Source: an uncultured Eubacterium sp. (GTDB lineage: Bacteria > Bacillota > Clostridia > Lachnospirales > Lachnospiraceae). Taken from it: a stretch of DNA of 57,026 bases. Below the pieces are notes generated by a model, which was not told the DNA's origin, searched no databases, and saw nothing but the letters and a program-made list of their open reading frames with translations. Positions 1-57,026 of this stretch are shown one piece after another; the stretch's first letter is position 1; each line of letters starts with the position of its first letter. A program made the position numbers and the translations under genes. The stretch is from NCBI GenBank assembly GCA_947090545.1, contig CAMUPC010000004.1, forward strand, positions 1 through 57,026. The letters run 5' to 3'.

Positions 1-211
1 GGGCTCCTTACATTTTGGAACCGGAACAGGAAGCAAGCCCCGCGCCCCTTCCTCCCGCGTCCCTTTCTCAAAAAATGCAGCACTTAACCGAAATTGTTTC
101 CCAGACAAATATTTTCCATTATGCACAACTTTTACAGCTCATCGGTTCTCATCTTCATTCATACGTTTATTTTGGGTTTGTGGGTACAAGATTCTGTTTG
201 CTTTTTGGTAT
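1..211. other. Window edge, no supported gene
   Basis: No coding region is supported here. An open frame on the plus strand from base 15 runs through the hairpin terminator at 212-247 and has no ribosome binding site or recognisable protein, so it is not called. The upstream neighbour lies outside the window. Confidence 0.5.
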
Positions 212-247
212 AAAAAAGACTGCTGAAAAATTCCAGCAGTCTTTTTT
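212..247. terminator. Bidirectional intrinsic terminator
   Basis: A perfect 14-bp stem, with arms 212-225 and 234-247 and an 8-nt loop, has an A-run on one side and a T-run on the other, so it can work on either strand. It lies just past the stop codon of the minus-strand chemotaxis transducer and most likely ends that transcript. Confidence 0.85.
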
Positions 248-257
248 GAAAAACCGG

Positions 258-1535
258 CTATTTACCGAGCTTATGGATATTATGTATCAGTTGGTTTGAC
301 ACGGAAGTAATATGGTTTGTCGCATCCCGGCAGGATGAAATAATTTTTTCAAATTGATATACATTTTCGAGTGTTGTCTTGGCACTCTCTTCATTTTCAT
401 TTGAAAAATCTGCAACGCTTTGTACTTCTGTCAAAATCGAATCTTTATTACCGTTTAAGCTTTGTACGTCAGCTTCAATCTCGCTGATAGCGCCAGCCAC
501 CTGGTTTACTTCTGTCCTTAAGGAATCAAACAGGCTGCTTGTCGAATTGATCTTTTCTGTCTGTTCTGCAAATGCGGACGTTACTTTTTGTGTAATCTCC
601 ACACTGAACTGGGCATTGTCGATCAGCTCATTTACACTTTCGTTGATCTGCTCTGTCGATTCTTTGGACTGGTCTGCAAGCTTTCGGATCTCTTCTGCAA
701 CAACGGCAAATCCCTTTCCGGCTTCTCCGGCACGAGCCGCCTCGATGCTTGCGTTCAGGGCGAGCAGGTTTGTCTGGTTTGAAATGCTTGCAATAATTTC
801 TGTTGCGGTACGGATATTCATAGCGGATTTATTTGTCAGCTCTGTCTGTTCGCGTACTTTTTCAATCGATTCGCTGTTTTCGCAGTTCAGCTTGATTAGT
901 TCTGTAATATAGGTTTCCACAGACCTGTTGCAGTCCTGCATATTGGAAGCGCTTGCCGTCAAATCTGCAATATTTGAGGAAATATGCTCGATTTCACTGC
1001 TGACGGAATCCAGCTCTGTTGTAATCTTGTGCATCCGTTCCGCCTGTGAAATAATATTTTCAGAAATAGAGTTGACGTTATTGCTCATATCTTCTTCTGC
1101 GGTTGTCATTTCCTGGAACAGGGTGTTAAAATCTTCGGTTACTTCTCCAAGTTCTGCTGTGGCGCTTTCAATCGACGCGATGACTTTTGCATAGGAAACG
1201 GCAATTTCATTGACGGTTTGAAGTATTTCGCTTACTTTGCCGTTGCTCTGGTTCGACGGTATGGAGAGCGCTTCCAAAGAAACGGTACCGTCTGCAATGC
1301 CGGATACGTTGGTTAAAAACTTATGTACGACGTCTGCGGCAAGCTTGGCAACTACTAATGACGCCGCATAGCCGATGAGCGCGCCGACGATAATGAGTAT
1401 AATGCCGAACATGCTGCTTTTTAAGACTAAAATAGTGACCAGCGCTGCCCAAATGCCGACAGCAAGAACCGGCAGGCTGATGACGATGGCAAGTGCTGTT
1501 AATAATCTTTTCTTTTGTTCCTGATCCATTTGCAT
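258..1535 (-). CDS. Methyl-accepting chemotaxis protein
   Basis: Membrane-anchored chemotaxis signal transducer of 425 aa. Two closely spaced hydrophobic segments near the N terminus leave almost no extracytoplasmic sensor domain between them. The rest is the long helical cytoplasmic domain, with the highly conserved hairpin tip around residues 250-290 ([20 protein letters not shown] followed by [15 protein letters not shown]), which contacts CheA and CheW. The open frame begins 14 codons further upstream, but GGAGGA sits 8 bases before the ATG at 1535, so that start was chosen; the next Met, two codons on, is also possible. The missing sensor suggests it senses an internal or membrane signal, or works through a partner. 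No che genes are adjacent. The family call is secure; the ligand is unknown. Confidence 0.93.
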
Positions 1536-1624
1536 ATCTTCCTGTCCTCCATGCGATAGATTTGATTTGACAAACAAACCTTTAATACTATATTAATTTG
1601 AATTGCGCCAGTTGTCAATGGATT

Positions 1625-2764
1625 CTATTTTAAAATTTTAAAAAAATTTGTATCCTGGGCAAAATTGCTGATTTCATATAAAAACAGCGTTTCTGATGGA
1701 TTGGTTTCCTGTATCAGCTTACTGATAGGCTGGTTGTAATACCGCAGGTCTATCATAACGATCGTTTGATAGTCCGCCATGAAAAACGGCACGGCACTGT
1801 TCGCGAAAGAATCTTTTATCATAAGCAGCGTTTTTTTAGATGTGCTGTTTTTGGTATGGATCTCGATCCTGCCGAAATTTCCGCCGAAATAAACGCCGTA
1901 TTGGTCTTTGGTATCCAGCTTGCCCCAATCGTAAATACTGTCTGTTTGCCTGCCGTCAATGGTGACTGTTGCTTCCGGCACATGGACGGGCAGGAAGAAA
2001 TGGTCAGGCTGGGCGTGAAAATCCGGCGCCTTGGAATACAATGTGCCGAAGAAGTCTTTACGCACACAGCCTGGTTCAAATGCTTCAAGCGCCGCAGGCT
2101 TTATGCCCTGTGTCCGGCACCATTCCGTATAAGCAAGGTACGCCGCATCCATGGTCCAGTGATGGTCTGTTTTAAAATAAAGCTGCCTGTCGTTTGCGTG
2201 TTCCAAAAGCACAGGGCGGATATCGAGAAAAGACACTTGGCGCAGCATTTGCGGGATTTTTGCGTACAGCCTGTCAGACTGGAATAATACAGCGTTTGCC
2301 GGCAGCAGCCCGGTTAAAAGGCTGCCTTTGGATGGCACTGGCAGGAAGGAAACGTCAGTATCGTAAGTATTTGCGAACTGTTCCAGAAAGCGAAGGTTAT
2401 TCTGCCAGCGCGTGTCAGACAGATGGCTGTCTAGGATACGTTCAAAATAATACCCGTCTTTGCCAAAATAGACGCCGCCGATATCCTGGAAGCCGACAGC
2501 ACGCTGCATAGCCGTTGCAAGCTTCATCCAAAGGTCACGGCATAGAAACTGGTCATTGGCTCCGTCCGTCAAGTTTTTCTGCATGGAAGTATCTAAAAAA
2601 TCAGAAAAGGATGGGGCCTTTAGCGTCGTCAGATAACGGTTTTCATTTTCGGAATAGGTACGCTGCGGCAGTATGAACAATAAAATGCCGCATACCGCAA
2701 GAAACAGGACCGACAGGATGAAAAATACGGCAAACGGTTGTTTCTTTTTGTTTCTATTGTACAT
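1625..2764 (-). CDS. DHHW-family protein, partner of MBOAT acyltransferase
   Basis: Protein of 379 aa with one N-terminal membrane anchor (about residues 11-32) and an extracytoplasmic domain related to the AlgX/AlgJ SGNH-like fold. The DHHW signature is at residues 200-203, and a late SFANS motif (KDSFANSAVPFF) provides the usual Asp-Ser pair. Family members work with an MBOAT protein to place acetyl groups on exported or cell-wall polysaccharide. It lies 30 bases downstream of the MBOAT gene in the same direction, with an AAAGGAGG ribosome binding site. The polymer acted on cannot be told from the sequence. Confidence 0.88.
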   Translation of the reverse strand: MYNRNKKKQPFAVFFILSVLFLAVCGILLFILPQRTYSENENRYLTTLKAPSFSDFLDTSMQKNLTDGANDQFLCRDLWMKLATAMQRAVGFQDIGGVYFGKDGYYFERILDSHLSDTRWQNNLRFLEQFANTYDTDVSFLPVPSKGSLLTGLLPANAVLFQSDRLYAKIPQMLRQVSFLDIRPVLLEHANDRQLYFKTDHHWTMDAAYLAYTEWCRTQGIKPAALEAFEPGCVRKDFFGTLYSKAPDFHAQPDHFFLPVHVPEATVTIDGRQTDSIYDWGKLDTKDQYGVYFGGNFGRIEIHTKNSTSKKTLLMIKDSFANSAVPFFMADYQTIVMIDLRYYNQPISKLIQETNPSETLFLYEISNFAQDTNFFKILK

Positions 2765-2794
2765 AGGTTGCCTCCTTTTGATCCGTGCAGGATG

Positions 2795-4222
2795 TTAAAA
2801 TCGAAAGTACAAAAACGGATTATAGCTGCCGCTTACAAGCATTGCCATGCTCAGCAGCAAAACGAGCAGGCACCAGGCGCTTTTGAGCCAAAAGGCAGCG
2901 GGCTGCCCGGTTTTGACAGCAATTTTTTCCAGAAAGGCGCCGCATACTTTTGCCGGAAGCTTTGTAGAGGCAAGGGCAAGGATCGTCAGGAAGGCTGCGT
3001 GCGTTGTCCATTCATAAAGCGCGAGCTGGTTGAACGGCAGGGTGCCAATGCCGAAAAACCATTTTAAGTACTGGGACAGCCGGGCGATGTCATCGCAGGC
3101 AAATATGATCCATCCAAGTATGATCCAAAACAGTGCATACAGATGCTGGATCACTGCCGGAAGGCGTTTAAGCCATTTTAACAGGAACGACTTTTCTATT
3201 ACGAGCAGGATAAAAAAGTAAAGCCCCCATAAAATAAAATTCCATCCGGCGCCATGCCATAAGCCAGTAAGAAACCATACAACAAGCAGGTTGGCTACCT
3301 GCCTTGCACTGCCTTTGCGGTTGCCGCCCAGCGGGATATAGAGATATTCGCGGAACCAGCTACCAAGCGTCATATGCCAGCGGCGCCAGAATTCGGTAAT
3401 GCTTTTTGCCATATAAGGATAGCAGAAGTTTTCCGGGAAATGAAACCCAAACATCTCTCCAAGGCCGATTGCCATATCGGAATAACCGGAAAAATCAAAA
3501 TAAATCTGAAAAGTAAACGAGAGGGCGCCAAGCCAGGCAAGCGCCATCGACTGGTCGGACGCGCCCAGGCTGTAGATCTCATCCCAGAGTGCCCCGATTT
3601 GGTTGGCAAGCAGCACTTTTTTTCCAAGCCCAAGCAAAAAACGGTGCATACCTGCCGCACAAAGGGAAAAAGAGGTTTCCCGCGTATCCACTTCGTCCGC
3701 TATATCGCTGTAGCGTACAATTGGCCCGGCAATGAGCTGCGGAAACATGCACACATACATGCCAAACGAGACAAGGTTATGCTGTGCCGATACCTGTCCG
3801 CGGTATACGTCGATCGTATAAGACATGGTCTGGAACGTGTAAAAGGAAATGCCAATCGGAAGGGAGAGCCCAAGCAGCGTAAACTCGCTGCCAGACAGCG
3901 AGTTTACAGTAGTAAGGAAAAAATCCGTATATTTAAAAAAGCATAAAATGCTGAGGTTGCCAATGACAGAGGCTGCCAGTACGAGCCTGCCGCAAGTATC
4001 TTTTTTCCCTTTTGCCTCAAAATATTCCAAAAGCCTTCCGTTACAATAATCAAATAGAGTGGAAAACAGCATAATCGCAATGTATGTTGGTTCGCCCCAT
4101 GCATAAAAGAATAAGCTTGCCAGCAGTAAAAAAAAGTTGCGAAGCTGCTTTGGGCATAAATAATAGAACAGGATGACTGCCGGGAAAAAGATACATAAAA
4201 ATACGATACTGCTAAAGACCAT
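2795..4222 (-). CDS. MBOAT family membrane O-acyltransferase (AlgI/DltB-like)
   Basis: Polytopic membrane protein of 475 aa. The MBOAT hallmarks are a WRRWHMTL segment at about 279-286 followed by REYLYIPLGGNRKG, and the presumed catalytic His at about 323 in LWHGAGWNFILWG. Such proteins move acyl groups across the membrane to a periplasmic or surface acceptor. The operon order is DUF4358 lipoprotein, MBOAT, DHHW protein, with gaps of 23 and 30 bases. That trio, and not a dlt gene set, argues for polysaccharide O-acetylation over teichoic acid D-alanylation. AAAGGAG precedes the ATG. Confidence 0.93.
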   Translation of the reverse strand: MVFSSIVFLCIFFPAVILFYYLCPKQLRNFFLLLASLFFYAWGEPTYIAIMLFSTLFDYCNGRLLEYFEAKGKKDTCGRLVLAASVIGNLSILCFFKYTDFFLTTVNSLSGSEFTLLGLSLPIGISFYTFQTMSYTIDVYRGQVSAQHNLVSFGMYVCMFPQLIAGPIVRYSDIADEVDTRETSFSLCAAGMHRFLLGLGKKVLLANQIGALWDEIYSLGASDQSMALAWLGALSFTFQIYFDFSGYSDMAIGLGEMFGFHFPENFCYPYMAKSITEFWRRWHMTLGSWFREYLYIPLGGNRKGSARQVANLLVVWFLTGLWHGAGWNFILWGLYFFILLVIEKSFLLKWLKRLPAVIQHLYALFWIILGWIIFACDDIARLSQYLKWFFGIGTLPFNQLALYEWTTHAAFLTILALASTKLPAKVCGAFLEKIAVKTGQPAAFWLKSAWCLLVLLLSMAMLVSGSYNPFLYFRF

Positions 4223-4245
4223 ATTTTTTGTCTCCTTTGTTGTAA

Positions 4246-4755
4246 TTATTGTTCTGCTGATGAAAAGCCTGCCTCAAATGCTTTTTGGACAAGCCCGCAT
4301 TTTGCGCTAATAATCAGCGCTACGTAAGTCCCCTGCCTGGTTATGACAGCTTTTTCGGTCAGTGCGACCTGGTCGGGCGCATATTCCTGAAAGGTTCCCT
4401 GGCGGCTTTCGATGTGGCTGTGCATCGCCTGCATCATCGACGGGACGTCAGACGCGTCTTTTAGCTTGATGACAGCGATCTCTTCAGCAGTGCCGTCGGT
4501 GGCGTATGCATAAAAATAGGAGTCTACCACGTCATAGCTTAAATCGCTTAAAGAGGTAAAATTTAATTCTGCCTGTTCGTCCGCGCTGGAGACTTTGGTC
4601 ATCTCAGGAAGCGTGGTGTCAGCAGCAAGCATTTCTTCCTGTAGCTTTTCGATAGAAACAGCTTCCTTGGATGCCTGGCTGGAATTTGGGCTGCCGCAGC
4701 CGGCTGTCATCGTCAGCATAGCGGCTATTAATACGCAGCTTATATATTTTTTCAT
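4246..4755 (-). CDS. DUF4358-type lipoprotein
   Basis: Predicted lipoprotein of 169 aa with a short basic N terminus (MKKYIS), a hydrophobic stretch and a TAGC lipobox, so the mature protein would start at Cys and be anchored outside the membrane. The body resembles DUF4358 proteins, which are small secreted proteins of Clostridia often found beside MBOAT/DHHW genes. The open frame starts two codons earlier at a TTG, but the ATG at 4755 is the sensible start. Function is unknown; position as first gene of the acyltransferase operon suggests an accessory role. Confidence 0.78.
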   Translation of the reverse strand: MKKYISCVLIAAMLTMTAGCGSPNSSQASKEAVSIEKLQEEMLAADTTLPEMTKVSSADEQAELNFTSLSDLSYDVVDSYFYAYATDGTAEEIAVIKLKDASDVPSMMQAMHSHIESRQGTFQEYAPDQVALTEKAVITRQGTYVALIISAKCGLVQKAFEAGFSSAEQ

Positions 4756-4823
4756 ATGCAAAAACCTTTCTTATCATTCATGATAGATTTTGAAGTATCC
4801 ATACCGGCTCGGTGAAAGGCTGG

Positions 4824-6017
4824 TTAAAGGATACGCTCTTCCATTACGATATTTGTGGAAACTTCTTTTGTGTCACTGCTTTTGGTATCCGCTTCTTGCG
4901 GGGCATCTACGCCGAATGCTTTTGTAATTGCTTCCAGCATTTTCTTGCCTTCAGGCGAATCCTCATCAAAGGCGGATTCTTCTGTTTCTCCATAATTACG
5001 GATGAAAATACCTAAAATATACTGGTCTTTTTCATCCTGATACCACATGCCTCCCATATTGTAGTTTTCAAATCCAGGCATGGACGTCATAGCCATATTC
5101 ATCTGATTGACAAGGTAATCCGCAATTGGCAGTTCCTCTTTGTCCAGTGGCTTTTGAAATTTAAAAAAGGCAGAGGAACGTTTTTTATCGAGCGCCTTTT
5201 TGATTTGTGCAGGCACCTTGAAGATATCCTTGAGCTCTTTGTTATTTTGTACCGCATAGGAATATTTGATGCCTTTTGCCTGTGGAAGCGCAGAGTCATC
5301 CCAGTCGTGGGAGCTTCTGGAGATATCGTCTGTCATATTAAAGTTCTGGTACTGGCATTTTCCGGCTACATCGGAATAGATGTCGACCTGGTACCATTCC
5401 TGGTCGTCGAGCTGTACCATATCCCAGGAATGGTATTCATTATGTACAATATGGCAGTCCATGCCCAGCATATTCATAAACAGGCGAAACGTGGTTGCAT
5501 AGCCGACACAGACCGTACTTTGTCCGCTTAAGGCGCCATGCGGCGTATAGGCGCTGCTGTTTGAGCCTGGCAGCGTTACAGACGAACCGTGTCCCTGGCC
5601 GACATGCTTAAACATCCAACGGTAAACGGCAAGTTCTTTTTCATAATTGCTCATGCCGTCTTTAATAATTTTTTTTAAGACGTCGGACGCCATTTTCAAT
5701 GTTTCTTTGTCCTCGTCCTTGAGCCCGCTGTCATCGCCGTTTTTGTATGCATCCGAAATATGCGTGGTACTGCGGATTTCATACTGGTTGCCGACCTTGT
5801 AGCCGTCTTCCTGGTAGGTATTTTCTTTTTCCTCTTCTTTTGCCTGGCGTTCCAACTGGTTATCGATGAATTTATTTACTTTTCGGTTTTGTGTGGCAGA
5901 CTCGCCAGCCTGGTAGACATTCAGCCCAAGGCTTGCGACCAGGCACCCGGCAAGTGCGACGGAGACAACTGTTTTTGCAGCTTTTTTGCCTTTTGCATGG
6001 TTTTTTTCATCGCTCAT
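4824..6017 (-). CDS. Membrane-anchored transglutaminase-like protein
   Basis: Protein of 397 aa with a short basic cytoplasmic tail, one membrane segment (about residues 15-35) and an extracellular transglutaminase-like cysteine peptidase fold. The probable triad is Cys170 (STVCVGYATTF), His196 (NEYHSWDMV) and Asp212 (WYQVDIYSD). The first in-frame Met is 26 codons upstream, but GAGGAGG is correctly spaced before the ATG at 6017. Bacterial members cleave or cross-link peptides at the cell surface; the substrate is unknown. The C-terminal 150 residues have no recognised domain. Confidence 0.82.
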   Translation of the reverse strand: MSDEKNHAKGKKAAKTVVSVALAGCLVASLGLNVYQAGESATQNRKVNKFIDNQLERQAKEEEKENTYQEDGYKVGNQYEIRSTTHISDAYKNGDDSGLKDEDKETLKMASDVLKKIIKDGMSNYEKELAVYRWMFKHVGQGHGSSVTLPGSNSSAYTPHGALSGQSTVCVGYATTFRLFMNMLGMDCHIVHNEYHSWDMVQLDDQEWYQVDIYSDVAGKCQYQNFNMTDDISRSSHDWDDSALPQAKGIKYSYAVQNNKELKDIFKVPAQIKKALDKKRSSAFFKFQKPLDKEELPIADYLVNQMNMAMTSMPGFENYNMGGMWYQDEKDQYILGIFIRNYGETEESAFDEDSPEGKKMLEAITKAFGVDAPQEADTKSSDTKEVSTNIVMEERIL

Positions 6018-6124
6018 AATTTGATTCCTCCTCATTTGATCTGCCAGCCCAGGCAGATTGTTACTATATATTGTTAGACGTATAACAATCCCCAAAAGTT
6101 TCAGTAAAAAAAGAATTTTAAAAG

Positions 6125-6153
6125 AAAAACACCGTCAAACGGACAGTGTTTTT
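6125..6153 (-). terminator. Hairpin at the lgt 3' end
   Basis: An 8-bp AAAAACAC/GTGTTTTT stem with an inner GTC/GAC pairing overlaps the last codons and stop of lgt. It is followed on the minus strand by an A/T-rich stretch, and probably limits read-through into the transglutaminase gene. Confidence 0.6.
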
Positions 6154-6893
6154 GATTCTTTATGAAAGACAGCCATAAGAAAAAGCCCTAAAATAAAGAT
6201 GGCGACGGAAATCAACTGTGAAGTAGACCAGCCGCCCCATGCTCCGCGAAAGTCGTTTCTAAGCGTTTCAATATAAAACCTTCCAACGCTGTATAAAATC
6301 ATATACATAGCGCCGACAGTGCCGTCTTTTTTTGTTTTCGCAGAATACCAGAACAGGAAGCCGGCAATGCAGAAATTGCCTGCGCTGGATATAAGCTGCG
6401 TTGGAATTAATGGAACGTGGTTTGGCGCAAAGTCAGAATGCGTGTATATAATATGGAACCAGGAATCGGTCTGTCTGCCGTAACAGCATCCGGCGAAGAA
6501 ACAGCCGATCCGCCCAAAGCCCTGTGCTACCGCCACAGCCGGCATGGCCAGGTCGAAATATTTCAGGAAAGAAACCTGCTTTTTTTTACAATAGAGGTAT
6601 CCATATAAAACGCCGAAGATGATGCCTCCGTAAACGACATAGCCATTTTTAAAATTCCATAAAATTGACGGGTCTTGGCGTATCTGCGGGATACTGATGA
6701 TATAATATAAAATCCTGCTGCCTGTTAAAATGCCTAACACGGCACAAAGCAGGATGCCCCATAAAATATCTTCGCTTAATCCCCTTTTTTTGGCACGCAC
6801 ACAGCAGATCAAATACGCTGCGGCGAAGCCAATGCCGATCATCAAGCCATACATATGGATGGTGAAGGGGCCGATTTGCAAATTGTTTAACAT
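6135..6893 (-). CDS. lgt: Prolipoprotein diacylglyceryl transferase
   Basis: Transfers diacylglycerol from phosphatidylglycerol to the lipobox cysteine of prolipoproteins, the first step of lipoprotein maturation, in the cytoplasmic membrane. The 252-aa protein has about seven membrane segments and the Lgt signature GRIGCFFAGCCYGR starting near residue 127, plus the C-terminal GRFYIETLRNDFRG block that carries conserved Arg residues. AGGAG precedes the ATG. Two predicted lipoproteins flank it, at 4246 and 6927. The identification is secure. Confidence 0.96.
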   Translation of the reverse strand: MLNNLQIGPFTIHMYGLMIGIGFAAAYLICCVRAKKRGLSEDILWGILLCAVLGILTGSRILYYIISIPQIRQDPSILWNFKNGYVVYGGIIFGVLYGYLYCKKKQVSFLKYFDLAMPAVAVAQGFGRIGCFFAGCCYGRQTDSWFHIIYTHSDFAPNHVPLIPTQLISSAGNFCIAGFLFWYSAKTKKDGTVGAMYMILYSVGRFYIETLRNDFRGAWGGWSTSQLISVAIFILGLFLMAVFHKESKTLSV

Positions 6894-6926
6894 GCTGCAT
6901 GTTCTCCTGTCAGTCCTTTTTTGTGC

Positions 6927-8012
6927 TTACTTTATCTGAAACGTAATGATTTTCTGGTTTCCCGCACGATCCATAACATCGAGTGTATACGTTCCTTTTT
7001 TTGATACTTTCGTTCCGGTTTTTATGGCTTTTCCATTTAGCAGTGCCTTTTGAACGCCGCTTCCTTTGTCGGAAAAACGAATGGTACGGGCTGTTTTGTA
7101 AGACTTACCGTCTGCGGCGCCTTTAATGGTTGGTTTTGTTTTATCAATGCGAAAACGCAGCTTTGCTGTGTTGCCGTTGATATCGGTTGCTGTAATCTGA
7201 TAGACGTCCTCCCCGGATAAGAACAGGCTGTCAGAGCCTGCGGATTCTCCGTTGACTTCTACTTTTTGCAGCAGGTTTTCAGACTGAACCGTTATGGCTA
7301 CGCCTGTACGATAGGCTCCCCCATTGACGGCTCCTTGATAGCTTGGCGCGGACAAGGAATTCGTCGTTTGAAAAAGTGCATACAGCCGTTCGGTTCCCAG
7401 CTTTTTTAAATCCCATACGACGGTTTTTCCATCTTCTTCGACAACTCCGTTTGTATCCGTAACATCATAAGGAAAAGAAACAGCCAGGGACATTTTCATT
7501 TGTTCCAGCTGAGACGCCAGTTTTTTCTGCGTTTTTTCGTCGACAGAGCTTAAAAGCTGTTCAAATTCTTCTGCCAGCCCGTCCGGGCTTTCTTCCTCTT
7601 GCTGATTTTCATCAAAAGGAATATAGACATCGGATTTAGTAAAATAGTTTTTCGTAAAACGGATCGACTGCGGCTGCCCGCTTGATAAGATTTGCTGAAG
7701 CTGCGCCGTATCTTTAAAATCCATGTTAAAATGAAATACTTTGGAAACCGTCCCGTCCACGTTCTCGTTTGAGACGGTAACGGAGGCAGACGGGTAAAGG
7801 GCACGGTAATATGCCAAAACCATATCTTCTTCTACGATGCCTGCAATTGCCGCGTCCCAAAGATCCTGGCTGATGGCAACCGTTTCTTCATAGCTGCCGG
7901 AAGCATTTTCCCGGATGACAACATGGATCTTTTGCGAGCATCCCGCCAACGTGACAGCGGCAAGCACCATTACCATAAGCAGGCTGAGTTCTTTTTTTAT
8001 TTTTCCACACAT
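6927..8012 (-). CDS. Lipoprotein with C-terminal Ig-like domain
   Basis: Predicted lipoprotein of 361 aa with a signal peptide ending in the LAGC lipobox (about residues 22-25). The middle part has no family I recognise. The C-terminal 110 residues show the pattern of bacterial Ig-like repeats: ITATDINGNTAKLRFRIDKT, then a second strand set ending TYTLDVMDRAGNQKI. This suggests a surface-exposed beta-sandwich protein. It lies 33 bases upstream of lgt in the same direction, with GGAGGAG before the ATG. Confidence 0.7.
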   Translation of the reverse strand: MCGKIKKELSLLMVMVLAAVTLAGCSQKIHVVIRENASGSYEETVAISQDLWDAAIAGIVEEDMVLAYYRALYPSASVTVSNENVDGTVSKVFHFNMDFKDTAQLQQILSSGQPQSIRFTKNYFTKSDVYIPFDENQQEEESPDGLAEEFEQLLSSVDEKTQKKLASQLEQMKMSLAVSFPYDVTDTNGVVEEDGKTVVWDLKKLGTERLYALFQTTNSLSAPSYQGAVNGGAYRTGVAITVQSENLLQKVEVNGESAGSDSLFLSGEDVYQITATDINGNTAKLRFRIDKTKPTIKGAADGKSYKTARTIRFSDKGSGVQKALLNGKAIKTGTKVSKKGTYTLDVMDRAGNQKIITFQIK

Positions 8013-8110
8013 GCTGGCTCCTCCACTTGCTGCAATCGGTGCAGCGCCCGGTAAAAATGGTAGTAACTGATTCTGTTTGTTAACAATACAATATCATACC
8101 TTGGGTTGAT

Positions 8111-8929
8111 CTACAAGCCCCTTTTTTTCGGGATTAGCAGCAGGCCAGTCAGCACAATCCCTTCCAGTAAAAAGATGCAGACCGGTTCCAGCAAGGCACG
8201 GTAAGCGCTGGAAGGGTCTGTCAGGCTTCCGAGAAAAAGGTTTTCGCTCAGCAAAATAAAACCGCAGGTCAGATAAACGCTCATATGGATCAAGCGGGTC
8301 GGTTTTCCGCGCATTGTGCGGTATATGCCATTTACGTACATTGCTGTATGGTAAAGGATTATGGCATAAAGCTGCCAGTGAATGATTGGCCCGATGTCTG
8401 CCGGCTGGATGCCAAATGGCAGGTTTTCCCCCACCGGATAGGAGGACAATTGCGACAGCATCAAAAGCAAGAGCAGGATGCTGTAGCAGGTAAGCAGTAT
8501 CCCGGCAAGAGCCTGGATTTTTTCGCGTTTTCCTGTTTTTAAGCCCAAAAGAGGAGCGGGAAGCAGCGCTTTTGTAATGACAAGCAAAAATGGCAGGAAA
8601 AAGTAGTAAAGCCCGATTGGGCGGCTGAAATAGCTGCTCATGGATGTTATCATGCCTAGCAGTACGAAAGCAGCAAGCACAATGCTTCCATACGAGCCCT
8701 TTTTCATAAAGTAGCGTTTTACTTTTTTCATATAATCGATTTGTTCCGCTTCTGTGCGTTCAGCAACAAAGTCTGTTTGCCGCATTACATCAGCAAGGCT
8801 TTTGCAGGCGCTGCATTCGGATAAATGGGCTTCTACGGCATGTCTGGTATCATCCGTACACAGCTCTTCCAAATACGAAGGCAGCAGGTCTTTTACGATG
8901 TTGCAGCTTAGCTTGTTCGTTTTACTCAT
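8111..8929 (-). CDS. Probable anti-sigma factor with zinc-finger N terminus
   Basis: Membrane protein of 272 aa. The N terminus has a zf-HC2-like motif: Cys9, then HLSECSAC giving His-x3-Cys-x2-Cys, as in ZAS-type anti-sigma factors. Several hydrophobic segments follow from about residue 75 to the end. The gene overlaps the 3' end of the ECF sigma factor by 8 bases, the classic arrangement in which the cytoplasmic zinc domain holds its cognate sigma factor until a membrane or envelope signal arrives. The multi-span C-terminal half has no recognised sensor domain. Confidence 0.82.
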   Translation of the reverse strand: MSKTNKLSCNIVKDLLPSYLEELCTDDTRHAVEAHLSECSACKSLADVMRQTDFVAERTEAEQIDYMKKVKRYFMKKGSYGSIVLAAFVLLGMITSMSSYFSRPIGLYYFFLPFLLVITKALLPAPLLGLKTGKREKIQALAGILLTCYSILLLLLMLSQLSSYPVGENLPFGIQPADIGPIIHWQLYAIILYHTAMYVNGIYRTMRGKPTRLIHMSVYLTCGFILLSENLFLGSLTDPSSAYRALLEPVCIFLLEGIVLTGLLLIPKKRGL

Positions 8930-9437
8930 GTCTCATCCTTCCTTTCAATAATGCTTCCTTTCCGCGGTAAAAATTTACGCGCGCCCAGTTTTCGCTTCTT
9001 CCTAAGATCTCACCGATTTCTTTAAAGGAAAGCGCGCCTGTAATGCGCAGGTACATCACTTCGCGTATCGCTGGAGAAAGCTTTTGCATATCCTTTAGCA
9101 CATCGAACAGTTCAATATGTGTGGCGGCGTGATGCCAGGCAGGGTCTTCAGGCTGGGAGCCTGCCTGCAAGCCTTGCGTGCTGCCACTTTCTAGTTCCAG
9201 CTCCAGAGGCGCCTCGCGTTTGTGCTTTTCCCAGTGGCGGTATAATAAATGCTTGGCAATCTGGCACAGCCATACAGAGACTTTGCAGCTTCCGTCAAAC
9301 CGCTCGATTGCTTCATAAGCCTGCACAAATGTTTCCTGGGTTAAGTCCTGTGCAAGCTGTTTATCGTGGCAGCTCTTATATAGGAAGTGATATACGATTT
9401 TCGCATTTTGCCTGTAAAGCTCATCTAAGTCTGCCAT
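8922..9437 (-). CDS. ECF-type RNA polymerase sigma factor
   Basis: Sigma-70 family protein of 171 aa with only regions 2 and 4, typical of extracytoplasmic-function sigma factors. Region 2 shows DLTQETFVQAYEAIERFDG, and region 4 has a helix-turn-helix around LSFKEIGEILGRSENWARVN. GGAGG precedes the ATG. The downstream overlapping gene encodes its likely anti-sigma factor, so the pair forms one regulatory unit, probably self-activating. The target genes cannot be assigned from the sequence. Confidence 0.92.
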   Translation of the reverse strand: MADLDELYRQNAKIVYHFLYKSCHDKQLAQDLTQETFVQAYEAIERFDGSCKVSVWLCQIAKHLLYRHWEKHKREAPLELELESGSTQGLQAGSQPEDPAWHHAATHIELFDVLKDMQKLSPAIREVMYLRITGALSFKEIGEILGRSENWARVNFYRGKEALLKGRMRHE

Positions 9438-9748
9438 GTTTTTCCTCCTTTCTGTTTAGGCGGCATTCCTGAAGGTGTAAAGTGCTTTGCCTTTTACCTT
9501 ATAGATCCGTTTGGCGTGGATTTCGTTACATGTATATTTCAAATTTCTAAAAAAAATCCTGCATAAAAACCAACGGCAGGTTTTTATGCAGGATAGGATC
9601 TATTTTGGAGCAGTTCGACACGAAAAAACGGTTTATTTTTGCATGATAATCTTGCATAGTTTTTAAATAATGACAGATTTCCTGCAAAAATTAGGAAAAA
9701 ATGGATGTTACTGCCAGTTTATTATCTGAATGCTACAGTATGTGGCGC
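9438..9748. other. Intergenic region: sigma-gene leader and deacetylase terminator
   Basis: The right part holds the terminator described at 9549-9594. The left part should contain the promoter of the ECF sigma gene; a TGTAAC element on the minus strand (near 9526) resembles an ECF -35 box, but no convincing -10 partner was found. No gene is seen. Confidence 0.4.
9549..9594 (-). terminator. Intrinsic terminator downstream of PdaA-like gene
   Basis: A perfect 16-bp inverted repeat (arms 9556-9571 and 9579-9594, 7-nt loop) is followed on the minus strand by eight T residues. It lies about 155 bases past the deacetylase stop codon, so that transcript has a long 3' tail. The outer stem sequence (ATCCTGCAT) recurs in the PPK2 terminator. 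Confidence 0.88.
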
Positions 9749-10624
9749 TTAAGCAGAATTTTTGTCAGCAGTGTTGTCTTTTTTTGCATCTTGTTTGGCA
9801 GGTTCGCCGCCGCTTTCTTCCAGTAAATGGGATAAAGGCTGGAACGTATACCCCATTTCTTCCCATTTTGTCAGCAGCTCATCTAAGATTTCTCCGTTTG
9901 TCTTGGAAGTGCTGTGCAGCAATACAATGGCGCCTGGATGGATTCTGCCGGTCAGCTTTGCAAAAGCTTCTTCGTGAGAAGGCTGTTTGTCTTCATACCA
10001 GTCTACGTACGCAAGGCTCCAAAAAAAGGTGTGGTAGCCAAGCTCTTTTGCCATTTTCAAATTGACGGTACTGTATTTTCCTTGCGGCGGGCGGTAGTAA
10101 TTCGCCATTTCTTCCCCGGTAACCTGCTTAAATAAGGCAGCGTTGTCATCCAGCTCTTTCTGGAAGGACTCGACCGTTGCAATCGAGGACATATCTGGAT
10201 GATGGTACGTGTGGTTGCCTACAGCATGGCCTTCCTGTATTATTTGTTTGGCAAGGCCAGGGCTTGATTCCAGAAAATGCCCGACGACAAAAAAGGTACC
10301 CTTTGCTTTATGCTTTTTTAGTGCCTGTAATATGTATTTTGTATTGCCGTTTTCGTATCCGCAGTCAAACGTTAGGTAAATGACTTTTTCCTTGCCGCTG
10401 CCCACGAAATAGGCATCGTTTTGGCGCAGCTCTTCTGCCGGAGCATTCCCCGTAGGTTGTTTCTCTGAGCCGCTTTCGGAAAAACCAAGCCCCCAGTTAT
10501 CGGCTTGCGGCACGATCGCATAGGTGCTTTGCCACTGCCTGACGCCAGAGGCTGCTGTGCGGCCGGAAAGAAATGCTGCCGCGAGTACGCAGACTGCTGC
10601 AAGCCCTTTGAATTTTTTTTGCAT
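9749..10624 (-). CDS. PdaA-like polysaccharide/peptidoglycan deacetylase
   Basis: Secreted or membrane-anchored NodB-homology deacetylase of 291 aa, with an N-terminal hydrophobic segment (about residues 8-25). The metal site is visible as TFDCGYENG at about 85-93 and GNHTYHHPD at about 136-144, with the late LLHS motif. The GYENG form and overall layout match PdaA, which removes acetyl from N-acetylmuramic acid to make muramic delta-lactam in spore cortex. An acidic, Lys-rich tail of about 20 residues is unusual. The start has only a weak AGAAAG-type site. General deacetylase activity is secure, the PdaA role likely. Confidence 0.87.
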   Translation of the reverse strand: MQKKFKGLAAVCVLAAAFLSGRTAASGVRQWQSTYAIVPQADNWGLGFSESGSEKQPTGNAPAEELRQNDAYFVGSGKEKVIYLTFDCGYENGNTKYILQALKKHKAKGTFFVVGHFLESSPGLAKQIIQEGHAVGNHTYHHPDMSSIATVESFQKELDDNAALFKQVTGEEMANYYRPPQGKYSTVNLKMAKELGYHTFFWSLAYVDWYEDKQPSHEEAFAKLTGRIHPGAIVLLHSTSKTNGEILDELLTKWEEMGYTFQPLSHLLEESGGEPAKQDAKKDNTADKNSA

Positions 10625-10732
10625 CCTGTTCTTTCTGCGATTCTGTTCTTGCTTTTATTTTATGCACAGGATACATGATTTATGTTTCAATTTATGTTTC
10701 AATTTATTTCTCAATAGATGGAATTGGCATTT

Positions 10733-11494
10733 TTAATATATTTTTTTCTTTTGCTGGCGGGAAATCAGCCGGATCAAAAGCTTCTGCGGGAGAAAACGCC
10801 CAAAAACGGCAGCGGCTTTGATACGGAGCGTTGGAACAATGACGGTTTGGCGCCTGAGCATTTGCCTTAGGGCGTAGGAAGCACACCTCCCTGCGGAAAT
10901 GCCTTTTAGGTTAAATTCTACGTTTGCCATGCGGTTAAATTCGGTATCTACTGGCCCGGGACACAGGCAGCCGATATATACGTTGCTGCGGCTTTCTGAA
11001 AGCTCCATAGCGGCTGCCCTTGTCAGGCTTGTTACATAGGCTTTTGTTGCATAATAAGCCGCCATATAAGGGCCGGCTGGGAGCAGCCCCGCGCTGGAAG
11101 CTACGTTTAGGAGATAACCGTAATCAGATTTTTGCATCTTTTGTGCCATCTGCTTGGTAAAAAAATGAACGGCACGCACATTTAGGCTGATCATTTCAAG
11201 TTCCTTATCCAAGTCGCCTCCAAGAAACGGCGCGCAGTCGCCAAATCCGGCGTTGTTAATAAAAATCTCTACATTTTTATCTGCGAGTGCCTGCATGACA
11301 CGCCTGCATTCGGATAAGTCTGACAAATCGGCGGGAAGTATTTCACAGTCTGTACAAAGCTGCTTTGCCAGGCTTTCCAGGCGTTTTTTTCTGCGCGCGA
11401 CCAAAACGAGGGAATAGCCTTTTTTTGCCAAAAGCCGGGCAAACGCGGCGCCGATGCCGGAGCTTGCCCCGGTAATTACTGCATATTTTTTCAT
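10733..11494 (-). CDS. Short-chain dehydrogenase/reductase (SDR)
   Basis: NAD(P)-dependent oxidoreductase of 253 aa of the classical SDR type. It has the nucleotide-binding TGASSGIG at residues 8-15, the NNAG motif near 83, the catalytic Ser in NVASSAGLL and the YYATKAY block giving Tyr-x3-Lys. Basic residues after the second strand (ARRKKR) favour NADPH. It overlaps the stop of the upstream permease gene by 4 bases, so the two are translationally coupled. The substrate is unknown. Confidence 0.92.
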   Translation of the reverse strand: MKKYAVITGASSGIGAAFARLLAKKGYSLVLVARRKKRLESLAKQLCTDCEILPADLSDLSECRRVMQALADKNVEIFINNAGFGDCAPFLGGDLDKELEMISLNVRAVHFFTKQMAQKMQKSDYGYLLNVASSAGLLPAGPYMAAYYATKAYVTSLTRAAAMELSESRSNVYIGCLCPGPVDTEFNRMANVEFNLKGISAGRCASYALRQMLRRQTVIVPTLRIKAAAVFGRFLPQKLLIRLISRQQKKKIY

Positions 11495-12636
11495 AGAGCC
11501 TCCTTTTTATCTTTGTCAATTTTGCAAAATTCCCGGACATCGTGTATGACCTCGTTGATACACCAAAGCAAGTGGTCAAAGGCGCCTGCTTCATAGAACG
11601 TGGTTAAAATCATACCGATTGGGATAGCTATAATCATACCAATGACGCCTTTTATTTTATACCCGATAAACATAAAAAACAAGGTAGTAAATGGGTCAAG
11701 CCCAACGGATTCGCCGACCAGTTTAGGCTGGATCAATTGGTGTACGACTAAGGATACAGCATATAAGGCAAGCATCCCTACTGCGGTTGCAAGATTGCCT
11801 GAAAAAATTTTTACAACTGCCCATGGAATTAAGACGGTGCCGGTCCCAAAGACAGGCAGCATATCCAAAAAAGCGATACCAAAGCCAATCAGCCACGCAT
11901 AATTGACTCCGATAATCATAAGCCCCAGCATAATGACAATGTAGATAACAAACATAATTTTAAGCTGTGCCTTAAAATACCCGCCGACGGCGCGCAGCAT
12001 ATGTCCATAGATTAAACGTGTTTTTTCATGTACAGAGGCAGGAATATGGCGGTTCAGCGCTTTTAAAAGCCGTTCTCTGTCCGCGATAAAAAAATACGTA
12101 GCCAAAAGCCCCATAATCACGCTGACCAAAGCGTCTGGAATGCTTGTGGCAAAGCCGCTGATTGCGGAAAATGTCGGCTCCTTGTAGTCGTTGACCAGGC
12201 TTCCAAGCGTATCCTGTAGCATGGTGCTAAGCTCCCCAACGTCTAAATGCGCAAGCGCAGGCACTTTATGCAGCAGCGACTGTAGCTTGTCGAACGCCGC
12301 AGCAAGCTCTACGCCGGCGTTTTCATACATGGTCGGAAGATAGTCCAGGAATCCGCGGATGCCTACAGCAAGCAGCACGCCAGTCCCATAGCAGGCAAAT
12401 ACCAAGAGGGCAATGACGAGGACGATCGTTAAAAAAGTACCGTATTTCCGCTTGATTTTCAGCTTTTTCTCTAAAAACCGGACGAGCGGGTTTGCAATCA
12501 GCGACAGCAAAAAGCCGATCACAAATGGCATAAAAAAGACAATCGCCTTCGGCAGCAAAAAGCACAAAAGAAACAAAAGCAGGACAAACGCTGCCAGGTT
12601 GCAAAAGATTTTAAGATATTTGACAGATTGTTTCAT
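11491..12636 (-). CDS. AI-2E/YtvI-type permease family membrane protein
   Basis: Polytopic membrane protein of 381 aa in the AI-2E transporter family. It has about eight hydrophobic segments and the characteristic late GYKIKGVIGMIIAIPIGMI region. Family members include autoinducer exporters, Na+/H+ antiporters and the sporulation protein YtvI, so the substrate cannot be assigned. AGGAAGG precedes the ATG. It is the first gene of a two-gene unit with the SDR. Confidence 0.85.
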   Translation of the reverse strand: MKQSVKYLKIFCNLAAFVLLLFLLCFLLPKAIVFFMPFVIGFLLSLIANPLVRFLEKKLKIKRKYGTFLTIVLVIALLVFACYGTGVLLAVGIRGFLDYLPTMYENAGVELAAAFDKLQSLLHKVPALAHLDVGELSTMLQDTLGSLVNDYKEPTFSAISGFATSIPDALVSVIMGLLATYFFIADRERLLKALNRHIPASVHEKTRLIYGHMLRAVGGYFKAQLKIMFVIYIVIMLGLMIIGVNYAWLIGFGIAFLDMLPVFGTGTVLIPWAVVKIFSGNLATAVGMLALYAVSLVVHQLIQPKLVGESVGLDPFTTLFFMFIGYKIKGVIGMIIAIPIGMILTTFYEAGAFDHLLWCINEVIHDVREFCKIDKDKKEAL

Positions 12637-12819
12637 AATTCAGTTCAGCCTTCCTTTCTACAACTTCTGCCAGGATATTTTTGGTTCCATGCAGTATAAC
12701 ATAATTTTGAGCGGATGCCAACGCTTCGTGCGCAAAAACTGCATGTTTAAGCAAATCTTCATACATATTTTAGAATCCTGTAATGATTGGGAGAAACGGA
12801 TACAAAAGATGCATTTTTA

Positions 12820-12848
12820 TTGAATAAATTTTGCGGTAAAGTTACTAT
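12820..12848 (+). promoter_or_regulatory. Sigma-A-type promoter for the tyrosine recombinase
   Basis: TTGAAT (12820-12825) and TACTAT (12843-12848) are separated by 17 bases, close to the housekeeping consensus. Transcription would start near 12855, leaving a leader of about 115 bases before the recombinase ATG. Confidence 0.6.
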
Positions 12849-12912
12849 AACAGTTGCAAAAGCACTGCTAATTTATAACGCATTTAACGATTGCCGTAGC
12901 AGTATTTGTATC

Positions 12913-12932
12913 GTGCAGTCCTGCACGGACTG
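12913..12932 (+). promoter_or_regulatory. Two mutually exclusive hairpins in the recombinase leader
   Basis: GTGCAG (12913-12918) can pair with CTGCAC (12921-12926), and CAGTCC (12916-12921) can pair with GGACTG (12927-12932), which is followed by TTTT. The two stems share bases and cannot form together. This could be a weak attenuator or a protein-binding or recombination site; function is inferred only from the arrangement. Confidence 0.35.
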
Positions 12933-12972
12933 TTTTAGGGGACGCCTGCACATACAAAGGAGGAAAAATCAG

Positions 12973-13548
12973 ATGGTAACATCACCAATCAGGACAAAAG
13001 AGGAAATTGAAAAAATGAAGGAGTATTATTTAACAAACAAAAGCTATCGGGACTATACATTATTTGTAATAGGGATCAATACAGCACTGCGCATCAGCGA
13101 TTTGTTAAGCTTAAGGTGGAACGATGTCTATGACATGCAGACGCGCAGATATAAAAACCATATTGATATTTACGAGCAGAAAACGAAAAAACATGCGATT
13201 ATTGCCCTGAATTCAAGCTGTATCACAGCATTTAAGCTGTTAAAGAAAAACAAGCCGTTCAAACGCTGCGACGAGTTTATTTTTTGCAGCAATAAAAACC
13301 GTTTCCAGCCTTTATCCAGGAACCGTGCGTACCATATTATCAGGGAAGCTGCTCAGGCAAGCCATGTTGAGGGGAATATTAGCTGCCATTCCCTGCGCAA
13401 GACATTTGGCTATCATGCATGGAAAATGGGGACACCGACAGCGCTTATTATGAATATCTATAACCATTCCAGCATTGAGATCACAAAACGTTACTTATCG
13501 ATCTGCCAGGATGATAAGGATGCGCTGTACCATGCAATGAACTTATAA
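12973..13548 (+). CDS. Minimal tyrosine recombinase/integrase
   Basis: Protein of 191 aa made almost only of the catalytic domain of phage-integrase-type recombinases. All active-site residues are seen: Arg40 (TALRISDLL), Lys72 or Lys73, His139 and Arg142 (CHSLRKTF), His165 (YNHSS) and nucleophile Tyr174 (TKRYLSI). The N-terminal core-binding domain of XerC/D and long integrases is absent. The start follows AAAGGAGG with 9-base spacing; the frame extends 62 codons further upstream but that part is non-coding leader. It stands alone between the permease gene and aroB, with no excisionase or phage genes nearby. It may catalyse a local inversion or act on a distant site; target unknown. Confidence 0.9.
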   Translation: MVTSPIRTKEEIEKMKEYYLTNKSYRDYTLFVIGINTALRISDLLSLRWNDVYDMQTRRYKNHIDIYEQKTKKHAIIALNSSCITAFKLLKKNKPFKRCDEFIFCSNKNRFQPLSRNRAYHIIREAAQASHVEGNISCHSLRKTFGYHAWKMGTPTALIMNIYNHSSIEITKRYLSICQDDKDALYHAMNL

Positions 13549-13676
13549 TAGTACATACAGCATCCTGTCAGTAAAAACATGCCAGCTGCATAAAAAGCAG
13601 CGAAAACAGCCATATCCAGGCATATGTCCCCTCAAACAGCCTAAAAATACCTTCGCAACGTTTTGGCAGGAGTATG

Positions 13677-14792
13677 TTACGGCATGTCCAGAATGATCCT
13701 GCGGGCAACGGCTTCTTCAATCGGTATCGCAAATACGCCGTCTGCATATTCCACGATACTGCCGATTCCTTGCTGGATTACAAAGCGCAGGGAGCCGTTT
13801 CTTACTTTTTTGTCAGTATACAGCTTTTGGACCAATTGCTCCCGGTCGATATAGGCAGGGATTGCAACTGGCAAGCCAGCCTTCTCTAACAGGTGAAGGA
13901 CCCGGTCTTTTTCAGCCGCCTGTAGATAGCCGAGCTCACAGGCGAGCCTGGCCTGTGCAGACATGCCAATCGAAAGCGCTTCTCCATGAAGAAGCTGATA
14001 ATTGCTGACTGTCTCAATCGCTCTTCCTACCGTATGCCCAAGGTTTAAAACCTCGCGCAGCCCGCTTTCCCGTTCGTCTTTCATGACAACCGTATATTTA
14101 ATACGGCAGTTTTCCTGTGCAATATGCTCGCAGGCAGCATGGTCAAATGCATAGATATCGCCGATGTGCTGTTCCAGATAATCAAAGAATGAAGGGCTTG
14201 CAAGGCACGCGTGTTTAATGGTTTCTGCAATGCCGCTTGCAACCTGGCGTTTTGGAAGCGTCTGCCACGCTGCGATATCAAGATACACTTTTTTTGGCTG
14301 GTTAAATAAGCCGATCAGGTTTGTAGCAAGCGGGGTATCTACTGCCGTCTTGCCGCCTACCGAAGCATCCGCGGCAGCCAGCAGCGTTGTTGCATAATTG
14401 ATAAACGGGACTCCGCGCCCATATGTCCCAGCAACAAAGCCGGCAAGGTCTGTAACAACGCCGCCGCCCACAGCAAGGATACAGCAGTCCCTGCGGTAGC
14501 CTTTTGCAAGCATCGCGTCTTCTATTTCTTCTTTTGTTTTCCGCGTCTTATTTTTTTCGCCGGCTTCAAAAACAAACAGGTCAGCCTGGTAGCCAGCCTG
14601 TTTGATCATGCCCAAAAGCTTTTCTGCATAGAGATCTTTTACGATATGGTCTGTAATTATAGCGAATTTTTGGATTGTCCCGACAAGGCCGTTTTGAAGG
14701 TCTTGTACCAGCTTTTCTTCCAGGTGATAGCCTGTTTCAATGTCATAGCTGTCATCAATCGTCTTTTTTAATGTTACGTGAAAGGTATTCAT
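13677..14792 (-). CDS. aroB: 3-dehydroquinate synthase
   Basis: Second enzyme of the shikimate pathway; cyclises DAHP to 3-dehydroquinate with NAD and a divalent metal, in the cytoplasm. The 371-aa protein, of normal length, has the NAD-binding GGGVVTDLAGFVA block, the conserved KTAVDTPLATNLIG segment, the metal-ligand region GLREVLNLGHTVGRAIE and HGEALSIGM. GGAGG precedes the ATG. It has no other aro gene beside it in the window, and converges with the recombinase gene. Secure identification. Confidence 0.96.
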   Translation of the reverse strand: MNTFHVTLKKTIDDSYDIETGYHLEEKLVQDLQNGLVGTIQKFAIITDHIVKDLYAEKLLGMIKQAGYQADLFVFEAGEKNKTRKTKEEIEDAMLAKGYRRDCCILAVGGGVVTDLAGFVAGTYGRGVPFINYATTLLAAADASVGGKTAVDTPLATNLIGLFNQPKKVYLDIAAWQTLPKRQVASGIAETIKHACLASPSFFDYLEQHIGDIYAFDHAACEHIAQENCRIKYTVVMKDERESGLREVLNLGHTVGRAIETVSNYQLLHGEALSIGMSAQARLACELGYLQAAEKDRVLHLLEKAGLPVAIPAYIDREQLVQKLYTDKKVRNGSLRFVIQQGIGSIVEYADGVFAIPIEEAVARRIILDMP

Positions 14793-14934
14793 AGGTTCCT
14801 CCTATCTGAATGTTTATCTGGCTGCTTTTTCTTTGTATTTTTTTGTATTCATGAGAAAAAAGCAGGCTGTGGAGAATAGTATACCATAAAATAGAAAGAA
14901 TGGGGTGAGGAATAGGGTGAAAAATAAAGTATTT

Positions 14935-15710
14935 TTTGCGCAACTTATTGCTGGTTTGAAGTTGGGGAATGGACAATCTAATGAGACGGAGAAAATAATC
15001 TGCAAAAGAGAAAAACATATTGGTTGCGCATTTTTGATAGTGCTACATATTTGTTGTCCTGCGTTATTTGATTCGTTGTCCAAATTCAGGATATGCGCAA
15101 TATAAATTAAAGGCGTGTAGGGATAGTTGCGATTAATGCAGGTTGCGCAACAGGAAAAGCACCACTGTGAAATGAGTAATGAGTGTTGTTAGATGTATCT
15201 GTTATTAGCCTCGATTCGTAGGAACAATATTTTATTATACACTTAATATTTTAAATAAGCAGTGTATATAAAGGGAAAAACAGGGGCATACTAGATAAAT
15301 CATGGTAGGTTTCAGGCTACAGGCACTGCAAGGTATGATTGGTTTTCAGGGAAAGAGACATATTTTACGAAGAATCATCCGTTATACCCATACGAAATAA
15401 CAGTGTAAATTGGAAGATGTGATAAATATTTATACGTTTTAGGAAGCTATCAAAAGCAAAACAGTAGAATGGCTATTAATAATAGGATATAACGGATGCT
15501 ACCCTTTTAAGCCGATCTTCTCACTAGCTTGATGCAGAAAAGAAAACTTGTGCGGGAATGAGCTTTATCATGCCTTGGGGGGATGTTCTTAGGTGCTGAG
15601 AAAATATGAGCAACAATATTTTCAAAAAAACTGTTTGAAAGGAATAGTTGCGCTTGATCGTTAAACATTTTAAAAGACAAGATCGGAGAATCCTTAGATT
15701 TATGCGCAAC
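14935..15710. repeat. Cluster of GTTGCGCAAC-like palindromes
   Basis: A 10-bp palindrome with core TGCGCA recurs at 14935 (9 of 10 matches), 15023, 15092, 15142 (perfect), 15647 and 15701, all inside the gene-free region. A weaker copy, GTTGCGATTA, is at 15126. The same motif appears twice more in the window, at 46093 and 46150, inside the iteron region of the replicon. The spacing is irregular. Protein-binding sites are the natural guess. Confidence 0.5.
15308..15407 (+). pseudogene. Possible remnant of a coding region
   Basis: After an in-frame stop near 15293, about 33 codons with a protein-like composition (including YDWFSGKETYFTKNHPLY) run to a stop at about 15407. There is no start codon with a ribosome binding site. 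The peptide is not recognised. It may be the tail of a decayed gene, or chance. Confidence 0.2.
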
Positions 15711-16053
15711 ACTGTAAAAACCATTGAAATGCAAGCGTGGCAAAGTAAAAATAGAGCAGGATATATGCAGATAATTTGCATAAATATAAATGCATGATAG
15801 AATCTACACCAGAATAGCTTGAAAAAGAAGCTTTATACTTCGTTTTGATATATAATTTTTGCAGTAATTGAACGATAGGTGTTCTATGGGAAAAATGTTG
15901 CAAAGCAATCCTGTATAACACATCCATAAATCAGGAAATTCGTATATACGGATTTAAAAAAGACAACAACTTCGGTTCATTATAGCGCATAAGTACCCGC
16001 ACAAAGATGAAAAGGATCGTTCAGTCCCAGTTGCTTCTTTTGCTGATCACAGC

Positions 16054-16105
16054 AAAAAAACAAATCCTGCATCATGAATGAATACCAAATATCATGCAGG
16101 ATTTG
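16054..16105 (-). terminator. Intrinsic terminator of the PPK2 gene
   Basis: A 12-bp stem (16061-16072 with 16094-16105) is followed on the minus strand by seven T residues. It begins 11 bases past the PPK2 stop codon. The stem contains the same AATCCTGCAT sequence as the terminator at 9549-9594. Confidence 0.85.
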
Positions 16106-16115
16106 CTTCATAAAT

Positions 16116-17588
16116 TTATTTTAATGATTTTTCTAATGCATCAACAACGATCTGAAGCGCCTTAATTCGTGCGTATTTCTTGTCTACAGACTCTAAAATA
16201 TACCATGGAGCATAGGTTGTGCTTGTTTTTTGGATCATTTCGTTGACGGCTTCTTCATACTGGTCCCATTTTTCGCGGTTCCGCCAGTCCTCATCCGTAA
16301 TTTTCCACTGTTTTTCCGGGGTATTCTGACGGTCTGTAAAGCGCTGCAACTGGGTATCTTTATCAATCTGAACCCAGAATTTGATAATGACTGCGCCCCA
16401 GTCGTGCAGCTCTTTTTCAAATTCGTTCATTTCATTATAGGCACGCATCCAGTCATTTTCACTGCAAAAACCTTCCAGCCGCTCTACCATCACGCGCCCA
16501 TACCAGGTACGGTCAAAAATTGCAATATGCCCGTCTTTTGGTATCCGGTTCCAAAACCTCCACAAATAATGCCTTGCTTTTTCATATGGCTCCGGGCTTG
16601 CAATTGGATGTACTTCATATCCTCTAGGATCGAGCGCTTCAGTCAGCCGCTTAATATTGCCGCCCTTCCCTGCCGCGTCCCAGCCTTCGTATGCGATCAC
16701 AACAGGTACTTTTTTACGGTACAGGCGGTTGTGCAGTTCGCCAAGCCTGTGCTGAAGCTGCTTGAGCTGGATTTTATATGTTTCGTCGTCGACTACAGCC
16801 GTATCCAGCGGGATATCGGAAAGCTTCGGCATCGGTATCAGCGGAAAGACATTTTGCAGAAGCGGCACGGACATCGTATGGTTATTCAGGGCAATCTCAA
16901 TCCCCTGTGTCAGCGTCTCTAAAATCTGAAGTTCTGTCCACTTTCTGGACTTTGCGTCTACAATGTACCAAGGCGCCGACGGCATATTGGTATCTTCCAG
17001 ATAGCTGTCATATACGTCCATACATTTGTCGTAATGTGCATTCTGCCATTTATCTTTTTTGCTGACGCGCCACTTTGCGTCTTTATTTTTCAGCAGGTCA
17101 TCGATCCGCTTCTTCTGCTCTTTCCTAGAAATATGAAGGAAGAACTTCATAACCAGGTAGCCGTTGTCTGTGAGCTGCCGCTCAAACCGTTTAATACTGT
17201 CTATCCGATTTTTATACTCTTCATCGTCCATATCCTGGTGCAGCCTTGCTTCCACAACCTCATCCATCCATCCAGAATCTAAAAACTGGAATTTGCCCGC
17301 TTCAGGAATTTTTACAAAATGCCGGTATAAAAACGGTTTCCTGGATTCCTCCAAGGTAGGTTCTTCCATGGATGCCACTTTAAAGAAACGAGGGTCAATT
17401 CCTTTAATAATCTTTCCAATGGAAGAACCTTTTCCAGAAGTCCCCCACCCTTCTACCAGTACAAGCACTGGAAGCTTCATTTCCTTTAACTGCATCTGCT
17501 GTCTGGAAAGTTTTTCCCGTGCTGCCTGTAGCCTGGCGGTTAATACCTCATCCGCTGGTTTTTCTTCCCCATTCCATTGCTTTAACAT
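16116..17588 (-). CDS. Two-domain polyphosphate kinase 2 family protein (polyphosphate:AMP phosphotransferase type)
   Basis: Cytoplasmic protein of 490 aa made of two PPK2 domains in tandem. The N-terminal Walker A is GWGTSGKGS (about residues 47-55), and the C-terminal one is GWDAAGKGG (about 300), followed by the lid-type FDRTWYGRVMVERLEGF motif. Two-domain PPK2 enzymes use polyphosphate to convert AMP to ADP, with catalysis mainly in the C-terminal half. The N-terminal half has SGWMDEVV where the C-terminal one has RTWYGRVMVE, so it looks degenerate. The gene is monocistronic, with its own terminator. Confidence 0.9.
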   Translation of the reverse strand: MLKQWNGEEKPADEVLTARLQAAREKLSRQQMQLKEMKLPVLVLVEGWGTSGKGSSIGKIIKGIDPRFFKVASMEEPTLEESRKPFLYRHFVKIPEAGKFQFLDSGWMDEVVEARLHQDMDDEEYKNRIDSIKRFERQLTDNGYLVMKFFLHISRKEQKKRIDDLLKNKDAKWRVSKKDKWQNAHYDKCMDVYDSYLEDTNMPSAPWYIVDAKSRKWTELQILETLTQGIEIALNNHTMSVPLLQNVFPLIPMPKLSDIPLDTAVVDDETYKIQLKQLQHRLGELHNRLYRKKVPVVIAYEGWDAAGKGGNIKRLTEALDPRGYEVHPIASPEPYEKARHYLWRFWNRIPKDGHIAIFDRTWYGRVMVERLEGFCSENDWMRAYNEMNEFEKELHDWGAVIIKFWVQIDKDTQLQRFTDRQNTPEKQWKITDEDWRNREKWDQYEEAVNEMIQKTSTTYAPWYILESVDKKYARIKALQIVVDALEKSLK

Positions 17589-17720
17589 AATCGCTGCCTC
17601 TCTTTCTTCTTATTGTTTTTTGTGTAAACCTTATAATATAAATGTATCAAAAAAAACGCGTTCCGTCAATGCTCACAAATAAGATCTTTAAAATAAATAG
17701 AAAATTAGTGATTCTATGCA

Positions 17721-17763
17721 AAAAGAAGGCAGGCGCACTGCTTTTTACAGTTAGCCTGCCTTC
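17721..17763 (-). terminator. Intrinsic terminator after the 60-aa gene
   Basis: A 10-bp stem of GAAGGCAGGC (17725-17734) and GCCTGCCTTC (17754-17763) is followed on the minus strand by a short T-run. It starts 9 bases past the stop of the small gene. Confidence 0.85.
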
Positions 17764-17771
17764 TCTCTTTT

Positions 17772-17954
17772 TTAAAGCCAATCTCCGCTTAACCGGCTAA
17801 TAATCCGGTCCATATCCGCTTTGCTTTTTGCATCGCGGCATTCGTTTAATACCTGCTCCTTTTCTGCTTCAGTTAATTTGCTGTAGGCATCCAGCGCATC
17901 CTTTTTCATTGACATTCCTAATGCAAAACCGATTGGTAATTGATTCATATCCAT
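17772..17954 (-). CDS. Small conserved-looking protein of unknown function
   Basis: Protein of 60 aa beginning MDMNQLPIGFALGMSM, followed by a charged helical part with DAYSKLTEAEKEQVL and ending in SRLSGDWL. The start at 17954 was preferred over a Met pair 10 codons upstream, because AAAGGAGA lies about 12 bases before it. It resembles small uncharacterised proteins common in Clostridia; I know no function. It is followed by its own terminator, which supports it being a real, separately expressed gene. Confidence 0.72.
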   Translation of the reverse strand: MDMNQLPIGFALGMSMKKDALDAYSKLTEAEKEQVLNECRDAKSKADMDRIISRLSGDWL

Positions 17955-18069
17955 AAAATACTGACTCTCCTTTCTCAGCATCAAGCTGTGACGATGTCAG
18001 TATTTGTAGAATTCGCTGTTTTATACGTGGATGTCCATATCTGTAAAAATGGTAATGATCGTTAACGGG

Positions 18070-19482
18070 TTAACGTTTGCTGGGGCGCCCGATCAACCGG
18101 ATACTGTCACTGGCATCATAGATGCGTTCCGTAACCGTATTGCTGGTGCTGCTTGCTTCAATCACAGTCCCATAATAGCCGATGCCTTCTTCGTACGCAT
18201 ATCCTGCAAAAAGGGCTGTATGGTCAATATCCAAATAACGCCCGTTATCTCCCTGGAAAGAATAATAGATCGTATCGCCAGGAATTAATTTACAACTTAA
18301 TATATCGACTGCCCCTTCTGAAACCAAATGTCTCGTGGAAGAACACCAGCGCGCTTCATCAGCCGCCGTTGGCGCCCAGGTGGGGTGTGTATAACCGAAC
18401 CGGATTCCATATTGCCGGTAACAGCGGTACACAAGAGAACTGCAATCATAATAGTTTTTCGACATACGCTTCTCCTGGCTGTACTGAATATTTTTCAAAT
18501 TTGAGATGGCGCGCGCGTCCTTCATTACCCGGTAAGCGGTCTTACTGCTTACCGATACGATGCAGATGGCTTTCCTGCCATTTGCTTTTGCAGTGATTTT
18601 GGTAGTGCCAATCCCTTTCATCGACACAATTCCGGTTTTTGATACAGTCGCTACATTTTTGTTGCCGGACGTCCAGGTTACTTTATGGCTTCCGGCTCCT
18701 TTCAGCTTTAAGTTTTTAATACCGCTTCCCAGATATGTATTGATTACATATTTGTTCAGCGTATAATGATGCACTGTGACACGGACAGAAAGCGGCACGC
18801 CATATACCTTCATACGGATATTGGTTACCCCTTTTGCAATGCCGCGGATATAAATGCTGCCATCCCGAAAGAAAGCGTCTGCAACCCCTGGATTGCCCGC
18901 TTCAATGGAACAATGCGAACCAGAATTCATCGCATCGCGGATCGTTTCATCTGACCAATCCTGCCCGCTTTCATAATAACTGGTGTCTAAATCAACCCCT
19001 TCGACAGCAACTTCTGTGCTTGGGGCTTCATCGTTTTGATAAATCGTAACATTTTCACTCGATAATGTCAGCTCAGATACCAGAATCTGGCAGGAAAGCA
19101 CCGTTTGTGCTCCATCATACCCAGTAGCTGTAATAAACAATTCCGTATGCCCGGCTGCAAGGGGTGTAATCGTTACCGACTGCGCCGTTTCGTTTGATAA
19201 GGCGGCCACCGCCTGGCTGCTGTCGGACAGTTCATACAAAGCACTGGCTGCATGGAATACCTGCAATTCATAGGTATCTCCGCCAGCCAATAAATGTACC
19301 TGTGTCGTTTGCAACGACGGCACTTCCTGGATGGCTACTGGCATATCCAAAGGGCCTTGTACTGAAATTTCATCCAAATCCGCTGCACCCTTCACCAAAA
19401 CAGGCTGGCTGTATAGTAAGCTTACAGCCAGCGCCAGGATGAAGAACAGACAGCATTCTTTTCTGACATTCTCTATCATCAT
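18070..19482 (-). CDS. Secreted NlpC/P60-type cell-wall hydrolase with Ig-like domain
   Basis: Secreted protein of 470 aa with a signal peptide (about residues 1-32). The middle contains a Big_2-type Ig-like domain: VTWTSGNKNVATVSKTGIV, then GTTKITAKANG. The C-terminal 150 residues form an NlpC/P60-like cysteine peptidase with the catalytic Cys in YDCSSLVYRC and His in DIDHTALFAG. Such enzymes cut peptidoglycan stem peptides. GAGGAAG precedes the ATG. No adjacent gene points to a specific process. Confidence 0.85.
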   Translation of the reverse strand: MMIENVRKECCLFFILALAVSLLYSQPVLVKGAADLDEISVQGPLDMPVAIQEVPSLQTTQVHLLAGGDTYELQVFHAASALYELSDSSQAVAALSNETAQSVTITPLAAGHTELFITATGYDGAQTVLSCQILVSELTLSSENVTIYQNDEAPSTEVAVEGVDLDTSYYESGQDWSDETIRDAMNSGSHCSIEAGNPGVADAFFRDGSIYIRGIAKGVTNIRMKVYGVPLSVRVTVHHYTLNKYVINTYLGSGIKNLKLKGAGSHKVTWTSGNKNVATVSKTGIVSMKGIGTTKITAKANGRKAICIVSVSSKTAYRVMKDARAISNLKNIQYSQEKRMSKNYYDCSSLVYRCYRQYGIRFGYTHPTWAPTAADEARWCSSTRHLVSEGAVDILSCKLIPGDTIYYSFQGDNGRYLDIDHTALFAGYAYEEGIGYYGTVIEASSTSNTVTERIYDASDSIRLIGRPSKR

Positions 19483-19570
19483 TGTTTTGCTTCCTCTTTC
19501 TGTATTTTAAAGCACAAAATGCATTTTCTTATACCTTGTTTTTATTTCCCTGTTTCCAGCCGGCATTAAA

Positions 19571-21697
19571 TTATAAATGTATAACCCTGGACCTGATTTC
19601 TTTTGTCTTTCCTTCGTTCCAGAAATTTTCCCCAAGGTATCCGCAGGTTCTGCGGACAACATTCATTTTGGAATGGTCTTTATTACCGCACTGCGGGCAC
19701 TCCCATTCAAAATCATCATTAATAAGGATCTCGCCGTCATATCCGCAGCATTGGCAGTAATCTGACTTTGTATTAAACTCTGCATATTGTATATTGTCAT
19801 AAATATATCGGATCGCGGACTCCAATGCCTCCAGATTATGCTTCATATTTGGGATTTCCACAAGAGAGATCGCTCCTCCCGACGACAGGTTTTGAAAGCT
19901 GCTTTCAAATGTCAGCTTTGCAAACGCATCAATCTGCTCCCGCACATCCACATGATACGAGTTTGTATAGTAGCCCTTATCCGTTACATCTTTTACATCG
20001 CCAAACCGCTTTTTATCAATTTTCGCAAAACGATAGCACAAGCTTTCTGCCGGCGTTCCATACAGGGCAAATCCAAGCTTTGTTTCCTCCTTCCACCTGT
20101 CCACTGTGTTTCGCAAATACTGCATCAGCTTTAACGCAAATTCCCTTCCCTGCGGTGCCGTATGGCTGCACTGGCGCATCAGTATGGTTGTTTCATACAC
20201 GCCAATATAGCCTAAGGACAACGTAGAATAACCGTTTTTCAAAAGCTGGTCGATGACTTCTCCCTTTTGCAGCCTTGCAATCGCGCCATATTGCCAGTGG
20301 ATCGGGCTCGTGTCCGACTTTACGCCAAGCAGTGCCTGATGGCGGCACATCAAAGCTTCATAGCAAAGCTCCAGCCGTTCTTCTAACAACTGCCAGAACT
20401 GTTCGTCCTTTCCTTTTGCAAGCAACGCAATCTGCGGCAGGTTAATGCTTACGACCCCTTGGTTAAACCTGCCTTCAAATTTGTAATTCCCATGTTCATC
20501 CTTCCACGGTGAAAGAAAGCTGCGGCAACCCATACAGCTAAATACGTTTCCTTCATAATTCTCCCGCATCTTTTTCGCCGAAATATAGTCCGGGTACATC
20601 CGCTTTGCAGAGCATTTTGCCGCAAGCTTTGTCAAATAGTCATATTTTCCGCCTTTCAAACAGTTATGCTCATCGAGCACATAAACGAGCTTTGGAAACG
20701 CAGGGGTAACATAAACACCTTTTTCGTTTTTAATCCCCTGATAGCGCTGGCGGAATACTTCCTCAATAATCAAGGCATTTTCTTCGATATAAGGATCGTT
20801 CTCATCAATATGCAAAAACAGCGTAACAAACGGAGACTGCCCGTTTGTCGTCATCAAGGTATTGATCTGGTACTGCATCGTCTGGACGCCTGCCTGTAGC
20901 TCTTCTTTCGTCCACATGGAGACAACCTGTGCAAGCTGATCCTTGCGAAAGCCTTCCCCCAGCTCCTGTTCTGCTTTTTTCTGAAATTTTTCACGGCTGT
21001 AGCGCAAATATTTTCCAAGGTGAATCAAATCTACCGACTGTCCGCCATACTGGTTCGATGCAACAGACGCAATAATCTGTGTCGTTACAGTACAAGCTAC
21101 CCGAAAACTTTTCGGCGTTTCAATCAGCTTTCCGTTAATAACGGTGCCATGGTCTAACATATTGCCTATATCAATCAGGCAGCAGTTAAAAATTGGCTGC
21201 AAAAAATAATCGGCATCATGAAAATGGATCGCGCCGCTTTCATGCGCCTGTACAATTTTATCTGGCAGCAATACGCGTTTTGTAAGGTCTCTTGATACCT
21301 CACCCGCAATATAATCTCTCTGCGTAGAAGCAAGCAGCGTATTTTTATTGGAATTTTCCTCAGCCAGCTCTTTATTATCATTGCGGATCAGTGATAAGAT
21401 AGATTCGTCGGTTGTATTTGCTTTTCTTACAAGCGCGTGTTTATAACGATAAATAATATACTTTTTTGCCAGTTCATACTTTTGTTCCTGGACAAGGCTA
21501 TGCTCAATGAAGTCCTGGATTTCTTCTACCTGGATCTGCCTGCATGACATATTTGAAATCAGCCGCTCAATATCCTCCATCTTCTGGTCAGTGATCTGGT
21601 CATGGACAGGCACCTCATTATTTGCTTTTTTCATCGCTAAAATAATCTTCATCCTGTCGTAATCTACAACCCTTCCGTCCCGTTTTATTACCTTCAC
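19571..21697 (-). CDS. nrdD: Anaerobic ribonucleoside-triphosphate reductase, class III
   Basis: Makes deoxyribonucleoside triphosphates under anoxia by glycyl-radical chemistry. The 708-aa protein begins with an ATP-cone (VIKRDGRVVDYDRMKIILAM), the usual allosteric domain. Near the C terminus are two CxxC pairs for zinc (YCQCCGYDG and ECPQCGN) and the radical motif RTCGYLGENFW, with the radical Gly at about residue 686. Translation starts at GTG after GGAGG. It lies 26 bases downstream of pncB and is probably cotranscribed with it. The activating enzyme gene nrdG, often next door, is not in this window. Confidence 0.97.
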   Translation of the reverse strand: MKVIKRDGRVVDYDRMKIILAMKKANNEVPVHDQITDQKMEDIERLISNMSCRQIQVEEIQDFIEHSLVQEQKYELAKKYIIYRYKHALVRKANTTDESILSLIRNDNKELAEENSNKNTLLASTQRDYIAGEVSRDLTKRVLLPDKIVQAHESGAIHFHDADYFLQPIFNCCLIDIGNMLDHGTVINGKLIETPKSFRVACTVTTQIIASVASNQYGGQSVDLIHLGKYLRYSREKFQKKAEQELGEGFRKDQLAQVVSMWTKEELQAGVQTMQYQINTLMTTNGQSPFVTLFLHIDENDPYIEENALIIEEVFRQRYQGIKNEKGVYVTPAFPKLVYVLDEHNCLKGGKYDYLTKLAAKCSAKRMYPDYISAKKMRENYEGNVFSCMGCRSFLSPWKDEHGNYKFEGRFNQGVVSINLPQIALLAKGKDEQFWQLLEERLELCYEALMCRHQALLGVKSDTSPIHWQYGAIARLQKGEVIDQLLKNGYSTLSLGYIGVYETTILMRQCSHTAPQGREFALKLMQYLRNTVDRWKEETKLGFALYGTPAESLCYRFAKIDKKRFGDVKDVTDKGYYTNSYHVDVREQIDAFAKLTFESSFQNLSSGGAISLVEIPNMKHNLEALESAIRYIYDNIQYAEFNTKSDYCQCCGYDGEILINDDFEWECPQCGNKDHSKMNVVRRTCGYLGENFWNEGKTKEIRSRVIHL

Positions 21698-21723
21698 TCT
21701 CTTTTCCTCCGTATTTAGGCTGT

Positions 21724-23172
21724 TTATTCGATCTTTGTTTCATAAAGCAGGTTCATTTTTTCTTCATAAAGCTCCGGCGTCATGTCCATATAATGTTTAT
21801 GTGGATTTTCAAAACGCTGCTCTTCTTCCCAAATCTCCTCGTCAAGCTGCCTTTTCACATAACTTGCGATTTCTTCTATGGAAGGCTGTTCATAGACAAG
21901 GCAGCCGTTTTGAAAAATCGGCACCTGAAGCTGTTTTGCTGTACATTGCTCAAAATAACGGTTTTTCCATGGCTTCACCGGATCTACATAGCGAAGCGGC
22001 TTTGAAAAATCAAGCTCTTGGCAAGACTTTGCCAAAAGGTCTGCAATCGCCTTCCCTTCCTGGTCATAGATGCGGTAAACCTTTTTTAACCCTGGATTTG
22101 TAATCTTTTCCGTATTTTCTGAAATTTTAATCCGCGGCTGAAACGTGCCGTTTTCTTCTACTGCCACAATTTTATAGACAGCGCCAAATACAGGCTCTGA
22201 TTTAGAAGTAATCAGGCGCTCTCCTACCCCAAAGCTGTCAATACAGCCGCCCTGGTCTAAAATCGATGTAATCGTATATTCATCCAGGCTGTTGGACACA
22301 ATGATCTTGCAGTCGCTAAGCCCTGCCTGGTCTAACATTTTTCTGGCACGCTTGGATAAATAGGCAAGATCCCCGCTGTCCAGGCGGATTCCTTTTAAAC
22401 GCTTCCCCATTGGCTCCAGTACTTCCTTTGCCGTCTTAATGGCGTTTGGAACACCGCTTTCCAACACATCGTACGTATCTACCAGAAGGACTGCCGCATC
22501 TGGATACGTAAGCGCATATTTTTTAAATGCTGTAAATTCATCGCCAAAATACATGACCCAGCTATGCGCCATCGTGCCGTTAACCGGAATGTGGAACATC
22601 TTTCCTGCCAGTACGGTTGCTGTCGCCGCCGCGCCGCCAATATAGGCTGCCCGTGCCCCATATACCGCAGCATCCATATTATGTGCGCGCCTTGCGCCAA
22701 AATCAGACACCATCCGCCCTTTTGCGGCTTTTACGATCCTTCTTGTTTTTGTCGCAATTAAAGACTGGTGATTGATTTCCAGCAAAATCGCGGTTTCGAT
22801 AAGCTGCGCATCGATCAAAGGGGCAATCACTGTCATAACAGGCTCATTGGGATACATTACCGTCCCTTCCGGGAAAGCATAAATGTCCCCTTTAAAACGA
22901 AACTCTTTTAAATAAGTAAGAAATTCTTCAGAAAATAAATTTTGCCCGCGCAAATATTCGATATCCTCGTCCTCAAAATGAAGATTGGTTATATATTCAA
23001 TGATCTGTCCCAATCCAGCAAAAATAGAAAAGCCTGCCTTATCTGGATTTTTACGGTAAAATACGTCAAACGCTGCCTTGGCATGATGGTTTGGGTCAGT
23101 GAAATAGCCATTGCTCATGGTCAGTTCATAAAAATCCATGACCATTGATAAATTTCTCTCCTTGTGCTGCAT
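21724..23172 (-). CDS. pncB: Nicotinate phosphoribosyltransferase
   Basis: First step of the NAD salvage (Preiss-Handler) pathway, joining nicotinate and PRPP in the cytoplasm. The 482-aa protein has the N-terminal MDFYELTMSNGYF motif, the GARRAHNMDAAVYGARAAYIGG segment and the GIRLDSGDLAYLS phosphate-binding region. The length is normal for the family. AAAGGAG precedes the ATG. It leads a two-gene unit with nrdD, linking NAD and dNTP supply. A promoter and an operator-like repeat lie directly upstream. Confidence 0.96.
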   Translation of the reverse strand: MQHKERNLSMVMDFYELTMSNGYFTDPNHHAKAAFDVFYRKNPDKAGFSIFAGLGQIIEYITNLHFEDEDIEYLRGQNLFSEEFLTYLKEFRFKGDIYAFPEGTVMYPNEPVMTVIAPLIDAQLIETAILLEINHQSLIATKTRRIVKAAKGRMVSDFGARRAHNMDAAVYGARAAYIGGAAATATVLAGKMFHIPVNGTMAHSWVMYFGDEFTAFKKYALTYPDAAVLLVDTYDVLESGVPNAIKTAKEVLEPMGKRLKGIRLDSGDLAYLSKRARKMLDQAGLSDCKIIVSNSLDEYTITSILDQGGCIDSFGVGERLITSKSEPVFGAVYKIVAVEENGTFQPRIKISENTEKITNPGLKKVYRIYDQEGKAIADLLAKSCQELDFSKPLRYVDPVKPWKNRYFEQCTAKQLQVPIFQNGCLVYEQPSIEEIASYVKRQLDEEIWEEEQRFENPHKHYMDMTPELYEEKMNLLYETKIE

Positions 23173-23189
23173 GTGCCTTTCTCCTTTTT

Positions 23190-23209
23190 GTAATACGCTA
23201 AAATATTAC
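23190..23209 (-). promoter_or_regulatory. Operator-like inverted repeat upstream of pncB
   Basis: GTAATA (23190-23195) and TATTAC (23204-23209) form a perfect 6+6 inverted repeat with an 8-base spacer. It lies between the predicted -10 box and the pncB start codon, where a bound repressor would block transcription. The regulator is not known. Confidence 0.35.
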
Positions 23210-23225
23210 TCCTTATATTTGCTAT

Positions 23226-23254
23226 ATTTTAGCCTTTTCCGCGGCATTTTGCAA
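23226..23254 (-). promoter_or_regulatory. Sigma-A-type promoter for pncB-nrdD
   Basis: On the minus strand, TTGCAA (23249-23254) and TAAAAT (23226-23231) are 17 bases apart. The predicted start lies about 45 bases upstream of the pncB ATG. Confidence 0.6.
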
Positions 23255-23269
23255 GCTTTTTTATCAATT

Positions 23270-23818
23270 TTATGGCTTTTTTGTTAGATTGTTTGCTGTA
23301 ATTTGTACCATTGCCCTCTGAAAATCCCCAAACCGGTATTTAGAAATCAGGATCGCTTCCGCATTTTTTAAAACGGCTTCTCTCCTGTTATAGCTTTCTA
23401 CATAAAGCAGGTTCACCAGATACGCCCTGTGTGTACGAAAAAAATAAGGGGAAAGCTGCTCTTCTAGTTGGCTGATCTTAGCATAATATTCAATTGTCTC
23501 ATCCGGCAGATGCAGTACCGCCTTGCGCCCAAGGCTTTCTATATAAATAATATCCTGCATATTTACCAGGCGGATTTTACTGCCTTGTTTTACCGTAAGC
23601 CTCATCCTGTCCTGTCTCTCATCCAAACGTCTGTCCTCCCAAATCTGCTGTAGCCTGGAATAAAAAAAGCGCCTGAATGATTTTGCCATTCCGTTGGCAT
23701 TCAGCGCTTTCCGTAGCTTTTGTATTTGTTTACATCTGTTAAATATTTTATCGGATCGTTTCTTATTTTTATTAACGATCAGACAAACGCTTTGCAAACT
23801 TTCTTTCAGAGACAACAA
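23270..23818 (-). CDS. LytTR-type DNA-binding protein without receiver domain
   Basis: The C-terminal 100 residues form a LytTR DNA-binding domain: IRLVNMQDIIYIES, then the YYAKISQLEEQL and FFRTHRAYLVNLLYV blocks. The N-terminal 70 residues are basic and have no receiver (REC) domain, so this is not an ordinary response regulator. The full frame of 182 aa needs a TTG start with no clear ribosome binding site. A start at Met44 (23689), giving 139 aa, is possible, as is a shorter one near Met73. Target genes are unknown; pncB and the sulfite reductase-like gene are its neighbours. Confidence 0.75.
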   Translation of the reverse strand: MLSLKESLQSVCLIVNKNKKRSDKIFNRCKQIQKLRKALNANGMAKSFRRFFYSRLQQIWEDRRLDERQDRMRLTVKQGSKIRLVNMQDIIYIESLGRKAVLHLPDETIEYYAKISQLEEQLSPYFFRTHRAYLVNLLYVESYNRREAVLKNAEAILISKYRFGDFQRAMVQITANNLTKKP

Positions 23819-23829
23819 TATCTAATCAT

Positions 23830-23869
23830 AAAGGATCAGGAGCTGATTCTTTGAAGCCCCTGATCCTTT
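23830..23869 (-). terminator. Hairpin between sulfite reductase-like gene and LytTR gene
   Basis: AAAGGATCAGG (23830-23840) pairs with CCTGATCCTTT (23859-23869), an 11-bp stem just past the sulfite reductase stop codon. The minus-strand downstream sequence lacks a long T-run, so termination may be partial. Confidence 0.55.
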
Positions 23870-23882
23870 GTCTGCTTACGCC

Positions 23883-25421
23883 CTATGCTACATATTCTGC
23901 CGCCACCGCATCAAGCGCGGCTGGATTTTTTTCCTGCCATTCTGTAAAAGAAAGCCCGCTTTTTGCAACAGCCTTGCCCAGCTTTACCAGAAACTCTGGT
24001 ATTTTTTCTTCCAAAATCGCGCCGACTTCACGGCCCATTGTTTCATTGCCCTGTTTTTCGCAGCCATTTACATACAAAACAAATCCTGGCTGCGGCTTGC
24101 CGTCCACCCGTTTGACCCCGCCGCGGAAGCCAAGCGCTCCGGTCTGGTGTGTGCCACAGGATGACGGGCACCCGGAAATATGAACCTGCGGCAGCGCGCC
24201 GTCTGGAATGCCTGCTTCCCGTACTGCCTTCACACATGCTGCAAGCAGCGCCTGGGAATCCCTCACACCGACCTGGCAGACAGAAGCACCGATACAGCTT
24301 ACGGAAGCCTCAAATACACTTCCCGCACTGTCCTTTGTGATCTCCAGCACCTTTTCTGCTTCGCCGGCAGATAAATTGACAATATAGGCGGTTTCATCCG
24401 GCGCTAAACGCATTTCTACCGCTTCCATGCCGCTGGCTGCCTCATTTAATGCACAAAACGCGTCTACACCTGGCATCCCACCGACCGGATGCCAGACAAC
24501 GGTATACAGCCCTTCCTGTTTTTGCGCAATGACTCGCTTATCGGAAATCTGCGCTCCATCTCCTTTCTTCGTAATTGGTTTTGCAGCAGCATGGATACGC
24601 AGGTTTTCCCCAGAATCAAAAACTTCTTTTAATTTTTCTTGATACGCATCGATATAGTTGCCTGCTCCGCCAAGCGCTTGCGGCATATACCGGGTGCGCG
24701 CTTTGACGCGGCTGTCATAATTACCATAAGCCAAAAATGTCAGCCACATTGCTTTTATATAGTACAAAATCATCTCCGGCTCGATGCCCTGCGCCACTTG
24801 AATGCCAAACTGTGGATTCGCGCCAAGCCCTCCGGCACTGTAAACGTCAAATTTGCCTTCTTTTGTCGCCACAAATCCAAGATCGCGGTAAGTCGCATGT
24901 GTTACATTATCAGGCGAACTGGAAAAAGCGACTTTTAATTTCCTTGGCATTTTTTTTGCCATAATAAACTCCATTAAATAATCCGCTGCGGCTTCTGCCC
25001 ATGGCAGGACATCGAAATATTCCCCCTGTTGCAGCCCGGACAGCGGCGGGCACATCACATTTCTTGGATAATCCCCGCCTCCGCCAATCGTAACAATCCC
25101 GGCGTCCAGCGCCCGCTCCATAATGTCATAAACTGCATCCGGCTGTAAATTATGAAGCTGGATCGTCTGGCAGGTTGTAAAATGCATTTTTGATATTCCA
25201 TGCTTTTTCAGCATATCTGCCGTAAACGACATCCTTTCTTTTGTCACACGCCCTGCCGTCATGCGCAGGCGCAGCATATTTGCCCCTCCGCCCCGCTGTG
25301 CATAGCTTCCATAAAAGCCAGAAAGCCCTTTATATTCACTCTGGCTGATGCTGCCGTCGTAAAACTGCGCTGTTTTTTCCTGAAATCCAGGAAGAAGCTG
25401 CTTCAATGCCTGTATATCCAT
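23883..25421 (-). CDS. Siroheme/4Fe-4S nitrite or sulfite reductase-like protein
   Basis: Protein of 512 aa with the two-half fold of siroheme sulfite/nitrite reductases. Cluster ligands are CIGASVC at 376-382 and CPSSC at 418-422, the C-x5-C and C-x3-C motifs that bind the coupled 4Fe-4S cluster and siroheme. Arg-rich anion-binding residues occur in the N-terminal half (MLRLRMTAGRVTKE). Ferredoxin is the likely donor, with reduction to sulfide or ammonia. It cannot be decided from the sequence whether sulfite or nitrite is used. The AKR gene with iron-sulfur motifs lies 81 bases upstream in the same direction. Confidence 0.9.
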   Translation of the reverse strand: MDIQALKQLLPGFQEKTAQFYDGSISQSEYKGLSGFYGSYAQRGGGANMLRLRMTAGRVTKERMSFTADMLKKHGISKMHFTTCQTIQLHNLQPDAVYDIMERALDAGIVTIGGGGDYPRNVMCPPLSGLQQGEYFDVLPWAEAAADYLMEFIMAKKMPRKLKVAFSSSPDNVTHATYRDLGFVATKEGKFDVYSAGGLGANPQFGIQVAQGIEPEMILYYIKAMWLTFLAYGNYDSRVKARTRYMPQALGGAGNYIDAYQEKLKEVFDSGENLRIHAAAKPITKKGDGAQISDKRVIAQKQEGLYTVVWHPVGGMPGVDAFCALNEAASGMEAVEMRLAPDETAYIVNLSAGEAEKVLEITKDSAGSVFEASVSCIGASVCQVGVRDSQALLAACVKAVREAGIPDGALPQVHISGCPSSCGTHQTGALGFRGGVKRVDGKPQPGFVLYVNGCEKQGNETMGREVGAILEEKIPEFLVKLGKAVAKSGLSFTEWQEKNPAALDAVAAEYVA

Positions 25422-25502
25422 TTCTTTGTCTGTCTCCTTTTTCTATTATGATAGCCGATCCTTTTCTATTTTCAACACAACCAGGCGCTTTTTCATAAGC
25501 CG

Positions 25503-26669
25503 TCATTTGAACATCTTTTTCATAAAAAAGGCTGCTGCCTTATAAACCGGATGTTCCATATACTTCACAACCTGGTCCAGCTCTTTTCGGATCGAGATTC
25601 CCTGCGGGCAATGCTTTTCACATTTTCCACACTTCCTGCACAGGGAAGCATTGGTCGGGTGCGCACGCATCGAAGTACACATCAAATACTCCCTCATACC
25701 CGTCAAATAATTGTCCGTGTAGCATACATTATAACACCGGAAAACTCCCGGGATATCCACTCCTGCCGGACAAGGCTGGCAATACCCGCACCCGGTACAC
25801 GCTACCTTTACCTTTTCATTCACTGCCCGGCGTAATTTTTCAAACAACTGTTCCTCTTTTTTCGTAAACTCGCCAGCCTGTACAGACTGTGCAATCTTAA
25901 TATTTTCCCTTACCATCTCCATTGAATTCATGCCAGATAATACCACCGACACCTCAGGCTGGTTCCAAAGCCAGCGAAAAGCCCATTCCGCAGGAGAGCG
26001 CTGCGGCTTTTGCCTTTTCAAAAGCTCCTTTGCCCTTGCAGGCAGCCCGTGCGCAAGCCTGCCGCCCCGCAATGGCTCCATAATAATGACAGGAATTCCT
26101 TTTTTTGCGGCATACGCTACGCCTGCCCTTCCAGCCTGGCTGTGTTCATCCATATAGTTATACTGCACCTGGCAGAAATCCCAGTCGAATGCATCCAAAA
26201 GCTCTATAAACTGGCGGGTATTGCCATGATAGGAAAAACCAAGCTTTCGGATCTTCCCCTGCGCCTTCATTTCCAAAAGCCAATCCAAAATACCCATTTT
26301 TACAAGCTTATCCCACACTTGTATATCCGGCAGCATGTGCATAAGATAATTATCTATGTAATCCGTATGCAAACGGGCAAGCTGTTCGTCAAAAATCTTC
26401 TGTGCACCTTCAACCGAATGTATCAAATAATGAGGCAGCTTGGTAGCAATTACCACCTGTTTCCTCCAATGGTTTTTCGCAAGCAGCACGCCAATCGCTT
26501 TCTCACTGCCCTTATAAATATAAGCGGTATCCAAGTAACAAACCCCATGCCGGATTGCGTAAGAAAGCTCCCGCTCTGTTTCCCGCAAATCAATACGCCC
26601 GTTTTTTGTTGGAAAACGCATACATCCAAACCCCAGGATCGGCCAGCCATTTTTTCTTGTTTCCATCAT
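25503..26669 (-). CDS. Aldo/keto reductase with C-terminal 4Fe-4S clusters
   Basis: Cytoplasmic protein of 388 aa. Residues 1 to about 270 form an aldo/keto reductase barrel, with DTAYIYKGSE carrying the Asp and Tyr, and Lys in ATKLP. The C-terminal 100 residues add two cysteine groups, CTGCGYCQPCP and CRKCGKCEKHCP, of the type that binds 4Fe-4S clusters. Such fused enzymes are common in anaerobes and may pass electrons between NAD(P)H and ferredoxin-like partners. AAAGGAG precedes the ATG. The physiological substrate is unknown. Confidence 0.92.
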   Translation of the reverse strand: MMETRKNGWPILGFGCMRFPTKNGRIDLRETERELSYAIRHGVCYLDTAYIYKGSEKAIGVLLAKNHWRKQVVIATKLPHYLIHSVEGAQKIFDEQLARLHTDYIDNYLMHMLPDIQVWDKLVKMGILDWLLEMKAQGKIRKLGFSYHGNTRQFIELLDAFDWDFCQVQYNYMDEHSQAGRAGVAYAAKKGIPVIIMEPLRGGRLAHGLPARAKELLKRQKPQRSPAEWAFRWLWNQPEVSVVLSGMNSMEMVRENIKIAQSVQAGEFTKKEEQLFEKLRRAVNEKVKVACTGCGYCQPCPAGVDIPGVFRCYNVCYTDNYLTGMREYLMCTSMRAHPTNASLCRKCGKCEKHCPQGISIRKELDQVVKYMEHPVYKAAAFFMKKMFK

Positions 26670-26691
26670 CAGTGCTCCTTTCCTATATGGG

Positions 26692-26718
26692 AAAAAGACA
26701 GCACAGGGAATGCTATCT
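26692..26718 (-). terminator. Terminator after the HTH gene
   Basis: On the minus strand, AGATAGCA (26711-26718) pairs with TGCTGTCT (26696-26703) with one G-T pair, and is followed by TTTT. It separates the HTH/membrane-protein unit from the downstream aldo/keto reductase gene. Confidence 0.65.
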
Positions 26719-26845
26719 CTTTCTTTTTCTTAGCAGGGCTATACTTTTTATCTGTCTTTTTTATCATTCTATTATAAGTACAAGTATATCCAGCTTTTTG
26801 CTGCATTATACAATCACAATAAAATTTAATTATATTTTAATATCT

Positions 26846-27058
26846 TTACTGTTCCTCGTTTTCATCATTATCCCAGAACAAATCATCCAGCGTCTTTCCC
26901 AATACCCTGCAAATTGCAATGCACAGCCGTATCGTAGGATTATAATCTCCTTTTTCAATCGCGCTCACTGTCTGCCGGGAAACTCCTACCCGGCTTGCAA
27001 GCTCCTGCTGAGAAAGATCCTTTGCTGCCCTGGCAGATTTCAGCTTTAAATTTTTCAT
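26846..27058 (-). CDS. XRE-family helix-turn-helix regulator
   Basis: DNA-binding protein of 70 aa consisting of one Cro/CI-type HTH (LSQQELASRVGVSRQTVSAI, then EKGDYNPTIRL) and an acidic tail. It follows the YDERQ-motif membrane protein by 13 bases on the same strand, an arrangement common in Firmicutes, where the HTH protein controls the pair. AAAGGTG precedes the ATG. Confidence 0.9.
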   Translation of the reverse strand: MKNLKLKSARAAKDLSQQELASRVGVSRQTVSAIEKGDYNPTIRLCIAICRVLGKTLDDLFWDNDENEEQ

Positions 27059-27071
27059 ATTCCATGCACCT

Positions 27072-27599
27072 TTATTCCGTCCACTTCTGGTCGGAATGCC
27101 ATTTTACAAACAGGACACTTAAAATCAATAACATTGCAACTGCCAACAGCAAATTTGCGCCGTTTAACAAGGTCAGCACTCCATTTTCTAAAAGCCCCTC
27201 ATGCACCCTAAAAGCGCCACATGCACCGTTTAATACTGTCATTGCAACCAACAGCGATATCGCACGCTTCGGATTTTCGTTTAATGAAAAATAACCGTCA
27301 TGCCAAATATTGTAGCTCACATAAACTGCAACCCCAACCACCATTCCAAAATACAGCGACATAGAGGTGTCCATGTATTGCTTCTCAAACCCAACATCCA
27401 AAAGAATCTCAATTCCATTAAAAATCATCCAGCTAAAAAAACCATACTGAAATCCACGCCCACGGACAAGCTGCTGGCGTTCATCGTATTTGCACCTGAT
27501 CGAGCCATCCTTCTTCGTCATCCACAAAAACAAGACAACCAAAATGCACCCAGCAATTACTCCTGCCAAAAATCCTAAACGCATCCCATCACTCTTCAT
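27072..27599 (-). CDS. Four- to five-span membrane protein with YDERQ motif
   Basis: Membrane protein of 175 aa with an N-terminal hydrophobic segment, a cytoplasmic loop carrying KYDERQQLVRGRG, then about four further membrane spans. The YDERQ motif marks a group of uncharacterised Firmicutes membrane proteins that are usually encoded next to a small XRE regulator, as here. GGAGG precedes the ATG. No enzymatic role is known. Confidence 0.75.
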   Translation of the reverse strand: MKSDGMRLGFLAGVIAGCILVVLFLWMTKKDGSIRCKYDERQQLVRGRGFQYGFFSWMIFNGIEILLDVGFEKQYMDTSMSLYFGMVVGVAVYVSYNIWHDGYFSLNENPKRAISLLVAMTVLNGACGAFRVHEGLLENGVLTLLNGANLLLAVAMLLILSVLFVKWHSDQKWTE

Positions 27600-27736
27600 A
27601 TGTTTGCCCTCCTGACACCTGTTTTTATTTTCTGATTCGAGTATATACTTTTTTTATCATTTTGTCAAATATATTTTACTTTTTTCATCTAAAAAACAGT
27701 GCCGCATCCTCTATGCAGGTACGAGGGCAGCTCTTA

Positions 27737-28015
27737 TCAATATCCTTTTACCCGAAATCCACGTTCCTCCTCCTCGAAAGGCAGCTCGCTGCTTTGGACC
27801 TTATCGATCTGAATATAAGCGTCGCTTTGCAGCATCTTAAGCAGCTTCTGGATCTGCCCTTCGCTTCCTTGCGCTTCCATCTCCACAGTCCCATCCGTTT
27901 GGTTTTTTACCCATCCGGTCACGCCAAGCGCTCTTGCTGCATAAGATGCACGGTACCGAAAGCCTACCCCCTGCACCCTTCCTGTAAAAATCAAATGCCT
28001 ACGTACTTTTTCCAT
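27737..28015 (-). CDS. Acylphosphatase
   Basis: Small cytoplasmic enzyme of 92 aa that hydrolyses acyl phosphates such as acetyl phosphate. The signature GRVQGVGFRYRA carries the catalytic Arg, and the Asn follows in GWVKNQTDGTVEM. The start at 28015 was chosen over one 9 codons upstream because the shorter length is normal for the family and AGAGAGG lies directly before it. Confidence 0.94.
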   Translation of the reverse strand: MEKVRRHLIFTGRVQGVGFRYRASYAARALGVTGWVKNQTDGTVEMEAQGSEGQIQKLLKMLQSDAYIQIDKVQSSELPFEEEERGFRVKGY

Positions 28016-28236
28016 AAAAGCCTCTCTTTCCTTTTTGTACAAATATTGCCTACTGTTCCAGTATATTCCAAACTATTGTACCACCGTATCATAGTATCTG
28101 TTTTTTGTCAAATAAAACAGCTTGCTTTCTAAGCAAACGTATGATAATCTTGATATAAACCATTTTTATCATATCCGGGATTTTCCAGCAAATCTGACTG
28201 TTTTGGAAAACCGGTGTATTTGAAAGGAGAACAAAT

Positions 28237-28545
28237 ATGGCAGTGATCACCGTTACTACACAAAATTTTGAAGATGAGGTTTTAAAAGCAGCACAGCCAG
28301 TTATTGTTGATTTCTGGGCAGACTGGTGCGGGCCATGTAAGCGCCTCTCCCCTGCGATAGAAGAGCTTGCAGGACAGGCACCAGAGATCAAATTCTGTAA
28401 AGTCCATGTAGATGAACAGCCTCAGCTTGCTTCCCGTTTCCAGGTCATGAGCATTCCGACACTGATTTCCTTTAAAGGCGGCAGCCAATATAAAACTTCT
28501 GTCGGGCTGATTTCCAAAAATGAGATCCTGGAGCTTGTAAAATAA
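28237..28545 (+). CDS. trxA: Thioredoxin
   Basis: Thiol-disulfide reductant of 102 aa with active site WCGPC at residues 30-34, and the cis-Pro loop MSIPTLISF. The length is normal. It stands alone on the plus strand between minus-strand genes, with AAAGGAG before the ATG and a strong terminator after it. An additional thioredoxin reductase gene is not in the window. Confidence 0.95.
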   Translation: MAVITVTTQNFEDEVLKAAQPVIVDFWADWCGPCKRLSPAIEELAGQAPEIKFCKVHVDEQPQLASRFQVMSIPTLISFKGGSQYKTSVGLISKNEILELVK

Positions 28546-28610
28546 ATTTTTATTACGAACAGCCTTAAAATCCCCGCGATTGATCTTAGGCTCATCGTAT
28601 CACCAAAAGA

Positions 28611-28642
28611 AAAACTGCCTGAGCTTTTTTCAGGCAGTTTTT
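28611..28642. terminator. Bidirectional terminator between trxA and the TtcA-like gene
   Basis: A 12-bp stem of AAAACTGCCTGA (28611-28622) and its complement ending at 28642, with flanking A and T runs, lies between convergent genes. It overlaps the stop codon of the minus-strand gene. Confidence 0.85.
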
Positions 28643-29576
28643 ATACGTTCTTTTTATCCAACTTCTTTTCTTGTACTGCGTTTAAAACGTCCTCCGTATC
28701 ATAGGTATCTAAAAAATGATGCTTTTGTCCATTTTGCTTATAAGCAATAATTGTGCTTAAGTTTACGTTTTCCACACTTTTAAACAAATTTCCTTCTACA
28801 TATGGATTGGTGGCTTTTAAAGATTGGATCAGCTCCTTGACCTCCTGGCGTTTGGAATACATTTCTCCATTGCCGTTATTAAAACATGCATCCGTAAAAT
28901 GACACGCACACTGCAAAAAATGCAGCCCGTTGTAATCTCTCCAATGTTTAATATCTGCCTCTCGAACAAGATACAGCGGACGGATCAGCTCCATTCCTTC
29001 AAAGTTGGTGCTGTGCAGCTTTGGCATCATCGTCTGGACCTGCCCGCCATACAGCATCCCCATTAAGATGGTTTCGATTACATCATCGTAATGGTGCCCC
29101 AGCGCAATTTTATTACAGCCAAGCTCTCTTGCCTTACTGTACAAATATCCACGGCGCATACGCGCGCACAAATAACACGGAGATTTTTCAATTTGGTCAA
29201 CTGCATCAAAAATCTGCGTCTCAAATATCGTAAGCGGGAGATTCATAATTTGTGCATTCTGCTCAATCTGTCTGCGGTTCGCCGTATGGTACCCAGGGTC
29301 CATCACTAAAAAAAGCAGCTCAAAATAAAACTTCCGGTGTCGTTGCAGCTCCTGGAAGCATTTTGCCATTAGCATCGAATCCTTGCCGCCTGAAATGCAG
29401 ACCGCTACCCTGTCGCCTTCTTGCAGAAGCTGATAGGTGTTAATCGCTTTTGCAAACTTGCTGAAAATATGTTTATGAAATTTTTTACGGATACTCAATT
29501 CAATCTGTTCGGAGCGGGGATTCCCCTCTTCCAAAAGCCCCGTCTCCTCCTCTATTTCATAGCCTGAACCGAACAC
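28641..29576 (-). CDS. TtcA-like PP-loop tRNA-thiolation family protein
   Basis: Protein of 311 aa of the adenylating PP-loop family, with SGGKDS at residues 62-67 and the conserved LGHHYDDVIET motif. Cysteines in CYLC and the later CAC give a TtcA-like iron-sulfur site. TtcA makes 2-thiocytidine at tRNA position 32; family members in Clostridia may have other targets. The start is GTG, four bases after GGAGG. It follows hydE by 21 bases and is probably cotranscribed. Confidence 0.85.
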   Translation of the reverse strand: MFGSGYEIEEETGLLEEGNPRSEQIELSIRKKFHKHIFSKFAKAINTYQLLQEGDRVAVCISGGKDSMLMAKCFQELQRHRKFYFELLFLVMDPGYHTANRRQIEQNAQIMNLPLTIFETQIFDAVDQIEKSPCYLCARMRRGYLYSKARELGCNKIALGHHYDDVIETILMGMLYGGQVQTMMPKLHSTNFEGMELIRPLYLVREADIKHWRDYNGLHFLQCACHFTDACFNNGNGEMYSKRQEVKELIQSLKATNPYVEGNLFKSVENVNLSTIIAYKQNGQKHHFLDTYDTEDVLNAVQEKKLDKKNV

Positions 29577-29597
29577 ATATCCTCCTTTCCGATTCCG

Positions 29598-30662
29598 TCA
29601 CATCTTACTGTCGCCACGGCACATACACAGCTCATAGCCAATCGAATGTACGCGCTTTTCCAATAACTGCCTGCCTTGTGCCGACTCTTCTCCTGTACTG
29701 ATTTTATGATCATAGAGCTGGTATTGTTTACGCACACTTACCGGCGATAAATTGGGCATCACTACATTCGCGCCTGCAAGAATTCCCATCTCGCGGCCTT
29801 GCGGATGAATCGTTCCAAGTGCTGTTGTTGCTGGAAGCAATACTTTCGGAAGCATTAAGCGTACCACCGCTAACAGCTTTAACGTCATAACAAGCGTACC
29901 AGATGCTTCTTTTGCAAACGGCGTATCTTTTTGAGGGATAAACGGGCCAATCCCTGCCATATGGGGCTGTAGCTGCTGCAAATACCGAAGGTCAGCAATC
30001 AGTGTATCCAGCGTCTGTCCTGGCGAGCCAACCATAAATCCCGCTCCTGTCTGGTATCCAATTTCCTTTAACTGTGCCAGGCATTCCTTGCGCTTTAAAA
30101 GGCTCATTTCCTCTGGGTGCAGTATCCTGTAATGCTCCTCGTCTGCGGTTTCGTGGCGGAGCAAATAACGGTCTGCCCCGCAGTCATACCAATATTGATA
30201 CACTTCCCGTTCCCATTCGCCAAAGGAAAGCGTAACCGCACAGCCAGGGCATGACTGCTTGATCCGGCAGATGATTTCGCCGATGTCTTTTGCTGAAAAT
30301 CCAAGGTCTTCCCCGCCTTGCAGCACAAAAGTACGAAATCCAAGTGCATAGCCTTCCTGTACGCAGGAAAAAATCTCTTCTTTTGACAGCCGGTATCGCT
30401 GCACATTTTGATTTCCACGCCGGATTCCACAATAATAACAATTGTTCCTGCAATAGTTTGTAAATTCAATCAAGCCGCGCGCATAAATTTTTTTCCCATA
30501 ATGCAATTGGCATTGCTGCCTTGCATGTTCATATAACACCTCTAATGCTTCCTGCTCTGTTTCCGATAATACTTCTTTTAGCTCGGAATCTGGCAATGTT
30601 TGGTTTATACGCAGCTTTGCGGCCAGCTCCCGCATTCGATTGTTCCCGCCAGGCGATTCCAT
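29598..30662 (-). CDS. hydE: [FeFe]-hydrogenase maturase, radical SAM
   Basis: Radical SAM enzyme of 354 aa that helps build the H-cluster of [FeFe] hydrogenases. The cluster-binding CRNNCYYC motif (C-x3-C-x2-C) falls at about 71-78, preceded by ARGLIEFTNY and followed by GIRRGN, as in HydE. The C terminus has the usual late Tyr/Cys-rich end. The frame can begin 10 codons earlier at a GTG that overlaps the upstream gene, but the ATG at 30662 has AAGGA well spaced. hydF, hydG and the hydrogenase itself are not in this window. Confidence 0.9.
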   Translation of the reverse strand: MESPGGNNRMRELAAKLRINQTLPDSELKEVLSETEQEALEVLYEHARQQCQLHYGKKIYARGLIEFTNYCRNNCYYCGIRRGNQNVQRYRLSKEEIFSCVQEGYALGFRTFVLQGGEDLGFSAKDIGEIICRIKQSCPGCAVTLSFGEWEREVYQYWYDCGADRYLLRHETADEEHYRILHPEEMSLLKRKECLAQLKEIGYQTGAGFMVGSPGQTLDTLIADLRYLQQLQPHMAGIGPFIPQKDTPFAKEASGTLVMTLKLLAVVRLMLPKVLLPATTALGTIHPQGREMGILAGANVVMPNLSPVSVRKQYQLYDHKISTGEESAQGRQLLEKRVHSIGYELCMCRGDSKM

Positions 30663-30681
30663 TGTTTTTCCTTCCATCTGT

Positions 30682-31425
30682 TCAATACTCACTTTTTTCT
30701 TCCAGCATTGCTAACAGGCCTTCCAGCTCCGCTTCCGCGATCTTCGTATACTGGCTTAATTCTGCGGCAGACGGCAGCCTTTGTAGCTGTTTTGCCAAAT
30801 AGGTTTGTGCTTCGTATACGAGTGCCGCTTTTGAAAGCAGGGACTCGCCCATATCTGCGTCTGTCTTTATTTTTTGTACATAGCTTTCCATTGCTTTCTT
30901 TGCGGCTTGAGCAAGTTCCCATTCAAAATCAACGATTTTTCCAGAGCCAAGCATTTGCTGCAACGCAAGAAAGACCCCCATATTTCCTTCTTGAATCAGG
31001 TCTGCCGCTTCTTTTTTGCCTGCCGCCTGAACCTGCGCCTTAGCAAGCTCTGTTACTTTGGGAATCCACTGTTCCGACAGCTTTTGCACAGCAATCTTAT
31101 CTCCAGAAATTAAGTTTTTATATAAGATCTTTTCTTCCTGCTGTGCAAGCTGTGGGATCTGCTTTAAATCTTCAAAATAAAATTTAAAAAGCGCGGTGTC
31201 CGGCAGCTTTGCCTGACCGCCTGCCGCCTTGCTGTCTGTGCCAGATATTTCTTCCTGCGGCGTGTGCAGGTATTCATAAACCAGTGCCTGCTGCTGCTTT
31301 GACAAGCCCAAGCCACGAAACGATTCCTCAATGACATCTTTTGCCAAAGGCGTCCCAGATGCTTTCCTCATCTCATCAAGAGAATGCAGTATTTCCTTAA
31401 AACTGTCTTTTTCAAGATGGCTCAC
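30682..31425 (-). CDS. Divergent sigma-70-like protein lacking region 4
   Basis: Protein of 247 aa that aligns by eye with sigma factor regions 1.2 to 3. FKFYFEDLKQIPQLAQQEE resembles region 1.2, DLIQEGNMGVFLALQQM region 2.1-2.2, and LPSAAELSQYTKIAEAELEG region 3. The aromatic residues used for -10 melting are largely absent (FEWELAQAAKKAMESYV), and there is no region 4 for -35 recognition. It could bind RNA polymerase or an anti-sigma factor without acting as a normal sigma. It starts at GTG, overlapping the HD gene stop, so it is coupled to it. The regulator role is inferred. Confidence 0.7.
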   Translation of the reverse strand: MSHLEKDSFKEILHSLDEMRKASGTPLAKDVIEESFRGLGLSKQQQALVYEYLHTPQEEISGTDSKAAGGQAKLPDTALFKFYFEDLKQIPQLAQQEEKILYKNLISGDKIAVQKLSEQWIPKVTELAKAQVQAAGKKEAADLIQEGNMGVFLALQQMLGSGKIVDFEWELAQAAKKAMESYVQKIKTDADMGESLLSKAALVYEAQTYLAKQLQRLPSAAELSQYTKIAEAELEGLLAMLEEKSEY

Positions 31426-32033
31426 TGCTCTTCACCTTCCGTTTTCCGAATGTTTCCATTTTTTACATTCTTTTCAATCCAGTTTTCTTTGGCATACTGC
31501 CACAGCTCTTTCGAGCCTTCTTCTGTACGTGCATTTCGCGCAAGGACTTGGGACAGGGCTACGCCGTGCTCCCGCCAGGATTTGCCGTTTGTCGCATCAT
31601 TCAGCATCATAGGCTGAAGATGGTCCATTGCACGGGCAAATTTTGCCTCTGGCGTCTTTGCTTCCTCAAACTCCTCCCACAAAGCAAGAAGCTCCTGTTT
31701 TGTGCCGTCTGGCAGCAGCCCATAAATACGGTATGCGGCGCGCTCTTCCCGTTCGCGTTGTGTCTTTTTTGCTTCCTCATCATAGGCATAAGTATCCCCA
31801 GCGTCAATTTCAACAACGTCATGCAGCAAAAGCATTGTTACTGTCTTTAGCACATCGATTTCTTCATTCGCATAACTGCTTAGTAACACAGCCATAACCG
31901 CCGCGTGCCAAGCATGTTCAGCATCATTTTCTTTTCGTGACGCATCAGAAAGATACGTCTGGCGCCCAATCCCTTTTTCCTTGTCAATTTCGCGAATAAA
32001 GGCAAACAGCTTCTCTAATCGTTCCTGCCCCAT
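31422..32033 (-). CDS. HD-domain hydrolase (YfbR-like)
   Basis: Protein of 203 aa with metal-binding HD-domain residues: His in EHAWHAAVMA, the His-Asp pair in LLHDVVEIDAGDTYAYD and a late Asp in ARAMDHLQPMM. The pattern matches HD hydrolases such as the 5'-deoxyribonucleotidase YfbR. GAGAGGAG precedes the ATG. It overlaps the downstream sigma-like gene by 4 bases. Nucleotide substrate assignment is from family resemblance only. Confidence 0.87.
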   Translation of the reverse strand: MGQERLEKLFAFIREIDKEKGIGRQTYLSDASRKENDAEHAWHAAVMAVLLSSYANEEIDVLKTVTMLLLHDVVEIDAGDTYAYDEEAKKTQREREERAAYRIYGLLPDGTKQELLALWEEFEEAKTPEAKFARAMDHLQPMMLNDATNGKSWREHGVALSQVLARNARTEEGSKELWQYAKENWIEKNVKNGNIRKTEGEEQ

Positions 32034-32056
32034 CCTGTTTTCTCCTCTCCCTTTTT

Positions 32057-33010
32057 CTATTTTGCCAGCCCTTTTTCCTCCTCGTTATATTGGCAGGCAA
32101 ACGGCCGGTTTTCTTCATATGGATTTACATGCACCATAATATGCTTTACATTAGGGAATTTCTGTTCAATCTGGTTATGGACTGCTTCCGCAATCGCATG
32201 TGTCTCACGAAGCGTCTTTCTCCCGTCTGCTGCAATCTCCACATCCACATAAATCCGGTTTCCAAATTCCCTTGTCGTCAGCGCGTCTACCTGTATTACC
32301 CCCGTCTGGCTTAATACAGTACTGCGAAGCTGCGCCACCATACGGTCGTCGCATGACTTATCTACCATCTTGTCTACCGCATCTTTAAAGATCTCGTATG
32401 CCGCCTTTCCAATAAATACACAGATGGCTACTCCCGCAATGGAATCCATAACCGGAAAGCCCATCCTTGCGCCAAGAATCCCGATAAACGAGCCTACAGA
32501 AGACAGCGCATCCGAACGGTGGTGCCAGGCATCTGCCATCAATGCTCCGCAATTGACGCGTTTTGCATAAATCTTTGTATACCAAAACATCCACTCCTTG
32601 ACAACAATCGAAATCACGGCTGCTACCAGCGCCAAGGTTCCTGGAACAGCCAAATTCTCATAGCTTGCAGACATAATATTGCGGATGCCATGATAACCAA
32701 TCCCGATTCCCGTCAAAAAAAGTACCACTGCCAGCAAAAGCGCCGCCACGCACTCCATGCGCTCATGTCCATAGGGATGCTCTTTATCCGCCTCTTTCCG
32801 CGAAATCTTAACCCCTACCATTACAATCAACGTGCTGAATACGTCAGACGCCGAGTGTACGGCGTCTGAAACCATCGCTTCTGAAGATGCAGCTATGCCT
32901 GCTGCCAGCTTAAACACTGATAAAAATACGTTTGCCAATATACTGGTTCTTGAAACCTTCATTACAACCTGTTCTGTCAGGTCATCTGCCTGCCCTAGAT
33001 CCATGCCCAT
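32057..33010 (-). CDS. Cation diffusion facilitator (CDF) family transporter
   Basis: Membrane antiporter of 317 aa that exports divalent metal cations such as Zn, Fe or Mn in exchange for protons. It has six membrane spans, with metal-site residues in SDAVHSASDVF (helix 2) and DAWHHRSDALSS (helix 5). A cytoplasmic C-terminal domain includes VDVEIAADG and HVNPYEE. The frame opens 6 codons earlier, but those codons contain the AAGGAGG ribosome binding site, so the ATG at 33010 is the start. Confidence 0.94.
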   Translation of the reverse strand: MGMDLGQADDLTEQVVMKVSRTSILANVFLSVFKLAAGIAASSEAMVSDAVHSASDVFSTLIVMVGVKISRKEADKEHPYGHERMECVAALLLAVVLFLTGIGIGYHGIRNIMSASYENLAVPGTLALVAAVISIVVKEWMFWYTKIYAKRVNCGALMADAWHHRSDALSSVGSFIGILGARMGFPVMDSIAGVAICVFIGKAAYEIFKDAVDKMVDKSCDDRMVAQLRSTVLSQTGVIQVDALTTREFGNRIYVDVEIAADGRKTLRETHAIAEAVHNQIEQKFPNVKHIMVHVNPYEENRPFACQYNEEEKGLAK

Positions 33011-33109
33011 ACACAGCCTCCTTATCATGATGCCGGCAAATTTACTGAGCTATTTAAAGCTTTCCTGCCTCATGTTCTATCCTTTATCCTATGCTGGCTT
33101 TCCCTGCCA

Positions 33110-33220
33110 TGATACTAGTACAGCAATTCGCAAATACTCATACACTAAGCACTCGTTATTTGTGCCATTGCCGCGTTGTCGTCAGTCAGCGATGGAACCA
33201 CATCGTTGTACTAGTGTTAT
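33110..33220. repeat. Inverted ACTAGTACA pair upstream of the CDF gene
   Basis: ACTAGTACAGCAATT near 33113 is matched, in inverted and slightly changed form, by a TTGTACTAGT near 33208, about 85 bases later. The nine central bases are identical. The segment lies between the CDF and MATE genes. It may be a small mobile or folded RNA element, or a weak MATE terminator; no family is recognised. Confidence 0.35.
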
Positions 33221-34599
33221 GCCGTTTTGCAGGAAGGCTTTGCCTGTGCCGTCTCCACAACCGCTTTTGTCTTCCACTTTCCCTGTAAGACACGTATGAC
33301 ATTTGCTGCCCCTGTCAATGCCCAGGTCAGCCCATTTGTATACCAAACGCCCCAGATTCCAACAGCCGGAAGCATCATCAGCACCCATGCAAAGCCGACT
33401 CTTCCAATCACTTCTGTAATCCCGTTAATCATCGCAAACGCCGCGTCGCCCACGCCATTCAACATGCCGCGCATCGCATAAATAAGCCCAAGCCCAATAT
33501 ACATCAGGCTTGTGATCTGAAGCCCTTTTGCCCCAATCGCAACGACCTCTGGTTCATTTACAAACAGGCGGACGATCCCGTCTCCAAATAAGAACATTAC
33601 CGCAACCATTACAAAGCTGAAAGCAACCACAATTCCAATACTAACCTTGCATCCAGCAGTAACCCTGTCATAGCGACCCGCCCCTGCATTTTGGCCTGCA
33701 AACGTAGATACCGCCATGCCAAGGGAATTAAATGGCTGCTGCACTAGCTGCTCGACGCGGCTCGTCGCTGTATATGCAGCCATAACGACCGCCCCATACC
33801 TGTTTACTACGCTTTGTAAGGATACACAAGAAAATGCAATTAAAGCATTTTGCGCTGCAATCGGCAGCCCAAGCCGAAGGCTCTTCTTTAAAATTTCCTT
33901 GTCAAACTGAAAATGCTGCCTTTGCAACTGTAAATATGGATTTTTTCGGATGCCAAACCAAATAGACCCTGCCATTGCAGCCATTTGGGAAATCACCGTC
34001 GCAAAGGCTGCCCCGGCAACCCCCATCTGGAAAACAAGCACAAATAAAAGGTCAAGCACTATGTTGATCACACTTGCGGCAGCCAGAAAAACCAGCGGCG
34101 TCTTGGAATCGCCCAATGCCCTTAAAATTGCCGAAACCGTATTATACCCTGCTACCACAACCGTCGCACCGCAGACAATCCTCATATAAATAAGGGCGTC
34201 TGCAAAATTTTCCTGCGGCGTATGCATTATCCACAGGATTGGCTCAGCAAGCAGCACTCCGCAAAGGCTCATCAAAATCCCTGCCGCCAAAGTAATATAA
34301 ACAGCATTTGCAATAGCCTTCTTTACATATTCTTCCTGCCCCGCGCCAAAGTACTGTGAAATCAGGATGCCGAGCCCTGCACCCAGTCCCATGCACAAAG
34401 AAAAAAACAAAAAATTCAGGCTTCCCACAGAGCCGACCGCTCCCAGCGCACGAGAGCCGACAAATTTTCCTACAATAGCAGAATCTGCCATATTATAAAA
34501 CTGCTGGAAAATATTTCCAACCAGCATCGGAAATGCAAATCGCAGCAGCAGGCTGGCTACATTTCCTTTTGTCATATCACTTACATACTCTTTTTTCAT
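33217..34599 (-). CDS. MATE family efflux transporter
   Basis: Integral membrane protein of 460 aa with about twelve spans arranged as two similar halves. The first half begins with LLLRFAFPMLVGNIFQQFYNMADSAIVGKFVG-type sequence, split here as FAFPMLVGNIFQQFYN and ADSAIVGKFVG, and the second with LRLGLPIAAQNALIAFS. MATE transporters export drugs or metabolites using Na+ or H+ gradients. GGAGG precedes the ATG. The substrate is unknown. Confidence 0.95.
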   Translation of the reverse strand: MKKEYVSDMTKGNVASLLLRFAFPMLVGNIFQQFYNMADSAIVGKFVGSRALGAVGSVGSLNFLFFSLCMGLGAGLGILISQYFGAGQEEYVKKAIANAVYITLAAGILMSLCGVLLAEPILWIMHTPQENFADALIYMRIVCGATVVVAGYNTVSAILRALGDSKTPLVFLAAASVINIVLDLLFVLVFQMGVAGAAFATVISQMAAMAGSIWFGIRKNPYLQLQRQHFQFDKEILKKSLRLGLPIAAQNALIAFSCVSLQSVVNRYGAVVMAAYTATSRVEQLVQQPFNSLGMAVSTFAGQNAGAGRYDRVTAGCKVSIGIVVAFSFVMVAVMFLFGDGIVRLFVNEPEVVAIGAKGLQITSLMYIGLGLIYAMRGMLNGVGDAAFAMINGITEVIGRVGFAWVLMMLPAVGIWGVWYTNGLTWALTGAANVIRVLQGKWKTKAVVETAQAKPSCKTA

Positions 34600-34617
34600 G
34601 ATTTCCTCCAGAACCCC

Positions 34618-35676
34618 TTACAGGGATTTTCTGTATAAGCCATTTTCACACAAACGCTGCTCCTGGCATAATGCCCTTGCCGCAGCTTCAAAATCAGCCA
34701 GCTTCTGCGCTTTTTTCATCTGTTTCCAATACCGCTGCGGTTCTGTAAAATCCAGGCACATATACATCCACAATTCTTTCATTTTAAACAGGACGTTTTT
34801 CTCTCCTGACAGAACAAGCCTATAATCCTCCAACAGCCGCCGGTACATTTCATACCGCCGTTTTCTCTCCTCTTGCTCTTCTTTTTCATCGAGAAAACGT
34901 GATAAATTCGCAGCTCCCACCGCCATTTCTTTGCTGCCGCCGTCTTCTCTTAGCTTTTTAAGCTCTTTTGCCAACCGGGGATTCACAAGCAGCCCCCGCC
35001 CCATCATAACGGCGCGAAGCCCTGGAAATGCTTTACAAAGAGACGCAAAGCCTGTCCACCCAAAAATATCCCCGTTATAGCAAAGCTCCCAGACCGTACT
35101 ATCTGTAGCCTGGTATGCCCAAGAAAATGCTTCCCAGTTAGGCGTATTGCTGTAAAAATCAGCCTGTACGCGCGGATGTACAATCAGCTCTGACAACGGA
35201 AACCTTTTAAAAATTTCCAAAAGGCAGGCAAATTCCTCCGGCTTTTCTTTTCCGAGCCGTGTCTTTACCGACAGCTTGATCCCATCCAGCGCAAGCGCGC
35301 TGCACACTGTTTCCAAAAAGCATTCTAACTGGCATGGCACCGTTAAAAACCCAGAGCCTCGCTTTTTAGAGACTACCGTTTTCGACGGGCATCCTAAATT
35401 CAGGTTGATTTCCTGATACCCATATTCTTTAAAAAGTACTTGGGCAATCCTTAGAAATTCCTCTGCATGGTTTGTCATAACCTGCGGGATCACTGTTATT
35501 CCTTTATTATGCTCCGGCAATAAATCATTTCGCTCCCTTGTACTCAAATGCTTTTTCTCCTTTGGTACAACAAACGGCGAATAATACCGGTCGATCCCCG
35601 GATAATATGCATGGTGTGCCTGCCTGTACAGATAGCCTGTAATGCCCTCTAACGGCGCAAAATAATATTTCATCAT
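34618..35676 (-). CDS. tRNA-dihydrouridine synthase family protein
   Basis: Flavin enzyme of 352 aa that reduces uridine to dihydrouridine in tRNA loops. It shows the N-terminal APLEGITGYLYR segment and the INLGCPSKTV motif with the catalytic Cys, then KKRGSGFL and LSVKTRLG, as in the Dus family. It starts 3 bases past the gltX stop without its own clear ribosome binding site, so its translation is probably coupled to gltX. The tRNA position modified is not predictable. Confidence 0.9.
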   Translation of the reverse strand: MMKYYFAPLEGITGYLYRQAHHAYYPGIDRYYSPFVVPKEKKHLSTRERNDLLPEHNKGITVIPQVMTNHAEEFLRIAQVLFKEYGYQEINLNLGCPSKTVVSKKRGSGFLTVPCQLECFLETVCSALALDGIKLSVKTRLGKEKPEEFACLLEIFKRFPLSELIVHPRVQADFYSNTPNWEAFSWAYQATDSTVWELCYNGDIFGWTGFASLCKAFPGLRAVMMGRGLLVNPRLAKELKKLREDGGSKEMAVGAANLSRFLDEKEEQEERKRRYEMYRRLLEDYRLVLSGEKNVLFKMKELWMYMCLDFTEPQRYWKQMKKAQKLADFEAAARALCQEQRLCENGLYRKSL

Positions 35677-35679
35677 AGC

Positions 35680-37332
35680 TTAAAGCTGAGACAGGAAATG
35701 GTCCAGGCGCTTTCTTACAACCTCTTCTCCGAGAACTTTCATAATCGTATGAAGGTCTGGGGAATTTTTATGCCCGGTCACTGCAACACGGATGATCGAG
35801 CATAGATCAGAGATAGAGCCCTTGTAATCCTGCGGATGCTTTTTATATTCCTTCATATTCGGACAGTATCCCATCGGCTCGCCAAGCGCCTTCATCTGCT
35901 CAAACCATTCATCCGTTTCTAAAAACAGGTCCTTTTTATAAGCGCATACTGCTTCCTGCAATTGCTCCTTTGTATATTTTTCATCCAGTTCATACGTAAC
36001 GGTTTGCTCAAACTTATCCTGTGGCTGATATAAGTAATCAAACATCTGCATCAGGTCATTCCACTTTGCCACATCCTTACGGACCTTTTTCCCTGACATT
36101 TTCCATAAGCTGATCGTTTCCTGAAACTGCTTGCTATGGGAATCTGCAAACTGGTACAAGTCTGGCTCATATGCCTTTGCCCACGCTATAATCTGCCGCT
36201 CGCATTCGGCTACAGAATAGCCGGCAATCATCTCCCTGCTTATATTCAAAAGCTTTGCCATATCAAAGAGTGCGCCGCTTGCAGGCATCTTGGAAAGAGA
36301 AAGCGGAAAATCTTCTCCTGTTTTTTCCGGGTGTGCCATATGCCATTCCTCATAATCAGAATTGGCAATGGTAAGCAGATACTCTTTTACGCTGTCAACC
36401 GGAAATCCCTGTTCCAAATAATAGCTTACCGCTGCCTCCGGGTCTTTCCGCTTGCTCAGCTTTCGCTTTGCCGCACCGTCCATTTTCATAATAGGAGAAA
36501 TATGCAGATAATCCGGCGCTTTGAACCCGCACAAATCAAACATCTGTTTATGGACTGGATAAGATGCCATCCACTCGTCGCCACGTACGACAAGGCTTGT
36601 CCTCATAAAGTGGTCATCTACCACATGTGCGAAATGATACGTTGGAATCCCATCCGATTTTAAAAGGACAAGATCCATTTTATTTTCCGGCATCTCAATA
36701 CTTCCGCGGATCGGGTCTGTATATACGACATGCTTTCCCTCGTCCTGCGGTGCTTTCAGACGAATCACATATGGTATTCCAGCGCGTATTTTTTCTTCAA
36801 CCTGTTCATAGGTCAAGTTACGGCAGCAGGCATATGCCCCATAATAGCCTATATCGTCCTTTTTTTCTTCCTGTTCCCTGCGCACCGCATCCAAATCTTC
36901 TGCCGTACAAAAACATGGGTAAGCGTATCCCTTCCGTACAAGCTCCTTTACACATGCCTGATAGATCTCTTTTCGTTCACTCTGCTTGTATGGCCCATAG
37001 GCTTTTTCCCCGCCTTCAAACGGGCCCTCGTCAAATTCTACGCCATATCCTGACAGTGACTTGATAATTTCCTCTACACCGCCTTCCAGCTCGCGTTTTT
37101 TGTCTGTGTCTTCGATCCTCAAATAGAAAACACCGTTCGTCTGCCGGGCAAGCCTGCTGGAAATCATTGCAGCATATAAGCCTCCAATATGCATATATCC
37201 TGTCGGGCTTGGCGCAAAACGTGTCACATAAGCCCCTTCCTCAAGCTCTCTCTTTGGAAAACGCTCTTCTAGCTGCGCTATCGAGCCTGTTATATTTGGA
37301 AATATCAATTCAGCTAATTTATTCTCATCCAT
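35680..37332 (-). CDS. gltX: Glutamate--tRNA ligase
   Basis: Class I aminoacyl-tRNA synthetase of 550 aa that charges tRNA with glutamate. It has the HIGH-type motif RFAPSPTGYMHIGGLYAA at about 38-54, the following RIEDTDKKRE, and the KMSKS-type KRKLSKRKDPEA near residue 300. It is somewhat longer than the usual 470-500 aa. AGGAG precedes the ATG, and a strong promoter lies 40-70 bases upstream. This is an essential function in organisms without another copy, which matters for judging the replicon beside it. Confidence 0.96.
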   Translation of the reverse strand: MDENKLAELIFPNITGSIAQLEERFPKRELEEGAYVTRFAPSPTGYMHIGGLYAAMISSRLARQTNGVFYLRIEDTDKKRELEGGVEEIIKSLSGYGVEFDEGPFEGGEKAYGPYKQSERKEIYQACVKELVRKGYAYPCFCTAEDLDAVRREQEEKKDDIGYYGAYACCRNLTYEQVEEKIRAGIPYVIRLKAPQDEGKHVVYTDPIRGSIEMPENKMDLVLLKSDGIPTYHFAHVVDDHFMRTSLVVRGDEWMASYPVHKQMFDLCGFKAPDYLHISPIMKMDGAAKRKLSKRKDPEAAVSYYLEQGFPVDSVKEYLLTIANSDYEEWHMAHPEKTGEDFPLSLSKMPASGALFDMAKLLNISREMIAGYSVAECERQIIAWAKAYEPDLYQFADSHSKQFQETISLWKMSGKKVRKDVAKWNDLMQMFDYLYQPQDKFEQTVTYELDEKYTKEQLQEAVCAYKKDLFLETDEWFEQMKALGEPMGYCPNMKEYKKHPQDYKGSISDLCSIIRVAVTGHKNSPDLHTIMKVLGEEVVRKRLDHFLSQL

Positions 37333-37374
37333 CTTTTATCCTCTCCTGCTTGTCTTAAATTTGGCTGTTATCAC

Positions 37375-37402
37375 ATTATACTATTTTTTTATGGAATTGC
37401 AA
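37375..37402 (-). promoter_or_regulatory. Sigma-A-type promoter for gltX-dus
   Basis: On the minus strand, TTGCAA (37397-37402) and TATAAT (37375-37380) are 16 bases apart, giving a near-consensus housekeeping promoter. The -35 box sits in the palindrome AATTGCAATT, which could also bind a regulator. Confidence 0.7.
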
Positions 37403-37530
37403 TTCTTTCTTTCCATTTTTTTGATTTATTTTAAAATAAGGGATATTCTACAATAGTAAATTGACTGCCGCTACACCAGAACTATAAAATATGGCCTCTT
37501 AGAATCGTTATGATTAACTTAACGGGGAGT

Positions 37531-37555
37531 GCCGCATGAGTATTCCTCATGCGGC
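37531..37555. terminator. Hairpin downstream of the aminopeptidase gene
   Basis: GCCGCATGAG (37531-37540) and CTCATGCGGC (37546-37555) form a perfect 10-bp stem with a 5-base loop. It lies about 180 bases past the aminopeptidase stop on the minus strand. No T-run follows on either strand, so it may be a factor-dependent terminator or a processing element. Confidence 0.45.
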
Positions 37556-37733
37556 TTGAGTTATGAAAAATTATATCAGCTTGTCAGCTAATACGTGTTT
37601 TATCATACTTGCTTCTTGTGATAACTTTGTGAACACAATCTAAAAAAACACTAAACATTATAAACTGGAAATTTTATAAAAAACAGCAAGGTTTAAAAAC
37701 GTACGTTCTCTTTCGCTTTTATTCTTACAAATG

Positions 37734-39647
37734 TCAAATAGCTTCCGTAGCTTCCTTCAGCCATTCAAGCTCCTTTTCATCCAATAGCCCGCCGACCTTT
37801 GCAACAATCTCTTTATGGTACTGGTTCAGCCAATCCCGTTCCCATGCTTCTAATTCCTCTACAACAATTGCCTCCCGCTCAAACGGCACAAGCGTCAGTG
37901 TTTCAAAGCCTAAAAAACGGCCATATGGATTTTTTTCTATTTCTTTACATAAAATTAAATTTTCCAAACGTATCCCAAATTTTCCTTCTATATATATTCC
38001 CGGCTCATTAGAAGTAACCATGCCTGGCTCTAATTTTACACTTTCCTCCCCACTCTCGCTGATTGTGCTGCGAAAACAGTTCGGCGGCTCATGGACGCTC
38101 AGCAAATAGCCGACCCCATGCCCTGTCCCGTGGTTATAATCGAGCCCTTCCTGCCATAATGCTTTTCTTGCAAGGCAGTCCAAGCTGGCGCCGCAGGCAC
38201 CATACTTAAACTTTGCTGCGGCGAGGTTTATGTTTCCTTTCAGCACAAGCGTATAAGCATGTTTTTGTTCCTGTGTCAATGGCCCCAGTGCAATTGTCCT
38301 TGTAATATCTGTCGTTCCTTCCATATAATGCCCGCCAGAATCAATTAATACCAGGTTTTCAGCCTGAAACGGAAGGTCTGTTTTTGCCGTAGCACTATAA
38401 TGTACAATAGCGCCGTGCTGTGCATATCCAACAATCGTATGAAAGCTTGGCCCTAGATAATCCTCCTGTTTTTTGCGAAACTCTTCTAATTTCTCCGCTG
38501 CCGTAATTTCTGTAAGCAGTTTCCGTTCCTTTCCACTGTTTTCATCTCCTTCCAGCACAAACAAGCCATTCTCTTCCGCATCCATCTTTGATTGGTTTTT
38601 TTCCGTATTTTTTTGAACCTGTGTTTTGAGCCAATACATAAACTTAATACACGCTGCTGCATCTTTCCTATGCGCTTTCTTTATATTTTCAATTTCAATT
38701 GGGTTTTTCACTGCCTTTGCCAGCAATGTCAAATTTCTTCCTTCTACTATTTTTCTAGTTCCAGATGGATTCTTTTCCTGTGCACTTTGATATAAAAGCA
38801 TATTGGTCCGCTTTGGGTCAAGATATACGGTTTCTTCCTCCATTTCTTGTAAATAAGAATATATTTTCTTATAATCACGAATGAAAATGCCATCTTTTTC
38901 TAATCTTTCTGCAAGCTGCCTGCTTATTGCCTGTTCTTGCACAAACCATAGAGCATTCGATTCATTTACAACTAGGTAGCTAAGCACCAACGGCGTACAG
39001 GCAACATCATTGCCACGGATATTCAATACCCAGGCAATATCATCCAGGGAAGAAATTACGGTGCATTTTGCGCCTTCCTCTGCTAATTTTTCTCGCAAAG
39101 TGCTAAGTTTTTCTGATCTTGGGCTTCCCGCATAACATATGTTTAATTCCCATGCTGGCATACAAGACATTTCCGGCCTGTCTTTCCAAATATCCCCTAC
39201 AAAATCGCAATCCAGGCGAATTGAAATCTTTTTTTTCTCCAATGCTTTACACAGCCTGCGATAGGCATCTACACTAATCATCCTACCGTCTACTCCTACT
39301 GCCGCATATTCCTCCAGGTTTTGTGCAACATACGCTTCCAGCTCAGGCACATTTTCCTCGCCTTTTTTGAATAATACAATTCCACTGCCTTTTAATTCTT
39401 TTTCTGCCTGTAAAAAATAACGCCCATCCGTCCATAATCCAGCTTTATCTTGTAAAACCGCAACGCTCCCTGCCGATCCTGTAAAACCAGAAATATACTC
39501 TCTACACTTAAAATAATCACCTACATATTCGGATTCATGAAAGTCACTGCTTAATACTAATAATGCGTCTATGTGTTCTTCCTTCATCCTATTACGGATT
39601 TTTTCTAATTTTGCTTGCGTACTTTCTTCGTTTTTCATCATGCCCAT
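37734..39647 (-). CDS. Aminopeptidase P (Xaa-Pro aminopeptidase, M24B)
   Basis: Cytoplasmic metallopeptidase of 637 aa that removes N-terminal residues next to proline. It has the creatinase-type N-terminal and middle domains followed by the pita-bread catalytic domain, with metal ligands in LIDSGGHYMEGTTDITRT, the GTGHGVGYLLSVHE His motif and the Glu-containing SNEPGIYIEG. A Lys/Glu-rich stretch of about 35 residues (NTEKNQSKMDAEENGLFVLE) is inserted before the catalytic core, which makes the protein longer than usual. It starts at or one codon after the ATG at 39647, behind GAAGG. It is the last flanking gene before the replicon region. Confidence 0.92.
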   Translation of the reverse strand: MGMMKNEESTQAKLEKIRNRMKEEHIDALLVLSSDFHESEYVGDYFKCREYISGFTGSAGSVAVLQDKAGLWTDGRYFLQAEKELKGSGIVLFKKGEENVPELEAYVAQNLEEYAAVGVDGRMISVDAYRRLCKALEKKKISIRLDCDFVGDIWKDRPEMSCMPAWELNICYAGSPRSEKLSTLREKLAEEGAKCTVISSLDDIAWVLNIRGNDVACTPLVLSYLVVNESNALWFVQEQAISRQLAERLEKDGIFIRDYKKIYSYLQEMEEETVYLDPKRTNMLLYQSAQEKNPSGTRKIVEGRNLTLLAKAVKNPIEIENIKKAHRKDAAACIKFMYWLKTQVQKNTEKNQSKMDAEENGLFVLEGDENSGKERKLLTEITAAEKLEEFRKKQEDYLGPSFHTIVGYAQHGAIVHYSATAKTDLPFQAENLVLIDSGGHYMEGTTDITRTIALGPLTQEQKHAYTLVLKGNINLAAAKFKYGACGASLDCLARKALWQEGLDYNHGTGHGVGYLLSVHEPPNCFRSTISESGEESVKLEPGMVTSNEPGIYIEGKFGIRLENLILCKEIEKNPYGRFLGFETLTLVPFEREAIVVEELEAWERDWLNQYHKEIVAKVGGLLDEKELEWLKEATEAI

Positions 39648-39899
39648 CCCTTCAACAATTGTATATGAATATGATTAACAGAAATGTAATAATTATTGCT
39701 CTATTAATTCATATTCGTGATAACTAATATTTGAAAAATGTAATTTATTCTTTAAATATTTTCACACTTTTCTTTATATTCATTATCATTAACTTTTTAT
39801 TTTTTTATTTTACTTTACATTATACAAAATATTATGACAATATTCAATATTTTGATGTGTTTTCTTTGCAATAAATAATCTCGGATTTCTTCAACTAAA

Positions 39900-39958
39900 T
39901 TTAAGTACAAGTCCTGCAATACAAAGTATCTTCTTAAATTGAAAGACTTGTATTTAAG
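39900..39958. repeat. Imperfect inverted repeat at the left of the centromere-like region
   Basis: TTTAAGTACAAGTC (39900-39913) pairs with GACTTGTATTTAAG (39945-39958) at 12 of 14 positions. It lies left of the palindrome array and about 250 bases from the aminopeptidase start. It may mark a boundary or be a transcription terminator; no T-run is close. Confidence 0.35.
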
Positions 39959-40312
39959 TTAAATGAGGCTTTTTGTATTATATTCGTAATTTATAATGAT
40001 TAATTTGAACTATACATTGTCTGTATTTGATTTGCATAATTTTATACTGATTAGGGATCGAAATATTTAATTTACTGTGACCATTTTTTAATAAATTTAT
40101 TATTAATTTTTATTATTCTCGATTGAATCTACAATTCTAATCAAATTTTCATTATGAGGTTTCGCAGATTCAAATATTACACATCATGCCCCAAAGCGAT
40201 TTGTATTTTAAACAACATAATAATGAATGTTTAATAATATATTTATTATTTTATTAAGGATATTTTTATTGTTTATACAATAATATTACAACATAAATTT
40301 TTATTCAAGAAG

Positions 40313-42473
40313 TGAAGTACTTCGCCTATTTTTTATATTAAATGTTTAAACTTATTAGTAAGTGAATCACTTCAATACGGCAAAATAGTCTTTAATCATT
40401 TAATTTTTTAAGAATAATAATGAAAGCCATTTCATAAAAACGCATCTATTTATACTATTTTGAAATTCGGCAGCTTATAAAAAATTGCTAAATTATAATA
40501 CTTGTATAATAATATTTCTATACAAGTGAAGTACTTCATTTCTGCAATTATTATAAATTAAACGTTAAGTCAAAATTTTTTCTTTTTTCATATTAGGATA
40601 ATTCCAAAATAAGCATTATTTTTTACAAACAAGGAGTCCATTGTTTCTATTAGTAATCCAAAATAATACCGCACTTTCCCTCTGACGTGCCGATTACTTA
40701 TGACTACATAATTATTTGCAATAATTTATAGGATTGCTATAGTTAAAGTGAAGCGCTTCAATTAGCTCTGCCATTTTCCCTAATAGTAATAACTCTTTCT
40801 ATTCATTTTATACAGATGAATTACTTCATCTTCTAACACCAAAACAAAATATTTATTAGAAACGAATTTGTGAGTCCAATAATCTATGAATATATAATGT
40901 AAACTCAATGCCATTCATTTTTTTATAATCCTATTATTTTATCAAACATAACTCAAAAAAAACTAAATACAAAAATTAAACTGAAGTACTTCATTTGACA
41001 ATACTTCATACTACTAATATTTGATTCAAATTAATTTTCCCAATTCCTTCCAAAGCCCCATCCAGCCCTAAACTAGAATCCTGTACATTCTGATTCACGC
41101 CATTGCACAGTTAAAATACCCTGTATAGCGTTGCAGAAAATCATGGTAAATAGAATGCCCAAATTTTGTGCCAGCGCAAAGCAGAGAAAAGAAGTGAAGT
41201 AGTTCTATCGTAGACTGGCGATAGTATGCCCTTTTCTTAAGGTACAACGCGACGTTGTCATAAAAGACAAGTGTTGTATTCACCGTTACTTCTGCAATCA
41301 TGTATTAATCAATAGAAACAAAACATTACTCCATCGAAGCGACTATATTACCATCTAATTTTGCCAAGCACCGGTACAAATTAGCTAACAAAACTTTCTA
41401 ATTTCTGACTAAATAGAGCATTATGTTTTATTTCTGTGAAAAACTTATTTATCAATTCATTTATTAACTATTATATTTATAGTATAATCACTTTACACCC
41501 GTTTACGACTTTCTACGTTTTGACATATTATTACCAAATTCACAACCACATGTAGTATATAATTGCAATTATTTAATCTTTATTTTGTATCTAAACAAAA
41601 ATTATAAACTGGTGATCACTATATATCTTTTAGAAAATATCTTGATAATTGAAGTACTTCATTCATAAATCTAATTTCTGACAGGTTAAAAAACGAATGA
41701 AATGATATTTTGCATATTTCAAATGCCGCATATTTCCCAATATGTATTGTATATAAAAAATGAAGTGCTTCATTTTCTATAACAATATTACAAATAATCT
41801 CCTTTCTAAATAATTATATTATAAAAATTCTCTAATGAAACACCTTAATACAAACAACGAAATATTTTGTCTCAATTTCTTTTTCAGAACGATGCAAATA
41901 GCAGAGCATTAAACTTACAATTAAATATAATTAGAAACATTACAATTTATTCTTTAAATATAAGCAGTAGCGTTACCTTTATTATTTTTTTGCACACTCT
42001 GAAATATACTACTCATAAACTATCAACTGAAGCTCTTCCACATCTAAAAAATATATATTTATATTTATATTTATTTTTTTTAATCCGTTTTCTTCTAAAA
42101 ATTAACCCGTTCTTTTCAATATTATTCTCAATAACAGCTATCCAATAACAAACAATCTAAATATCTGCCATACCATTTTTAAAACAATCTCATTACCATA
42201 TCGTCACAATTTAGTTTGCAAGAAACCAAAACTCTCGTCAAATTATATCATATAAACCCATACACAAAATGAAAGAAGAAGTGAAGGACTTCACCTAAAA
42301 AATCAACGATATAACTCCACTTTTAAAAACATAAATACTAACAAGCAAGCGAAAGATTTTAACCGCCTATACCTTACGCAAATATAAATTTTCATAATAA
42401 CAAAATTCACCTACGTTGGCATAAAGTTTATATGATAGCTATACCTTTTATAACAAATAAGTGAAGTACTTCA
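40313..42473. repeat. Dispersed 12-bp palindromes TGAAGTACTTCA (candidate parS array)
   Basis: Eight sites match TGAAGNNCTTC: 40313, 40527, 40749 (GC centre), 40982, 41650, 41761 (GC centre), 42282 (GA centre) and 42462. Weaker copies are at 40363, 40817, 41195 and 42028. The perfect form is self-complementary over 12 bases. Spacings range from 50 to 455 bases with no fixed period. The array ends 250 bases before parA and does not occur elsewhere in the window. This is what a cluster of ParB binding sites (a centromere) looks like; the sequence is unlike the chromosomal parS TGTTTCACGTGAAACA. Confidence 0.8.
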
Positions 42474-42664
42474 TCTATTGCATAACCCCTCACTAGCATA
42501 TTAATAAAATACACCTATTCATCAATTCATACCACTACAATTAATTTTTTTATAAAACCGCTTATTTTCTTGTAATAATGATCAAACATAATGTTAAAAT
42601 AAACACCATATTTCTCATGATTTTCAGCATATCTTACAATTTTAAATTTTCTTCCATTTTCTAT

Positions 42665-42693
42665 TTGTAATACTCAATTTTTTTCTGTATAAT
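42665..42693 (+). promoter_or_regulatory. Sigma-A-type promoter for parAB
   Basis: TTGTAA (42665-42670) and TATAAT (42688-42693) are separated by 17 bases. Transcription would start about 20 bases before the GTG start codon, and AAAGGAG (42707-42713) lies in this short leader. No palindrome overlaps the promoter; the nearest is about 190 bases upstream. Confidence 0.7.
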
Positions 42694-42721
42694 CAAGAAA
42701 AAGAGTAAAGGAGATAAGAAA

Positions 42722-43546
42722 GTGTCAGAAACAATTAGTATAAATAATTCAAAAGGCGGCGTAGCAAAATCTACATCTGTAATTACAATTTCACAAATCC
42801 TAGCAATTTCTGGCTACAAAATTTTAATTATTGACCTCGATCCGCAAATGAATACAACAAAAATGTACGGGCAAAACGAAAATCCAGACGTTAATATAGA
42901 ACACCTGTTTTGTACAAAGCAGCTCCGAAAAACGTCTGTAGAAGAATTTGTTTCGCCAACAATTCAACCTGGAATTTCTATCATATCCGCAAGCAGGGAT
43001 TACTATGAACTCATTTATAAAATTCACGCTGCCAGTGAAGAATATCCAGTTGAATTAACCTTCAGAAACAATTTAGAATTTATCAAGGAAGACTATGACT
43101 ACGTCATTATTGACAATTCCCCATTCAAATCTGCGCTGTCAAATTGTTCCCTCTGTGCCAGCGATGGAGTACTGACTCCTATCAACGCAGATAATTTTTC
43201 TTACGATGGGTTAATGGATTTGATCGAAACGATCCAACTGTTAAATGAAACGTATTCCTTATCTATCAATTTTACAGGCATTTTCATGACAAGGGTATCC
43301 AGCCGGACTAATTTATTTAAACAAATGTTCGATAGCTATGAAGAAATGTTTGAAGATAAATTTATCCCTGTATCCATCCGCCAAACAGACGCTGTCAACC
43401 AAAGCAACACAGCCTTTATTCCGCTGTTAAGTTATGATAAACGCTGCACTGCCGCGCAGGATTATATTGAACTTGTAAACTACCTTGGCTTAATGGATAA
43501 CAAGCATTATAAAAAATTAGTAAAATTTATGAAAGGAGAAAAGTAA
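42722..43546 (+). CDS. parA: ParA-family partition ATPase
   Basis: Walker-type ATPase of 274 aa that positions replicons by binding the nucleoid in its ATP form. The deviant Walker A motif KGGVAKST is at 11-18, with the signature Lys at 11, and the A' motif IDLDPQMNTT follows near 38. It has no N-terminal HTH domain of the type seen in P1-like ParA. Translation starts at GTG after AAAGGAG. The stop overlaps the parB ATG by one base, so the pair is coupled. The position next to a palindrome array and parB makes a role in segregation, not cell-surface placement, very likely. Confidence 0.92.
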   Translation: MSETISINNSKGGVAKSTSVITISQILAISGYKILIIDLDPQMNTTKMYGQNENPDVNIEHLFCTKQLRKTSVEEFVSPTIQPGISIISASRDYYELIYKIHAASEEYPVELTFRNNLEFIKEDYDYVIIDNSPFKSALSNCSLCASDGVLTPINADNFSYDGLMDLIETIQLLNETYSLSINFTGIFMTRVSSRTNLFKQMFDSYEEMFEDKFIPVSIRQTDAVNQSNTAFIPLLSYDKRCTAAQDYIELVNYLGLMDNKHYKKLVKFMKGEK

Positions 43547-44748
43547 TGGCTGCAAAAAAAATATTCAAACCAGGACAAACCGCTTCAGGTATTCTGGATT
43601 CGAAAGGCGGTGATAAATTAAGGCAAATGCAGGCAAACTCCAATTATAATTTTAAATTCATCCCCAAAGACAAAATTATCCCAAACGAAAAAAACAAAAA
43701 CTATTCCCAAGACAACATTGAAGCGCTGAGCGAATCTATTATTGTAAACGGATTACGGCATAACCTTTCTGTAATCTATGACTCCTCAACCGACCTTTAC
43801 CGGATCGTATCTGGAGAGCGGCGCTACCATGCAATAAACCTTATGGATGAAAAAACCTACAAGGAACTTTTTCCAACTGGCATTCCCTGCAAAGTAGAGA
43901 AAGCAAATATATCAGAAATAGATGAAGAAATTATGCTTATCTCAGCCAACCACGACATCCGTGAAACTTCCATCGAAGAAAAACGATGGGAAATCAGGCG
44001 CCTGAAAGAATTGTATGAAGCAAAAAAACTTAGCGGAGAAATTACGAATATTTCAAAAGAAATAGCAAAGCAATTAAATATCTCCCAGAGGCAAGCGATT
44101 AAATATGTAAATGCAGAAAAATTAATCCCTGAACTTAGCGATTTGTTAAATCAAAGCGGCATCAGCTTGGAGGACGCCAGCAAATTTAGCCGCCTGGATG
44201 AATGGGCACAGCTTAAAATCGTCGAGCTATTAAATTCCAAAGGAACCGTTGATGCTGAAGAATTAGAAAGCATTAAAAAAATTTCACAAGAAAAAGAACA
44301 AGAAAGTAAAAAAAACCATCAGGAGCTCGAACGGACTTTGCAAATGCTCGCCGAACGTGACAAGAGCATTGAAGCATTGGAACGCCGCATTCAAACGCTC
44401 CAAAATGTTCCCGTCGAAAAACCAGAAAATGACTTGAAAGAAGAGTTAAAATATATTTCTGACGCAAAAGAAAAAGCAGAACGCGAAAAACAACGTTTAG
44501 AAACCCAGCTTGAAAAAATGAAATTGCAGCAAAAGGAACGAGAATCACGCAATACATCCATCTCAGATACCGAATTAAAACGAATCTCCCAAATAGCTAA
44601 AACAGAACAAGCGTTGCAGTTATTTGAAACAAACTTTTCGACCATAAAAAATAATAAAAATATTATTAAAACAGACCCAGATCTTAGAACAAGGCTGGAA
44701 ATTTTAAATGACCGAATCAGGGATTTGCTTTCAGAAATAAGCATATAG
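43546..44748 (+). CDS. parB: ParB/Spo0J-family partition protein
   Basis: Protein of 400 aa with the layout of ParB CTPase clamps. A ParB N-terminal domain carries FKFIPKDKIIPNEKN and the CTP-binding GERRYH box at 90-95. A helix-turn-helix lies at about 168-189 (SKEIAKQLNISQRQAIKYVN), followed by a helical linker. A long charged coiled coil at about 242-335 takes the place of a compact dimerisation domain. The extended coiled coil is unusual. It presumably binds the palindromes upstream of parA, which are unlike chromosomal parS. This pairing is inference. Confidence 0.9.
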   Translation: MAAKKIFKPGQTASGILDSKGGDKLRQMQANSNYNFKFIPKDKIIPNEKNKNYSQDNIEALSESIIVNGLRHNLSVIYDSSTDLYRIVSGERRYHAINLMDEKTYKELFPTGIPCKVEKANISEIDEEIMLISANHDIRETSIEEKRWEIRRLKELYEAKKLSGEITNISKEIAKQLNISQRQAIKYVNAEKLIPELSDLLNQSGISLEDASKFSRLDEWAQLKIVELLNSKGTVDAEELESIKKISQEKEQESKKNHQELERTLQMLAERDKSIEALERRIQTLQNVPVEKPENDLKEELKYISDAKEKAEREKQRLETQLEKMKLQQKERESRNTSISDTELKRISQIAKTEQALQLFETNFSTIKNNKNIIKTDPDLRTRLEILNDRIRDLLSEISI

Positions 44749-44812
44749 AGTACATATGTTTTCTTTTCTCACAAAAAAATATTATTACCAAATACTCATA
44801 TACCATTTAGAA

Positions 44813-44862
44813 AAGCAAGTAAAAAAAAGACAATCTTTACTAAGTCCTATTTTTACTTGCTT
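44813..44862 (+). terminator. Hairpin after parB
   Basis: AAGCAAGTAAAAA (44813-44825) and TTTTTACTTGCTT (44850-44862) form a perfect 13-bp stem with a 24-base loop, 65 bases past the parB stop. Only a weak T-rich stretch follows, so termination may be partial. Confidence 0.55.
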
Positions 44863-45544
44863 ATTCTTGGAGGATATCATTTGTTTTTCTTGTATTCCAA
44901 TGCTGTATACGAAAACCAAATGATATGTATGTAACAAGCTGAATGGTATATTATGAATCGTCCTATGATATTCATTCTAATTATTAATTTCCACTATAAT
45001 TATGCTATAGCCATTCTATAAATTATTGCACATAATTATATCATCGAATATACTATCTGTTAAACCTAGTAACTGTACTGTTTAGGATTGCTATAATAGT
45101 ACTCACTTAAAGTCATGTAAAATAATCTGCAAAAATAAACTATATAAATAAACTATATAAAATTTTTACTGGTAACTGACTTTTTAAATATTCTAATATT
45201 TTTAACCGTAATATAGATTTATTGAAGAAACGAGCTTAAGCATAAAATATGACAATAGCAAACAACGTTCTTATTGTTAAACGTTGTCTGCAACAAACTA
45301 TTAATATAAAATCTATAAAAGTATATCATTAAATTTCAGATTCTATTTTTTGTTATCAAAATATTCATATGGCATAAAATTAGAATCATAGAAAAGAAGA
45401 TTAGATCTTTTAATCTACTACTTACCCTGAAGGTTAATCATAGTAGAATGGAAAAGTATGGTATAGTATGGTTAGTATGGCGGGTCGAAAAAGCCAGTAA
45501 AATCAAAGTATTCCGAAGCAAAGAAGAGAGCAGTTGGCGGTTTT

Positions 45545-46807
45545 GTTAGGAGAAGATGGCGGTAAAGATAAGAGAGATTGGCATAGGATAAGTGAGAATC
45601 TTGCGGTGCAGCTAAGAAATAATGGCTGTAATGCTACGAGGACATGGCGGTCTATAGGTAAGAAATAAGAAAGTATCATTGACAATTTCTCCTCTTTTGA
45701 ATAAAATATAACGTATAGGAGCGATAGAAACAGCGTCTATGTTCCAAAGAAGGGTGAAAATGCCAACTTGATCATATAAAAGCTAAGAGAAAATGGCGGG
45801 TAATTTCATATATTTCAAAAAATTCGATGGTAAAATGTTAAAAATTAAAATAGAAAGGGGTATCGTATATACGAAGCTAAGAGAAAATGGCGGGAGCGCA
45901 ATGAAATAGGAGTAAAAGGTAAGAGTAAATTGCTGTAGAAAACGGCAAAAAGGGGATAATTCTTAATTTTTAAGAAGATATTTAAGGATTTATATGAAAA
46001 GGTAAGAGAGTATCGCGGCGATAGGAAAGAAAAAATGGAAAAATTGGATGAAAGGTGAGAGAAAACGGCAGCAAAGTAAGAAAAAAAGAAGGATTGCGCA
46101 ACATCTTGTAAAAGCTGGGAAATAGCGGTAACTAGGGAATCGTTTCAATGTTGCGCTATGAAAAAAACTTGCTGTTATCGTCCAAAGCTAAGAGAATATG
46201 GCTGTATCCAGTAATATGGAATGAATAAATTTTGAATAATTATTTATAAAGAGATAGATTCAATAAGGCTTATTCCATAATAAAAGTAAGATAAGAGTAA
46301 ATGGCTGTGATGCATTGAGTGTTTTATTATAGTATGTTGTAGTAAAAATTGGATATAGGTAAGAGTAAATGGCTGTGAAAAGCAAAAGTTAAGAGAAAGT
46401 GGCGGTACAAATAGCAGCAGGTGAGAGAAAGTGGCGGTACAAATAGCAGCAAGTAAGAGAAAACTGCGGTATTAAGTGCGTAGGAAAGGAGAAAAAGGTA
46501 AGAGAAAACTGCGGTAATTATATGTAAACGAGGGAGCATAAGCAATAAATAGGTGAAAGGTAAGAGAAAACTGCGGTTTAAGAGCAAAACGAAAGAAAAA
46601 TTGCCTACATAAAAGCAAAAGTTGAGAGGAAACTGCGGTTTAAAATAAAAGATAAGAGAAGATTGCTGTAGAATGAATGAAATTTTTAAGAAATTAGCAG
46701 TAAACTAAGGTGTTTTTGTCGGCTGTATATAAAAAGGTAAGAGAATATGGCTGGATAATTCAGGTAAAATTTGATAAAAACGATAAAAGGTAAGAGAAAA
46801 CTGCGGT
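45545..46807 (+). repeat. Iteron array upstream of the replication initiator
   Basis: At least 20 direct repeats of about 19 bases share GGTAAGAGAAAANNGCGGT. Two sub-types occur. The left copies end in ATGGCGG or ATGGCTG (45545, 45611, 45633, 45782, 45876, 46187, 46290, 46358). The copies near rep end in ACTGCGG (46452, 46497, 46559, 46621, 46789). Others are at 45567, 45587, 45918, 46001, 46054, 46114, 46388, 46420, 46651 and 46736, some diverged. All lie in the same orientation as rep. Such arrays are the initiator binding sites of iteron-controlled plasmid origins. Confidence 0.9.
46093..46159. repeat. GCGCAACAT inverted pair inside the iterons
   Basis: GCGCAACAT (46096-46104) and ATGTTGCGC (46148-46156) are a perfect 9-bp inverted repeat flanking the diverged iteron at 46114. 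The sequence is the same palindrome core as the cluster at 14935-15710. Confidence 0.45.
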
Positions 46808-46875
46808 GAAAAAAGAAGAAAGCGCTAGCAGAAAGAGAAGAAGGTTTGGCGGTAAATGAAAAATTAGGAGGAAGT

Positions 46876-48162
46876 ATGGCGAAAAAGGCGGAAACATCAC
46901 AGAGCGAGAAAAAGAAAGTGCGGAAGAAAGGAGGAAATGAAGTTGCTTTCAGGCCCCAAAGCATAGTGGAAGCCAGATATAACTTGGACCGAAGGCAAAA
47001 TGATATTATGGATATCGCATTCGGCATGATTGATGACCAGATTGACAAGAAAGAATATTCTATCCGGGTTGCAGATGTGAAAGAGTATTATAATATAGAA
47101 GATAAATCACACGCATACCGTTTTTTAAAGCAGGCAGTAGAATCTTTGGAGGGAAAAGGATTTAAACTAAAAAAAGATGAGGATACCTCGATCTTTTATC
47201 CATGGTTTTCTAAAATTACATATGTCAGGGCAAAGGATGAAGAAAACAGCCATATAGATTTTAAGATGGATGACGATTTAAAGAGGATGATTGTAGAATC
47301 CAGGCGAGGCGCGTATTATTCGATCCGGTATGCCATCAATTTAAGCAACAAGTATGCAAAACGGCTGTATTATTTATTTCAAGACAGGAAAAATTGGAAT
47401 TTGAAAAACCCGGATATGGAGACAGGGGTATTTACAATTGCAATAGAAGAGTTGCTTCGGATGCTGGATTGCCCGAAATCATATAAATACACAGATTTTA
47501 AGCGGTATGTCATTAAGCCATCGATGGAACAGATCAATGGAAGTACGGATATTTATTTTGAATATGATGAAAACCGGGGAAAATTAAAATCAGGGCAAAA
47601 GGGAGTGCTGAGCTTAACCTTTCATGTTACGCAGCTCAATCCAAATTCAAAAATTGTGGCAGATTCTACGTTTTATGAAATAACCAGCCAGCATGTTGAA
47701 ATAAGAAAGAGGGGATATCTGGATGCAGAGGTAAGGGATATATTATCAATGGCAAGAAAATTCAGCCGGGATGACCGATTTATCGAGGAAGCGCTGGATG
47801 TGGTAGACCATACAAAATGTGACAGCAGGGTAGGGCTTGCTTGCTATTTTATGAAGCATGGGTATAACCAGCCATATACAAGCCGCCAGCCAGAAAAATA
47901 CGATGGTTTGAAAACAGCGGAACGTACAACTGCGTATGCTGGTTTTGAGCAGCGGGAATATGATTATGAAGAGTTGGAAAAGAACCTGTTGAACCAAGGA
48001 AAGATGTCGCAGCCGCAGCAAAAAGCTGAAGAAAAGAAGCCTAAGAATACAGGCGTAAAAGAAATTTCGGTAGAAGAATTACAAAGCATGATGGCAGGAA
48101 ATCCACAGTTACAGCAGGAAATTGCAAGCCTATTGGAAAAAATGAATGGAAAGAAGCAATAA
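46876..48162 (+). CDS. Rep_3-type replication initiator protein
   Basis: Protein of 428 aa. The central part matches RepA/RepB/Pi-type initiators with two winged-helix domains. ARYNLDRRQNDIMDIAFGMI and the SNKYAKRLYYLFQD segment belong to the first. DFKRYVIKPSMEQINGSTDI and FEYDENRGKLKSGQKG belong to the second. The N-terminal 25 residues are very basic. The C-terminal 120 residues form a Gln/Lys-rich tail with no recognised domain, so it is longer than many plasmid Reps. TTAGGAGG precedes the ATG at 46876; the frame opens 10 codons earlier at a TTG inside non-coding repeats. It should bind the iterons upstream and start replication there. Confidence 0.92.
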   Translation: MAKKAETSQSEKKKVRKKGGNEVAFRPQSIVEARYNLDRRQNDIMDIAFGMIDDQIDKKEYSIRVADVKEYYNIEDKSHAYRFLKQAVESLEGKGFKLKKDEDTSIFYPWFSKITYVRAKDEENSHIDFKMDDDLKRMIVESRRGAYYSIRYAINLSNKYAKRLYYLFQDRKNWNLKNPDMETGVFTIAIEELLRMLDCPKSYKYTDFKRYVIKPSMEQINGSTDIYFEYDENRGKLKSGQKGVLSLTFHVTQLNPNSKIVADSTFYEITSQHVEIRKRGYLDAEVRDILSMARKFSRDDRFIEEALDVVDHTKCDSRVGLACYFMKHGYNQPYTSRQPEKYDGLKTAERTTAYAGFEQREYDYEELEKNLLNQGKMSQPQQKAEEKKPKNTGVKEISVEELQSMMAGNPQLQQEIASLLEKMNGKKQ

Positions 48163-48211
48163 AAGCATTCCTATATATTGGGAAAAGAGTATGTGATGAT
48201 AAAAAGAAGCA

Positions 48212-48255
48212 CCCCAAACTATTCGTAAAAGGATGGTTTTACGAATAGTTTGGGG
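48212..48255. repeat. Perfect 19-bp inverted repeat downstream of rep
   Basis: The arms 48212-48230 and 48237-48255 are perfectly complementary, with a 6-base loop. It starts 49 bases past the rep stop. No T-run follows on the plus strand, so it is either an unusual terminator or a site for replication or resolution proteins. Confidence 0.65.
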
Positions 48256-48270
48256 CAAATCTATATAAAG

Positions 48271-48479
48271 TAAGAACTGTTATACAATAAAAACTGCCAT
48301 ACTATTAAGAACTGTTATGATAAGAACTGTCATACAATAAGAACTATTATGATAAGAACTGTCATACAATAAGAACTATTATTATGATAAGAACTACCAT
48401 ACAATAAGAACTACCATACAATAAGAACTGTTATACAATAAAAACTGCCATATCATTAAGAACTGTTATATTAAGAACG
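48271..48479 (+). repeat. Tandem array of 15-18 bp AAGAACTG units
   Basis: About 12 units follow one another without spacers. Most begin AAGAACTG or AAGAACTA, and two begin AAAAACTGCC. They alternate between a 17-base form ending CATACAAT or TATACAAT and a 15-base form ending TATGAT. The pattern resembles a second iteron-like set, different from those upstream of rep. It ends directly at the stop of the convergent minus-strand gene. Confidence 0.85.
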
Positions 48480-48483
48480 ATGC

Positions 48484-49230
48484 CTAATTTGAAACGATAT
48501 ATTCTAACGCTAATATCGCATTTTCCTGTTGTTTGCAGTTTTGGACAATACCAAGTATGGCACGTTGTTCCTGGAACCAGAACGGCTTGAATGTGCTGCT
48601 GTCAGTAATATCAATCCCATAGGCTTTTTTTTCCTGATTAGCGGTTTGGCTGCTGGGCGCCTCTGTTGCTTCTGAGGTGGAAGGTTCTTCGGTATAGCCT
48701 TCTGTCAGGTATAACAGCCCTTTGTGCTCTTTGGAAAAGGCAGGCATAAGTTCGCTCAAATCTACGAAACAGTCGTTTTTTGCCAGAGCCTGGAAATGCT
48801 CTTCATTTGTAACAATCAGGTCAATTTCCTGGGCAGATAAAAAGGCAGATAATTTTACATCAGACTCATAGCTGTTGGGAAATGCGTCGTCAATGTGGAT
48901 TTCCTGGCTGCCGTCTGTCTGGAGTATATTTGCGAAAGACTGTTCGAGTGATTCACTTGCATCCATAGGCAGGGGGTTATGCACAATGGCAAAAAAGAGG
49001 GATGGCTCTTTTTGCGGTTTAAAAAAAGTCCAGAGGATCGTTCCCAAAACCCCAGCCAATGCGATGGCTGCTATGCATTTCATAAAATAGTAATCCATGA
49101 AATAGCGGAAACGCTGGTGACGGCTCAATTCTGACCATTTTTGTTTTTCTGATTTTTGAGCCTGTGCCTGAAACAGGGAAGCATCTTCATCCAGTACCGA
49201 TGAATGGTTATTTTTGCCGATTAATGCCAT
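48484..49230 (-). CDS. Single-span membrane protein of unknown function
   Basis: Protein of 248 aa with an 80-residue? basic and acidic cytoplasmic N terminus of about 55 residues, one membrane span (CIAAIALAGVLGTILWTFF) and an outer domain of about 170 residues. The outer part has an Ala/Ser/Thr-rich linker (EPSTSEATEAPSSQTANQEK) near the C terminus. I do not recognise a family. AAAGGAGG precedes the ATG. It ends at the tandem array beside rep and follows the DUF4317 gene by 83 bases. Confidence 0.65.
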   Translation of the reverse strand: MALIGKNNHSSVLDEDASLFQAQAQKSEKQKWSELSRHQRFRYFMDYYFMKCIAAIALAGVLGTILWTFFKPQKEPSLFFAIVHNPLPMDASESLEQSFANILQTDGSQEIHIDDAFPNSYESDVKLSAFLSAQEIDLIVTNEEHFQALAKNDCFVDLSELMPAFSKEHKGLLYLTEGYTEEPSTSEATEAPSSQTANQEKKAYGIDITDSSTFKPFWFQEQRAILGIVQNCKQQENAILALEYIVSN

Positions 49231-49313
49231 GAATAAATCCTCCTTTGCGTTCGTTGTTTGGAATCCTTCATCGGTCTATGAGGGATCGCAACAATTTGGA
49301 CCATCGACGATAC

Positions 49314-50453
49314 TTATACGGTGGTATGTATTCCGTTGACATTGACATTTTCATCTGCATCCATAGGGATAACCAGGCATTTCTTGCCATCAATGATCTG
49401 TGATTTAATTTGGGATGCTTTTTCAGGCTTGACATGGAGCACAACGTCGTAGGTCTTTACTTCAAATTTACGCTGGTCAATGACATTTTGTGCATAAAGC
49501 GGTGTATCGCCGATCTTTTTGTCGTATTCCTGCTCTGCCTGTGTGATTTTCTCTTCAGAGACTCCGCTTGCATTTAAGATTTCACAGATCGAATCTTTGG
49601 AGAGCTCTATCTGTTCCGGCTCTTCGCCTTTGACGGAAGGCGTGCCGCTGTCTATAATTTTTTCCTGTATGTTATCGTGGATTTCCTTAACCGTTTCATA
49701 ACTGCATTCTTCGCCGAGCGTATCTTCTAAAAAGGAACGGAACACTTCTTTTTGTTCGGCGGCTGTCATTTTTTTACTGCATCCCAATACGCCTTCGATC
49801 AGGCCTTCCGGCGGTTCTTTTGCGTTTTTTGTGTAAAAAAGTGCGGCATGGATATCGGTGCTGCGGTCTGTAAAAGCTGGGAATACAAATCCGGCATCTG
49901 GCGCGCCAACAACCCAGTCACGCAGGCGCAGCCCGATTTCGTTGGATTGCTCCAAGTATCCAAGCCCCGGTTTGGATAATGTCACCGGGCAGATGGCACA
50001 TAGCAGGTATTCATAGATCTCTTCGGACTCATCGAGGCTTCGATGGTCTTTGGTTTTCAGCGGCACATCATAGGCGTCGTGGAAAATAAGGATCAGGTAA
50101 TTGCCGGCGTAGTCGTAATGGTCGATAACCAGGTCGTAAAATCGTTCCAGCAAATCTTCGCTTTTTAATTTGCTTTCGCGCAGCCCAAGCAGGAATTGCT
50201 GCCTGCCGCCCCGCTCTTCTTCGGAAAGTGGAAATTCGAGTTCCAGAAGGTTGTTGCCAGGTGTCCCGGACAAGACTTTTTTTGCAAGCTCCAGGTATTT
50301 GAAAAATTCTTCTTCATCCAGATTTAAGAAGGTCTTTCCTAGGCGTGTGACCCGGTTGTGTTCGCCATCCACATAACAGCCGCACATGCGTGTGAATGTG
50401 CAGCCTTCTTTTTTGAATCGTTTTTTGATTTCCATAATTTCTTTCTTATTCAA
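49314..50453 (-). CDS. DUF4317 family protein
   Basis: Cytoplasmic protein of 379 aa resembling DUF4317, a family common in Clostridia with no known function. The opening MNKKEIMEIKKRFKKEG, then RMCGCYVDG and the LRLRDWVVGAPDAGFVFPAF region, are characteristic. Translation appears to begin at TTG behind AGAGGA; an ATG six codons later is the alternative. No domain with a known activity is visible. Confidence 0.85.
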   Translation of the reverse strand: MNKKEIMEIKKRFKKEGCTFTRMCGCYVDGEHNRVTRLGKTFLNLDEEEFFKYLELAKKVLSGTPGNNLLELEFPLSEEERGGRQQFLLGLRESKLKSEDLLERFYDLVIDHYDYAGNYLILIFHDAYDVPLKTKDHRSLDESEEIYEYLLCAICPVTLSKPGLGYLEQSNEIGLRLRDWVVGAPDAGFVFPAFTDRSTDIHAALFYTKNAKEPPEGLIEGVLGCSKKMTAAEQKEVFRSFLEDTLGEECSYETVKEIHDNIQEKIIDSGTPSVKGEEPEQIELSKDSICEILNASGVSEEKITQAEQEYDKKIGDTPLYAQNVIDQRKFEVKTYDVVLHVKPEKASQIKSQIIDGKKCLVIPMDADENVNVNGIHTTV

Positions 50454-50572
50454 ATTTTTGTCCTCTGCTTCTTATTCATTTTTTGTGTTGCTGCTGTTTC
50501 TTCTATATATTATACACGCGTGGGCGGATACAAGCAATGGATACAGGCAAATCTTCTCTAAAAAAATGGAAT

Positions 50573-50601
50573 TTGATTGAATTATTTTAGTATTCTATGC
50601 T
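50573..50601 (+). promoter_or_regulatory. Promoter and operator-like repeat for the 50-aa peptide
   Basis: TTGATT (50573-50578) and TATGCT (50596-50601) are 17 bases apart on the plus strand. The spacer and -10 box overlap an inverted repeat, TATTTTAG (50583-50590) with CTAAAATA (50100 bases on at 50600-50607), which could be an operator. Confidence 0.45.
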
Positions 50602-50643
50602 AAAATAAATAAGAAGTGGAATAAAAAAAGGAGGAGTTATCTC

Positions 50644-50796
50644 ATGAATGAAAAATTGTATAAAGCGATCAATGCAACAGCCATATCCAGTCTTGTACTG
50701 GGCATCTGCATTCTGGCAGCCGGGACTGCGGCAGGTGTCCTGCTGGTAGTAAATGGTGCCAGGCTGCTGAAACACAAATCCGTGATTTTATTATAA
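50644..50796 (+). CDS. Small single-span membrane peptide
   Basis: Peptide of 50 aa (MNEKLYKAINATAISSLVLG at the start) with one clear membrane span rich in Gly, Ala, Val and Leu, and a short basic tail. GGAGGAG lies 6 bases before the ATG, and a promoter and a strong hairpin bracket the frame, which supports a real gene too short for routine calling. Function unknown; small regulator or toxin-like peptides have this shape, but nothing here proves it. Confidence 0.7.
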   Translation: MNEKLYKAINATAISSLVLGICILAAGTAAGVLLVVNGARLLKHKSVILL

Positions 50797-50809
50797 AAGC
50801 AATTCAAAA

Positions 50810-50880
50810 GGGGGCTGCCGTACGAAGCAGAAAACAAGGCATTTGTCTGTGATTTGTTTCTGCTTCGTGCGGCAGCCCCC
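50810..50880. terminator. Long hairpin between the small peptide and the CarD-like gene
   Basis: GGGGGCTGCCG (50810-50820) pairs with CGGCAGCCCCC (50870-50880), and the stem continues inward through ACGAAGCAG with TTCTGCTTCG, giving over 20 pairs. On the minus strand four T residues follow, fitting a terminator for the CarD-like gene; it can also stop the plus-strand transcript. Confidence 0.8.
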
Positions 50881-50894
50881 TCTTTGGGCTGCTT

Positions 50895-51416
50895 TCATAC
50901 AGGCAGCATTTCTTTTGCCTGTCCAACTTTTTCTGTGATAAATTCTTTTACCTGGTCTTTTTCCATGCCGAGGATAATGGCAAATTCGCCGTACAGCCGG
51001 TCTTCTGCAAGGTGAAAGTATTTTTCATCTGAAGCGGTGACCTTTTTTCCTTCTGCGATCCTGCTCTGCATCCGATAGTAAATAGTCTTGATAATGCGGA
51101 TCAGCTCTCTGCAATCGCATTTGCGGAGTGTTTCTTTATATTGCGTTTCCCTTTGTTTTTCATCCTTTACCCAAAGAGGCTCCAGGCAAGGGATTTCTTC
51201 TAACAGCTCCATAATGGTTTCTTTTGGGATCAGTGCGCGCATCACGACCTTGTCACTGTCTACCGGCGTGAAGATCTGGCTGTCTTTCGTATAATAAGGC
51301 ACAAGTGTATAATAAATTCGTTCTTTCGGTATTCCCGGCATGTCCAGCGGTCCAATATCCTGGATCTTGCAGACACCGTTGCTTCCATAGATTACATAAT
51401 CGTTTTTCTGAAACAT
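50895..51416 (-). CDS. CarD/CdnL-type transcriptional regulator
   Basis: Protein of 173 aa with an N-terminal CarD/TRCF RNA polymerase-interacting domain: FQKNDYVIYGSNGVCKIQDI and the YYTLVPYY strand. A helical C-terminal domain (about residues 85-170) follows. CarD proteins bind the RNA polymerase beta subunit and stabilise open promoter complexes. AAGGAAGG precedes the ATG. It is monocistronic. The genes it controls are unknown. Confidence 0.9.
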   Translation of the reverse strand: MFQKNDYVIYGSNGVCKIQDIGPLDMPGIPKERIYYTLVPYYTKDSQIFTPVDSDKVVMRALIPKETIMELLEEIPCLEPLWVKDEKQRETQYKETLRKCDCRELIRIIKTIYYRMQSRIAEGKKVTASDEKYFHLAEDRLYGEFAIILGMEKDQVKEFITEKVGQAKEMLPV

Positions 51417-51572
51417 AGGCTATCCTTCCTTTCTGTCAAATGCGTCATACTGGTGTCAACCTTATTCTACCAATTTATTTTTGACAATGTAAATAGTTTT
51501 TATTCAGAAAACACGGATTTCGTGATTATGTCCTATAAAGCACACTGTATACTTGTGCAATTTGCCTACAGA

Positions 51573-52919
51573 TTACGGGCATTGTTTTTGGCTGGTTTCC
51601 AGCAGTTTACGATAAATGTCAGGAAAACTGCCGCCTGTCTGCCGGCAGATGCGGGCAACCGATTCATATTCAGGATATGCCTGCCTGTATCCGCCTGTTT
51701 CACAGATTTTTACCTGTATTTCTCCATATTCTGTCTGGATGGTTTTGATGCTCCTTGGCAGCAGGGAGCGCTCCATCCTCTGCCGCCGGATGCCGATGGT
51801 TGTTGTCTGGCGGAAAATAATCTGCTCAAGCCTTGGGATGTCATCCTGCGTACATAAGACGTTGAGCTGGTAGGCAGGGCGGTTTTTTTTCATATAGACC
51901 GGAAAGTAATGCACGTCCTTAGCGCCGGCATCGAACAGGCATTCCATTACATATCCGAGCATCTCTCCTGTGCAGTCATCAATATTTGTTTCCAGCTTAT
52001 AAATCACATCGTTGCCTATGGTATCCTGTTGGGTATCAGATGGCTCGATCAGCATCGCGCGCAGGATGCTTGGGCGCTCATAGGCGCGTTTTCCGCCGCC
52101 CAGCCCCGTGCGCACGATGCGGAAAGCGTCTGGAAGGCGTCCCTTTGTGCGGATGGCGGCTGCAATTGCGGCTCCAGAAGGAGTGACAAATTCTCCTTGT
52201 GTCTGAGAAACCCGGATCGGGATCTGGTATTTTTCAATAATATTTGCAGTGGCAGGGACGGGAATTGGCAAAATCCCGTGCTGGCAGCGGATGGTGCCGG
52301 AACCTTCCTGCAAAACTGGAAGAATGACATCGGTAATATCTAAATTATCCAGGCAGACAGCGGCGGAGATGATGTCCACAATCGAATCCACAGCACCGAC
52401 CTCATGAAAATGAACCTCTTCCAGCGAAGTTCCATGTGCCTTTGCTTCTGCTTCTGCGAGAATTGTAAAAATCTGCACAGCCAGTTGTTTCGCACGGGCT
52501 GTCATATCTGCTTTTTGGATAATTGACAAAATATCGGAAAGCCCACGGTGCATATGGTGATGCGCATGTCCGTGTTCTTGTCCTTGTGTATGGCGGTGCC
52601 CATGCGGGTGTGTATGGGCTTCGTGGCTGTCGTGTTCTGGTGCGGAAGCATCCGCCCGCGGAGCAGGCGCTGCATCAGATGCTGGATGAAGGTATTCCAT
52701 ATCATGGTCGTGGTTTTCCTGTTCAAGTATGACATCAAAATCACATACATCCAGGCCGGCTTTTTTCACGCGGCTTACCTTTACCGTAAAGCCATCGATC
52801 GGAAGGCTGTTTAAAACATGCTCCAGCACAGACTGGTCGGCTCCAAGGTCAAGCAAAGCCGCTACTGTCATGTCTCCGCTGATGCCGCTTGCGCATTCTA
52901 AATATAAGGTAGGTTTCAT
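51573..52919 (-). CDS. larC: Nickel insertion protein of the nickel-pincer nucleotide cofactor pathway
   Basis: Protein of 448 aa that inserts nickel into the pincer cofactor of lactate racemase and related enzymes, using CTP. It begins LYLECASGISGDMTVAALLD, typical of LarC. A His-rich segment (about residues 70-130, many HxH repeats) likely stores nickel. The LarC1 and LarC2 parts are in one uninterrupted frame, unlike Lactobacillus plantarum, where a programmed frameshift joins them. larA, larB and larE are not in this window. It follows the MoxR-type gene by 20 bases. Confidence 0.93.
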   Translation of the reverse strand: MKPTLYLECASGISGDMTVAALLDLGADQSVLEHVLNSLPIDGFTVKVSRVKKAGLDVCDFDVILEQENHDHDMEYLHPASDAAPAPRADASAPEHDSHEAHTHPHGHRHTQGQEHGHAHHHMHRGLSDILSIIQKADMTARAKQLAVQIFTILAEAEAKAHGTSLEEVHFHEVGAVDSIVDIISAAVCLDNLDITDVILPVLQEGSGTIRCQHGILPIPVPATANIIEKYQIPIRVSQTQGEFVTPSGAAIAAAIRTKGRLPDAFRIVRTGLGGGKRAYERPSILRAMLIEPSDTQQDTIGNDVIYKLETNIDDCTGEMLGYVMECLFDAGAKDVHYFPVYMKKNRPAYQLNVLCTQDDIPRLEQIIFRQTTTIGIRRQRMERSLLPRSIKTIQTEYGEIQVKICETGGYRQAYPEYESVARICRQTGGSFPDIYRKLLETSQKQCP

Positions 52920-52939
52920 GTTGGATTTCCTTTCTTTCG

Positions 52940-54445
52940 TTACGTAAATTGTTCCTGGTCTCTTGCAAGCTCGGACAAAAGCTGTTCCCTGCGCGTACCG
53001 ATTAAAAGCTGTTCATTGTAGCAAAGATACCGTGCACAAGAATGCTCTGCTAAAAATGCTGAAGATTCGATGCCGATCGTTAAATCCGTTACAAACACAA
53101 CCATTTCCTGGCTGCCTGTAAATGCCTGCTCCATAAAGTCAAACGCATGTTCCAGCGCAATGCCAGCGGCAAGCTCAGCTTGCTCTAAGCGCTCCTGCTG
53201 CTGATCAAATGGAATTTTTGCCGTTTCAAAGGCTTCCCTCGGGCCGAGCCCGCTTTGCGGAATGCTGTTTTTCAGCTCTTTTTGCAGCCATTCCTTGTTT
53301 TGAAGCTGGGTGCGGCTGTACAGGTTTCCTTCCCGTTCCAGCATCAGGGTTTCCTCTTGCTGTTTTAACAGCCTTGTATAGCAGATGTCCGGGGCTTTTG
53401 CGTCAGATAGCTGGCTGCGGTACTGTTTTAAAAATGTGTACCACAGGTCGGTCCGTTCCTTTTCCTGTGCGGCATGGATAAAATATTGGTTCAGCCCGTC
53501 GCAAATAAGGTTTGTGACGCTTAGGCGTTCATCAAAGGCGGCATGGCTGATCCGTGCAAAGAGCTGCGGGCGGATTTTTCCGGCAAGGATTTCCTGGATG
53601 CCGTAATCATCTTCGTATTTATGGAATAAGTCGAAGTAAGCGGCGGCATCCAGCGCTGTATCCTTATGGTGGATAAATTGTGCGACAACTTCTTCAGTGA
53701 CTGGAATGTGCAGGCTTTCATAAACCTTCATTAAATGGCTTAAGTCCTCCCAGCCCCTCGCCGTTACAAACTGGATTCCGTCCACATCTGTTTCCACACG
53801 GTAAAACTGGTTTGGGCGAAGCTCCAGGTAACTCAAAATGGCGCGGTGGATATGTGCCGCTTTTGCGTATTCCTTCCAGACGGTATAATCTGCTTCCAGC
53901 TCCATATAACGGACGCGGTCTAACGTTACCATATCAAAATCACGCACGGATTTATTATATTCAGGTGGGTTTCCTGCCGCGACGATGATCCATCCTTTTG
54001 GTACAGCCTGGTTGCCGAACGTCTTGCATTGCAGAAATTGCAGCATGGTTGGTGCCAGTGTTTCTGAAACACAGTTGATCTCGTCAATAAACAAAATGCC
54101 TTCAGTTAATTTGCTGTCGCGCATCTTGCGGTAGATACTGGAGATAATTTCACTCATGGTATATTCTGTGATGGAACAGGCTTTGCCGTTGTAGGTTTCT
54201 TCTATAATAAAGGGGAGCCCTACGGCACTTTGCCTTGTATGATGTGTAATGGTGTATGCCACCAGCCCAATGCGGCATTCCCTGGCAATCTGCTCCATAA
54301 TTTGTGTCTTGCCGATTCCTGGAGGACCGATTAAGAGGATTGGGCGCTGGCAGATGGCTGGAATCTGGTACATGCCAGATGCGTCTTTGGAAAGATACGC
54401 ATGTACCGTATGTTTGATTTCTTCTTTTGCTTGTTTGATATTCAT
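52940..54445 (-). CDS. MoxR-type AAA+ ATPase
   Basis: Protein of 501 aa with Walker A GPPGIGKTQ at 40-48, Walker B ILFIDE at about 116-121 and an Asn sensor region after VAAGNPPEYN. MoxR ATPases work as chaperones with a VWA-domain partner, often in metal insertion or enzyme activation. The partner gene lies immediately upstream, overlapping by 4 bases. Its C-terminal 250 residues are long and Gln-rich and not recognised. The adjacent larC suggests a link to nickel-enzyme assembly, which is an inference. Confidence 0.9.
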   Translation of the reverse strand: MNIKQAKEEIKHTVHAYLSKDASGMYQIPAICQRPILLIGPPGIGKTQIMEQIARECRIGLVAYTITHHTRQSAVGLPFIIEETYNGKACSITEYTMSEIISSIYRKMRDSKLTEGILFIDEINCVSETLAPTMLQFLQCKTFGNQAVPKGWIIVAAGNPPEYNKSVRDFDMVTLDRVRYMELEADYTVWKEYAKAAHIHRAILSYLELRPNQFYRVETDVDGIQFVTARGWEDLSHLMKVYESLHIPVTEEVVAQFIHHKDTALDAAAYFDLFHKYEDDYGIQEILAGKIRPQLFARISHAAFDERLSVTNLICDGLNQYFIHAAQEKERTDLWYTFLKQYRSQLSDAKAPDICYTRLLKQQEETLMLEREGNLYSRTQLQNKEWLQKELKNSIPQSGLGPREAFETAKIPFDQQQERLEQAELAAGIALEHAFDFMEQAFTGSQEMVVFVTDLTIGIESSAFLAEHSCARYLCYNEQLLIGTRREQLLSELARDQEQFT

Positions 54446-55758
54446 AAGTGCCTCCTCTGGTTGCCTGAGGTAAATTCTTCTGGTTGCAGCCGCAGGCGGA
54501 TTGCCCAGGGCGGAACGGTGGATTCCTCATAGTCTTGTAAAAATAAAAAAGCAGTCTGGTACGGCGGCCTTTTTTTGGGATAAGTCCCCTGCCCGTCTGT
54601 AAAATAAAGCAGCCCGCTCAGGTTTTGAAATGCCTGCTGCACGATTAGCTGGTTGACATACGTAAAAGCCGGGCAAAAATTTGTGCCGCCTCCGCCGATA
54701 ACCGTAAACTGGTGTAAAAAGCGTTCAAACTCGCCTAAATCCGTAATTTCCTGGTCGGAACGCACGGCATCGTCGCATTGTAAGATCCGTATCCTGCATG
54801 TAGTAAAAAAATGCTCTCGCTGGTGTAAGATTTCAAATGTTTCACGCAGAAAGTTTTTTACTAAGCTGCCGCTTGTAGATTCGCTCGTATCGATAACGAT
54901 GACGAATTCCTGGATTTTTTTGACTTCGCGTGTTTCTACAGGCTCTACCAGGGGCATGTTTCCATAAAGCTTTAGCCCATAGGTATAAAAATTCAAGTCA
55001 AATTCATCTGGGTTTGTATGAACCTCTTCCCGAAGCACAGCAAATTTTTTTAAAAAGTCACGGTAGCTTCGTCGGCTGCGTTCCGCACGAATCTGCGCAG
55101 CGAATAACTGTTTTCCTTTCTCAGATTCCCCTGTTTGCTGCGCTTGCTGAAGGGATGCCTGCCTTGCGATCTTGTCCCACTGCTTTTTTGCTTCTTGCTG
55201 CATGGGGACAGCTTTGCCTTTTGGATACCAGTAACGGTGGTCATCGGTGTAAAATTCTCTAGCAAGGGAAGCGGTTCGTTCTTCGCTTTGTGTCAAAAGG
55301 CTTTGGTAAATACTTGGCGCACTGATTGGGATTTGCCCTTCCTTTAGGTTTTGGTACGTTTGGCAGCGCAGCCAGGATAAGGCTCGTGTTGTGGAAGGCT
55401 TTTCCAGATGGTCGATCGTATATTCGACTGCGATATCACAGGCAAGGTTCCAAAGGCGCGGGTCACGTTTGCCTGTCAGCCATAAATGTGAAAAGATGCA
55501 GTGTAAAATGCTGTGCAGGTATGCGCGGGTTAAAAATTGGGGATTGTTTTGAAATACACGTAATGCCTGTGCAGAAGAAAAATACAGGCAGAATCCATCT
55601 GTTGCAAATGTAGAAAGGGATGCATCTGCTTTGGGTACCAGCGCGGAAAGCGCGGCACCTAAATAACGCAGGTCAACATACAGCTCGCTTTGTATCAAAG
55701 CAAGTGCCTTTACGGACATTTGATTTTCCCATTCTGTTTGTGTTTGTTTGTGGCGCAT
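54442..55758 (-). CDS. VWA-like protein with metallopeptidase-like N domain (DUF2201 type)
   Basis: Protein of 438 aa. The C-terminal half is a von Willebrand A-like domain with MIDAS residues in VIDTSESTSG, GGGGTNFCPAF and YFTDGQG, so it likely binds a metal ion and a partner protein. The N-terminal part resembles the DUF2201 metallopeptidase-like domain, but its motif here is YLHSILHCIFSH, with Ser where a zincin would have catalytic Glu. It is the expected partner of the MoxR-type ATPase, whose gene it overlaps by 4 bases. AGGAG precedes the ATG. Confidence 0.87.
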   Translation of the reverse strand: MRHKQTQTEWENQMSVKALALIQSELYVDLRYLGAALSALVPKADASLSTFATDGFCLYFSSAQALRVFQNNPQFLTRAYLHSILHCIFSHLWLTGKRDPRLWNLACDIAVEYTIDHLEKPSTTRALSWLRCQTYQNLKEGQIPISAPSIYQSLLTQSEERTASLAREFYTDDHRYWYPKGKAVPMQQEAKKQWDKIARQASLQQAQQTGESEKGKQLFAAQIRAERSRRSYRDFLKKFAVLREEVHTNPDEFDLNFYTYGLKLYGNMPLVEPVETREVKKIQEFVIVIDTSESTSGSLVKNFLRETFEILHQREHFFTTCRIRILQCDDAVRSDQEITDLGEFERFLHQFTVIGGGGTNFCPAFTYVNQLIVQQAFQNLSGLLYFTDGQGTYPKKRPPYQTAFLFLQDYEESTVPPWAIRLRLQPEEFTSGNQRRHL

Positions 55759-55783
55759 AGGTTATCTCCTGTTTTTGCTGAAA

Positions 55784-56755
55784 TCAAAAATGATCAAACG
55801 TATAGTTGTTCGTTTTTTCGTTCTTGCTGTGAAGCTGTTTGAAACGCAGCATGGCTGCATTTCCTTCACTCCAGCCTGACTGGGCGGCGAGTGCTAAAGC
55901 GCAGGTTATCTGCTGTATCGGAAGCAGCTTTTGCTCAAATAGAAAAAGAAGATCTGCAAGCCTTCGTTCCTGTACAAACCATTGGCAGATAAGCTCGCCT
56001 TGAGCAAGGATAAAATCTGCATATTGCTGTCGGCAGAAGCTGGATAATTGGAAGGGATATTTCAGGCGGTTAAACGCAATCCTGCAAAGTGTTTGGGCAG
56101 GCTCTTCGACGCAGGCTTTTGGGAAAACAGCATCGTACGCAGAAAAAACGATCCTATCGTCCTGGAAGCAGTGCCTGGCGCGGAAGCCTTCGCCGACGAT
56201 TTTGCGCCCGAAGATATGTGCGGGTGCAATTTCATCATATGCTTCATAATACTCAGGATAAAATAGCACAGTTTGTTCCTGCCCCACAAACGTGACTTCT
56301 ACATTCCACGAAATCTGCGCAAGGATCTGGCGCAAGCCTGTTTTTTCCGAGGGATGGCAGGTTAAAAATAACTGCCGGAGCTTTTGGCAGTTCATAAACG
56401 CATCGCTGCCAATCGTTTGCAGCCCAGATGCAAATTCCAGGCGGCGCAGGCAGCGGCAGTTATAAAACGCATAGTCTCCGATGGTATGGACTGAAGCTGG
56501 AAGCCGTACGGCTTCCAAGTAATTGCCGCATAATTGCGTCACAACTGTTCCCGGAGTTTTCGGTGTGGCAGTTGCTTCTTCCGGCAGCATACAGCTTGGT
56601 GCGAAGCAATAATTTCCCAGCTTTGTGACGGGGCATTCATCGATTTTGGATGGAAGCTCTACAAATGGGACTGGCGCAAAAGCACGCAGGATTTCGATTT
56701 CTCCTTCGTTCGTTTTTCTATAATAAAAATAGCCATTTTGTTTTTGTGTGTTCAT
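55784..56755 (-). CDS. BspA-type leucine-rich repeat protein
   Basis: Protein of 323 aa with three or so LRR_5-type repeats in the middle: LPASVHTIGDYAFYNC, LEFASGLQTIGSDAFMNC and a diverged one. No signal peptide is seen, so it is probably cytoplasmic, unlike secreted BspA proteins. The frame extends 47 codons further upstream, but that would begin above the promoter at 56787-56815; the ATG at 56755 behind AAAGGA is used. First gene of the LRR-VWA-MoxR-larC operon; perhaps a substrate-recognition partner. Confidence 0.8.
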   Translation of the reverse strand: MNTQKQNGYFYYRKTNEGEIEILRAFAPVPFVELPSKIDECPVTKLGNYCFAPSCMLPEEATATPKTPGTVVTQLCGNYLEAVRLPASVHTIGDYAFYNCRCLRRLEFASGLQTIGSDAFMNCQKLRQLFLTCHPSEKTGLRQILAQISWNVEVTFVGQEQTVLFYPEYYEAYDEIAPAHIFGRKIVGEGFRARHCFQDDRIVFSAYDAVFPKACVEEPAQTLCRIAFNRLKYPFQLSSFCRQQYADFILAQGELICQWFVQERRLADLLFLFEQKLLPIQQITCALALAAQSGWSEGNAAMLRFKQLHSKNEKTNNYTFDHF

Positions 56756-56786
56756 AGAGGCTGCATTCCTTTCCAAGCATGGCTTT

Positions 56787-56815
56787 AGTATAGCAGATAA
56801 TACGGTGGGCTGCAA
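56787..56815 (-). promoter_or_regulatory. Sigma-A-type promoter of the LRR-VWA-MoxR-larC operon
   Basis: On the minus strand, TTGCAG (56810-56815) and TATACT (56787-56792) are 17 bases apart. Transcription would start about 25 bases before the chosen LRR start codon. Confidence 0.65.
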
Positions 56816-56978
56816 GCTGTAAACGGTTTGTGGGCAGAATAAACGCATGAACAGGTCAAAGGAATATATCCTGTATTTATTTGGCGGGTTGGCCAATTTC
56901 TTCCAGCATGGTATATGCTAACGTGAATGAATCAAAATGGCAGCGGTTTCGGTCAAGTGTGCATTTTTGATCATACAG

Positions 56979-57018
56979 GGACGCCGGGAGAGGGGATGGG
57001 CACTTCCTGGCGGCGTCC
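56979..57018. terminator. Hairpin near the right edge
   Basis: GGACGCCG (56979-56986) pairs with CGGCGTCC (57011-57018). It may end a minus-strand transcript coming from beyond the window. No T-run is adjacent, and the rest of the edge from 56816 holds no gene. Confidence 0.4.
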
Positions 57019-57026
57019 GTTCCAGA

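What the first reader, a model, noticed from the sequence alone, without database searches (positions are those of the whole stretch)
40313..42473. Twelve dispersed TGAAGTACTTCA palindromes next to parAB: a candidate new centromere type
Eight good and four weaker copies of one 12-bp palindrome are scattered through about 2.2 kb of extremely AT-rich, gene-free DNA directly upstream of parA. They occur nowhere else in the window. The motif is unlike the 16-bp chromosomal parS. Dispersion over kilobases, instead of a compact array, together with a ParB that has a long coiled coil, suggests a spread-out partition complex. ParB binding is inferred.
Basis: partly seen in the sequence, partly recalled or inferred. 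Interest (0 to 1): 0.85.

Follow-up and report, generated by a model that had tools for sequence, protein, structure and literature searches.

The report
Scattered centromere sites of small chromid
A gut bacterium's small second DNA circle carries about a dozen scattered copies of a 12-letter mirror-image sequence that most likely act as its centromere, and a sister group of bacteria uses a slightly altered version beside the matching partition gene.

Summary
Eleven copies of TGAAGTACTTCA (at most two mismatches) lie in 40313-42473, in a gene-free 3.1-kb spacer of 25% GC before parA; 7 of the genome's 10 exact TGAAGNNCTTCA are there. The contig is essentially a whole circular replicon of about 57 kb with a Rep3 initiator and the genome's only detected bacterial-type glutamate-tRNA ligase: a tiny chromid, it seems.

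In the genus the motif clusters beside orthologous parAB in 6 of 7 parB-bearing genomes; the exception, G008, keeps a weakened array. In Lachnospira, 12 of 12 parB-bearing genomes carry a different palindrome, TGAACTSAGTTCA, in the same place. The motifs never co-occur there, hybrids are absent, and ParB's recognition helix differs consistently. The chromosomal ParB-parS system is separate.

Best reading: a dispersed parS array loaded by its own HTH-type, probably CTP-dependent ParB. Binding is inferred. Dispersed parS are known (pMF1, N15, RK2), so this is a new variant, not a new type.

The parts
40313..40324 (.). candidate parS site, TGAAGTACTTCG
   Evidence: 1 mismatch; 23.1 bits
40363..40374 (.). 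weak candidate parS site, TGAATCACTTCA
   Evidence: 2 mismatches; 12.2 bits
40527..40538 (.). candidate parS site, TGAAGTACTTCA
   Evidence: exact; 29.0 bits
40749..40760 (.). candidate parS site, TGAAGCGCTTCA
   Evidence: exact TGAAGNNCTTCA; 25.6 bits
40817..40828 (.). candidate parS site, TGAATTACTTCA
   Evidence: 1 mismatch; 18.5 bits
40982..40993 (.). candidate parS site, TGAAGTACTTCA
   Evidence: exact; 24.8 bits
41195..41206 (.). doubtful site, TGAAGTAGTTCT
   Evidence: 2 mismatches; not among the sites above 11 bits
41650..41661 (.). candidate parS site, TGAAGTACTTCA
   Evidence: exact; 21.6 bits
41761..41772 (.). candidate parS site, TGAAGTGCTTCA
   Evidence: exact TGAAGNNCTTCA; 26.3 bits
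42028..42039 (.). doubtful site, TGAAGCTCTTCC
   Evidence: GAAGNNCTTC core; not above 11 bits
42282..42293 (.). candidate parS site, TGAAGGACTTCA
   Evidence: exact TGAAGNNCTTCA; 27.7 bits
42462..42473 (.). candidate parS site, TGAAGTACTTCA
   Evidence: exact; 28.3 bits
42722..43546 (+). parA, 274-aa deviant Walker ATPase without an N-terminal extension for DNA binding
   Evidence: Pfam AAA_31 3e-38 over residues 3-179; translation
43546..44748 (+). parB, 400 aa: ParB N-terminal domain with GERRYHA box, HTH (predicted helices 169-177 and 181-190), long coiled coil, C-terminal helix
   Evidence: ParB_N 1.2e-5, 25.7 bits against cut-off 26.3; alignment; model and PDB fold matches to Noc, ParB and KorB
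45543..46205 (+). iteron-like direct repeats, 10 copies of 21 nt, probable replication origin of the replicon
   Evidence: repeat family D1; GC skew changes sign near 45 kb
46846..48162 (+). Rep3-family replication initiator
   Evidence: Rep3_N 1.4e-20 and Rep3_C 1.5e-15

Best explanation
The palindromes are a dispersed parS array, the centromere of a small (about 57 kb) circular chromid-like replicon. ParB dimers would load at each TGAAGTACTTCA through their HTH domains (one half-site per subunit), close with CTP, slide off and coat the AT-rich, gene-free 2-3 kb and its surroundings. ParA would then move the ParB-coated region, which lies 3-6 kb from the iteron origin, along the nucleoid so that each daughter cell keeps a copy. 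Several loading sites over 2 kb would raise ParB occupancy without a tandem array. The palindrome changes together with ParB: in Lachnospira the half-site's fifth base and the half-site spacing both differ (TGAACT-S-AGTTCA). Shown: the array, its clustering, its recurrence beside parAB, the change of motif with ParB clade, the ParB fold prediction, and collinearity with a circular replicon. Inferred: ParB binding, CTP-dependent spreading, and the segregation function.
For: Clustering in the own genome. Of 13 genus genomes, 7 have this ParB and 6 of these have an exact cluster beside it; the 6 without it have 0-7 sites, and the 14 of their 16 sites that the list prints are each on a contig of their own. 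In 7 fetched group-1 stretches, 30 of 30 exact sites lie within 4 kb before parA, a region making up 25,097 of 167,813 bases (G008 contributes none; two more sites on the same contigs, G002 C3:37230 and G003 C6:50233, lie outside the stretches used). In 12 Lachnospira stretches, 66 of 70 TGAACTNAGTTCA lie within 1.5 kb before parA, 18,000 of 228,496 bases. Spacers hardly align between species: of 9 short matches outside the parA-proximal stretch and the upstream gene, 6 contain a palindrome (my count from its rows). Neither motif occurs in the other clade's upstream regions, and the hybrids TGAACNNGTTCA and TGAAGTNACTTCA occur in 0 of 19. The recognition helix is SQRQAIKYVNA in 7 of 7 group-1 rows and SERQARKYTTA in 11 of 11 Lachnospira rows. 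Two remote relatives (ParB about 31-32% identical) have palindromes of their own near parAB: G213 TGGGAAGTACTTCCCA, 3 copies; G197 TGACTTSAAGTCA, 8 copies over about 12 kb. parA is the gene directly beside the array in both clades; Rep3 was not found on the 12 Lachnospira stretches.
Against: No binding, CTPase or stability data. G008 (ParB 77% identical, nearly the same recognition helix) has no exact TGAAGNNCTTCA and only 4 sites above 11 bits, one of them strong. The clade-linked motif change is essentially one evolutionary event, so helix-motif covariation is not independent evidence. The ParB model is of moderate confidence (mean pLDDT 68.3, pTM 0.30), TM-scores of the PDB matches are low, and ParB_N falls just under Pfam's cut-off. 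9 of 11 further ParB-related loci gave no family of three or more palindromes. The three G213 palindromes all lie inside ORFs, the first near the start of the parB frame. G448 has a TGAACTNAGTTCA cluster without a ParB detected at E 1e-15. parAB is not the only shared neighbourhood gene: a DUF4317 gene lies within about 8 kb of the array in both the window and L. eligens, though not beside it.
Confidence: 0.9

Rival explanations
1. The palindromes are operators of a regulator (ParB itself or another repressor) that silences plasmid genes, as KorB does from dispersed O_B sites; partition is secondary or absent.
For: Dispersed short palindromes are typical of KorB-like regulators (PMC11790492, passages). 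In Lachnospira the nearest site is 40-211 bp before parA, so autoregulation is plausible there. G197 sites sit mostly between ORFs around parAB. Single further sites exist on the same contigs in G002, G003 and several Lachnospira genomes.
Against: In the window the sites lie in 3.1 kb without genes, the nearest 260 bp from parA, and no site above 11 bits occurs elsewhere on the replicon, unlike a global regulator.
Confidence: 0.06
2. The palindromes are binding sites of the Rep3 initiator or another replication-control factor.
For: Same replicon, 3-6 kb from the iterons and rep.
Against: Rep has its own iteron-like repeats of unrelated sequence. In G004 rep lies about 7 kb from parB while the array stays before parA. 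No Rep3 homologue was found on the 12 Lachnospira stretches although the array is present; only 13-25 kb per genome were looked at.
Confidence: 0.02
3. A mobile or neutral repeat family that happens to sit in an AT-rich spacer.
For: Gene-free AT-rich DNA tolerates repeats; numbers and positions vary between species.
Against: Beyond about three bases the flanks are not shared between copies; the palindrome persists where the spacer does not align; it sits before parA in 18 of 19 genomes carrying this ParB.
Confidence: 0.02

Closest known systems
Streptomyces SCP1 parABS1 and parABS2 (PMC13245405, passages read)
   Same: Plasmid HTH-ParBs with divergent recognition helices; replicon-specific inverted-repeat parS, distinct from the chromosomal parS; ParB1 has three identical sites around its parAB operon.
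   Different: Different host phylum; fewer sites; other parS sequences; shown there by ChIP-seq and binding assays, which is not the case here.
Dispersed centromere sites of pMF1, N15, RK2 and pSM19035 (named together in PMC3235114, passages read; N15 IR1-4 also in PMC7205306, passages)
   Same: Several separate ParB-binding sites instead of one compact array.
   Different: Other sequences and ParB families (recalled). In the window the good sites are confined to one gene-free spacer; in pMF1 they also lie in ORFs. How widely the N15 sites are scattered is recalled, not read in a call.
KorB-O_B of RK2 (PMC11790492, passages read)
   Same: ParB-fold CTPase clamp loading at scattered short sites; KorB chains are among the PDB fold matches. 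The 13-bp O_B with a central S (recalled) is built like the Lachnospira 13-mer.
   Different: KorB represses distant promoters together with KorA; here the sites are not spread over the replicon's promoters. A KorA-like partner was not looked for.
Burkholderiales secondary-replicon (Bsr) partition systems (PMC5450999, passages read)
   Same: Related ParBs on secondary replicons with their own palindromic parS and narrow specificity; one system has five repeats upstream of parAB.
   Different: 16-bp palindromes with central CG; here 12 or 13 bp, with a change of half-site spacing between sister clades.
Chromosomal ParB/Noc (PMC7383237, passages read)
   Same: Residues in and next to the HTH decide the site bound; specificity can switch through four residues.
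   Different: parS and NBS differ at two positions, with the same spacing; here a half-site base and the spacing differ together.

Membership tests
Type I HTH-ParB ParABS partition system | ParA-type deviant Walker ATPase gene directly before parB | tested here: met
   AAA_31 and CbiA in Pfam; parA ends where parB starts
Type I HTH-ParB ParABS partition system | ParB N-terminal CTP-binding fold with GERR box | tested here: met
   SGERRYHA invariant apart from Y/F in 7 rows; ParB_N match just under cut-off; Foldseek E 5e-8 to 1.4e-4 to 29 Noc, ParB, Spo0J and KorB chains, with low TM-scores
Type I HTH-ParB ParABS partition system | Central HTH domain with recognition helix | tested here: met
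   predicted helices 169-177 and 181-190; aligned to relatives
Type I HTH-ParB ParABS partition system | Cognate palindromic parS near parAB | tested here: met
   18 of 19 genomes with this ParB have two or more exact sites before parA; binding not shown
Type I HTH-ParB ParABS partition system | ParB binds parS, binds and hydrolyses CTP, spreads; locus stabilises the replicon | not testable with these tools
   needs biochemistry or ChIP-seq
Chromosomal Spo0J/ParB family (TIGR00180, 16-bp parS) | Scores over the family cut-off | tested here: not met
   21.2 bits against cut-off 58.45; the ParB on C71 scores 207.9
Chromosomal Spo0J/ParB family (TIGR00180, 16-bp parS) | TGTTTCACGTGAAACA sites nearby | tested here: not met
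   the genome's 7 sites (up to 2 mismatches) are on C71 (5), C58 (1) and C318 (1), none on C4
KorB-like global repressor | operator sites at several promoters across the replicon | tested here: not met
   no site above 11 bits outside the parA-upstream region in the window
Chromid (secondary replicon with plasmid-type replication and core genes) | plasmid-type replication and partition, core genes, composition near the chromosome's | tested here: inconclusive
   Rep3 and ParAB; the only gltX_bact-type GluRS detected in the genome, the other hit being GlnRS; no genome-wide composition comparison made; assembly 96% complete in 380 contigs

The most novel reading that the evidence does not exclude
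A whole clade of clostridial ParBs has a fast-changing centromere code. Sister clades of one ParABS changed both a half-site base and the half-site spacing (12-bp TGAAGTACTTCA against 13-bp TGAACTSAGTTCA), and more remote relatives use TGGGAAGTACTTCCCA or GGTGACTTSAAGTCACC, each dispersed around parAB. This would give a set of natural, mutually orthogonal centromeres, one of them on a chromid of only about 57 kb that holds the cell's only glutamyl-tRNA synthetase.
Probability: 0.55. Interest if true: 0.7.

Novelty: new variant of a known kind. Interest (0 to 1): 0.58.

Why it matters
It names probable centromeres for secondary replicons of common gut Lachnospiraceae, including the 626-kb L. 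eligens replicon, for which my searches found no described parS: (parS, ParB, plasmid, Lachnospiraceae) listed 2 papers, neither about this by title and abstract; one search found 0 papers with TGAACTCAGTTCA (the G-centred spelling was not searched); one search found 3 with TGAAGTACTTCA, none on partition by title and abstract. The library holds open-licence papers only. The pair of sister clades is a natural experiment in how ParB changes half-site base and half-site spacing together, which the ParB/Noc switch of PMC7383237 does not show. It also gives candidate sequences for stable vectors and orthogonal DNA labels in Lachnospiraceae.

Tried and rejected
Remote ParB relatives: 11 loci were scanned for palindrome families (L104-L110, L082, L083, L084, L045). 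Only L083 (G213) and L084 (G197) gave a family of three or more copies. Of the other 9, L104, L108 and L045 gave one two-copy family each, scores 6.1-6.8; shuffles over all loci reached up to 7.1, though the 40 shuffles of L104 and of L108 themselves gave none. The remaining 6 gave nothing. L046 gave none and L047 (weak ParB matches in the genus) only a two-copy family below its shuffle maximum. Of 4 control stretches without parB, one had a two-copy family below its shuffle maximum.

Helical phasing of the spacings: none seen. Viral contigs: two scans found no relative. tRNA and Rfam scans of the window found nothing. Rep3 in plasmids: only matches below 60% identity, so no replicon type could be named. 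Circularity: the window has no exact terminal overlap of 20-399 bases; circularity rests on the relatives. Two surveys of secondary replicons (PMC12456017, PMC13342612) contain no 'Lachnospir' or 'eligens' in the main text; Butyrivibrio chromid papers appear in the reference list of the first. Paper searches listed nothing on this system by title and abstract among the rows shown.

Rejected: 'the long coiled coil makes the array dispersed'. Lachnospira ParBs have the same C-terminal architecture with compact arrays.

Rows dropped: in the ParB alignment, L074 (G447), L082 (G428) and L045 (G040) were left out because the frame set by my script gave no usable protein; L052 (G003) ends at residue 225, where the assembled gene is interrupted, and served only for the recognition helix. 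In one search, G008 was left out of the matrix. The printed lists were cut; the two G005 sites, the two G450 sites and one G447 site were not seen individually.

On checking this report against the calls I mended, among others, the claim that parAB is the only shared neighbour (a DUF4317 gene is shared too), the place of the G213 palindromes (inside ORFs), and the wording on two-copy families.

Full report
Observation. The window carries 11 copies of TGAAGTACTTCA with at most two mismatches between 40313 and 42473; 15 are found in the whole window against 2.07 expected, and all 7 of its exact TGAAGNNCTTCA are in the cluster, against 0.06 expected. In the whole genome, 4.42 Mb in 380 contigs, there are 10 exact TGAAGNNCTTCA, 7 of them here. 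The spacer 39648-42721 between a peptidase gene and parA is 3,074 bases at 25.3% GC.

The replicon. parA (42722-43546), parB (43546-44748), iteron-like repeats (45543-46205) and a Rep3 initiator (46846-48162) follow the array. GC skew is strongly negative from 16 to 45 kb, positive from 45 to 48 kb and near zero elsewhere, where most long ORFs run on the minus strand; this suits an origin near 45 kb and a terminus near 16 kb, on the opposite side of a circle, but gene orientation blurs it. The window is the whole contig. Its two ends lie 28 bases apart in G004 C28, whose own ends fall at about 15-16 kb of the window; contig 6 of G003 (E. plexicaudatum, 77.8 kb) has redundant ends that imply a circle of about 65.4 kb and is collinear with the window. 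The window itself has no exact terminal overlap. So it is essentially a complete circular replicon of about 57 kb, separate in G003 from a 6.35-Mb contig. It carries gltX (over the gltX_bact cut-off), aroB, nrdD and a nicotinate phosphoribosyltransferase. The only other match to its GluRS in the genome is a GlnRS; nrdD has a second copy 55% identical. The replicon therefore looks like a very small chromid, though a second gltX in an unassembled part cannot be excluded (completeness 96%).

Two separate partition systems. The canonical parS 16-mer occurs on contigs C71 (5 sites) and C58 (1), plus one two-mismatch match on C318, not on this replicon. The five on C71 lie in 421 bp beside a parAB whose ParB scores 207.9 bits for TIGR00180; the window ParB scores 21.2, below the cut-off of 58.45.

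Same motif, same place, in the genus. Of 13 genus genomes searched, 7 have this ParB (77-100% identical or, in G003, an interrupted copy); G005 has only a distant ParB, 27% identical. Exact TGAAGNNCTTCA before parA: G000 7, G004 8, G002 4, G009 4, G003 4, G011 3 and G008 0. G011's array is cut by a contig end; five more sites lie at the end of contig C63, which is collinear with window 32-39.6 kb. Whole-genome totals for these seven, in the same order, are 10, 12, 5, 8, 17, 9 and 3. In G003 the count includes four duplicates from the redundant contig ends, one further site on the same contig and eight on the chromosome; in G002 one further site is on the same contig. The six genomes without this ParB have 0-7 sites, 16 in all; the 14 printed are each on a contig of their own, G005's two were not printed. 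G008 is the exception: a spacer with two stop-to-stop frames of 120 aa or more, 34% GC, seven GAAGNNCTTC cores within 2.3 kb of parA, and one strong and three weak matrix hits.

A different motif in Lachnospira. A search for any repeated palindrome found TGAACTNAGTTCA in the loci whose ParB is 57-61% identical. In the genus of G020, 12 of 22 genomes have this ParB; all 12 have 2-8 copies within 1.4 kb before parA, 66 in all, out of 78 copies in those 12 genomes. In L. eligens all 4 genome copies are on the 626-kb secondary replicon, within 23 kb; of the two single ones, one is inside a gene and one between genes. The 10 genomes without a detected ParB have 16 copies in all, 6 of them in G448, where they sit on two contigs, four of them at a contig end within 76-bp tandem repeats; parAB may lie in an assembly gap there, but this is not shown. 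The central base is C or G in 67 of 68 sites. Orthologues are not common outside these genera: a family-wide draw gave 7 matches in 397 genomes, 4 of them at 60% identity or more, and an order-wide draw 13 in 392.

Coupled change. The half-sites TGAAGT and TGAACT differ by one base and the palindromes by one base pair of spacing. In 19 upstream regions the two motifs never co-occur and neither hybrid is found. The recognition helix reads SQRQAIKYVNA in 7 of 7 group-1 rows and SERQARKYTTA in 11 of 11 Lachnospira rows. This lies in the region shown to set ParB/Noc specificity (PMC7383237, passages). It is one change on the tree, so it is suggestive only.

Wider family. Two relatives with ParB about 31-32% identical have palindromes of their own: G213 has TGGGAAGTACTTCCCA three times, all inside ORFs, sharing the ten-base core GAAGTACTTC; G197 has TGACTTSAAGTCA eight times across about 12 kb around parAB, mostly between ORFs. 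Nine of the 11 such loci gave no family of three or more copies.

Mechanism. The predicted ParB has the N-terminal domain with the GERR box, an HTH and long coiled-coil helices (mean pLDDT 68.3), and its best PDB fold matches are Noc, ParB and KorB chains, at low TM-scores. ParA has no N-terminal DNA-binding extension, so ParB is the likely reader of the palindrome. The most likely mechanism is parS-loaded, CTP-dependent sliding clamps covering the gene-free spacer, with ParA moving the complex. Every step after the sequence comparison is inferred from the family. The neighbourhoods of the window and L. eligens share parA, parB and, less closely, a DUF4317 gene.

Comparison. Several plasmids have dispersed centromere sites (PMC3235114, passages), and plasmid ParBs with their own parS beside a chromosomal system are documented (PMC13245405; PMC5450999). 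What appears new is the parS sequences, their dispersion in a long gene-free spacer, the coupled base and spacing difference between sister clades, and the assignment to chromid-like replicons of gut Lachnospiraceae. Hence: new variant of a known kind.

Noticed in passing
window 35680-37332 (-): Glutamate-tRNA ligase (over the gltX_bact cut-off) on a replicon of about 57 kb; the only other match in the genome is a GlnRS on C164, so the replicon may be essential.
   Followed up: partly
window 40708-40742 and 45005-45039; also 40722-40741, 42424-42443, 45076-45095: A 35-nt inverted repeat, 91% complementary, with one arm inside the array and one after parB, and further direct copies of its TTTATAGGATTGCTATA-like core. 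Unexplained.
   Followed up: no
window 45543-46205: Ten iteron-like 21-nt repeats between parB and rep, at the change of sign of GC skew.
   Followed up: partly
window 49314-50453 (-); L043 4948-6117: A DUF4317 gene lies within about 8 kb of the parS array in both the window and the L. eligens replicon, on different sides of parAB.
   Followed up: no
L090 (G448 C9) 1-300: Four TGAACTSAGTTCA in 76-bp tandem repeats at a contig end, with no orthologous ParB found in that genome at E 1e-15.
   Followed up: partly
L084 (G197) 7830-19709: Eight TGACTTSAAGTCA palindromes, seven of them extended to GGTGACTTSAAGTCACC, over about 12 kb around a remote parAB.
   Followed up: partly
L083 (G213) 9866, 11966, 12592: Three identical TGGGAAGTACTTCCCA near a remote parAB, all inside ORFs of 80 aa or more.
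   Followed up: partly
G003 C6 (L049-L052): The E. plexicaudatum contig of 77.8 kb has about 12 kb of end redundancy, implying a circle of about 65.4 kb; parB is interrupted in the assembly.
   Followed up: yes
window 19571-21697 (-): An anaerobic ribonucleotide reductase on the replicon besides a second, 55% identical copy elsewhere in the genome.
   Followed up: no
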